A DNA stretch of 36,469 nt from positions 1 to 36,469 of the forward strand of contig VHDL01000018.1 of assembly GCA_016871415.1 (NCBI GenBank). Direction: 5' to 3'. Below, piece by piece: positions 1-36,469 of this stretch (position 1 is its first letter; every line of letters starts with the position of its first letter). A program made the position numbers and the translations under genes. This DNA is from Verrucomicrobiota bacterium. Lineage in GTDB: Bacteria; Verrucomicrobiota; Verrucomicrobiia; Opitutales; UBA953. The notes under the pieces were generated by a model. It ran no database searches and had not been told where the DNA came from. It was given only the letters and a program-made list of their open reading frames with translations.

Positions 1-2
1 TC

Positions 3-374
3 TTCTATCCCGGACCCGACGGCCCGCAGCCAAGCCTGCGCCTAAAGGCCTTCCGCGCCGGCCAGCAACTGGCCGAATACCTCGCCATCTACACGGCGGT
101 CACCGGCCAGGACCGAGACGCCGTCGGCGCCGCCGTGCTGCAGCTCCCAGGCATGCGCGCTGGCACCGTCCGTACCTACGCCGACGACGCCGGCAGCTCG
201 GCCTTCGGCGACGGCGCCGCCCGCTCGGTGGCCGAACTCCGTCTGCGCCTCGGCGCCTGGCTCGACGCGCAGGCCCCCGCTCCGCGCGCCCGCTGGCACG
301 ACCCGCGCCCCCGCGCCCAGGATCCGAGCCGCATCAGGCCGATCACCGCGCTGCCGCCCCCGACCTTCAATTGA
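3..374 (+). CDS. C-terminal end of a probable carbohydrate-active protein (DUF4091-like tail)
   Basis: An open frame enters from the left edge and ends with TGA at 372-374, so only the last 123 codons are visible and the start lies outside the window. The first visible residues, FYPGPDGPQPSLRLKAFRAG, resemble the 'YPG.dGp..SlRle.lRdG' pattern seen near the end of DUF4091-type glycoside-hydrolase-like proteins. It is followed by a helical stretch and an Arg/Pro-rich tail. The family call is from memory of that pattern only. The next gene is a GntR regulator on the same strand 94 nt downstream, so this protein could belong to the same carbohydrate locus. Without the N-terminal part no activity or location can be assigned. 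Confidence 0.55.
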   Translation, partial: FYPGPDGPQPSLRLKAFRAGQQLAEYLAIYTAVTGQDRDAVGAAVLQLPGMRAGTVRTYADDAGSSAFGDGAARSVAELRLRLGAWLDAQAPAPRARWHDPRPRAQDPSRIRPITALPPPTFN

Positions 375-379
375 GTCTT

Positions 380-396
380 CCACCGCCGGGCGGTGG
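380..396 (+). terminator. short GC hairpin after the first gene, possible weak terminator
   Basis: CCACCGC (380-386) and GCGGTGG (390-396) form a perfect 7-bp stem with a 3-nt loop, 5 nt after the stop codon at 374. No T-run follows, so it is not a canonical intrinsic terminator. It could protect the 3' end or attenuate read-through into the GntR gene. Confidence 0.35.
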
Positions 397-446
397 CTGA
401 GCCAAAGTCCCCAGAAGGGTTCGGATAGAGAAACTTGCCATCGGTA

Positions 447-462
447 AAAGTGTCGACACTTT
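447..462. promoter_or_regulatory. perfect 16-bp palindrome, candidate GntR operator
   Basis: AAAGTGTCGACACTTT at 447-462 is identical to its own reverse complement over all 16 bases. It ends 6 nt before the ATG of the GntR/FCD gene at 469. GntR-family dimers bind short palindromes and commonly repress their own promoter. A palindrome this long and this close to the start is therefore a good candidate for an autoregulatory operator that also covers the ribosome-loading region. Binding is inferred. Confidence 0.6.
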
Positions 463-468
463 GAGAGC

Positions 469-1110
469 ATGCCCCGACCCCGCGCCGCCAACCAAGCCAC
501 GGCCGCCCATCTGCGCCTGCGCCGTGAAATCGTCAGCGGCAGGCTGCAGCAGGGATCCGCCCTCGGCGAACCCGGACTGGCGCGCCGTTACGGCACGAGC
601 CGAGCGCCCATCCGCGAGGCGCTGATCGCGCTGGAGCGCGAGGGCCTGGTGCGCTTCGAAAAGACCGGACGCACGCGGGTGCGCAGCTTCTCGGGATCTG
701 AGATGAGGGAAATCATGGAGGCTCGCGCGGCCATCGAGGGCATGGCGGCCCGGCTGGCCAACCGTCTCTGGACCGAGGAAGACACCGTGGCGTTGGAAAA
801 GAACATCGCCGCCCAGGAACGGGCGACGGACTTGGCCGCACTGTCACGTCTGGACATCGACCTCCACCATCACGTCGTCACCCGCGGCGATAACGCCAGC
901 CTCATCCGCCTCTGGGAGCCTTTGCGTTGGCAGTGGGAGGCGCACCTGGTGGAGATCTACCGACGTCAGAGCGGGGACGACTTCGTGCCCGAGAAGGAGA
1001 CCATCCGCGCCCACCGGCACCTGCTCAAGGCCCTCGCCGAAGGCACGCCCGCCGAAGCCTCGGAGGCCATGATGAACCACATCCTCTTCAACCTGCGCTG
1101 GGCGAGATAA
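469..1110 (+). CDS. GntR-family transcriptional regulator, FadR/FCD subfamily
   Basis: This 213-residue protein is a predicted cytoplasmic, ligand-responsive DNA-binding dimer. Residues 10-72 form the winged helix-turn-helix, including GTSRAPIREALIALEREGLV (42-61), the GntR recognition-helix signature. Residues 80-210 form the all-helical FCD ligand domain. D129/H133 (DxxxH), H182 or H184 and H204 are at the spacing of the FCD metal site, so a carboxylate-type ligand held by a metal is likely. Length is normal for the subfamily. ATG 469 is chosen because the HTH begins shortly after it; GAGAG at 463-467 is too close to be an ideal Shine-Dalgarno. The gene is followed after 3 nt by the beta-helix gene, so it probably heads and regulates the operon to 8279 through the palindrome at 447-462. 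FadR-type regulators often control sugar-acid use, which would fit a polysaccharide-linked operon. Confidence 0.88.
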   Translation: MPRPRAANQATAAHLRLRREIVSGRLQQGSALGEPGLARRYGTSRAPIREALIALEREGLVRFEKTGRTRVRSFSGSEMREIMEARAAIEGMAARLANRLWTEEDTVALEKNIAAQERATDLAALSRLDIDLHHHVVTRGDNASLIRLWEPLRWQWEAHLVEIYRRQSGDDFVPEKETIRAHRHLLKALAEGTPAEASEAMMNHILFNLRWAR

Positions 1111-1113
1111 GTC

Positions 1114-2493
1114 ATGCGACTTCTCTACGCCCTCCTACTCTCGCCGCTGGCCGCGATACACGCGGCGGATAAGCCCCTTGGCGCATGGCAAGCGCTCGTC
1201 CGCACGGAATCCTGGACGGAGCAATGGCCGGACGCCTCCGGCAAGGCGGAGGCGCGAAAGGTGACGGCGGAGGTCTGGACGCAGGCCATGCAGGCCTCGC
1301 TCGACGCCCAGGGCACGCTGCACATCCCCGCGCGAGCGCAACCCTACTACCTCGACGGCCCGCTGGTCCTGAAATCCGGCCAGAAGCTCAGCGCCGACCC
1401 GACCGCGGAGATCCGCCTCAAGCCCGGCACCAACACCTGCATGGTGCGCAACGAGCGGGTCGTCACCCTGAACACCAAGCCCGTGCCGGCCGATCAGCCC
1501 CGCGATGCCGACATCTCCATCGAGGGTGGCGTATGGTCGACCTTGGCCAACGCCGCCAGTCTCAACGGCAACCAGCTCGGCCTCTCCTCGAAGACCGATA
1601 CCGCCTTCGGCACGCACGGCGTCATCCTACTCCAGAACGTGCGCCGCGTCTCGGTGAGGAACCTCACCATACGCCAAAGCAGGCCCTTCGGCGTGCATCT
1701 GGCGAACGCAAGGGAGTTCAGAATAGAAAACATCACCTTGGAGGAAACCCGGCGTGACGGCGTGCATGTGAACGGACCAGCCAGCGACGGCCTCATCCGG
1801 GGCGTGCGCGGCGATCCGCACGACGACAACGTCGCGCTCAATGCCTGGGAGTGGAAGAACTACGCGCCCAGCTACGGACCGATCGAGCGCATCGTCATCG
1901 AAGACATCATGGGCGCGCCCGAAGGCGTGGCCTCCGCCAGGGCCATCCGCCTCCTGCCCGGCGTCAAACGCTTCCCGGACGGCACGACGCTGGCCTGCCC
2001 CATCGCTGACATCACGCTTCGCCGCATCACCGATATACGCGAATTCAAGCTCTACGATCAGCCCAACCTCGAACTCGGCCGGGACAATGATTTCAGCGCG
2101 GCCATCGGCACCTTGAAGGACATCCGGTTCGAAAAGCTCACCTTCAATCATCCCGGCAAGATCGAAGTCCACGCCGACACCGACGGGCTCAGCGTTGAAG
2201 ACGTCCTTGTGCGTCACCCCATCGCACCCGACTGGCATCTCCTCAGCATCGGCCCGTTATCGGTGACCTACAAGCGAGGCGGACCGAACGCACCTGAGAA
2301 ATGGGTCGAAATCTTCTCCCCAGACCTGGACTGCACCGTCCGCAACCTCAAGGTCAACGGCGTCCGCACCGAAGGCTCCCCGGCCGATCTGCCGTTCGAT
2401 CAAGTGATCAAAGTCGTCGTGCTGAAGCCCAACCCCGATTACCCTAAGACCACGCCCAAGGGCGGCTCAGGCAAAGGAATCCTGATCCGCTGA
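1114..2493 (+). CDS. secreted right-handed beta-helix protein, possibly GH28/polysaccharide-lyase-like
   Basis: This 459-residue protein has an N-terminal signal peptide (about residues 1-18, MRLLYALLLSPLAAIHAA). The body, about 60-400, is a repetitive beta-strand pattern typical of a parallel beta-helix, with repeated turns such as 'VRRVSVRNLTI', 'AREFRIENITL' and 'IERIVIEDIM'. Two acidic clusters, RRDGVHVNG and DPHDDNVALN, sit where polygalacturonase-like (GH28) enzymes carry catalytic aspartates, so a glycoside hydrolase is plausible. The full GH28 motif set is not evident, and a lyase or binding role is possible. The protein probably acts in the periplasm or outside. It is 3 nt after the GntR gene and 23 nt before the PSD1 cytochrome gene, so co-transcription is likely. 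Confidence 0.75.
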   Translation: MRLLYALLLSPLAAIHAADKPLGAWQALVRTESWTEQWPDASGKAEARKVTAEVWTQAMQASLDAQGTLHIPARAQPYYLDGPLVLKSGQKLSADPTAEIRLKPGTNTCMVRNERVVTLNTKPVPADQPRDADISIEGGVWSTLANAASLNGNQLGLSSKTDTAFGTHGVILLQNVRRVSVRNLTIRQSRPFGVHLANAREFRIENITLEETRRDGVHVNGPASDGLIRGVRGDPHDDNVALNAWEWKNYAPSYGPIERIVIEDIMGAPEGVASARAIRLLPGVKRFPDGTTLACPIADITLRRITDIREFKLYDQPNLELGRDNDFSAAIGTLKDIRFEKLTFNHPGKIEVHADTDGLSVEDVLVRHPIAPDWHLLSIGPLSVTYKRGGPNAPEKWVEIFSPDLDCTVRNLKVNGVRTEGSPADLPFDQVIKVVVLKPNPDYPKTTPKGGSGKGILIR

Positions 2494-2516
2494 GAATGAA
2501 CCAAGGACGACGAACC

Positions 2517-3572
2517 ATGCACACGCGTTTTCATCCAGCCTTCCTCACCGCCCTGCTGCTCGTCTCAGCGGCGCTCCCCGCCGCCGTCTCCTTCGAGTCG
2601 GAGGTGAAGCCGATCTTCGAAAAGCACTGCGTCGAGTGCCACGGGCCGAAGAAACAGAAGAGCGAGTTCCGGCTGGATGATCGCGAGGTCGCCCTGCACG
2701 GCGGCGACAGCCACGCGCCGAACATCATCCCGGGCATGCCCGGCGAGAGTCCGCTCATCAGGTTCGTGACGACGGAGGACAAGGAGACCCGCATGCCGCC
2801 CAAGGGCGCACGGCTCAGTGGCGCCGAGGTGGCTACGCTGAAGCGCTGGATCGCCGAAGGCGCGGTCTGGCCGGAATCCGCCTCCCTGAAAAAGACCGAC
2901 CCTATGGACTGGTGGTCATTGAAGCCCCTGACCAAGCCCGCCTTGCCCTCCGGCGATGCGGCCCACCCCGTCGACCGGTTCATCCTGACGAAACTCCGGG
3001 AGAAGGGCCTGCGGCCTTCAGGCGTCGCCGACGCCCGCACGATCCTCCGTCGGCTCAACTTCGACCTGATCGGTCTGCCGCCCACGCCGGAAGAGCTTGA
3101 TGCCTTCGAGAAAGAGGCCTCCCAGGACCTGCCCACGGCCATCGGCCGGGCCGCCGACCGCCTGCTGGCCTCCCCACGCTACGGTGAGCGCTGGGGCCGT
3201 CACTGGCTCGACGTGGTGCACTACGGCGACACCCACGGCTACGACAAGGACAAGCTCAGGCCCAACGCCTGGCCCTACCGCGACTACGTCATCCGCGCCT
3301 TCAACGCGGACAAGCCCTACGCCCGCTTCGTCGAGGAGCAGCTGGCCGGCGACACGCTGTACCCCGACACCCTCGATGGCCACGTGGCCCAAGGGTTCAT
3401 CTCGGCCGGCCCCTGGGATTTCATCGGCCACGCCGAACTCCCCGAGACCAAGCTCGACGGGAAGATCGCCCGCGCCCCGACCGCGACGACATGGTCTCCA
3501 ACACGACCGGAGCCTTCCTGGCGACGACCGCGCAGTGCGCTCGCTGCCACCACCACAAGTTCGACCCGGTGA
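2517..3572 (+). CDS. PSD1-type planctomycete cytochrome, N-terminal part (PSCyt1 + DUF1549), frameshifted
   Basis: This is the first part of a gene split by a one-base deletion. From ATG 2517 the protein has a signal peptide (about 1-24), a PSCyt1 haem domain with CVECH at 38-42 and a likely distal Met93 (TRMPPKG), then the DUF1549 (PSCyt2) domain from about 150. ATG 2517 is preferred over ATG 2496 because AAGGA (2503-2507) lies 9 nt upstream and the signal peptide starts there. Homologous sequence in this frame stops at 3476; the residues to 3572 are out-of-frame translation. The next base series reads in the +2 frame as a normal continuation (RDDMVSNTTGAF). One base missing around 3477 in GCC C_C GAC explains it. 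These proteins are periplasmic, haem-bearing and common in polysaccharide loci of Planctomycetes and Verrucomicrobia, paired with DUF1501; their biochemical role is not established. Confidence 0.85.
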   Translation: MHTRFHPAFLTALLLVSAALPAAVSFESEVKPIFEKHCVECHGPKKQKSEFRLDDREVALHGGDSHAPNIIPGMPGESPLIRFVTTEDKETRMPPKGARLSGAEVATLKRWIAEGAVWPESASLKKTDPMDWWSLKPLTKPALPSGDAAHPVDRFILTKLREKGLRPSGVADARTILRRLNFDLIGLPPTPEELDAFEKEASQDLPTAIGRAADRLLASPRYGERWGRHWLDVVHYGDTHGYDKDKLRPNAWPYRDYVIRAFNADKPYARFVEEQLAGDTLYPDTLDGHVAQGFISAGPWDFIGHAELPETKLDGKIARAPTATTWSPTRPEPSWRRPRSALAATTTSSTR

Positions 3573-5500
3573 AGCAGGAAGATTACTACCGCCTGCAGGC
3601 CGTCTTCGCGGCCCTGGACCGGGCTGACAAGACCTTCGACGTCGACCCCGTCGTGGCGAAGCGACGTGCCCCGTTGGTCGCCGAGCGAACCCGTCTCGAC
3701 GGCGAGATCAAGGCCGTCAACGAGCGGATCGCGACGGTCGACAGCCGCCGGGTGACGCTCATCGGCAAGCTCATCGACGAACTGAAGCAGGGCACCGCCG
3801 CCGTCGAGCGCCCGGAGTACGGCTACCACAGCGCGATCTCCAAGGAGCAGTCGGTCACGAAATGGGCGCAGGTCGATCTCGGCGTCGCCCGCGAACTCAC
3901 CGAGGTCATCCTGACGGGCTGCCACGACACCTATAACAACATCGGCGCAGGCTTCGGCTTCCCGCTCCGATACAAGGTCGAGCTGTCCGACGACGCGAAA
4001 TTCGTCCAAGGGGTGACCACCGTCGCCGACTTCACCGGTGCCGACGTCCCGAATCCCGGCGTGAAGCCGCAGCGATTCCCCCTGAAAGGACTGAGGGGAC
4101 GCTACCTGCGCGTGACGGCCACCAAACTCGCCCTTCGTAGGAACGACTACATCTTCGCCTTGGCCGAACTCCAAGCCATCGACCCCAAGGGCCGCAACGT
4201 CGCCCTAGGCGCCAACGTGACCTCACTCGACAGCATCGAGGCCGGCCCGCGCTGGGGAAGGCTCAACCTGACCGACGGGTATTTCTACGGCCCCAAGACC
4301 GAACGCGACGACGCCCGCATCGCCCAGCTTGAGCGCGAGCGCACCGAGATCCGCAAGGGTTCGAACAAAGTCTCGCCGGCTGATAACTCCCGCCTCGCCG
4401 AGCTAACCGCCGCCCGCGCCAAGATCGCCAAAGAACTCGCCGCCCTCCCGGCTCCGCAGGTCGCGTATGTCGGCACGATTCACAAGGGCTCCGGCTCCTT
4501 CGCGGGCACCGGCGCCAATGGCGGCAAGCCGCGTCCGATCTTCGTGCTGAAGCGCGGCGACGTCCAGCAGCCCGACAAGGAAGTCGGCCCGGGCACCCTG
4601 CCCTTCGCCAAGGAGCTCGGCTCCCGGTTCGACCTGCCCGCCGACGCCCCGGAAGGCGCCCGACGGGTCGCCCTGGCGAAATCGATCACCGACGGCCGCA
4701 ATCCGCTCACCTGGCGCGTCATCGTCAACCGCGTCTGGCATTACCACTTCGGCCGGGGCCTGAGCGATACGCCGAACGACTTCGGCCGCATGGGCAGCCA
4801 GCCCACGCACCCCGAGCTCCTCGACTGGCTGGCGGTCGAATTCCGAGACAGCGGCCAGTCACTCAAGCAGCTCCATCGGCTCATCGTAACCAGCGCGGCC
4901 TACCGCCAGTCCTCCCTCGGCAACCCGGCCAATGAGAAGATCGATACGAGCAACGCCTTCCTCTGGCGCATGAACCGCCGCAAGCTCGAGGCCGAGGCGG
5001 TCAGCGACTCGGTGCTCGCGGTGGCCGGCAAGCTCGACCTCACGATGGGCGGCCCGGGCTTCCAGGACTTCGTCATCGATAAGCCGCAGCATTCACCGCA
5101 CTACGAATACGACCAGCATGACGTCGAGGACCCGAAGTCCCACCGACGCTCGGTCTATCGCTTCATCGTCCGCTCCCAGCCGCAGCCCTTCCTCACCGTG
5201 CTGGACTGCGCCGACCCCTCGATGTCGGTCGCCAGCCGCAACGAGACCGTCAACGCCCTGCAGGCGCTCGCCATGCGCAATAACCGCCTGACGGTCGCGA
5301 TGGCCAGGCACTTCGCAGCCCGCGTGGCCAAGGAGGCCTCCGCTCCGCCCGCCCAGATCGACCTGGCCTTCCGCCTGGCGCTGGGGCGGCCGCCTTCCGC
5401 GAAGGAGGCCGAAGCGATGTCGGGGTATGTTCGCGAACACGGGCTCACGAACCTTTGTCGGCTCATCTACAACCTGAACGAATTCAACTTCGTCGACTGA
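3491..5500 (+). CDS. PSD1-type planctomycete cytochrome, C-terminal part (discoidin-like insert + DUF1553)
   Basis: This is the continuation of the gene starting at 2517; ATG 3491 is an internal methionine, not a native start. Early residues include CARCH at 16-20 in the 'QCARCHxHKFDP' motif at the end of DUF1549, a second haem-binding site. A coiled-coil stretch follows (about 55-100). Residues of about 105-265 look like a F5/8C discoidin-type carbohydrate-binding insert ('WAQVDLGVARELTEVILTG' to 'GRYLRVTATKL'). Then come a second coiled coil (about 275-320) and DUF1553 (about 395-640), ending LIYNLNEFNFVD, a typical PSD1 terminus. Restoring one base near 3477 gives one protein of about 994 residues, a normal length for the family. 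The stop at 5498-5500 is 2 nt from the DUF1501 start, as is usual for this pair. It is either a sequencing or assembly slip or a recent inactivation; the intact downstream frame favours the former. Confidence 0.87.
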   Translation: MVSNTTGAFLATTAQCARCHHHKFDPVKQEDYYRLQAVFAALDRADKTFDVDPVVAKRRAPLVAERTRLDGEIKAVNERIATVDSRRVTLIGKLIDELKQGTAAVERPEYGYHSAISKEQSVTKWAQVDLGVARELTEVILTGCHDTYNNIGAGFGFPLRYKVELSDDAKFVQGVTTVADFTGADVPNPGVKPQRFPLKGLRGRYLRVTATKLALRRNDYIFALAELQAIDPKGRNVALGANVTSLDSIEAGPRWGRLNLTDGYFYGPKTERDDARIAQLERERTEIRKGSNKVSPADNSRLAELTAARAKIAKELAALPAPQVAYVGTIHKGSGSFAGTGANGGKPRPIFVLKRGDVQQPDKEVGPGTLPFAKELGSRFDLPADAPEGARRVALAKSITDGRNPLTWRVIVNRVWHYHFGRGLSDTPNDFGRMGSQPTHPELLDWLAVEFRDSGQSLKQLHRLIVTSAAYRQSSLGNPANEKIDTSNAFLWRMNRRKLEAEAVSDSVLAVAGKLDLTMGGPGFQDFVIDKPQHSPHYEYDQHDVEDPKSHRRSVYRFIVRSQPQPFLTVLDCADPSMSVASRNETVNALQALAMRNNRLTVAMARHFAARVAKEASAPPAQIDLAFRLALGRPPSAKEAEAMSGYVREHGLTNLCRLIYNLNEFNFVD

Positions 5501-5502
5501 CC

Positions 5503-6990
5503 ATGAACGACTCCCCCTATCATCGTCAGTCTGGCGTCACCGCGATGAACCGTCGCGACTTCCTCTTCTGCTCAGGCGGCGGACTCGGGGGCATCGCCCT
5601 CGCCAGCCTGCTCGGACAGGAATCGCTCCACGCCGCCACGCCCACCGGCGGCGTGCTCCATGCCCCGGCCAAGGCCAAGCGCGTCGTGCAGCTCTTCATG
5701 GCCGGCGCCGCCAGCCACGTGGACATGTGGGACCACAAGCCCCTGCTCGAGAAGAAGCACGGCGAGAAGTGGGATCCGGGCGAAGCCGTCGAACTCTTCC
5801 AGAGCAGCCCGGGCTCGACCTTCGCGTCGCCCTGGAAGTTCAAGCCCTGCGGCAAGTCGGGCAAGATGCTCAGTGACATCGTCGCGCCCATCGGTGACGT
5901 CGTGGATGACATCGCCTTCGTGCACGACATCGTCGGCCGTTCCGGCGTGCATAGCCAGGCCACCCTCCTGCAGTCGACCGGCTTCCTGATTCCCGGCTAC
6001 CCGAGCGTCGGCGCCTGGGTCAGCTACGGCCTCGGCTCGCTCAACGACAACCTCCCGACCTTCGTCGTGCTGCCCGACATCCGCGGCCTGCCGTCCAACG
6101 GCCAGAAGAACTGGGACTCCGCCTTCCTTCCCGGCCAGAACCAGGCCACGCAGGTGCGCGTCAACGCCCCGCGGCCGATTGACAACCTCGCGCCGCCGCC
6201 CGCCGACTATATCACGCCCTCCGGTGAGGCCGCCGGACTAGAACTTCTCGGCAAACTCAACCGGGCCCATGCCGATTCGCATCCGGGCGACCCGCGCCTC
6301 GAGGCCCGCATCCGCAGCTACGAGCTCGCCGCCAAGATGCAGCTCGCCGCACCGGACGCCCTCGACCTCTCGCAGGAATCGGAAAAGACCTTGGCCCGAT
6401 ATGGCATCGACAACTCCACCAAGGTCTGGCCCAAGGAGATCAATATCGCCGAAGAACAGGACGCCTTCGGCCGCAAGTGCCTGACCGCCCGCCGCCTCCT
6501 GGAGCGAGGCGTGCGCTTCGTGCAGATCTGGTCGGGCAACGACAACGGCTTCCCCCGACGCAACTGGGACTCCCACGAAGACATCGCCCGTGACCATGCC
6601 CCGCTCTCGCTCGGCATGGCCAAGGGTACCGCGGCCCTCATCCAGGACCTCAAGGACCGCGGCATGTTCGAGGACACCCTGATCCTCTGGACCACCGAGT
6701 TCGGTCGCATGCCCTGCGCCCAGGGCGGCAAGGGCCGCGACCACAACCCCTTCGTGTTCACCAACTGGCTGGCCGGCGGCGGCATCAAAGGCGGCGTCTC
6801 CCACGGCCAGAGCGACGAATGGGGCTTCAAGCCCGCTGATCGCAAGCGCTTCACGATGGGCTATGACATCCACGCCACCGTCCTGCACCTCCTCGGCCTC
6901 GATCACGAGAAGCTCATCTTCCGGCACAACGGCGCCAACCGCCGCCTCACCGACGTCCACGGACACGTGATCAAGGAGATCCTGGCCTGA
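5503..6990 (+). CDS. DUF1501 family protein, Tat-exported
   Basis: This 495-residue protein has a twin-arginine signal (MNRRDFLFCSGGG at residues 15-27, then a hydrophobic stretch), predicting export in folded form. The DUF1501 body shows its hallmarks: 'FMAGAASHVDMWDHKP', 'GVHSQATLLQSTGFLIPGYP', 'TTEFGRMPCAQGGKGRDHNP'. These metal-site-like Asp/His/Glu clusters relate the family to the sulfatase/alkaline phosphatase fold, but no activity is established. The start is ATG 5503, 2 nt after the stop of the PSD1 gene (TGACCATG), which implies translational coupling; ATG 5545, right before the RR motif, is the alternative. The PSD1-DUF1501 pair is a standard two-gene unit in Planctomycetes and Verrucomicrobia and is usually linked to polysaccharide or sulfated-glycan use. 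Confidence 0.9.
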   Translation: MNDSPYHRQSGVTAMNRRDFLFCSGGGLGGIALASLLGQESLHAATPTGGVLHAPAKAKRVVQLFMAGAASHVDMWDHKPLLEKKHGEKWDPGEAVELFQSSPGSTFASPWKFKPCGKSGKMLSDIVAPIGDVVDDIAFVHDIVGRSGVHSQATLLQSTGFLIPGYPSVGAWVSYGLGSLNDNLPTFVVLPDIRGLPSNGQKNWDSAFLPGQNQATQVRVNAPRPIDNLAPPPADYITPSGEAAGLELLGKLNRAHADSHPGDPRLEARIRSYELAAKMQLAAPDALDLSQESEKTLARYGIDNSTKVWPKEINIAEEQDAFGRKCLTARRLLERGVRFVQIWSGNDNGFPRRNWDSHEDIARDHAPLSLGMAKGTAALIQDLKDRGMFEDTLILWTTEFGRMPCAQGGKGRDHNPFVFTNWLAGGGIKGGVSHGQSDEWGFKPADRKRFTMGYDIHATVLHLLGLDHEKLIFRHNGANRRLTDVHGHVIKEILA

Positions 6991-7046
6991 ACATCCCGGC
7001 ATGAATCATCCCTTGCGCCTGGACATTCTTGAGCTTCATTGAGGAC

Positions 7047-8279
7047 ATGCAGCGCCTGCTCCTTGCCGCCACCTTCCTGCTCTCCGCACCGCTTCATGGC
7101 CAATCCGCCCAAGAGCGCGTCGCGACGGTGACCAACACGCCCGGATTGGTGGCGTTCTGGGACTTCACCCAACGCGAGGCCCCGGGCAAGCGCTTCACGG
7201 CCCACGTTCCGGCCGGTGCGACGAACGACTACGCCCTGGATGCAGGCAACTACATCAAGGACCTCTGGAACGCCGGCCCGTCCGCCAGCTATGCCGATTT
7301 CCCGCTGCTGGGATCAGGCCCTTTCGGCCAGGCGATCCGCATCAAGCAGGAGACCAATCCCGACTTCCGCCCCCTGCTCTTCGTCCCGCGCACCCGCTTG
7401 CATGATTCGCCGCTCGACATCAAGGGGGTCGGCAAGGCCGTCACGGTCGTCGTCTGGGCCATCCGCGAAAGCGGCAACCACGCCCTCGCCGGCATCTGGC
7501 ACGAAGGCACCGACTTGAAGGAAAAGACCACGGAGACCATCGCCAAGGTCGAGCGCGGCCAACGCCAATACGCCCTCTTCGCGGGCCTGAACAAGGAGGG
7601 CTCCGCCTGCGGCCACGTCTCCGAAAACGGCGCGAGCTCGTTCACCAACAAGTATGCGTTGCACAAGTGCAACTCCGCGGAGCTGTCGCCCAAGGTGCCC
7701 GCAGACGCCTCGCCCGAGGTGCTGGCGAAGTCCTGGCAGACGTTCGCGATGACCTTCGACAGCAAGACGCAGCTGATCACCGGCTGGCTCAACGGCCAGA
7801 GCGGCGACCGTTGGCTGGATAACCCCCAGAAAGACAAGCTGCTCTCCTTCGCCGCCAATGCTTGGCTGCAAGGCCGCCTGGCCAAGATCCCCGGGCTCCA
7901 GGAGGGCGAAGACCCTAAGTTTCCCGCTGACCAGTATTACAACCCGCCGGAGGACAAGCCGGTCAAGGTGACGGTCCTCGCGGCCGAAGAGACCACGCGT
8001 CAGGAACTCCGCGAATACGCCTTCACCAAGGTCAAGGTCACCGTCACCAACGGCCAGGAGACGGCCCGTGAACTGGTGGCCCTGCGGCTCAATCCTTGGT
8101 GGTATCCTCACGGCATCTACCAGCCCAAGAACGACGGCACCGGCGGGCCTTTCACCATCGGCCGTGTGATCCATAGTTCCCGTGGCGTCGGCTTCACCGG
8201 CTGGATCGGCGGCGTCGCCGTCTTCGACCGCGCGTTAACTGCCGAAGAATTAGCCAAGTTCCATTCGCTAGCAAAATAG
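7047..8279 (+). CDS. secreted LamG/concanavalin A-like jellyroll protein
   Basis: This 410-residue protein starts MQRLLLAATFLLSAPLHGQ, a clear signal peptide, so ATG 7047 is preferred to the in-frame TTG at 7029, which would put a charged stretch in front. 'TPGLVAFWDFTQRE' near the N-terminus and 'GWIGGVAVFDRALTAEELAKFH' at the C-terminus are the opening and closing strands typical of LamG-like folds. About 150 residues in the middle form an insertion rich in Lys and Glu. No catalytic motif is recognised, so it is probably a carbohydrate-binding or surface protein. It follows the DUF1501 gene by 56 nt on the same strand and is probably the last gene of the GntR-headed operon. The repeat- and hairpin-rich spacer 8280-8455 follows. 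Confidence 0.72.
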   Translation: MQRLLLAATFLLSAPLHGQSAQERVATVTNTPGLVAFWDFTQREAPGKRFTAHVPAGATNDYALDAGNYIKDLWNAGPSASYADFPLLGSGPFGQAIRIKQETNPDFRPLLFVPRTRLHDSPLDIKGVGKAVTVVVWAIRESGNHALAGIWHEGTDLKEKTTETIAKVERGQRQYALFAGLNKEGSACGHVSENGASSFTNKYALHKCNSAELSPKVPADASPEVLAKSWQTFAMTFDSKTQLITGWLNGQSGDRWLDNPQKDKLLSFAANAWLQGRLAKIPGLQEGEDPKFPADQYYNPPEDKPVKVTVLAAEETTRQELREYAFTKVKVTVTNGQETARELVALRLNPWWYPHGIYQPKNDGTGGPFTIGRVIHSSRGVGFTGWIGGVAVFDRALTAEELAKFHSLAK

Positions 8280-8283
8280 GTGG

Positions 8284-8311
8284 TGGCGGTTGGCGGTTAG
8301 CGGCTAGCGGT
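8284..8311. repeat. heptanucleotide tandem repeat (T[GA]GCGGY)
   Basis: Four consecutive 7-nt units read TGGCGGT, TGGCGGT, TAGCGGC, TAGCGGT, directly after the stop codon of the LamG gene. The unit differs from the pyrimidine-rich heptads at 17092 and 25216 but has the same 7-nt period. It lies between the ends of two convergent genes and codes for nothing. Confidence 0.75.
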
Positions 8312-8320
8312 TGGAATAAC

Positions 8321-8394
8321 CGGCCGCCGCAGGGCGGCCGAAGGTAGGGGCGTGGCTACGCCGCGCCCGGTCACGACGTAGTCGTGACCCTACC
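8321..8394. repeat. REP-like hairpin cluster bracketed by GGTAGGG/CCCTACC
   Basis: Three adjacent hairpins are present. CGGCCGCC/GGCGGCCG (8321-8340) has an 8-bp stem and 4-nt loop. GGCGTGGC/GCCGCGCC (8349-8367) has a stem with one G-T wobble and TAC loop. GGTCACGAC/GTCGTGACC (8369-8389) has a perfect 9-bp stem with GTA loop. The last two are bracketed by GGTAGGG (8343-8349) and its complement CCCTACC (8388-8394). The spacer separates convergent genes, so the hairpins may also stop transcription in both directions, although no T-run follows. Confidence 0.7.
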
Positions 8395-8424
8395 CTCGGC
8401 CACCATCCGGCGGCCGGAGACAAC

Positions 8425-8453
8425 TAGGTCGGCACGCAGTGCCGACCCTACCT
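8425..8453. repeat. REP-like hairpin with CCCTAC border
   Basis: GGTCGGCAC (8427-8435) pairs perfectly with GTGCCGACC (8439-8447) across the 3-nt loop GCA, and the element ends in CCCTACC. Stem length, loop length and the GGTC...GACCCTACC border match the hairpin at 8369-8394, while the stem core differs. This indicates a repeated element family and not a copy of a single sequence. It lies immediately before the stop codon of the minus-strand DUF4139 gene. Confidence 0.7.
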
Positions 8454-8455
8454 CA

Positions 8456-9832
8456 TCACCACGTATACCGAATCGTATAGGTGATCACCTTCTCTTCATC
8501 GGGCTGGAGCGGCACGCGGAACTCGAAGGTGTGGGCGTCCTTCTTCTCATGCGGCTGGCTCTGGGCCGTCAGGGTCCAGGTGTTGCTGCGATGGGCATGC
8601 TCGCGCACGCGGATCACGACGGGCTCCTTCTTGCGGTTGCGGACCTTGATCTCGAAGGTCTGCGTGGCGACGTGGTTGGCGCCGTCCTCGCTCTCGTTCG
8701 CCATCCGGTGCTCGCCCACCAGATCGAAGCTGTTGCCGGTCAGCACGCGGATCAGCTCGTTCTTCGGCGTGTGGTCGATCTCGTTCTCACCGACGAACTC
8801 GAGCTGGCGGTCGCCATCCTGGGAATAGAAGCGCACCTTGCCCTTCGGCAGGGCGAGGCCGAGCTTGTTGGCCTCGGTGTTCTTGAACTCACGATAGACC
8901 TGCACCTTCCCGGCGCCCCCTTGGTAGGCGCCGTCGTAGACATAGACGCGTTCGGCCTTCACGCCCGTGGCGCGCACGAACTCGACCTGCTTGGTCTCCT
9001 TGTCCCGCAGGGTGACCGGATTGCCCAGCGTGTAGAGATGGAATTCGTCGAAGGACTTTTCCGTGACGACCTTGTCGGCTCCGCGGGCGGCCTCCGCCAT
9101 CAGCATGGCGTCGCCAAAACCCCGGGTGCGGTTGACGACACGATGCACGTCGCCGGCCATGAGCTTCAGCTTGGCGTCGGCGAAGGTCATGCCGCTCTGG
9201 TTGTTCATCGTCACCCAGCCGACGACGTCCAGGAGGTCGCTCTGCTCGGCGGCGACGAGATTGTAACTGGCCTCCCAGGTGAAGCCTTTGCTGAGATAGG
9301 CCACCTCGGCGGAAATCCTGCCGACGGAGGCCGAGTTGAGCTTCCAGTTCAAGGTCGGCTTGAGGATGTTGTCGTTGCCGAGCGACGGGAACCGCGGCTG
9401 GCCGGGCAGGAGGAACTGCAGCTTGCCGTCGACCTCGATGATTGGCTCGACGAAGCGGCCGCCGGGCACGAAACCGCTGCGCACGACCTTACCGGGGACG
9501 ACGAGGTCGGGCTTGTTCGTCTCATGCCGGACGAATTCCAGCGTCTGGCCCTCGAAAAGCGACAGGAGCATGGCCTGCGAGACCGGATCATTACGGTACG
9601 ACTGCTCGAGAATCTGGAACTCGGCCTTGCCCGCGACATCGCGCAGGAGGACCGAGTCCGCTTCGACCTGCGCGGTGGCTCCGGCGAACGAGACTTGGTT
9701 GACGCCGGCCTTGAGGTCGATGGGCAGCGTCTCACGGACCACGGCATAGCCGCCGTTGTAGATCGTGAGAGCCGGATCGGCGGCCAAGGCGGCGGAAGCG
9801 CCGGCGAGCAGGAAGAGAACGGGGAGTTTCAT
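8456..9832 (-). CDS. DUF4139 domain-containing secreted protein (paralogue 2)
   Basis: This 458-residue protein has a signal peptide (MKLPVLFLLAGASAALA, about 1-17) and is predicted to be exported. The first half starts 'ADPALTIYNGGYAVVRETLPIDL', the typical opening of DUF4139 proteins, where an N-terminal strand-rich domain precedes the larger beta domain. The second half carries 'EVAYLSKGFTWEASYNLV' and a Lys/Asp/Glu-rich beta region ending 'DEEKVITYTIRYTW'. It is closely related to its upstream neighbour (9868-11256): the first roughly 75 mature residues are almost identical. It is the second gene of a two-gene minus-strand unit, 35 nt after the first. The function of DUF4139 proteins is unknown; the beta architecture suggests a cell-surface or periplasmic structural role. 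Confidence 0.85.
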   Translation of the reverse strand: MKLPVLFLLAGASAALAADPALTIYNGGYAVVRETLPIDLKAGVNQVSFAGATAQVEADSVLLRDVAGKAEFQILEQSYRNDPVSQAMLLSLFEGQTLEFVRHETNKPDLVVPGKVVRSGFVPGGRFVEPIIEVDGKLQFLLPGQPRFPSLGNDNILKPTLNWKLNSASVGRISAEVAYLSKGFTWEASYNLVAAEQSDLLDVVGWVTMNNQSGMTFADAKLKLMAGDVHRVVNRTRGFGDAMLMAEAARGADKVVTEKSFDEFHLYTLGNPVTLRDKETKQVEFVRATGVKAERVYVYDGAYQGGAGKVQVYREFKNTEANKLGLALPKGKVRFYSQDGDRQLEFVGENEIDHTPKNELIRVLTGNSFDLVGEHRMANESEDGANHVATQTFEIKVRNRKKEPVVIRVREHAHRSNTWTLTAQSQPHEKKDAHTFEFRVPLQPDEEKVITYTIRYTW

Positions 9833-9867
9833 GAGGATATGAGCTTGGACCTAGGGCGCAAAAGGGC

Positions 9868-11256
9868 TTACCAGGTGTAACGGATGGTGTAGGTCAGCGT
9901 CTTCTCCTCGTCGGGCTGCAGGGGGACGCGGAACTCGAAGGTCGTCGCGTCCTTCTTCTCATGCGGCTGGCTCTGCGCCGTGAGCGTCCAATTGCCGCCA
10001 CGGCTGGCATGCTCGACCACGCGGATCTCGACGGGCTCCTTCTTGCGGTTGCGCACCTTGACCTCGACCACCTGGGTGGCCGTGCGTTCGGCGGAGCGCT
10101 CGCTCTGGCTGACGAGACGTCGCTCGCCCACCAGGTCGAAACTGTTGCCGGTGAAGACCCGGACCCGTTCGTTCTTCGGGGTATGGTCGATCTGGTTTTC
10201 GCCCACGAATTCGAGCTGGCGGTCGCCGTCCTGGGAATAGAACCGCAGCTTGCCCTTGGGCAGGGCGATCCCGAGCCGGTTGTCCGAAGTATTCTGGAAC
10301 TCCCGGAACACCTGGACCTTCCCCGCCGCGCCCGAACCACGCCGCGAGTATCCGCCGCCGTCGTAGACATAGATCCGCTCGGCCTTGACGCCCGTGGCGC
10401 GCACGAACTCGACCTGCTTGGTCTCCTTGTCCCGCAGGGTGACCGGATTGCCGAGCGTGTAGAGGTGGAATTCGTCGAAGGACTTCTCCGTCACCACTTC
10501 GGCCGACTTGGCGACGGCCACCCCCATCCCACGTCCGATTCCGTTCTCACGATACGGCTGCACGCGGTTCACGTCGCCGGCCATGAGCTTGATCTTGGCG
10601 TCCGCGAAGAGCATGCCGCTCCGGTTGTTCATCGTCACCCAGCCGACGATGTCGACCGTATCCCCCTTCTCCGGCGCGACGAGATTGTAGCTGGCCTCCC
10701 AGGTGAAGCCGCGGCTGAGGTAGGCCACCTCGGCGTCGATCTTACCGGAGGAAGCCGCATTGAGCTTCCAGTTCAGGGTCGGCTTGAGGACGTTGTCCGT
10801 GCCGAGCGACGGGAAGACCGGCTCTCCCGGCAACGTGAACTGCAGCTTGCCGTCGACCTCGATGATAGGTTCGACGTAACCGCCGCCCGGGACGAAACCA
10901 CTGCGGACGACCTTGCCGCTCACGAGGCGATCCGGCTTGTTGGCCTCCCGGCGGATGAATTCCAACGCCTGGCCTTCGAAGAGGGACAGCAGCATCGCCT
11001 GCGAGACCGGGTCGTTACGGTAGGACTGCTCGAGGATCTGGAATTCGGCCTTGCCCGCGACATCGCGCAGGATGACCGAGTCCGCTTCGACCTGCGCGGT
11101 GGCGCCGGCGAACGAGACCTGATTGACGCCGGCCTTGAGGTCGATGGGCAGCGTCTCACGGACGACGGCATAGCCGCCGTTGTAGATCGTCAGCGCCGGG
11201 TCGGCGGCATAAGAGACGGACGCGGCGGCCAGCAGGAGGAGCGCGGGGAGCTTCAT
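9868..11256 (-). CDS. DUF4139 domain-containing secreted protein (paralogue 1)
   Basis: This 462-residue protein starts at ATG 11256 (MKLPALLLLAAASVSYAA), which gives a clean signal peptide matching that of its paralogue. An upstream in-frame ATG at 11298 would add 14 residues (MGKAASFAQTFPNP) without homology. The domain layout is the same as in the gene at 8456-9832: 'DPALTIYNGGYAVVRETLP' after the signal, 'EVAYLSRGFTWEASYNLV' in the middle and the shared 'DEEKTLTYTIRYTW' end. The paralogues differ most around residues 235-255, where this copy has a short, unrelated stretch (PYRENGIGRGMGVAVAKSAE), and at a Ser/Gly-rich insert (GGYSRRGSGAAG). The pair probably arose by tandem duplication. 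Confidence 0.85.
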   Translation of the reverse strand: MKLPALLLLAAASVSYAADPALTIYNGGYAVVRETLPIDLKAGVNQVSFAGATAQVEADSVILRDVAGKAEFQILEQSYRNDPVSQAMLLSLFEGQALEFIRREANKPDRLVSGKVVRSGFVPGGGYVEPIIEVDGKLQFTLPGEPVFPSLGTDNVLKPTLNWKLNAASSGKIDAEVAYLSRGFTWEASYNLVAPEKGDTVDIVGWVTMNNRSGMLFADAKIKLMAGDVNRVQPYRENGIGRGMGVAVAKSAEVVTEKSFDEFHLYTLGNPVTLRDKETKQVEFVRATGVKAERIYVYDGGGYSRRGSGAAGKVQVFREFQNTSDNRLGIALPKGKLRFYSQDGDRQLEFVGENQIDHTPKNERVRVFTGNSFDLVGERRLVSQSERSAERTATQVVEVKVRNRKKEPVEIRVVEHASRGGNWTLTAQSQPHEKKDATTFEFRVPLQPDEEKTLTYTIRYTW

Positions 11257-11355
11257 GGGGTTGGGGAAAGTCTGGGCAAAGGACGCCGCCTTGCCCATAT
11301 CTTAATCAGCGAAGCCGAGGTCGGATTTAGTCTAGGAAAAGCTGACCAACGGACC

Positions 11356-11387
11356 GATTGGCCAGTTGGCCGGAGAACCAGCCAATC
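11356..11387. repeat. inverted repeat upstream of the DUF4139 pair
   Basis: GATTGGC (11356-11362) is complementary to GCCAATC (11381-11387), with an 18-nt loop in which TTGG and CCA extend the pairing. It lies in the 182-nt spacer between the end of the minus-strand AraC gene and the start of the DUF4139 unit. It has no T-run in either direction. It could be a protein-binding site for the DUF4139 promoter. Nothing else is evident in the spacer. Confidence 0.4.
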
Positions 11388-11438
11388 AAAGAGGGCGCAA
11401 TTCTGCCATCGGTTCAGCCCTTAACCCAGTCCCCTAAA

Positions 11439-12341
11439 CTATCTCCCCTTCCTCCGCTGCTTCCTCCTATACTCCACCGGAGTGCAGCCCATCTCCCGCT
11501 TGAACAGGCGGTTGAAGAAGGTCACCTGGCGGAAGCCGCAGGCCAGCGCGATGTCCAGCACGCTCCGCTCACCATCCCGCAGTTCCCGGCGGGCGGCCTG
11601 GAGGCGGAGCTCGTTGACGAACGCGCTGAAGCTGTGGCCGGAGTGCTGCTTGAACTGCCGGGCGAAGGTCGGCCGACTCAGGCCGGAGATCTCCAGGAGA
11701 TCGTCCAGGCGGACCTCGTCGCGGAAGTTGGCGACGAGGTGCTGGACGGACTTCGAGATGGCTTTCTGGTAATGCGACTCGGCCCTGAGCGTGAAACTCC
11801 TCGACGACAGCAGGGCCAGTTCAGACTCAGGGGCGGCGGCGACTTCGGCGAGCAGACGCAACAGCGCCGCCAGCTGGCCTGCGCCCTTGCTCCGGGCGAC
11901 TTCCTGCATGAGCGCGGCGACGGCCGTCGCCGTCCGCCCGCGCAGATGCAGGCCGAGCTCGGCTCGCTTGAAGAGTTCACGCAGTTCTAGGTTCTCCGGA
12001 AAAGCCCAGACGGGGTGGCTCTCGGGGAAGTGCCATTGGATCGAGAGACCGCCGGAGGCGCCCGAGGTATGCCAGTGGTGCGGCAGGCGTTCGCCGAGCA
12101 GGACCAGGTCGCCCGCCGCGAACGCGCCGATGGCGTCGCCGACGAAACGCGTGCCCTCCCCCGCGGTGAAGAGCGTCAGCTCCATCTCCTTGTGGAAGTG
12201 CCAGTGATTACCCTCCCCTTGGACCGGCTGGGTCCGCCCTGGCCCGAGGATGCATTCGACTTCCCGGAGGGACTTCGACCAACGCAACACGCGGAAGGAG
12301 TGCCCTTCGGGCAGCTCGACCTTCTCACGGATGGCTTTCAT
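11439..12341 (-). CDS. AraC-family transcriptional regulator with N-terminal cupin domain
   Basis: This 300-residue protein is a predicted cytoplasmic sugar-responsive activator. Residues of about 10-110 form a cupin-like sensor: 'NHWHFHKEMELTLFTAGEGTRFVGD', 'FAAGDLVLLGERLPHHWHT'. Residues of about 195-295 form the two AraC HTH motifs: 'RLDDLLEISGLSRPTFARQFK' and 'SVLDIALACGFRQVTFFNRLFKREMGCTPVEYR'. It is transcribed away from the isomerase gene at 12461 across a 119-nt spacer, the usual arrangement for a regulator of the divergent operon. It shares its architecture with the second AraC protein at 23084-23941. The inducer is probably a sugar of the downstream pathway (inference). Confidence 0.88.
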   Translation of the reverse strand: MKAIREKVELPEGHSFRVLRWSKSLREVECILGPGRTQPVQGEGNHWHFHKEMELTLFTAGEGTRFVGDAIGAFAAGDLVLLGERLPHHWHTSGASGGLSIQWHFPESHPVWAFPENLELRELFKRAELGLHLRGRTATAVAALMQEVARSKGAGQLAALLRLLAEVAAAPESELALLSSRSFTLRAESHYQKAISKSVQHLVANFRDEVRLDDLLEISGLSRPTFARQFKQHSGHSFSAFVNELRLQAARRELRDGERSVLDIALACGFRQVTFFNRLFKREMGCTPVEYRRKQRRKGR

Positions 12342-12460
12342 AGGGTTATTCGTATCAGAAGGACCCCCTCCCGCAAGGGGTTAGTTGAGATGATAGTGCC
12401 ATTTCGGGAGACGCCCAGCGTAGCGATTCCCCTGCCGGATGCTAAAATGAGGCCTTCCCC

Positions 12461-13504
12461 ATGAGCACCCCCGTCACCTATCGATTCTCTTTCGGCCCTT
12501 GGAACATCAGCGAGGGCGGCGACCCCTTCGGCGGCGACGTCCGTAAGGCCTTCCCCCACGAGGAGAAGTTCGCCCTCTACCGCCCGCTTGGCTTCGAGGG
12601 CGTGCAGTTCCATGACGACGATGTCGTCCCGGGCATGGACGGCCTCAAGCCGGACCAGATCCAGAAGAGGGCCACCGAGGTGAAGGCGATGCTCTCCAAC
12701 CAAGGCCTGACCCCGGAATTCGTCGCCCCGCGCCTGTGGTTCGCCGACCAGACCGTCGACGGCGCCTACACTTCCAACAGCGCCTCCGACCGCGCCTACG
12801 CCTGGGACCGCACCAAGAAGTCCATCGACATCGCCAACGCCATCGGCTCCAAGGCCATCGTGCTCTGGCTCGCCCGCGAAGGCACCTACATCCGCGAGGC
12901 CAAGGACGCCAAGCTGGCCTACCAGCGCCTGCTCGAGACGGTCAACGCCATGCTCGACTACGACAGGAACATCGAGATCTGGATCGAGCCCAAGCCGAAC
13001 GAGCCGACCGACCAGGCCTACGTCCCCACCATCGGCCACGCCCTCACCCTCTCCTACGCCTCCAAGGACCACCGCCGCGTCAAGGGGCTGATCGAATCCG
13101 CCCACGCCATGCTCGCGGGCCTCGACGCCAGCGACGAGATGGCCTTCGCCCTCGCCCATGACAAGCTGGCGAGCGTCCACCTCAACGACCAGAACGGCCT
13201 GAAATACGACCAGGACAAGAACTTCGGCGGCGCCAACCTCCGCGCGGCCTTCAACCAGGTCCGCGTCCTCGAGGAATCCGGCTACGGCCGCCGCGGCGAG
13301 TTCATCGGCTTGGACGTCAAGGCCATCCGTACGCAGCGCGGCTGCCCGGTCACCGACCACCTCAGGAACAGCCGCGAGCTGTTCCTTGCGCTCGTCGAGA
13401 AGGCCCGCACGCTCGACCGCAAGCTCGTCCAGCAGTATCGCGACGCCCGCGACTACGAAGTCCTCGAGCTCCACGTCCTCAAGCACATCATGGGACTGAA
13501 GTAA
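12461..13504 (+). CDS. xylose-isomerase-fold sugar isomerase with an Asp-to-His metal-site change
   Basis: This 347-residue TIM-barrel enzyme probably interconverts an aldose and a ketose. It follows actinobacterial-type D-xylose isomerase motif by motif: W14, DPFG (21-24), catalytic HDDD (51-54), W136, EPKPNEP (176-182), E212 and H215, KYDQD (248-252), D285. In the classical enzyme an aspartate (IDLN) completes metal site 1; here it is H240 (VHLN). L-rhamnose isomerases use a histidine at the equivalent metal, so the substrate may be a 6-carbon or deoxy sugar and not D-xylose (inference). The protein is about 40 residues shorter than the Streptomyces enzyme, mainly at the C-terminus. The start is ATG 12461, with GAGG (12449-12452) 8 nt upstream. 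It is first gene of the operon that continues with the aldolase, 22 nt downstream. Confidence 0.82.
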   Translation: MSTPVTYRFSFGPWNISEGGDPFGGDVRKAFPHEEKFALYRPLGFEGVQFHDDDVVPGMDGLKPDQIQKRATEVKAMLSNQGLTPEFVAPRLWFADQTVDGAYTSNSASDRAYAWDRTKKSIDIANAIGSKAIVLWLAREGTYIREAKDAKLAYQRLLETVNAMLDYDRNIEIWIEPKPNEPTDQAYVPTIGHALTLSYASKDHRRVKGLIESAHAMLAGLDASDEMAFALAHDKLASVHLNDQNGLKYDQDKNFGGANLRAAFNQVRVLEESGYGRRGEFIGLDVKAIRTQRGCPVTDHLRNSRELFLALVEKARTLDRKLVQQYRDARDYEVLELHVLKHIMGLK

Positions 13505-13525
13505 GTCCCGCCCCGCCCTCCCCTC

Positions 13526-14353
13526 ATGAAGCAGTACCGCCTCAACCGCCTCTTCAACGCCTCGTCCAAGCGCTGCTTCGACGTCGCCGTCGACCACGGC
13601 TTCTTCAACCAGCCCGGCTTCCTGCAGGGCATCGAGGACATGCGCCAGGTCGTCGCGACGCTCGTCGACGCCGGCCCCGACGCCATCCAGCTGACGGTCG
13701 GCCAGGCCCGGCACCTGCAGTCCGTCCCGGGCAAGCAGAAGCCGGCCCTCGTCCTGCGTACGGACACCGCCAACGTCTACGGCAAGGAGCTCCCGTCCAC
13801 GGCCTTCAGCCTGATGATCGAGGAGACGATGCTTCAGGCCGTACGTCTCGACGCGGCCTGCGTCTGCGTGAACCTCTTCCAGATTCCCGGCGCGCCGGAC
13901 GTCACCGCCCGCTGCGTCGAGAACATCCTCAAGCTCAAGCCGCAGGCCGACCACTACGGCATGCCGATGATGGTCGAGCCGCTGGTCTTCCAGCCCAACG
14001 CGGTCGCGGGCGGCTACATGGTCGACGGCGACCTCACCAAGATCCTCCACCTGGTCCGCCAGGCGGTGGAGCTGGGCGCCGACGTGATCAAGGCCGACCC
14101 GACCGACGACGTCTCGCAGTATCACAAGGTCATCGAGACGGCCTCGGGGATCCCGGTGCTCGTGCGCGGCGGCGGTCGCGTGAGCGACAAGGAGATCCTG
14201 GTCCGCACCGAGGGTCTCCTCAAGCAGGGCGCCTCCGGCATCGTCTACGGCCGCAACGTCATCCAGCACCCCAATCCCCGCGGCATCACGCAGGCCCTCA
14301 TGGCCATGGTGCACCGCGGCGCTTCGGTCGACGAGGCGCTCAAGCTCATCTGA
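13526..14353 (+). CDS. class I aldolase of the DeoC/FbaB/LacD family
   Basis: This 275-residue TIM-barrel protein is predicted to cleave a ketose phosphate into two carbon fragments through a Schiff base. K189 in 'GADVIKADPTDD' (184-195) is the likely Schiff-base lysine. GGGR (215-218) and YGRN (241-244) match the phosphate-binding loops. 'CFDVAVDHGFF' (17-27) corresponds to the family's 'aMDHG' motif. Length and motifs fit archaeal-type class I fructose-bisphosphate aldolase, LacD and related sugar-phosphate aldolases; the exact substrate is not visible. With the isomerase before it and the PfkB kinase at 18292, a ketose-1-phosphate cleaved to dihydroxyacetone phosphate and a short aldehyde is the natural proposal. 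It lies 21 nt after the isomerase and 7 nt before glcD; no strong Shine-Dalgarno is visible. Confidence 0.82.
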   Translation: MKQYRLNRLFNASSKRCFDVAVDHGFFNQPGFLQGIEDMRQVVATLVDAGPDAIQLTVGQARHLQSVPGKQKPALVLRTDTANVYGKELPSTAFSLMIEETMLQAVRLDAACVCVNLFQIPGAPDVTARCVENILKLKPQADHYGMPMMVEPLVFQPNAVAGGYMVDGDLTKILHLVRQAVELGADVIKADPTDDVSQYHKVIETASGIPVLVRGGGRVSDKEILVRTEGLLKQGASGIVYGRNVIQHPNPRGITQALMAMVHRGASVDEALKLI

Positions 14354-14360
14354 GCGACCC

Positions 14361-15746
14361 GTGGGCGCCGCCGACCCGACATTCGTCGACGCCCTGAGGG
14401 CGACGGTGGGCGCGCCCCACGTGCTCACGTCACCCGAGGACACCCTCCCCTACGGCTTCGACGGCACCGCCGCCCTCAAGGGACCGGTCGGCGCGGTCGT
14501 GCTGCCGGGGTCGACGGAGGAAGTCGCCGCGGTCATGCGTCTCGCCCACGGGCGAGGCGTCCCCGTGGTGACGCGAGGCTCGGGCACGGGCCTCAGCGGG
14601 GGCAGCGTGCCCTCGCCGGGCAGCCTCGTGCTCTGCCTCGTCCGCATGGACCAGGTGCTGGCCGTGGACGCCCCCAATCTCACGGTCCGCGTCCAGGCGG
14701 GCGCCATCACGGCCGCCGTCGATGCCGCGGCCAATGAGCACGGTCTCTTCTACCCGCCCGACCCAGGCTCGATGAAGATCAGCACCATCGGCGGCAACGT
14801 CGCCGAGAACTCCGGCGGCCTGCGCGGGCTGAAATACGGCGTGACCCGCGACTACGTCATGGGCCTCGAGGTCGTGCTGCCCGACGGACGGGTCGCGCGC
14901 TTCGGCAACGCCTGCGTGAAGGACGTGGCGGGCTACTCGATGAAGGACCTCTTCATCGGCTCGGAAGGCACGCTCGGCATCATCACCGAGGTCCTGCTGC
15001 GGCTGCTTCCCCGGCCGGCCGCGCGCAGGACGATGCTCGCCACCTACGCCACGATGGAGGAGGCCGCCCAGACGGTCTCCGACATCATCGCGGCGCGCAT
15101 CATCCCCTGCACGCTGGAGTTCCTCGACCGCACGACCGTCGGCTGCGTGGAGGACTACGCGAAGATCGGCCTACCCCGCGACTGCGAGGCGCTCCTGCTC
15201 ATGGAAACCGACGGGCATCCGGCCGCGGTCGCCGAGGAGGCCGGCCGCATGGCCGAGATCGCCCGCGCCCGCGGGGCCCGGGAAGTGCGCACGGCCGCCG
15301 ACGAAGCGGAGGCGGCCCGTCTCGCCACGGCGCGCCGTTCGGCCTTTTCCGCCCTCGCCCGGGTGCGGCCGACCACGATCCTCGAGGACGTCACGGTGCC
15401 GCGCGACCGGCTGGCGGAGATGGTCGGATACATCGCCGAGGTCGCGAAGAAGCGCCGGCTCAGGGTCGGCACGTTCGGCCACATGGGCGACGGCAACCTG
15501 CACCCGACCTTCCTCACCGACGAACGGGACGCCGACGAGATGGCCCGGGTCCACGAGGCGCTCGAGGACATCGTGACGAAGACGCTCGCGGTCGGCGGTA
15601 CGATCACGGGCGAGCATGGCGTGGGCCTGGCCAAGAAGGCCTGGCTGCGACGTCAGGTCGGCGAGGGCAGCCACGACCTGATGCGCGAGCTGAAGCGCGC
15701 GTGGGACCCCCGCGGGCTGCTCAATCCCGGCAAGATCTTCGACTGA
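14361..15746 (+). CDS. glcD: FAD-linked oxidase, glycolate/D-lactate oxidase subunit GlcD-like
   Basis: This 461-residue flavoprotein is predicted to oxidise a 2-hydroxy acid such as glycolate or lactate and to pass electrons to the GlcF-like protein encoded next. The PCMH FAD-binding domain is at about 35-215 (RGSGTGLSGG, 'GGNVAENSGGLRGLKYGVTRDYV'). The FAD-oxidase C-terminal domain holds GHMGDGNLHP and GEHGVGLAKKAWL, the substrate and flavin site motifs. The start is GTG 14361, 7 nt after the aldolase stop; the next in-frame ATG would remove the first beta strand. No GlcE gene is present, so the complex would be GlcDF only. It probably consumes glycolate or lactate formed from the aldehyde product of the aldolase. 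Confidence 0.9.
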   Translation: MGAADPTFVDALRATVGAPHVLTSPEDTLPYGFDGTAALKGPVGAVVLPGSTEEVAAVMRLAHGRGVPVVTRGSGTGLSGGSVPSPGSLVLCLVRMDQVLAVDAPNLTVRVQAGAITAAVDAAANEHGLFYPPDPGSMKISTIGGNVAENSGGLRGLKYGVTRDYVMGLEVVLPDGRVARFGNACVKDVAGYSMKDLFIGSEGTLGIITEVLLRLLPRPAARRTMLATYATMEEAAQTVSDIIAARIIPCTLEFLDRTTVGCVEDYAKIGLPRDCEALLLMETDGHPAAVAEEAGRMAEIARARGAREVRTAADEAEAARLATARRSAFSALARVRPTTILEDVTVPRDRLAEMVGYIAEVAKKRRLRVGTFGHMGDGNLHPTFLTDERDADEMARVHEALEDIVTKTLAVGGTITGEHGVGLAKKAWLRRQVGEGSHDLMRELKRAWDPRGLLNPGKIFD

Positions 15747-15749
15747 GCA

Positions 15750-17060
15750 ATGAAGGCGTCGCTGAAGTCGCTCGACTACTCGGTGCTCCAGCAGTGCATG
15801 CACTGCGGCATGTGCCTGCCGGCCTGCCCGACGTACGACGCGACGAAGAAGGAGCGGCATAGCCCCCGCGGGCGTATTTCGCTCATGCGGGCGGTGGCCG
15901 ACGACGAACTGAAGCTGACGCCGGCCTTCGCCGACGAGATGAGCTACTGCCTCGGCTGCCTCGCCTGCCAGACGGCCTGCCCGGCGGGCGTGGACTACTC
16001 GAACCTCCTGGAGACGGCCCGCGCCGAGGTCGCCGCATCCGGACTCAACCGGACCGTCTCGAGCCGCTTCTGGCGCGCCGTCACGATCCGCGGGCTCTTC
16101 ATGAACCCGCGGCTGCTGCGCGTCGCGGGACGGCTGCTGCGGCTCTACCAACGGCTCGGCCTGCAGACGGCCTTCCGTCGCATCGGGCTGACCAGGCTGC
16201 TGCCCGCCGACCTGCGTCGGCTGGAGCCGCAATGCCCGACGGTCTCGCCGAAGTTCTCGCACGAGCTCATCCGGCCGGTCGAACTCCCGGCCAAGAAGCA
16301 GCACCGCGTGGCGCTGCTCACGGGCTGCGTGCAGGACCTGACGTTCTCCGACGTCAACCGCGACACGGCTGACGTGCTGCTGGCCAACGGGTGCGAGGTC
16401 GTCACGCCTCCCGTCCAGCCGTGCTGCGGCTCGCTGCACGCCCACAACGGCGAACCCGGGCCGGCCCGGACCCTGGCCCGCCGCATGATCGACCTCTTTC
16501 CGCCGTCGCAGTTCGACACGATCATCACCAACGCCGGCGGCTGCGGCAACCATCTGCGCCATTACGGACAGCTCCTGGCCGACGACCCCGCTTACGCCGC
16601 CCGCGCCAAGGAGTGGGACGCCAAGGTGAAGGACGTGCACGAATGGCTGCTGGAGAAAGGCTGCGTCGCGCCCCGCGCCGGCCTGGGTGACCTGACCGTA
16701 ACTTACCACGACTCCTGCCACCTGACCCACGGTCAGAAAGTCACCCGGCAGCCCCGCGACCTCCTGAGGCTCATCCCCGGACTCAGGCTCGTCGAGCTCC
16801 CTGAAGCCAACTGGTGCTGCGGCAGCGCGGGCATCTACAACATCACCCAGCCTGAGCAGTCCGAACAGCTCCTCGTCCGCAAGGTCGGGCATGTCATCTC
16901 CACCGGCGCGACCGTCCTAGCCACCGCCAACCCCGGGTGCCACCTGCAGATCGAGCGCGGACTCCGCCAGGCCGGCTCCCCCGTCACCCTCCTCCAGCCC
17001 GTGACATTGCTGGCCCGGGCGTATCGGAAGGAGAGGAGTGCTGAATCGATGACTGCATAG
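15750..17060 (+). CDS. glcF: iron-sulfur heterodisulfide/GlcF-like subunit
   Basis: This 436-residue protein has two N-terminal [4Fe-4S] ferredoxin motifs (CMHCGMCLPACP at 16-27 and CLGCLACQTACP at 67-78) and two CCG domains ('PVQPCCGSLHAH' and 'EANWCCGSAGIY'), the layout of GlcF-type subunits. It takes electrons from GlcD and delivers them to the respiratory chain, acting at the cytoplasmic membrane face. It starts 4 nt after glcD ends. The last codons read RSAESMTA and overlap a 15-nt direct repeat (17036-17074), so the C-terminus may have been extended or altered by a small duplication. The next gene follows after 105 nt. Confidence 0.9.
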   Translation: MKASLKSLDYSVLQQCMHCGMCLPACPTYDATKKERHSPRGRISLMRAVADDELKLTPAFADEMSYCLGCLACQTACPAGVDYSNLLETARAEVAASGLNRTVSSRFWRAVTIRGLFMNPRLLRVAGRLLRLYQRLGLQTAFRRIGLTRLLPADLRRLEPQCPTVSPKFSHELIRPVELPAKKQHRVALLTGCVQDLTFSDVNRDTADVLLANGCEVVTPPVQPCCGSLHAHNGEPGPARTLARRMIDLFPPSQFDTIITNAGGCGNHLRHYGQLLADDPAYAARAKEWDAKVKDVHEWLLEKGCVAPRAGLGDLTVTYHDSCHLTHGQKVTRQPRDLLRLIPGLRLVELPEANWCCGSAGIYNITQPEQSEQLLVRKVGHVISTGATVLATANPGCHLQIERGLRQAGSPVTLLQPVTLLARAYRKERSAESMTA

Positions 17061-17074
17061 AGTGCTGAATCGAT
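17036..17074. repeat. 15-bp direct repeat overlapping the glcF stop codon
   Basis: GAGTGCTGAATCGAT occurs at 17036-17050 and again at 17060-17074, a period of 24 nt. The first copy is inside the last codons of the glcF-like gene and the second just after its TAG. A tandem duplication here would change the gene's natural end. Confidence 0.7.
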
Positions 17075-17091
17075 CACAGATAAACACTCTC

Positions 17092-17165
17092 CCTCTGTCA
17101 TCCGCCATCTGTCATCCGTCCTCTGTCATCTGCCATCTGTCATCCGTCATCTGTCATCTTCCATC
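17092..17165 (+). repeat. heptanucleotide tandem repeat CATC[TC]GT before the oxidoreductase start
   Basis: Ten consecutive 7-nt units fill 17092-17161: CCTCTGT, CATCCGC, CATCTGT, CATCCGT, CCTCTGT, CATCTGC, CATCTGT, CATCCGT, CATCTGT, CATCTTC, then CATC and the ATG at 17166. The consensus is CATCTGT. No Shine-Dalgarno is present and the track is almost purine-free, so the messenger would be an unstructured pyrimidine-rich leader. The same unit recurs at 25216-25264. The period of 7 would keep repeat units in changing reading frames, and the track is not coding. Confidence 0.9.
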
Positions 17166-18287
17166 ATGAAATCAGTCAACATCGGCATCATCGGCGGCGG
17201 CCTCATGGGCCGCGAAATGGCCAGCGCGTTCGCCCGCTGGTGCGCGCTCACCGACGTCACGGTGAAGCCTGTGCTCACGGCCGTGGCGGACCTCAATCCC
17301 GCCACGCTCGCGTGGTTCGACTGCATCCCCTCCTGCACTCAGAAGACCACCGACACCAAGGCCCTGCTGGCCAACCCCGAGGTCGACGTGGTCTACGTGG
17401 CCGTCCCGCACAACCTGCATGAGAAGCTCTATTGCGACGTCCTCGCCGCCGGGAAGGACCTCTTCGCCGAGAAGCCCTTCGGCATCGACCTCGCCTCCGC
17501 CCGACGCATCCAGGCGGCGGTGAAGTCCAGCGGCCGCTTCGTGCGCTGCAGCTCGGAGATGCCCTTCTTCCCCGGCGCCCAACGCGCGTACGAGCTCGCC
17601 AAGTCCGGGGCCGTCGGCCGGGTGCTCGAGGTCGTCTCAGGCTTCCACCACAGCAGCGACCTCGACCCCACCAAGGCCGCCAACTGGAAGCGCCTCAACG
17701 CCACCTGCGGCGAAGGCGGCGTGCTCAACGACCTCGGCATGCACGCCTGCCACATCCCACTCCGCCTCGGCTGGAAACCCTCCCGCGTCTTCGCCCAGCT
17801 CCAGAAGGGCTACCCGCAGCGCCCTGACGGCAAGGGCGGCGTGACGGCCTGCGACACCTGGGACAACGCCCTGCTCAGCACCTGGATCAAGGTGGGCGGA
17901 CACGACGTGCCCATGCGCCTCGAGATGAAGCGCCTCATGCCCGGCGCGACCAACACCTGGTACGTCGAGATCCTGGGCACCGAGGGCGGCGTCCGCTACA
18001 GCACCTCCGACACCAAGGCGCTCTGGCTCTTCGAGCGGGGCAAGGAGCAGTTCTGGAAGCGGACCGACCTCGGATTCGGCACGCCGTTCAAGGCGGTCAC
18101 GGGCGGCATCTTCGAACCGGGCTTCGCCGACGTCATCCAGCAGATGTGGGCCGCCTACCTGATGGAACGCGCCGGGGAGCTCAACGGGCGCTTCGGCTGC
18201 GCGACGCCCGAGGAGGCCGTCGCCACGCACGAGATCTTCGACGCCGCCCTGCGCTCGCAGGCCAAGGGGGAGGCCGTCGCGCTCTGA
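17166..18287 (+). CDS. Gfo/Idh/MocA-family oxidoreductase
   Basis: This 373-residue NAD(P)-dependent oxidoreductase is predicted to act on a sugar or sugar-like alcohol. The N-terminal Rossmann fold has GIIGGGLMG (7-15). The catalytic-domain hallmark EKPF follows (AEKPFG, about 100-105). A 'HACHIP' segment stands where the family's conserved histidine lies. The larger C-terminal alpha/beta domain is of usual length. It begins directly after the 7-nt repeat track and is followed after 4 nt by the PfkB kinase, so these two are probably one translational unit. The specific substrate (for example an inositol, a glucoside or a deoxy sugar) cannot be told from sequence. Confidence 0.88.
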   Translation: MKSVNIGIIGGGLMGREMASAFARWCALTDVTVKPVLTAVADLNPATLAWFDCIPSCTQKTTDTKALLANPEVDVVYVAVPHNLHEKLYCDVLAAGKDLFAEKPFGIDLASARRIQAAVKSSGRFVRCSSEMPFFPGAQRAYELAKSGAVGRVLEVVSGFHHSSDLDPTKAANWKRLNATCGEGGVLNDLGMHACHIPLRLGWKPSRVFAQLQKGYPQRPDGKGGVTACDTWDNALLSTWIKVGGHDVPMRLEMKRLMPGATNTWYVEILGTEGGVRYSTSDTKALWLFERGKEQFWKRTDLGFGTPFKAVTGGIFEPGFADVIQQMWAAYLMERAGELNGRFGCATPEEAVATHEIFDAALRSQAKGEAVAL

Positions 18288-18291
18288 CGCC

Positions 18292-19302
18292 ATGGGCCGT
18301 ACGGAACGCAGGGGCCTGCTCGCCGCGGGGAACTTCATCGTCGACTACGTCAAGGTCATCGACGCCTACCCGGCGCAGGACACGCTCGCGAGCATCCTGG
18401 GCGAGTCGCGTTCCAACGGGGGCGGGCCTTACAACGTCCTTAAGGACCTCGCAGCCATGAAGGCCGGCTTCCCGCTCGAGGCCTGCGGGCTCGTCGGCGA
18501 TGACGCCAACGGCCAGTGGATCAAGCGCGACTGCGAGGAGCACGGCATCGACGTCGCCCAGCTGCATCTGAGCAAAGAACACCCGACGTCCTTTACCGAC
18601 GCGATGACCGTGCAGTCCACCGGACGGCGCACGTTCTTCCATTGCCGCGGCGCCAACGCCCACTTCGACCTCAAGCACTGCGGGTTCGGCAAGACCGACG
18701 CGCGTATCCTGCACCTCGGCTACCTCATGCTCCTCGACCGCATGGACAGCTTCGAAGGCGGCCAGACGGTCGCGGCCAAGCTGCTCTTCAACGCCCGCTC
18801 GGCGGGCCTGGAGACGTCGGTCGACATGGTCAGCGCCACGCACCCCCGCTTCCGCGAGATCGCCCTCAGCGCGCTGCCGCTCACCGACCACCTCGTGCTC
18901 AACGAGATCGAGGCCGGGAACACCCTGGGGACGCCGGTCGCCGCCGGTGACGCCGAGGGATTGATCCGCGCCGCCGAACAGCTGCTCGCCGCCGGGGTGA
19001 AGCGCACGGTGACCATCCACACCGAGCACGGAGCTGTCTGCGCGACGGCCGAAGGGCTGCGACTCAGGCAGGCCTCGCTCAAGCTTCCCTCCGGTTACAG
19101 CAAGGGCGCCACCGGCGCGGGCGACGCCTTCGCCGCCGGCATGCTGTACGGCCTGCACGAAGGCCTGGAGATGCAGGCGCGCCTCAAACTGGCCGTCTGC
19201 GCCGCCGCCGCCTGCCTCTCCGACCCCACGCCGTCCAAAGGCCTGCGTCCCGTGGCCGAGTGCCTCGCCCTGGCGGATCAGTTCGGCTTCGGGGAATTCT
19301 GA
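18292..19302 (+). CDS. PfkB-family carbohydrate kinase
   Basis: This 336-residue cytoplasmic kinase is predicted to phosphorylate a ketose or related sugar with ATP. The N-terminal signature is NGGGPYNVLKDLAAMKAG, the central one is 'LVLNEIEAGNTLG' and the ATP/catalytic motif is GATGAGDAFAAG (the GAGD aspartate is the base). Length is normal. It follows the Gfo/Idh gene by 4 nt. The only phosphorylating enzyme in the block, it would supply the phosphoketose for the class I aldolase at 13526. Substrate class is inferred from context: PfkB members act on ribose, fructose, 2-keto-3-deoxygluconate, 5-keto-deoxygluconate, rhamnulose-like and tagatose-phosphate sugars, and motif reading does not separate them. 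Confidence 0.86.
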   Translation: MGRTERRGLLAAGNFIVDYVKVIDAYPAQDTLASILGESRSNGGGPYNVLKDLAAMKAGFPLEACGLVGDDANGQWIKRDCEEHGIDVAQLHLSKEHPTSFTDAMTVQSTGRRTFFHCRGANAHFDLKHCGFGKTDARILHLGYLMLLDRMDSFEGGQTVAAKLLFNARSAGLETSVDMVSATHPRFREIALSALPLTDHLVLNEIEAGNTLGTPVAAGDAEGLIRAAEQLLAAGVKRTVTIHTEHGAVCATAEGLRLRQASLKLPSGYSKGATGAGDAFAAGMLYGLHEGLEMQARLKLAVCAAAACLSDPTPSKGLRPVAECLALADQFGFGEF

Positions 19303-19336
19303 GAGGCGGGGCCAGCGCCGCGCGCCGGCCTCTTGG

Positions 19337-19381
19337 GTGCAAAAGTGCAAACCGGCCTGCGGCCTGTGCAAAGGTGCAAAC
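19337..19381. repeat. two pairs of GTGCAAA octamers, 29 nt apart
   Basis: GTGCAAAA/GTGCAAAC (19337-19352) and GTGCAAAG/GTGCAAAC (19366-19381) are two tandem octamer pairs separated by a 13-nt spacer that contains the small hairpin GGCC-TGC-GGCC. The pairs are 29 nt start to start, close to three helical turns. This arrangement resembles paired binding sites for a dimeric regulator such as AraC (inference). Confidence 0.65.
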
Positions 19382-19404
19382 GTGGATGCAGGTTTCAGGC
19401 GGCG

Positions 19405-19459
19405 GGTAGGGTTGAGCACCCTCGCTTAGCCGCAGCTGACCGAGGCGGTCAGCCCTACC
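19405..19459. repeat. third GGTAGGG/CCCTACC-bracketed hairpin element
   Basis: GGTAGGG (19405-19411) and CCCTACC (19453-19459) bracket a perfect 8-bp stem GCTGACCG/CGGTCAGC (19435-19453) with a 3-nt loop AGG. The borders and the 3-nt loop match the two elements at 8343-8394 and 8425-8453, 11 kb away, although the stem sequence is different. Confidence 0.65.
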
Positions 19460-19495
19460 TCTGATCCTTCGGACCTCTGGTTGTCTTCAGCATGC

Positions 19496-19525
19496 CCCTG
19501 TCCCTGTCCCTGCCCCTGCCCCTCG
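19496..19525. repeat. hexanucleotide tandem repeat CCCTGY
   Basis: Units CCCTGT, CCCTGT, CCCTGC, CCCTGC and the degraded CCCTCG follow each other. It is a 6-nt period track in the same spacer, pyrimidine-rich like the heptads at 17092 and 25216, but with a different unit length. Confidence 0.7.
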
Positions 19526-19732
19526 CAGCATCCCCTTGTCACCGTGTCACCTTGCCCACGTATCCCCTCCGTTCAGCGGTTAAGACGGAAAAGAGACTAA
19601 TAAGGCAGAAAAAGCGTCTCGTTTACGTTTCCTGCCCGAAGTAAGGTCACGCATCCTTTTCGAAGGGACGTCCCCCAGCGTCTCCCGACCGAGGTCGCGA
19701 CTCCGCGCGCGCCCCGCACCCTTCCCCACTCC

Positions 19733-20767
19733 ATGAGCACCAAGAAATACAACGTCGGCGTGATCGGCTACGGCTGGGCCGCCGCCGCCCACATCGACGC
19801 GATCAACGCCACCGGCCTCGCGCAGGTGACCGCCGTCTACTCCTCACGCCCCCTCGACTCCGCCGCCCTCAGCGCGAAGCACGGAGGGAACATCAAGGCC
19901 TACCGCTCCGTCGACGCCCTGCTGGCGGATCCCGACGTCCAGGTCGTCGACATCACCAGCTACCCGAGCCAGCACTGCGAGCAGGCCGTCGCCGCCGCCA
20001 AGGCCGGGAAGCACATCATCCTCGAGAAGCCCATGGCGAACTCGATGGAGGAGGTGCAGCGCATCGTCGACGCCGCGGAGAAGAACGGCGTCAAGGGCTG
20101 CGTATGCTTCGAGCTGCGCTTCTCCGGCCAGATGGAGTCCACCAAGGCCCTCATCGACCAGGGACTGCTCGGGGACATCCATTACGGCGAAGTCGACTAC
20201 TACCACGGCATCGGCCCCTGGTACGGACAGTACCGCTGGAACATTGGCAAGAAGGACGGCGGCAGCGCCCTGCTCACCGCCGGATGCCACGCCCTCGACG
20301 GCCTGCTGATGTGCATGCCGGGCGAAGTGGACTCGGTCATGAGCCTGAGCACGAAGTCGAAGAGCGCCTACTTCACCCCCTACGAATACGACACCTCCGC
20401 GGTCACCATCGTGAAGTTCAAGAACGGGGCGGTCGGCAAGTGCGCCGCCATCGTGGACTGCCTCCAGCCCTACTACTTCCGGACGCACCTGATGGGCAGC
20501 CACGGCAGCCTGCTCGACAACAGGCTGCACTCCGACAGGCTGAAGTCGGACAAGTCGAAGTGGAGCACGCTCTCCATGAAGATGTGCGACTCCGGCGACG
20601 TCAGCGACCATCCCTACCAGTCGCAGTTCGAGGCCTTCTTCAAGGCGCTGGCCGAAGGGCGCGAGATGCCGCTGACCTCCTTCCGCGAGGCCCTGCGCAC
20701 GTTCAAGGTCATCTTCGCCGCCGACCGCAGCGCGGCCGAAGGCGGACGCCCGGTCAAGGTCGACTGA
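19733..20767 (+). CDS. Gfo/Idh/MocA-family oxidoreductase (second copy)
   Basis: This 344-residue NAD(P)-dependent oxidoreductase carries GVIGYGWAAAAH (9-20) as the dinucleotide loop, where the usual G-x-G-x-x-G reads GYGWAA, and EKPMAN in the middle as the EKP motif. 'TAGCHALDGLLM' holds the conserved histidine region. It is only distantly similar to the protein at 17166 and is not a recent duplicate. It starts the second half of the sugar block and is followed after 5 nt by the LmbE-like deacetylase. The pairing suggests sequential action on an N-acetylated or otherwise substituted sugar (inference). Confidence 0.88.
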   Translation: MSTKKYNVGVIGYGWAAAAHIDAINATGLAQVTAVYSSRPLDSAALSAKHGGNIKAYRSVDALLADPDVQVVDITSYPSQHCEQAVAAAKAGKHIILEKPMANSMEEVQRIVDAAEKNGVKGCVCFELRFSGQMESTKALIDQGLLGDIHYGEVDYYHGIGPWYGQYRWNIGKKDGGSALLTAGCHALDGLLMCMPGEVDSVMSLSTKSKSAYFTPYEYDTSAVTIVKFKNGAVGKCAAIVDCLQPYYFRTHLMGSHGSLLDNRLHSDRLKSDKSKWSTLSMKMCDSGDVSDHPYQSQFEAFFKALAEGREMPLTSFREALRTFKVIFAADRSAAEGGRPVKVD

Positions 20768-20772
20768 AGGCC

Positions 20773-21573
20773 ATGCCCTCCTGCCTGGCCGTCTTCGCGC
20801 ATCCTGACGACGTCGAGTATTTCGCCGCCGGGACGATGCTCCAGCTCGCCCGCCGCGGCTGGGACCTGCACTACTTCGACCTCTGCGCGGGCGACTGCGG
20901 CTCGGTCCGGACGGACGGGCCTGCCACCGCCGCGCTGCGCCTCCGGGAGGCGCGCGAGGCCGCGCGCGTCCTGGGCGCGACGTTCCACGCGCCGATCGCG
21001 GGCGACATGACGCTGACCTTCGAAATCCCGCTCATGCGCAAGGTGGCCGCGGTGGTCCGTCGCTCCCGCGCCGACATCGTGCTCACGCACGCCCTCTCCG
21101 ACTACATGGAGGACCACATGGCCTGCGCCCGGCTGGCCACGTCCGCCGCCTTCACGCACGGCATGCCCAATTTCGAGAGCGATCCGCCCGAGGCCACCTA
21201 CGCGCATGACGTGACGGTCTACCACGCGCTGCCGCACGGCCTGCGCACGCCGCTCCGTCAGAAGGTCAGCGCCGGACTCTACGTCGACGTCTCCCCGGTG
21301 CACGCGCAGGTGCGACAGGCGCTCGCCGCCCACGCCTCGCAGAAGGAGTGGCTGGACGTCAGTCAGGGCGCCGACTCCTACCTGGCCACGCTGGACCGCA
21401 TGAGCGAGGCGGTCGGGGCGCTCTCTGGCCGGTTCAAGATGGCCCAGGGCTGGAACCGCCACCTGCACCTCGGCTACAGCGCCAAGGAGATCGACCCGCT
21501 GCGCTCGGCGCTCGGCTCCGATTGCGCGGTGAACGAAGCCCACGAGGCCGCCCTCGAAAAGCCCCTGCCCTGA
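20773..21573 (+). CDS. LmbE/PIG-L-family N-deacetylase
   Basis: This 266-residue zinc-dependent hydrolase is predicted to remove N-acetyl groups from GlcNAc-like sugars. The start ATG 20773 is chosen because the family motif AHPDD begins at residue 9. H10, D13 and H115 (in SDYMEDH, 109-115) are the expected zinc ligands; D12 is the likely catalytic base. Family members act on GlcNAc-PI, mycothiol precursors, bacillithiol precursors and chitobiose, and no subfamily is evident here. It lies between the second Gfo/Idh gene and a Tat-exported protein (2 nt gap), with a NagB-like gene in the same strand 3.7 kb downstream. That combination suggests amino-sugar catabolism. Confidence 0.85.
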   Translation: MPSCLAVFAHPDDVEYFAAGTMLQLARRGWDLHYFDLCAGDCGSVRTDGPATAALRLREAREAARVLGATFHAPIAGDMTLTFEIPLMRKVAAVVRRSRADIVLTHALSDYMEDHMACARLATSAAFTHGMPNFESDPPEATYAHDVTVYHALPHGLRTPLRQKVSAGLYVDVSPVHAQVRQALAAHASQKEWLDVSQGADSYLATLDRMSEAVGALSGRFKMAQGWNRHLHLGYSAKEIDPLRSALGSDCAVNEAHEAALEKPLP

Positions 21574-21575
21574 CC

Positions 21576-23081
21576 GTGGACCGCCGCGATTTCATCCGCA
21601 CCTCGTCGTCCGTCGCCCTGGCCGCGGGCGTCATCGGGGCCGGCTCACCGCCGGTCAACCGCGTGGTGGCGGAGAACGCCAAGGAGGGCTCGACGGACTG
21701 GCAGCTCACGCGCGTGCGTGTGGACGCCTCGAAACAGCGCTCGACGTGGATCGAGGGCTACTGCTCCCGGCAGAGCGCCCGCGCCGGAGAGACGGTCGAG
21801 GTGATGGTGTCCGCGAACCCCGCCCGCCGCTTCAGGGCCGAGTTCTTCCGCATGGGCTGGTATGGCGGACGCGGGGCGCGCAAGGTGCTCGAGCTGGGGC
21901 CGATGCAGGCCCGCACGCAGCCCACGCCGACGCCGGGAGCGAAGAACCTCCACGAATGCCGCTGGGAGGCGACTTTCTCGGTGCGCATCCCCGCCGACTG
22001 GCTCAGCGGGGTCTACCTGGGCCGGCTGACGACGATTCCGGAAACCGAGGACGAACCCTACTGGCAGAGCCACGTGACGTTCATCGTGAAGGATGACCGT
22101 CCCGCCGACATCCTCTTCCAGTGCAGCGACAACACCTGGCAGGCCTACAACAAGTGGCCCTCGAACTTCTCGGTCTACACGCATCCCAAGGGCGTGCAGG
22201 GACCCTGGGCGGACGTCTCCTTCGACCGCCCCTACGGACGCGAGGCGCAGTTCGACGGCGTGGTCGCCGATCCGCGTACGGTGGGCTCGGGCGAGTTCCT
22301 GCCGCTGGAATTCCCGCTGGCCTTCTGGCTCGAGGAGAACGGCTACGACGTCACCTACTGCTCCAACTCCGACCTGCACACGCCCGACCGCGGGCTGAAG
22401 TGCCGGGCGTTCCTCAGCGTCGGACATGACGAATACTGGGACATCCGCGCCTTCCGGAGCGTCGAGCGCATGCGGGACGAGGGCGTCTCCCTGCTCTTCC
22501 TCTCCGGCAACTCGGTCTGCTGGGTGACGCCCATGCGTCCCTCGGCCGACGGGCGTCCCGACCGCATCCTCTTCCGCGGCGGACCCTACGGCGGCGACCA
22601 GGAATACGCGCGCAACCGCGCCAAGAACCACGGCCCGTTCCCGGAGCACGGCCCCGACGAGGGACTGCTGATGGGCGCGCGGAATGTCGAACCGGTGAAC
22701 GGCGGCGGCGACTGGACCTGCGTCCGGCCCGACCACTGGATCTTCGAGGGCACCGGCATGCGCAAGGGCGACTCGATCCCCGGTCTCATCGGCTGGGAAT
22801 ATCACGGACAGCCCGCCACCGAGATCCCCGGCCTCGAGGTCGTGGGGGCGGGCAAGGCGTGGGTCGGCGGCGTGCGTCCGCAGACCTGGACGGCCACGGT
22901 GCATCCCGGCCCCAAGGGCTCGGTCACTTTCAACGCGTCCTCGATCTTCTGGTGCCAGGGACTCTCCTCGCCTCCCGGTCACGTGCTGCCCTGGTCCCAC
23001 TGGTCCCGCCCGCACGGACCCGATGAACGCGTCCGGCGCATCACCCGCAACGTCCTCGCCCGGGCCCTCGCCCCACGCTGA
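21576..23081 (+). CDS. Tat-exported protein with N,N-dimethylformamidase beta-subunit-like domain
   Basis: This 501-residue protein starts at GTG 21576, 2 nt after the LmbE stop (TGACCGTG), which gives the twin-arginine signal MDRRDFIRTSSSVALAAG. An Ig-like N-terminal domain ('AGETVEVMVSANPARRFRAEFFRMGWYGGRGAR') is followed by the region similar to the large-subunit C-terminal domain of dimethylformamidase: 'NTWQAYNKW', 'LEENGYDVTYCSNSDLH', 'SVGHDEYWD' and 'LSGNSVCW'. In the studied enzyme this fold carries a mononuclear iron site, but related proteins are widespread and most have no known activity; here deamidation or deformylation of a sugar derivative is only a guess. It is 2 nt before the AraC gene, so likely co-translated. 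Confidence 0.75.
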   Translation: MDRRDFIRTSSSVALAAGVIGAGSPPVNRVVAENAKEGSTDWQLTRVRVDASKQRSTWIEGYCSRQSARAGETVEVMVSANPARRFRAEFFRMGWYGGRGARKVLELGPMQARTQPTPTPGAKNLHECRWEATFSVRIPADWLSGVYLGRLTTIPETEDEPYWQSHVTFIVKDDRPADILFQCSDNTWQAYNKWPSNFSVYTHPKGVQGPWADVSFDRPYGREAQFDGVVADPRTVGSGEFLPLEFPLAFWLEENGYDVTYCSNSDLHTPDRGLKCRAFLSVGHDEYWDIRAFRSVERMRDEGVSLLFLSGNSVCWVTPMRPSADGRPDRILFRGGPYGGDQEYARNRAKNHGPFPEHGPDEGLLMGARNVEPVNGGGDWTCVRPDHWIFEGTGMRKGDSIPGLIGWEYHGQPATEIPGLEVVGAGKAWVGGVRPQTWTATVHPGPKGSVTFNASSIFWCQGLSSPPGHVLPWSHWSRPHGPDERVRRITRNVLARALAPR

Positions 23082-23083
23082 GC

Positions 23084-23941
23084 ATGAAGCCCATCGTCGA
23101 GCAGCAGGCCCCGCACGCCGCCAATGAACTGGTGGCCTGCGAACTGGTGCGCGGCAGGGACTTCGGATGCGTCTGGCATCACCACCCCGAGTATGAGATC
23201 ACCCTAGTGCGCAAGGGCGGCACGGAACGCTGGGTCGGCGACCGGCTCACGCCCCTCCGCCCGGGCGACCTCGTGCTGCTGGGCTCCGGTCTCCCGCACG
23301 ACTTCCGCAATGAGCGCGCACGCGGTCCGGTCGACGCGGTGGTCCTGCAGTTCCGTCCGAACTTCCTCGGCGAGGACTGGCTGAAGCACGCCTCGGTCAG
23401 CGCCATCGCCCGCCTGCTGGACCGCTCACGGCGCGGACTGGAGGTGCGGGGCGCCACGCGTCGCGCGGCGGCCAAGATGGTCGAGCAGGCCCCGAAGCTC
23501 CGCGGCGTCGGACGTCTGGTGCTGCTGCTCCGGCTGCTCGAGCTGCTGGCCGAATCGGACGATCTCAGGGAGATCGCCTCGCCGGGCTTCAGGGCCGACA
23601 CCGACGCGCATTCCTCCGACCGCATCGGCGCGGTGGCGCGACACATCGAGGAGACGCTCTCGAGCCAGATCTACGTCTCGACGCTCGCCCGCATGACGGG
23701 CCTGAGCGAAAGCGCCTTCAGCCGGCTCTTCCACAAGTGCACGGGGCGTACGGTCCCGCAGTACGTCAACGAGCTCCGCATCGCGCGGGCCTGCCGGCTG
23801 CTGGCCGAGACGGACCAGACGGTGAAGGAGGTGGCCCATGCCTGCGGCTACCCGACGCCGGCCTACTTCCACCGTCAGTTCCATCGGCAGCACGGGGTCT
23901 CACCCCTCGCGTACCGCGATGCCATCCGCCGCCACGCCTGA
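23084..23941 (+). CDS. AraC-family transcriptional regulator (second)
   Basis: This 285-residue protein has a cupin-like N-terminal sensor ('WHHHPEYEITLVRKGGTERWVGD', 'LRPGDLVLLGSGLPHDF') and a C-terminal pair of HTH motifs ('STLARMTGLSESAFSRLFHKC', 'VKEVAHACGYPTPAYFHRQFHRQHGVSPLAYR'). It has the same design as the AraC protein at 11439, especially in the cupin strand with PGDLVLLG, but is clearly a different sequence. It is inside the gene series on the same strand, not divergent, and starts 2 nt after the preceding stop; it may regulate the block it sits in or the transporter downstream. Confidence 0.88.
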   Translation: MKPIVEQQAPHAANELVACELVRGRDFGCVWHHHPEYEITLVRKGGTERWVGDRLTPLRPGDLVLLGSGLPHDFRNERARGPVDAVVLQFRPNFLGEDWLKHASVSAIARLLDRSRRGLEVRGATRRAAAKMVEQAPKLRGVGRLVLLLRLLELLAESDDLREIASPGFRADTDAHSSDRIGAVARHIEETLSSQIYVSTLARMTGLSESAFSRLFHKCTGRTVPQYVNELRIARACRLLAETDQTVKEVAHACGYPTPAYFHRQFHRQHGVSPLAYRDAIRRHA

Positions 23942-23993
23942 TCCCGTCCGACAAAGAACTTTCCCTTCCCTACCCCACCCCTTTAACCACCCC

Positions 23994-25193
23994 ATGACCC
24001 CCACCCTATACCTCCGTCTGGCCACGATGGTCTTCCTCCACTACTTCGTGTGGAGCTGCTGGTACAACACGATGGCCGTCTACCTCGGGAAGCTGGAATT
24101 CACCGGCACCCAGATCGGCCTCGCCTATGGCACGACCGCCATCGGCGCGCTCGTCTCGCCCTTCCTCATCGGCGTCATCGCCGACCGCTACGTCTCCGCC
24201 CAACGTCTCCTCGGGGTCCTGCACCTCCTGGGCGCCGCGTTGCTCTGGTGGATCTCGCAGCAGACCACCTTCGGCGTCTTCTACCCGTCGTTGATCGTCT
24301 ACACGCTCACCTACATGGCCGGCCATGGCCTCATCAACACCATCACCCTCACCCACGCGCCGAACCCAGCCAAATGGTTCCCGATCGTGATGGCCGCCGC
24401 CTCCGCCGGCTGGATCGCCGCGGCCAACGTGGTCAACTTCGCCAAGCTCGCGGACAACAACGGGATGTTCACCCTCGCCTGCGGGGTCGCCATGGCCATC
24501 GCCCTCTACTCGTTCACGCTCCCGAACACCCCGCCCAAGGGCGACGCCGGACCCGTCTCGGCCGGCAAGCTGCTCGGCCTCGACGCCCTCAAGCTCTTCA
24601 AGGACCGATCCTTTGCGGTCTTCATGGTCTGCTCGTTCCTGATCTGCGTCCCGCTGAGCTTCTACTTTACCTGGACGGGCGCCTTCCTGAGCGAAATGAA
24701 CGTCGCCGACTACGCCTCCAAGATGACCCTCGGCCAAGTCTCCGAAGTCGGGTTCCTGCTCCTGCTTCCGATCCTGCTGCCGGTCCTCGGCACCAAACGC
24801 ATCATGCTCCTCGGCATGGCCGCCTGGGCCGCCCGCTTCGCGCTCTTCGCCTACTTCCACGAGCAGCCCACGGCGACCTGGATGGTCCTCGGCGGCATCC
24901 TTCTGCACGGCATGTGCTATGACTTCATCTTCGTGATGGGCCGCATGTATGTCGACAAGGCGGCCGGCGACGGCCTCCGCGCCTCCGCGCAGGGCCTGCA
25001 CGCCGTCTTCACCCTCGGCGCCGGCATGTTCGTCGGCTCCTGGCTGTCCGGCGTCGTGGCGCAGCACTACACGACGAATGTCGTCCATGACTGGAAATCC
25101 ATCTGGCTCGTGCCGGCGATCATGAGCGCCTTGCTCATCCCCGTCTTCCTCGCCCTCTTCCGCGAGAAGCCCGCCGAAGACACTCACGCCTGA
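23994..25193 (+). CDS. MFS transporter, nucleoside:H+ symporter-like
   Basis: This 399-residue inner-membrane protein has about 12 predicted transmembrane helices and no signal peptide. Its pattern ('FLHYFVWSCWYNTMAVYLGKLEFTG', 'GTTAIGALVSPFLIGVIADRY', 'GMCYDFIFVMGRMYVD') fits the NupG/XapB-type nucleoside:H+ symporter branch of the MFS. In Verrucomicrobia such proteins often sit in sugar loci, and this one probably imports the sugar or oligosaccharide product of the block. The start ATG 23994 fits the first helix; an extended in-frame start 156 nt upstream would add a hydrophilic Arg/Pro-rich leader that overlaps the AraC gene. Spacer to the NagB-like gene: 78 nt with heptad repeats. Confidence 0.85.
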   Translation: MTPTLYLRLATMVFLHYFVWSCWYNTMAVYLGKLEFTGTQIGLAYGTTAIGALVSPFLIGVIADRYVSAQRLLGVLHLLGAALLWWISQQTTFGVFYPSLIVYTLTYMAGHGLINTITLTHAPNPAKWFPIVMAAASAGWIAAANVVNFAKLADNNGMFTLACGVAMAIALYSFTLPNTPPKGDAGPVSAGKLLGLDALKLFKDRSFAVFMVCSFLICVPLSFYFTWTGAFLSEMNVADYASKMTLGQVSEVGFLLLLPILLPVLGTKRIMLLGMAAWAARFALFAYFHEQPTATWMVLGGILLHGMCYDFIFVMGRMYVDKAAGDGLRASAQGLHAVFTLGAGMFVGSWLSGVVAQHYTTNVVHDWKSIWLVPAIMSALLIPVFLALFREKPAEDTHA

Positions 25194-25215
25194 CCTAGCC
25201 CTAGCCCTATAACAG

Positions 25216-25264
25216 CATCTTCCATCTGTCATCCGTCATCTGTCCTCTGTCCTCTGCCATCTCC
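25216..25264 (+). repeat. heptanucleotide tandem repeat CATC[TC]GT, second locus
   Basis: Seven units occur: CATCTTC, CATCTGT, CATCCGT, CATCTGT, CCTCTGT, CCTCTGC, CATCTCC, ending 7 nt before the ATG at 25272. The unit and its variants are those of 17092-17165. The shared variants (CCTCTGT, CATCCGT) show that the two tracks are related and not independent simple repeats. Confidence 0.88.
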
Positions 25265-25271
25265 ACGCCCC

Positions 25272-26210
25272 ATGCCCCGCAAACTCAGCCACATCGCCCC
25301 CGACTGGTGGGACTACACCACGCTCGACTCCGACCTGATCAATGACGCCGCGCGTCTGACCGAGAAGGACCTCCGTCAGCTCTCCCGCCCCGGCTTCAAG
25401 GTCGTCATGTACGACACCCTCGAGGATTTCTACCTCGCCGAGGCCCTCGAATACATCGCCGCCTGGCGACAGGCCACCGCGGACAATCCCGTCGGCATCT
25501 GCGGTCCGATCGGCCCGACCGAACAGCTCCCGCTCGTCGCCCGCCTGGTCAACGAGCTCGGCCTCAGTCTCAAGCACGCCCACTTCTGGGGCATGGACGA
25601 ATGGTATGACGAGAAGACGAAGAAGGAGGTGCCGGTCACGCACCCGCTCTCCTTCGAGCGCGCCGACCGCGAGCTCTGCTTCGACCGCATCCAGAAGAAG
25701 CTGGCGATCCCCGAGGCCAACCTGCACTTCCCCAAGGCCAAGGTGGCCGACTACGTGAAGACGTGGGACGCCGGCGTCCGCTGCGCGGTGATGCAGGGCG
25801 GCCAGGGCGACATCAAGCACTGGGCCTTCAACGATCCGCTCAAGCGCACGGGCAAGTACAAGGACGCCCCGCCCTCCCCGGCCGAATACCGCAAGCTCGG
25901 GACCCGCATCGTGGAGCTGCACCCCGTCACCCTCAGCCAGAACGCCCGCACCTCCGGCGGCGGCAACATCACCATGGTCCCCAAGATGGCCATCACCGTC
26001 GGCCCCCTGGAAACGTGGCTGGCCGACAAGGTCTCGATCTGGCACGCCGGCGCCCACGACAACCCGCTGGGCCAGCGCCTGACCGCCCTGATGATCTCCA
26101 AGCGCCTCGCGGACACCGCCGTCCCGATGTCCCTCCTGGCCGACCACCCGAACGTGCAGTTCAATTATTTCCGCGGAGGTCTGGGTTCGTGCGCGGTCGA
26201 GATGCATTGA
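25272..26210 (+). CDS. glucosamine-6-phosphate deaminase (NagB)-like protein with altered catalytic motif
   Basis: This 312-residue protein resembles NagB/6-phosphogluconolactonase-type Rossmann-like enzymes, which convert glucosamine-6-phosphate to fructose-6-phosphate and ammonia. MDEWYD (108-113) corresponds to the LDEY segment holding the ring-opening acid. The second motif reads [14 protein letters not shown] (176-189), where NagB has GGxGxDGHIAFNEP: H183 is kept, the Asp two residues before it is replaced by Ile, and Glu becomes Asp188. The protein is longer than E. coli NagB (266) by an N-terminal extension. Substrate and activity may therefore differ. It follows a repeat-filled spacer and precedes the FAD protein by 4 nt. 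Confidence 0.8.
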
Positions 26211-26214
26211 GACC

Positions 26215-27822
26215 ATGCTCCGCCCCGCCCTCTGCTTGCTGGTCGCGCTGTTCTTCGCCGGCTGCGCGACCGACGCCCCTGTCGCCAAGAACTACGACAT
26301 CGTCGTCTACGGGGATTCGGCGGCCGCGGTCGCGGCGGCCCTCCAAGCCAAGCGCCAAGGCTCGAGCGTGGTGCTGGTCAACACGACCAAGTTCCTCGGG
26401 GGCATGACCTGCAGCGGGCTCTCCGCCAGCGATATCTTCCACCGCGAAGCGGTCGGTGGCGTGGCCCGCGAGATCTACGGCCGCATCGGCCGACACTACG
26501 GCAAGACCTACGTGGATTACTTCGAACCGCACGTGGCCCAGGCCGCGGTCGACGGCTTGGTCAAGGAAAGCGGCCTGGATGTCTGGATGGACGAACAGTT
26601 GGACCGTGGTCCGGGCGGCGTGACCAAGCAAGGCGACCGGATCACCTCCTTCCGTACGCTGTCCGGCAAGGTCTTCGCGGCGAAGGTCTTCATCGACGCT
26701 TCCTACGTCGGCGACCTGATGGCCGCGGCAGGCGTGAGCTACTCCGTGGGCCGCGAACCTAACCGCCTCCACGGCGAGACGCTCAACGGCGTCCAGCGCG
26801 GCGACGACAAGCCCCGCCGACACTACACCCAGCGGGACAAGGACCACTTCATCACGGACGTCGATCCGTATGTCCGCCCGGGCGATAAGACCAGCGGCCT
26901 CCTGCCCTTCGTGTTCGCCGAAGATCCGCGCATCGGCGAAGGCGATCATCGTATCCAGGCCTTCAACTATCGTCTCTGCGTGACGACCGACCCGGCGAAC
27001 CGGATCCCGTTCGCCAAGCCGGCCGGCTACCGCGAACTCGACCACGAGATGCTGCTGCGCAACTTCGAGGCCGGCGACCTCCGCTTCCCCTCTCTTCTGC
27101 ATAAGCTCCCCAACGGCAAGACCGATTGGAATTCGATGCATGCGATCGGCACGGATTACGTCGGCGCCAACTGGGACTACCCGGAGGCGAGCTACGCGCG
27201 TCGCCGGGAGATCGAAGCAGCCCACGAACTCTATATCCGCGGCCACCTCTGGACGTTGGCCAACCACCCGCGCGTCCCTGAGGCGATCCGTAAGCAAGCT
27301 TCCGCCTACGGCCTCTGCCAGGACGAGTTCCGCGAGCATGGTGGCTTCTCGCCAATGATCTACATCCGCGAAGCCCGTCGGCTGGCGGGTGAATACGTGA
27401 TGACGGAGCTGGATTGCAAGGGACGCCGCACGCCGCCGGAACCGGTCGCGCTCGCAAGCTTCGGCTTGGACTCTCACGCGGTGCGCTACTTCGTGACCGC
27501 CCGTGGCACGGTTGAACGCGACGGCGTGATCTGGAACGTGCCGCCGCGCCCCTACGGCGTTTCCTACCGCAGCCTGATTCCCAAGGCCGCCGAGTGCGCG
27601 AACCTGCTCGTGCCCGTCTGCCTCTCCGCCACGCATGCCGCCCACGGGTCCATCCGCATGGAGCCGGTCTTCATGCAACTCGGCCAGGCCGCCGCCATGG
27701 CCGCCGGCATCGCCGCCCGCGATGGCCTCTCCGTGCAGTCCGTTCCTTATGCCCAGGTCCACGAGCAGCTCAAAGCCGCAAATCTGCCGGTGGAGTGGAC
27801 GGCGAGTAAGGCTTCTAAGTAA
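26215..27822 (+). CDS. FAD-dependent oxidoreductase lipoprotein
   Basis: This 535-residue protein has a lipoprotein signal with lipobox LFFAGC (C17), predicting a membrane-anchored periplasmic or outer-membrane form. An FAD_oxidored-type domain begins at residue 28 (DIVVYGDSAAAVAAALQAKR), followed by 'TTKFLGGMTCSGLSASD', and ends with an FAD-domain-like 'MEPVFMQLGQAAAMAAGIAA'. In most relatives the loop is YGGTxAGxxAA; here GDSAAAV lacks the second and third glycines. Related proteins are common in verrucomicrobial and planctomycete sugar loci with unknown substrate. It is directly coupled to the NagB-like gene and followed by a palindrome (27835-27856) that may end this transcript or control the next. 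Confidence 0.8.
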   Translation: MLRPALCLLVALFFAGCATDAPVAKNYDIVVYGDSAAAVAAALQAKRQGSSVVLVNTTKFLGGMTCSGLSASDIFHREAVGGVAREIYGRIGRHYGKTYVDYFEPHVAQAAVDGLVKESGLDVWMDEQLDRGPGGVTKQGDRITSFRTLSGKVFAAKVFIDASYVGDLMAAAGVSYSVGREPNRLHGETLNGVQRGDDKPRRHYTQRDKDHFITDVDPYVRPGDKTSGLLPFVFAEDPRIGEGDHRIQAFNYRLCVTTDPANRIPFAKPAGYRELDHEMLLRNFEAGDLRFPSLLHKLPNGKTDWNSMHAIGTDYVGANWDYPEASYARRREIEAAHELYIRGHLWTLANHPRVPEAIRKQASAYGLCQDEFREHGGFSPMIYIREARRLAGEYVMTELDCKGRRTPPEPVALASFGLDSHAVRYFVTARGTVERDGVIWNVPPRPYGVSYRSLIPKAAECANLLVPVCLSATHAAHGSIRMEPVFMQLGQAAAMAAGIAARDGLSVQSVPYAQVHEQLKAANLPVEWTASKASK

Positions 27823-27834
27823 TTGGAATACAGA

Positions 27835-27882
27835 GGGATAAGTTTATTCTTATCCCGATTTTGATAAAGTCCAAATCTGGAC
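27835..27882. promoter_or_regulatory. two palindromes before the fur gene, candidate Fur/PerR-type operator
   Basis: GGGATAAG (27835-27842) pairs perfectly with CTTATCCC (27849-27856) across a 6-nt AT loop. A second, shorter palindrome GTCCAAATCTGGAC lies at 27869-27882 (GTCCA/TGGAC with 4-nt spacer). Fur-family dimers bind AT-rich inverted repeats. Position between the preceding stop (27822) and the fur start (27898) fits an autoregulatory operator for the fur-katG operon. The first palindrome could instead act as a transcript end for the FAD gene, but the T-run after it is weak. Confidence 0.55.
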
Positions 27883-27897
27883 CTTGTTAAAGCCCAG

Positions 27898-30682
<2,785 letters not shown>

Positions 30683-30704
30683 GCCGATCCGCATCCCGGC
30701 CCTC

Positions 30705-30736
30705 AGGCCCGCCAGATCCATCTGGCGGGCCTTTTT
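30705..30736 (+). terminator. strong intrinsic terminator after katG
   Basis: AGGCCCGCCAGAT (30705-30717) pairs with ATCTGGCGGGCCT (30720-30732) over 13 bp with a 2-nt loop in the simple drawing, followed by TTTTT. The stem core and borders (CCTCAGGCCCGCC ... GGCGGGCCTTTTTGTCGG) are the same as those of the terminator at 32196-32224. Confidence 0.93.
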
Positions 30737-30831
30737 GTCGGCCGAGCATTGCAATGTGTATTTTCCCAGCGTAATCGTCTCCTTTGCGGCAGCAGGCTGG
30801 GACCTTTTATCCTAACAGATGTAATAAAGTC

Positions 30832-32103
30832 ATGAAACCCACCGTCGCCCTCCTCACCGCCCTGCTGCTCGCGCCGCTGACCGCGCTGCATGCGGCCGAT
30901 GCGCAGAATTCCCAAGCCAAGCCCGAACCCGTTCGGCCGGCCTTCTTCGAGGAGGCCGTGCTCTGGCAGAACAAGGAGGAGAACGCCTGGCCCTACCATG
31001 TCTATGGCCTCGTCCGATCAGCCCAAGGCACGCTGCTCGCCTTCGCCGAAGGACGGCTGGAAAAGGGCGGCGACGCGGACCCGCATCATCTGGTGGTGAA
31101 ACGCAGCACCGACGGCGGACGCACCTGGTCTGGCAACATCTACGTCGAGCGGGGCGACGGCTCGTTCTGGGCGGCCAACGGCCAGCCGGGCAAACTGGAA
31201 TGCTGGACGAACACCGGCCCCGTCGTGGATGAGAAGACGGGGCGTGTCTTTTTCTTCTACGCGCTCAACGAAGGCACGCGGGAACAGAACTGGACCCGGG
31301 TCTTCTACCGCTACAGCGATGATGACGGCCTGACTTGGTCTCCCTCGGCGAAGGATGGGGGCCGCATCGAAGTGACGCACCTCTTCGCGGACAATCCCCA
31401 CGGCTGGACGTTCCACATGCCCGGCCCCGGCCACGGCATCCAGCTCCGCCATCAGCAAGGCAAGCACGCGGACAAGAACGGACGGCTCGTGCTCGCGGTA
31501 TGGCATCGCCGGGCGGTGACCGCCAACCCGCGTCTGTATGGTGTCTCGATGCTGGTCAGCGACGATCATGGCAAGACGTGGCGTCGGGCGGGCGATGCCG
31601 GTGTCGGGCATGGCATGGGCGAGGGCCGCATCGTGGAACTGGAGGATGGCCGCATTCTGTTGAATGCCCGCGGCGGCGCGGCCGTGCAGGACGGCAAGAA
31701 GATCAACACCCAGAAGCATCGAATCGATGCCTGGAGCGACGACGCGGGCGAGACCTTTGGGAAACCCGAGGTCCGCACCGAGTTCGAATACGGCGGGAAC
31801 GGCTGCGATTCCTCGATCCAGCGCTACGCCACGACGACGCAGGACGGCAGGAGCCTCCTGCTCTTCAGCCGCCCCGCCGACCCCACGCGCCGCGCCCGCA
31901 TGACCGTGAGCCTGAGCGGCGACGAAGGGAAGACCTGGTCCGCACACAAACTCGTCCACGAAGGGCCGAGCTTCTACTCCGACCTCGTCGTCCTCCCGGA
32001 CGGCACCATCGGCCTGCTCTACGGCAGGGGCCAAAGCCCCAACCGGCATCTGCCCGATCATGTCGCCTTCGCCCGCTTTAATCTCGCATGGCTCCGGAAG
32101 TAA
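30832..32103 (+). CDS. secreted sialidase-fold (Asp-box beta-propeller) protein
   Basis: This 423-residue protein has a signal peptide (1-22, MKPTVALLTALLLAPLTALHAA). The sialidase beta-propeller shows five Asp boxes: STDGGRTW, SDDDGLTW, SDDHGKTW, SDDAGETF, SGDEGKTW. TLLAFAEGR follows the position of the family's first motif. The usual YRIP motif (catalytic Arg) reads YHVY (55-58) here, so the triad arginine is missing at that position. It may be a sialidase-like exo-glycosidase or lyase with another substrate. ATG 30832 is the only start that gives the signal peptide first. It lies 96 nt after the katG terminator, with its own promoter presumably, and a sulfatase gene follows. Confidence 0.82.
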   Translation: MKPTVALLTALLLAPLTALHAADAQNSQAKPEPVRPAFFEEAVLWQNKEENAWPYHVYGLVRSAQGTLLAFAEGRLEKGGDADPHHLVVKRSTDGGRTWSGNIYVERGDGSFWAANGQPGKLECWTNTGPVVDEKTGRVFFFYALNEGTREQNWTRVFYRYSDDDGLTWSPSAKDGGRIEVTHLFADNPHGWTFHMPGPGHGIQLRHQQGKHADKNGRLVLAVWHRRAVTANPRLYGVSMLVSDDHGKTWRRAGDAGVGHGMGEGRIVELEDGRILLNARGGAAVQDGKKINTQKHRIDAWSDDAGETFGKPEVRTEFEYGGNGCDSSIQRYATTTQDGRSLLLFSRPADPTRRARMTVSLSGDEGKTWSAHKLVHEGPSFYSDLVVLPDGTIGLLYGRGQSPNRHLPDHVAFARFNLAWLRK

Positions 32104-32195
32104 TGACCCTCACATCGGGCGCGGGACGGGAGCCTTGAAACGGCCAGGCCTCGATGAGGCGTGAATCAGACTGCTCTTTGCTTCTTCCGGACCTC

Positions 32196-32224
32196 AGGCC
32201 CGCCCTCACCGGCGGGCCTTTTTT
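32196..32224 (+). terminator. intrinsic terminator after the sialidase-like gene
   Basis: AGGCCCGCC (32196-32204) pairs with GGCGGGCCT (32211-32219) across CTCACC, followed by five further T. The run CCTCAGGCCCGCC and the tail GGCGGGCCTTTTTGTCGG are shared with the terminator at 30705-30736; only the inside of the stem and loop differ. It also shows that an in-frame GTG at 32161 is not the start of the sulfatase gene. Confidence 0.9.
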
Positions 32225-32331
32225 GTCGGGGGCCGACCGGGCTTGCTTACGCTCTTCCCTTGAAGGGGTCTCTCCCCCAGTCTGCCGGCATGACGTCCGC
32301 CCCCGTCCTGCCGTCGGCCTCGCTCGGCCAG

Positions 32332-33843
32332 ATGCTCCGACTCGCAGGCCTGGCCATCCTGCTGCTCGGCGGCGTCGCTTCGGCGCGCACCCCGAACATC
32401 CTGCTGATCCTCGCCGACGACCTCGGCTACGGCGACGTCGGTTGCTACAACGACCGGGCCAAGGTGCCGACGCCGAACCTGGACCGACTGGCCCGCGAAG
32501 GCGCCCGCTTCACCGATGCGCACAGCCCCGCGACCGTGTGCACGCCGTCGCGCTACGGTCTCCTGACCGGCCAGATGCCTTTCCGGATTCCGAAGGGCGG
32601 GACGGTGTTCACCGGCACGGGCGGACCATCCTTGCTCGCGCCGGACCGTCTCACCTTGCCGGAGATGCTCAAAGCGCAAGGCTACGCCACGGCCGCGGTG
32701 GGCAAATGGCACGTCGGCCTGACCTTCCGCGACGCCGCCGGCGCGCCGCTCCATGTGGGCAGCCCTGAGAACGCCAGGCGCATCGACCACTCCCGCCGGA
32801 TCGAAGGCGGCCCGCTGGAGCACGGGTTCGAAAGCTTCTTCGGCACGGCCTGCTGCCCGGGCACCGACTGGCTTTACGCTTACATCGAAGGCGACCGCAT
32901 CCCGACACCGCCTACGGGTCCGCTGGACCGGACGAAGCTCCCGCGCCACCCCTACGCCAACGACTGCCGGTCCGGCATCGTCGCGCCAGACTTCGATCTG
33001 CCGGAAATCGACGAACGATTCCTGCAACGCAGCCGGGAGTTCATCGCTCGGCAGGCAAGGGCTGAACCGCGTCGGCCCTTCTTCCTTTACCACGCGACAC
33101 AAGCGGTCCACCTGCCCTCGTTCGCGAGCAAGGATTACCGCGGCAAAAGCCCGGCCGGGCCGCACGGTGACTTCATCGCTGAATTCGACGCTCACGTCGG
33201 CCTCCTTCTCGCCGACCTGGAAAAGCACGGCCTGGCCGAGGACACCCTCGTCATCGTCACCAGCGACAACGGACCGGAAACCACGAGCGTCCTGCGCATG
33301 CGCGCCGATCAAGGCCACGATGGCGCCCGTCCGTGGCGCGGCGTGAAGCGCGACGCCTGGGAGGGCGGCCATCGGATTCCGCTGATCCTACGCTGGCCGC
33401 GTGGCATCAAGCCCGGCTTGGTCAGCGATCGGACCGTCAGCCTGACCGACGTCATGGCCACCTTGGCGGAACTGACGGGCCAAGCCCTGCCCGCGCAATC
33501 CGCCGAGGACAGCCTCAGCTTCCTGCCCACGCTTGAAAGCCGCCCGCAGCCCGCCCGACCCTTCCTGCTGACGCAGGCCGCCGGAGGCGCGGCCACGTTG
33601 AGCATCCGGAAAGGGTCGTGGAAGCTGATCGCCCACGCCGGTTCCGGCGGCAACCGCTATGACCGCGGCGAACTGCTTGCGCTGGCGCCGCCCGGAGGGA
33701 TCCCCAACGAATCCCCGCAGCTCTACGACCTTTCCCGGGATCCCGGCGAGACCACGAACCTTGCGGCCAAGCACCCGGACATCGTGCGTGAACTCCAAGA
33801 TCTCCTCACGGCCACGCGGTCTAGCGGCCGGAGCCGGCCTTGA
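32332..33843 (+). CDS. secreted type I sulfatase (formylglycine-dependent)
   Basis: This 503-residue arylsulfatase A-like enzyme hydrolyses a sulfate ester on an unknown glycan or metabolite. The start ATG 32332 gives a compact signal peptide (MLRLAGLAILLLGGVASA); ATG 32290 would add 14 residues and is the alternative. C70 in CTPSR is the cysteine converted to formylglycine. D29/D30 (LADDLGYGD) and the later VTSDNGPE segment are metal ligands; GKWHVG carries the conserved Lys and His. Length and motif order fit the S1 family. It lies downstream of the sialidase-like gene and terminator, and its 3' end overlaps the convergent LysR gene by 23 nt. Maturation needs a formylglycine-generating enzyme or anSME elsewhere in the genome. 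Confidence 0.9.
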   Translation: MLRLAGLAILLLGGVASARTPNILLILADDLGYGDVGCYNDRAKVPTPNLDRLAREGARFTDAHSPATVCTPSRYGLLTGQMPFRIPKGGTVFTGTGGPSLLAPDRLTLPEMLKAQGYATAAVGKWHVGLTFRDAAGAPLHVGSPENARRIDHSRRIEGGPLEHGFESFFGTACCPGTDWLYAYIEGDRIPTPPTGPLDRTKLPRHPYANDCRSGIVAPDFDLPEIDERFLQRSREFIARQARAEPRRPFFLYHATQAVHLPSFASKDYRGKSPAGPHGDFIAEFDAHVGLLLADLEKHGLAEDTLVIVTSDNGPETTSVLRMRADQGHDGARPWRGVKRDAWEGGHRIPLILRWPRGIKPGLVSDRTVSLTDVMATLAELTGQALPAQSAEDSLSFLPTLESRPQPARPFLLTQAAGGAATLSIRKGSWKLIAHAGSGGNRYDRGELLALAPPGGIPNESPQLYDLSRDPGETTNLAAKHPDIVRELQDLLTATRSSGRSRP

Positions 33844-34810
33844 GCGCGGCGGTGGCCATCTCGCGGAAGACGCGGATGTGCTCCAGCTCGTGCCGGCCCT
33901 TGGGATGGACGAGCACGAGGTTGTCATGGCCGAGGACGGCCGAGGCATCGCGATGCGCGAGGCCGGCCTGCCTGACCGCGGGGAACGACATCGCCTCGAC
34001 CGCGGACCGGGTAAGGATGGCCACGCCGATGCCGAGACCGGTGTAATTCAGGATCGAGGGCACGTTGCCGGCGGTCATGACGACGTTGACCTTCGAAGTC
34101 AGGCCGGCCTTGGCCACCACATAGTCGAACTGCAGACGCGAGCTGGAATCCTCCCCCGCCAGGATCAGAGGATGGGCGAGGATGTCGCGCAGACCGATCT
34201 TACGCACCTTGCCGAGAGCATGCCCCTCGGGGTAGATCACCTCGAACGGATAGCTAGCGAGCGGGACGACCGACAGCCTTGAAGGCAGGACCACGCCGGA
34301 CGGCGCACCCACGAGAGCCAGATCCGCGGCGTCGGACTCCACCATCCCCCACGCCACCCGCGAGGGAGCGTCGATCAGCGTCAGCCTGACCGAGGGCTGC
34401 GCGTGACGATAGGCGGCGATCACGTCACGCAGCGGGCTGTTGAGCACCGAGGCTGGCGCGGCCAGGCGCAGCACCCGCTCCGCACCCGACTGCAGATCCA
34501 GGAACAGCTTACGCAAGGAATCGAAACCCTCGACCAACGGAGCCGCCAGACGCATCAGCCGCTCGCCGTCCTCGGTGAGCCGCACGGAGCGTCCCTTGGC
34601 CGTCACGAACCGGACGCCGTAATCATCCTCCAACGCCCTTAACTGCCGCCAGACCGAGGGCGTGGCCATGCCGAGCGAACGGGCGGCGGCGGCGAAACTG
34701 CCATGACGGGAGATCTCGAAGAGCGCGCGGATCTGCCGGAACCGTACTTCCTTGAAATAGCGACGCTCCTCGCCGGCGGCGGACCTTGGCTTAGCTTTCA
34801 TTGTTTCCAT
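33821..34810 (-). CDS. LysR-family transcriptional regulator
   Basis: This 329-residue protein has the LysR winged helix at about 25-85 ('FRQIRALFEISRHGSFAAAARSLGMATPSVWRQLRALEDDYGVRF') and a periplasmic-binding-protein-like co-inducer domain ('VLRLAAPASVLNSPLRDVI', 'GNVPSILNYTGLGIGVAILTRSAVEA'). ATG 34810 (METMKAK) is preferred; ATG 34801 and an upstream TTG at 34846 are possible. The domain resembles CysB/CbbR-type regulators in its general layout, but the ligand is not recognisable. It is convergent with the sulfatase (23-nt tail overlap) and divergent from the unknown secreted gene at 34895, which is its likely target. Confidence 0.9.
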   Translation of the reverse strand: METMKAKPRSAAGEERRYFKEVRFRQIRALFEISRHGSFAAAARSLGMATPSVWRQLRALEDDYGVRFVTAKGRSVRLTEDGERLMRLAAPLVEGFDSLRKLFLDLQSGAERVLRLAAPASVLNSPLRDVIAAYRHAQPSVRLTLIDAPSRVAWGMVESDAADLALVGAPSGVVLPSRLSVVPLASYPFEVIYPEGHALGKVRKIGLRDILAHPLILAGEDSSSRLQFDYVVAKAGLTSKVNVVMTAGNVPSILNYTGLGIGVAILTRSAVEAMSFPAVRQAGLAHRDASAVLGHDNLVLVHPKGRHELEHIRVFREMATAALKAGSGR

Positions 34811-34894
34811 AGCAACGAGTTTTAGGAAAATGGTTTTTAAAGGCAACGATTATGGCTTGAGGGATACCCACGTGACGGAAGGCTTAACCCAGTC
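34811..34894. promoter_or_regulatory. divergent intergenic region between LysR and the unknown secreted gene
   Basis: The 84-nt AT-rich spacer contains the direct repeat GCAACGA at 34812-34818 and 34843-34849, 31 nt apart (about three helical turns). It also has a run of A/T around TTTTAGG...GGTTTTTA. Two such half-sites are the usual setting for LysR binding. The spacer must hold the divergent promoters; no reliable -10/-35 pair was chosen. Confidence 0.5.
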
Positions 34895-35899
34895 ATGCGC
34901 CCCACCCTTGCCTTGCTGCTCACCCTGCTCTGCGCACCGCTGGCCACCCAGGCGCAGCCGACGCCGAAATCCGACACCGTCCGCGACCGTCTATGGGTCT
35001 TCGCTCCCCCTGCCGATGGCCCACGGTTGTATTATGAGAGCGCCGGTTACCGAGGAGGATCACGCATGACGCCCGTGGAAGGCGCCTTCTGGCTGGGCGT
35101 TCCCAATCTGCTCTTCATTACTCAGGATTGGAATCGGCCGCCCGCCATGTGGACAGAGAAGTCATGGAAGGCCAAGACCACCAAGGAGCAGTATGCCATC
35201 TCCTTCGAGCCGCTGAAACGCGTCCAATGGGCCGCCGTCGGCTCCAGCGGACGCGGCGGCCTCAAGGAAGTGCCCGACATCATCACCTTGGCCAAGAGCT
35301 ATCCCAACTTCACGGGCATCTACCTGGACGACTTCGTCAAGGACCCCGTCAAACAACCCGATGGCCGCAAAGTCGGCAAACCCGCCATGACCGAGGCCGA
35401 ACTCAAATCCATGCGCGAGCAACTTGGCCAAGTTGGCCGCCCGATGGAAGTTTGGACCACCATTTACAGCCGCGAGTTTGATCCGAAGAACGCCGATTAC
35501 CATGACTGCGAACCGCCACTCGTCGAATCGCTGAAGCACTTCGACGTGCTCGTGTTCTGGACATGGAAGAGCGAGGAACTGAAGGACCTCGAAAAGAATC
35601 TGGCACTGCTGGAGGCCATGAAGCCGAAATCATGCCGCATCGCTCTGGGCATTTATCTCTGGGACTACACCGGAATTGATCCGGCCAAGAAGAAAGCCGA
35701 TCCCACTTACAAGTGGGGCAAGCCGGTCCCTCTCGATTTGATGGAGCACCAATGCGGCCTCGGCTTGAAGTGGCTCAAGGAAGGCCGTGTCTCCGACCTC
35801 GTCATCCTCGGGCTCGCCGGGATCGACCAAGGCATCCCCAGCGCCCCGTGGATGCGCGACTGGATCAGGAAGCACGGGGACGAGCGAATCTCCCGATGA
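34895..35899 (+). CDS. secreted protein of unknown family (paralogue 1)
   Basis: This 334-residue protein has a signal peptide (MRPTLALLLTLLCAPLATQA, 1-20). No named domain was recognised. The body has alternating strand and helix stretches, with a YLDDFVKDP segment following a conserved AVGSSGRGGL region, and 'IALGIYLWDYTGI' and 'SDLVILGLAGIDQGIPSAPW'. Paired acidic residues after a strand, as in YLDD, occur at barrel-type glycosidase sites, so a TIM-barrel carbohydrate enzyme is possible but unproven. ATG 34895 is the only start giving the signal peptide. The next gene overlaps its end and encodes a close paralogue; the LysR gene is divergent upstream. Confidence 0.72.
   Translation: MRPTLALLLTLLCAPLATQAQPTPKSDTVRDRLWVFAPPADGPRLYYESAGYRGGSRMTPVEGAFWLGVPNLLFITQDWNRPPAMWTEKSWKAKTTKEQYAISFEPLKRVQWAAVGSSGRGGLKEVPDIITLAKSYPNFTGIYLDDFVKDPVKQPDGRKVGKPAMTEAELKSMREQLGQVGRPMEVWTTIYSREFDPKNADYHDCEPPLVESLKHFDVLVFWTWKSEELKDLEKNLALLEAMKPKSCRIALGIYLWDYTGIDPAKKKADPTYKWGKPVPLDLMEHQCGLGLKWLKEGRVSDLVILGLAGIDQGIPSAPWMRDWIRKHGDERISR
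35330..35456 (+). repeat. 127-nt exact direct repeat, first copy
   Basis: This stretch of paralogue 1 is identical, base for base, to 36343-36469. It codes the segment from DDFVKDP to about PMEVW. Just to the left the two genes differ at many positions, including the base immediately before (C at 35329, T at 36342). Confidence 0.97.
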
Positions 35900-35907
35900 A
35901 CCAACCG

Positions 35908-36469
35908 ATGCGCCCCACCCTTGCCCTGCTGCTCACCCTGCTCTGCGCGCCGCTAGCCACCCAGGCGCAGTCGACGCCGAAATCAGACACCGTCCGTGAC
36001 CGTCTCTGGCTGTTCGCCTGCCCGCCGGGCGGCGACGCAGAATACCTGGAGAACGCCGGGTATCGCGGGGGCTCACGTATGACGCCCGTGGAGGGAGCCC
36101 ATTGGCTGGACATCCCTAATCTGGTCTTCGTCACGCAGGATCATACCCGACCCAGTCTGCGGTGGGCGGAAATCAAATGGAAGGCGAAGACGACGATGGA
36201 CCAATGGGCGATCTCTTTCGAGTCGCTGAAGAAGGTCAGCTGGTCCGCGGTCGGTTCCAGCGGCAGCGGCGGCCTCAAGACGCTGCCCGACATCGTCTCG
36301 ATGGCGAAGACCTATCCGCACGTGACGAGCGTGTACCTCGATGACTTCGTCAAGGACCCCGTCAAACAACCCGATGGCCGCAAAGTCGGCAAACCCGCCA
36401 TGACCGAGGCCGAACTCAAATCCATGCGCGAGCAACTTGGCCAAGTTGGCCGCCCGATGGAAGTTTGGA
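35908..36469 (+). CDS. secreted protein of unknown family (paralogue 2), cut by the window end
   Basis: The start ATG 35908 gives MRPTLALLLTLLCAPLATQAQ, nearly identical to paralogue 1; ATG 35896 (MNQP...) overlaps the stop of the upstream gene and is the alternative. The visible 187 codons follow paralogue 1 with moderate divergence and then become base-for-base identical for 127 nt to the end of the window (36343-36469 against 35330-35456). The pair is therefore a tandem duplication. The gene continues beyond the window. Confidence 0.8.
   Translation, partial: MRPTLALLLTLLCAPLATQAQSTPKSDTVRDRLWLFACPPGGDAEYLENAGYRGGSRMTPVEGAHWLDIPNLVFVTQDHTRPSLRWAEIKWKAKTTMDQWAISFESLKKVSWSAVGSSGSGGLKTLPDIVSMAKTYPHVTSVYLDDFVKDPVKQPDGRKVGKPAMTEAELKSMREQLGQVGRPMEVW
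36343..36469 (+). repeat. 127-nt exact direct repeat, second copy, at the window end
   Basis: This is identical to 35330-35456 and ends at the last base of the window. The length of exactly 127 nt matches a common de Bruijn graph k-mer size, so the window end is probably where an assembler could not resolve the repeat. How far the identity really extends is unknown. Confidence 0.97.

Follow-up and report, generated by a model that had tools for sequence, protein, structure and literature searches.

A candidate ketose-1-phosphate splitting pathway with an amino-sugar second entry in Verrucomicrobiota

Which sugar does a six-gene operon of a probably lake-dwelling Verrucomicrobiota bacterium degrade, and is its route a new one? 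Freshwater Verrucomicrobiota are widespread polysaccharide users, and their catabolic routes are mostly inferred from fucose/rhamnose models. The operon lies in a stretch of 36,469 nucleotides (the window, i.e., the whole DNA that was analysed), where a sequence-only reading had seen a complete-looking isomerase-aldolase-GlcDF-oxidoreductase-kinase route for an unknown sugar. It is read here, together with genes downstream, as a ketose-1-phosphate splitting pathway with a second entry for amino sugars, at a probability of roughly 60%.

Layout and recurrence of the gene set

The six genes ISO, ALD, GLCD, GLCF, GFO1 and PFKB (Table 1) are open frames on one strand between 12461 and 19302, with intergenic gaps of 21, 7, 3, 105 and 4 bp in this order, and their family matches bear out the earlier description of the set. 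These boundaries are right for the operon, but the system extends to the PIG-L deacetylase and the NagB-like protein. Likewise, "complete-looking" suits the six-gene core and not the whole: linked genes lie outside it (19733–26210), and no aldehyde dehydrogenase gene was seen in the cluster. A promoter and terminator scan gave no promoter-like and three terminator-like sites, below the counts for shuffled sequences.

Table 1. Features of the locus, with positions in the window
Feature	Position	Strand	Family match or remark
AraC-family regulator	11439..12341	-	PF12833, RhaS-like HTH; divergent from operon
ISO, XylA-like aldose-ketose isomerase	12461..13504	+	TIGR02631/PF01261
ALD, DhnA/LsrF-type class I aldolase	13526..14353	+	PF01791; DhnA/LsrF/ADH-synthase relatives
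GLCD, GlcD-like FAD 2-hydroxyacid dehydrogenase subunit	14361..15746	+	PF02913+PF01565; TIGR00387
GLCF, GlcF-like iron-sulfur subunit	15750..17060	+	PF02754, Fer4; NF008434
GFO1, Gfo/Idh/MocA oxidoreductase	17166..18287	+	PF01408
PFKB, LmuK-type ketose kinase	18292..19302	+	PF00294
GFO2, second Gfo/Idh/MocA protein, putative amino-sugar branch	19733..20767	+	best PDB match DgpA, 95 bits
PIG-L/LmbE deacetylase, putative amino-sugar branch	20773..21573	+	PF02585, 81 bits
MFS transporter (Nuc_H_symport), candidate importer	23850..25193	+	PF03825, 343 bits
NAGB, NagB-like deaminating isomerase candidate	25272..26210	+	weak TIGR00502 match; gene context

The gene set recurs across Verrucomicrobiota. 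An ISO scan found 145 loci, of which 80 were kept and joined by the window (n = 81). The aldolase occurs in 49 of these 81 loci, AraC relatives in 42 (counted by presence, whatever their position), GlcD and Gfo in 30 each, GlcF in 25 and PfkB in 18, many of the contigs ending inside the cluster. Brevifollis gellanilyticus has both ISO and ALD (L083), and Rhizobium lusitanum has an ALD-GFO1-isomerase-PFKB cluster. Since the clusters recur, the operon is more than a chance arrangement, and the synteny proposed for checking is indeed found across the phylum. In a survey of 288 genomes of the phylum (the ISO, PFKB and ALD searches were assumed to cover the same 288, and the genomes were treated as independent), ISO was found in 50 (E up to 1e-60), PFKB in 74 (E up to 1e-30) and both in 27 (Fisher p 2e-6, kinship ignored); nine of the 15 ALD genomes fall among the 11 whose ISO is at least 72% identical (p 8e-12, kinship ignored). 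It counts against the main reading that many loci have ISO but neither ALD nor PFKB beside it, in part because the contigs end there.

A plasmid search with ISO returned 256 records, none with at least 60% identity, and the annotated matches were named xylose isomerase. In the open-licence PMC literature nothing was recognised as this gene set, and Verrucomicrobia were not found combined with these families. PSCyt/DUF1501 genes repeatedly adjoin the operon in several loci; this nearness may be due to chance, because the genome holds 20 DUF1501 matches above the cut-off. The PDB matches of a Thioclava solute-binding protein are generic sugar binders.

The isomerase, the kinase and the aldolase

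ISO would convert a free aldose into a ketose. Its score against TIGR02631 is 186.3 bits, below the curated cut-off of 447, and the 50 Foldseek matches listed for its AF2 model (pLDDT 80.5) are xylose/glucose isomerase entries. Nine of the residues that we take to be metal-binding or catalytic in XylA are kept, and one, presumably the metal ligand D245, is changed to H240, which is invariant in 28 aligned relatives; F94 is replaced by W in ISO and in all 28. A XylA that exceeds its curated cut-off (564 bits, cut-off 533) is encoded elsewhere in the genome, with a xylulokinase-like neighbour (202 bits, cut-off 380), and this pair speaks against xylose as the substrate. A myo-inositol-type route, with ISO as IolE (IolO, 21.5 bits) and PFKB as IolC (53.9 bits), was rejected, the cut-off being 300 in both cases.

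PFKB would phosphorylate the ketose, most likely at C1. In BLAST comparisons it shares 41% identity and 199 bits with the kinase at the LmuK position of E. coli, versus 43 bits with the best of three other PfkB loci of its own genome, so that, judged by sequence, it is likely the orthologue of LmuK from lmuKAI. Its best NCBIfam match is ribose-1-phosphate kinase (60 bits, cut-off 330). According to the available part of the E. coli study (PMC10128022), LmuK has fructose kinase activity and is encoded beside an isomerase and an aldolase. Because lmuKAI is published and PFKB is probably the orthologue of its kinase, the isomerase-kinase-aldolase logic, which is supported here too, is already known; the variant of the gene set at 12461–19302 is new, and the idea of a wholly undescribed kind of system had to be given up. 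Two statements in the same excerpts count against the main reading: LmuK and LmuA are dispensable for growth of E. coli on lyxose, and growth on mannose via lmu required overexpression in a manA mutant (PMC10128022).

Near this kinase, the isomerase slot is filled by a XylA-like, a D-lyxose-isomerase-like or a NagB-like protein. Three loci (L095, L096 and L099) have an isomerase of the LmuI type, LmuI being a cupin-type isomerase. The kinase itself is replaced near c13, an aldolase candidate described below, by a PF25270 prokaryotic ketohexokinase in L049 and L180 (187 and 163 bits), which points to phosphorylation at C1. In L119, L143 and L162 the kinase is followed by a member of the mannitol(-1-phosphate) dehydrogenase family, a neighbour that suits plain fructose no less than a 6-deoxy ketose.

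ALD would act next, cleaving the phosphorylated ketose through a Schiff base to give DHAP and a short aldehyde. Its best PDB matches are MJ0400 and LsrF, relatives that use diketose phosphates, and D23, E151, K189 and R243 are invariant among 23 aligned sequences. The aldolase slot is also variable, holding a DhnA-type enzyme, a class II enzyme or a family without a Pfam model (i.e., c13). DhnA aldolases are present at 27 of 52 PFKB-type kinase loci and class II or c13-type ones at 14; the other 11 have none of the three types, and these are counted against the main reading, as is a Klebsiella kinase locus in which the annotated genes are transporter and kinase genes only. Apparently c13 is an unnamed aldolase family. 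This assignment comes mainly from gene context, because the structure and profile evidence is weak: the AF2 model has a pLDDT of 49.7 on a 4-row alignment, the profile comparison with ALD gave a probability of 18.7%, and a profile search ranked LsrF first (E 0.005).

Oxidation steps and the amino-sugar branch

The short aldehyde would be oxidised by an enzyme encoded outside the cluster, and the resulting 2-hydroxy acid by GLCD-GLCF. GLCD reaches 501 bits against TIGR00387 (cut-off 568) and GLCF 242 bits against NF008434 (cut-off 333). Both scores are below the cut-offs, the cluster has no GlcE gene, and a search of 79 family genomes, 36 of which are at least 90% complete, found malate synthase in none. 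A reading of the pair as glycolate oxidase is therefore weak, and the acid is more likely to be lactate or some other 2-hydroxy acid than glycolate, against which the malate synthase result itself speaks.

Known members of the Gfo/Idh/MocA family oxidise ring hydroxyls or have NAD-dependent glycosidase activity. The best PDB match of GFO1 is 5ya8, a scyllo-inositol/L-glucose dehydrogenase (91 bits), and the GH188 structure 8qc2 gave 33 bits. Of the 27 kinase loci with a DhnA aldolase, 26 carry GFO1 at most 9 kb away from the kinase, versus 0 of the 14 loci with other aldolases. An aldehyde dehydrogenase function, as the sequence-only reading implied, is unlikely for GFO1; GFO1 and GFO2 may rather prepare the sugar by ring oxidation or NAD-dependent cleavage of a glycoside.

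Downstream of the operon, PIG-L and NAGB, which accompany this kinase in other lineages too, probably open a second way, for amino sugars, into the ketose made by ISO: PIG-L would deacetylate an N-acetylated 2-amino sugar, and NAGB would convert the product into the ketose and ammonia. NAGB scores 22.5 bits against TIGR00502 (cut-off 236.9), and in the PDB it resembles GlcN6P deaminase weakly (E 0.08), over the active-site motifs; by sequence it appears only weakly NagB-like, and deamination may be absent. PIG-L is near NAGB in 12 of the 19 NAGB loci fetched, and also in L109, L117 and L143. Relatives of GFO2 adjoin PFKB in L109 (62%) and NAGB in L178 (64%). In eight genomes NAGB is 0.8–6 kb from the kinase, and sets of NAGB, PIG-L and kinase occur in L161–L164, L117, L143 and, with GFO2, L109, among which L161, L117 and L109 also have an aldolase. 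NAGB is present in 42 of the 50 ISO genomes (p 8e-18, kinship ignored). Two observations are counted against the main reading: in the window NAGB and PFKB are 6 kb apart, separated by genes that include an AraC gene and a transporter, and among the 89 NAGB genomes 47 are without ISO and 45 without PFKB at the cut-offs used. The MFS transporter is tied to the pathway by position only and was not found in the other loci tested. NagA- and NagB-type genes, both just under the curated cut-offs, were found elsewhere in the genome (the NagB search used the ORF lists of three PF01182 loci and NCBIfam), and these separate genes speak against GlcNAc as the substrate.

Substrate, rival routes and known systems

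The proposal starts from the observed gene content, its conservation, the swappable slots and the sequence kinship of PFKB and LmuK. Our best guess for the substrate is a sugar blocked for phosphorylation at C6; an example would be a 6-deoxyhexose of the kind of D-quinovose or D-fucose, together with the matching N-acetylamino sugar, which would yield DHAP and lactaldehyde. Several phyla seem to build the pathway from interchangeable enzymes. More tentatively, it may be that Verrucomicrobiota, Pseudomonadota and other phyla degrade 6-deoxyhexoses (quinovose or D-fucose type) and the corresponding N-acetylamino sugars (QuiNAc or FucNAc type) by one scheme, in which three unrelated isomerases, one of them NagB-like and acting on the unphosphorylated amino sugar, lead to one 6-deoxyketose, LmuK or a ketohexokinase phosphorylates it at C1, and the product is split into DHAP and lactaldehyde by any of three aldolases, c13 being among these as an unnamed class I family.

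A rival that deserves some weight, though we doubt it, makes fructose the hub: glucose (through ISO), mannose (through the lyxose-type isomerase), glucosamine (through NAGB) and mannitol (through the MtlD-like enzyme) would give fructose, then fructose 1-phosphate, and then DHAP and glyceraldehyde, as in animal fructolysis. The PF25270 kinases and MtlD-family genes of some relatives agree with this, as do, in the parts available, the fructose kinase activity of LmuK, the conversion of mannose to fructose by LmuI (PMC10128022) and the fructose 1-phosphate made by the Haloarcula prokaryotic ketohexokinase (PMC11519228). However, the usual GlcNAc route has its own NagA and NagB-type genes in this genome, and the E. 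coli excerpts give LmuI a Km of 19.8 mM for mannose and report wild-type growth on mannose as unaffected by lmu deletion (PMC10128022). A pentose route is unlikely. It would take D-xylose or D-lyxose via D-xylulose and xylulose 1-phosphate to DHAP and glycolaldehyde, with glycolate oxidised by GlcDF, i.e., a natural form of a synthetic xylulose-1-phosphate pathway that is published, as far as the accessible account goes. ISO is nearest to XylA, and D-lyxose is an LmuI substrate in the available text (PMC10128022); against this stand the genomic XylA with its xylulokinase-like neighbour, the lack of malate synthase matches in the 79 family genomes, and the D245→H and F94→W changes in all 28 ISO relatives.

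It is also rather improbable that GFO1 oxidises a ring or chain hydroxyl first and ALD then, like LsrF, splits a diketose phosphate into DHAP and, with no aldehyde in between, a hydroxy acid. The diketose phosphates used by LsrF and MJ0400, the presence of GFO1 at DhnA-aldolase kinase loci (26 of 27) but at none of the 14 with class II or c13 aldolases, and the lack of a visible aldehyde dehydrogenase in the cluster would suit such a variant, but in L125 and L144–L147 ALD or a paralogue has no GFO1 in its vicinity, GFO1 accompanies ISO without an ALD match in L033, L036, L040, L043 and L046, and L104 pairs a 45% GFO1 relative with a class II aldolase. Very improbable is a sulfo-EMP-like route from sulfoquinovose via sulfofructose 1-phosphate to DHAP and sulfolactaldehyde, with GFO1 as NAD-dependent sulfoquinovosidase. 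In the portions available, sulfo-EMP shares the logic, including a PfkB kinase (PMC9594981), has class I aldolases of PF01791 (PMC12421959), and the SQase structures of GH188 are catalogued under Gfo/Idh/MocA (PMC10755693). Sulfoquinovose was nevertheless dropped: GFO1 is far from GH188 (33 versus 91 bits with the L-glucose/scyllo-inositol dehydrogenase), and neither an SF kinase nor an SFP aldolase is named among the PDB matches of PFKB and ALD at 1e-3. Genes for a sulfolactaldehyde reductase or dehydrogenase were not seen in the cluster either, and the amino-sugar branch does not fit.

If the ketose-1-phosphate splitting pathway proposed here is true, a route with interchangeable isomerases and aldolases explains a phylum-wide operon, gives the poorly understood LmuK family a likely physiological role, offers a source of natural ketose-1-phosphate aldolases, predicts a function for a protein family outside Pfam coverage (c13), and lets a single kinase serve both the neutral and the amino sugars that share a carbon skeleton.

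Among known systems, the L-fucose/L-rhamnose microcompartment route leads through an isomerase, a kinase and an aldolase to DHAP and lactaldehyde. In the available text this planctomycete/verrucomicrobial route (PMC5615132) is likewise a sugar catabolic set in the same phylum; the present genome has no microcompartment domain (no PF00936 match in the whole genome, 11 candidates scored) and uses other families (XylA-like, PfkB and DhnA-type class I), both as the sequence-only reading had noted. The E. coli lyxose/mannose operon lmuKAIZYX (OI167) shares the kin PfkB kinase (41%) and the logic, but as described in the excerpts its LmuA is a class II aldolase, unlike the DhnA class I ALD, and it has an ABC transporter and two-component regulation (PMC10128022). 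Its isomerase is of the D-lyxose/D-mannose type, whereas ISO is XylA-like, and lmuKAI has no neighbours of the GlcDF, Gfo, PIG-L or NagB-like kinds. With the Haloarcula route the common points are a ketose 1-phosphate made by ketohexokinase and a class I aldolase, there an archaeal one; in that route, according to the part available, fructose comes from polyol dehydrogenases and not from an isomerase, and 1-PFK adds a second phosphate to fructose 1-phosphate ahead of cleavage (PMC11519228). Sulfo-EMP and sulfo-EMP2 share, in the accessible text (PMC9594981), the isomerase, C1 kinase and aldolase, a C6-blocked hexose and non-orthologous swaps, whereas no close kinship was found for GFO1, PFKB or ALD and no sulfonate genes were seen in the cluster. 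Finally, the canonical GlcNAc route (NagA, NagB) likewise consists of deacetylation followed by deaminating isomerisation, but here the deacetylase is of the PIG-L type, the NagB-like protein is very divergent, and the kinase is proposed to act after deamination.

Gene Order and Conservation of the Operon

The sequence-only reading had placed a candidate for an undescribed sugar route at 12461-19302, and the gene set proved to be real: six genes with family matches are in place there on the forward strand, in the order ISO (XylA-like isomerase), ALD (DhnA/LsrF-type class I aldolase), GLCD and GLCF (GlcD- and GlcF-like subunits), GFO1 (Gfo/Idh/MocA oxidoreductase) and PFKB (LmuK-type ketose kinase), with intergenic distances of 21, 7, 3, 105 and 4 bp. 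The operon stands as given, but the system is wider than stated, with a probable branch of PIG-L deacetylase and NagB-like protein (NAGB) beyond 19302. The genome (2.21 Mb, 60 contigs, completeness 99.5%) has its closest records by ISO among MAGs titled mostly Opitutae or Verrucomicrobiota, and we infer a freshwater origin.

Table. Coordinates of features in the window and in compared loci (L-numbers)
Feature	Position	Strand	Remark
AraC regulator	11439-12341	-	strand opposite to operon
ISO	12461-13504	+	TIGR02631 (xylose isomerase) 186 bits, cut-off 447
ALD	13526-14353	+	PF01791; closest in PDB MJ0400 and LsrF
GLCD	14361-15746	+	glycolate oxidase subunit profile 501 bits, below curated cut-off 568
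GLCF	15750-17060	+	glycolate oxidase subunit profile 242 bits, below curated cut-off 333
GFO1	17166-18287	+	Gfo/Idh/MocA oxidoreductase
PFKB	18292-19302	+	PfkB-family kinase
GFO2	19733-20767		Gfo/Idh/MocA protein
PIG-L	20773-21573		deacetylase gene
NAGB (P0009)	25272-26210		NagB-like protein
c13 members	L049:2678-3718; L180:8672-9724; L103:7961-8989		about 345 aa
Mannitol-dehydrogenase family (PF08125)	L119:8870-10018; L143:7650-8774; L162:4576-5694		downstream of LmuK-type kinase

Upstream of the operon, 3491-6990 holds a PSCyt2/PSD1 (DUF1549/1553) and DUF1501 pair, DUF1501 having 20 above-cut-off matches in the 2.2 Mb genome. Two similar adjoining proteins are encoded at 8456-11298 (reverse strand), with DUF4139 in the one examined, and relatives occur in 12 loci, often adjoining the AraC gene. 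The PFKB-GFO2 gap contains a repeat-like sequence at 19340-19460 (GGTAGGG...CCCTACC), parts of which are found again in L013, L014, L015 and L177.

Conservation of synteny across Verrucomicrobiota was borne out, as the operon order is repeated in records from several groups of the phylum. A single ISO search over 84,980 species genomes turned up 145 relatives; in the best 80 plus the window (81 loci, with every count depressed by contig ends), clusters contain ALD in 49, AraC relatives in 42, GLCD and GFO1 in 30 each, GLCF in 25 and PFKB in 18. All six genes stand in this order in further records, titled Opitutae, Akkermansiaceae and Verrucomicrobiales; those of Verrucomicrobiaceae type hold the shorter set ISO-ALD-GFO1-PFKB, and the Chthoniobacteraceae record L038 carries every operon gene but PFKB within the stretch examined. 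ISO and GFO1 stand without an ALD match in L033, L036, L040, L043 and L046, and ISO stands alone in other loci. L007, L036 and L045 bear titles such as Polynucleobacter and Akkermansia muciniphila, yet their ISO is 82-95% identical to that of the window, which suggests mislabelled or mixed MAGs. Among 288 phylum genomes (completeness at least 80), ISO occurs in 50, PFKB in 74 and ALD in 15; ISO+PFKB co-occur in 27 (p 2e-6), ALD+PFKB in 12 (p 9e-6) and ALD+ISO in 9 (p 2e-4), the p-values ignoring relatedness and assuming that the three draws cover the identical 288 genomes.

A Constant Kinase with Exchangeable Partners

The AlphaFold2 model of ISO, built from 28 sequences (mean pLDDT 80.5), matched xylose/glucose isomerase entries in all 50 Foldseek matches listed, some of them so named in a separate PDB comparison and not in their own titles. 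In the alignment with Streptomyces XylA, counted by hand, H54, D57, E181, K183, E217, H220, D255, D257 and D287, which we take to be catalytic or metal-binding, correspond to the same residue types in ISO (H51, D54, E176, K178, E212, H215, D250, D252 and D285), while D245, T90 and F94 are replaced by H240, A89 and W93; all of these ISO residues, kept or changed, are invariant in 28/28 aligned sequences. ISO is thus read as a putative aldose-ketose isomerase with an altered pocket. ALD retains the Schiff-base lysine of LsrF/MJ0400 as K189, as well as D23, E151 and the GG/GRN motifs, all invariant in 23/23 sequences.

Plasmid records were searched with ALD, GFO1 and PFKB. Clusters of Thioclava and Rhizobium (ALD 62-63%, GFO1 51-53%, kinase 34-38% identity) have a D-lyxose/D-mannose-type isomerase where the window has ISO. 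In Persicobacter (kinase 46%) and Subdoligranulum the kinase lies beside this isomerase type and a class II aldolase, and in Aureimonas, Shinella and Pararhizobium beside a "hypothetical" homologue of c13, a protein encoded near ISO in L049, L054, L067 and L076. Another isomerase-kinase-aldolase set made from different parts is found in a Subdoligranulum plasmid record at L104:3460-10131, where a relative of GFO1 (45%) accompanies a class II aldolase, a kinase that by eye is of FGGY type, an isomerase of AraA type (PF11762, PF24856) and a class III aminotransferase.

The neighbour of c13 is a kinase of LmuK type or a ketohexokinase in L049, L101, L103, L106, L110, L112, L113, L114, L126 and L180; near ISO in L054, L067 and L076 no kinase was seen. 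In L112, L113 and L126, relatives from the window's order, c13, lyxose-type isomerase and kinase stand together. No Pfam family was found for the L054 member, and the likeness to LsrF is weak (NCBIfam E 6e-4; PDB profile E 0.005); D25, E193, K233 and the GG and GR motifs are invariant in 12/12 members. By gene context c13 fills the aldolase slot, the conserved Asp, Glu and Lys suggest a class I aldolase, and it is probably a new aldolase family.

Among 52 kinase loci, which are not random (7 come from the window or its close kin, E. coli is counted twice, and 22 of the 74 kinase-bearing phylum genomes plus the window were examined), 27 have ALD, 14 class II or c13 aldolases and 11 neither. Of the 27 ALD-type loci, 26 have GFO1 no more than 9 kb away, the exception (L050) being truncated by a contig end, against 0/14 of those with class II or c13; GlcD-GlcF appear only where ISO and ALD are both present (14 loci). 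Since isomerase and aldolase partners differ among these loci, the kinase is the constant part around which the enzymes vary. ALD paralogues (65-70%) in L144, L145 and L147 have neighbours, mostly assigned by eye, such as regulators of DeoR type, a NagB-like protein, aminotransferases or an AMP-binding ligase; this points to a distinct pathway for amino compounds.

Probable Amino-Sugar Branch and Candidate Substrates

NAGB has no Pfam match, scores 22.5 bits with the nagB profile, and weakly matches GlcN6P deaminase in PDB (E 0.08) across MDE and GG.G...H.AFN.P-like motifs. L109 reads ALD-GFO1-PFKB-GFO2 (62%)-PIG-L (46%)-NAGB (79%), with neither ISO nor lyxose-type isomerase found there, and is the one case outside the window of GFO2 with NAGB and PIG-L by the kinase. 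Other orders are NAGB-PIG-L-class II aldolase-PFKB (L117), NAGB-PIG-L-PFKB (L143), class II aldolase-NAGB-PIG-L-kinase (L161, the kinase match having one stop codon) and PIG-L-NAGB-Gfo-c13-ketohexokinase (L180; PF25270, 163 bits). Counted at E up to 1e-50, NAGB relatives occur in 89/288 phylum genomes, 42/50 ISO genomes and 44/74 PFKB genomes, and in 8 genomes the distance to PFKB is 0.8-6 kb; PIG-L is close to NAGB in 12 of 19 NAGB loci, 4 of the 19 having been chosen for nearby PFKB. In the family, ISO is present in 14/19 NAGB-bearing genomes vs 10/60 without NAGB (fragments counted). We conclude that NAGB is probably a third protein type that can take the isomerase slot, and an amino-sugar entry to the pathway is probable.

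The phosphate is most probably at C1, mainly because L049 (c13, PF25270 "prokaryotic ketohexokinase" with 187 bits, a fusion resembling GlcD/GlcF that was partly assigned by eye, ISO, Gfo) has a ketohexokinase match, and a prokaryotic ketohexokinase yields fructose 1-phosphate in Haloarcula (PMC11519228). Elsewhere in the window's genome there are XylA (564 bits, cut-off 533) adjoining a gene similar to xylulokinase (202 bits, cut-off 380), NagB (236.7 bits, just under the cut-off of 236.9), another NagB-like gene (132 bits) together with NagA (207 bits, cut-off 226), and a 6-phosphogluconolactonase-like gene; with these separate XylA/xylulokinase-like and NagA/NagB genes, other routes serve xylose and GlcNAc. 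A search for malate synthase gave 0/79 family genomes, the window's own included, in line with the doubt of He et al. (2017) that verrucomicrobial glcD genes encode glycolate oxidase (PMC5615132), so glycolate is unlikely. An amino sugar would be deaminated first and the ketose then phosphorylated at C1, which is what a sugar lacking a usable C6 hydroxyl would need, so that 6-deoxyhexoses fit; their cleavage would give lactaldehyde and then lactate, oxidisable by GlcDF. We infer a 6-deoxyhexose as the candidate substrate. The main rival is plain fructose as the hub ketose, and the mannitol-dehydrogenase-family genes 3′ of the kinase in L119, L143 and L162 favour such an ordinary hexulose. Given how strictly GFO1 and ALD pair in kinase loci, ALD could also act on an oxidised substrate. 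GFO1 is nearest to an L-glucose/scyllo-inositol dehydrogenase (91 bits) and far from the NAD-dependent sulfoquinovosidase (33 bits), and GFO2 is nearest to DgpA (95 bits), a glycoside 3-hydroxyl oxidase (PMC8873060); as a guess, each may perform the first step on a glycoside.

Comparison with the lmu Operon

The E. coli members of the kinase family lie in an operon matching lmuKAIZYX by gene order and position, and in the Klebsiella locus the annotated genes are those for transport and the kinase only. In the lmu report (PMC10128022), the isomerase LmuI acts on D-lyxose and D-mannose, LmuK shows activity as a fructose kinase and LmuA is an aldolase assigned by similarity, the proposed route running from aldose to ketose, phosphorylation and aldol cleavage; full growth on lyxose required lmuI and the transporter, with lmuK and lmuA dispensable, and growth on mannose by way of lmu required the regulator to be overexpressed in a manA mutant. 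PFKB and the E. coli kinase share 41% identity (199 bits); among three further PfkB loci in the window's genome, the highest score is 43 bits. The window system is real, conserved and wider than stated, a new variant within isomerase-kinase-aldolase pathways with a predicted substrate, which shares with the lmu operon a related kinase and the same isomerase-kinase-aldolase logic.
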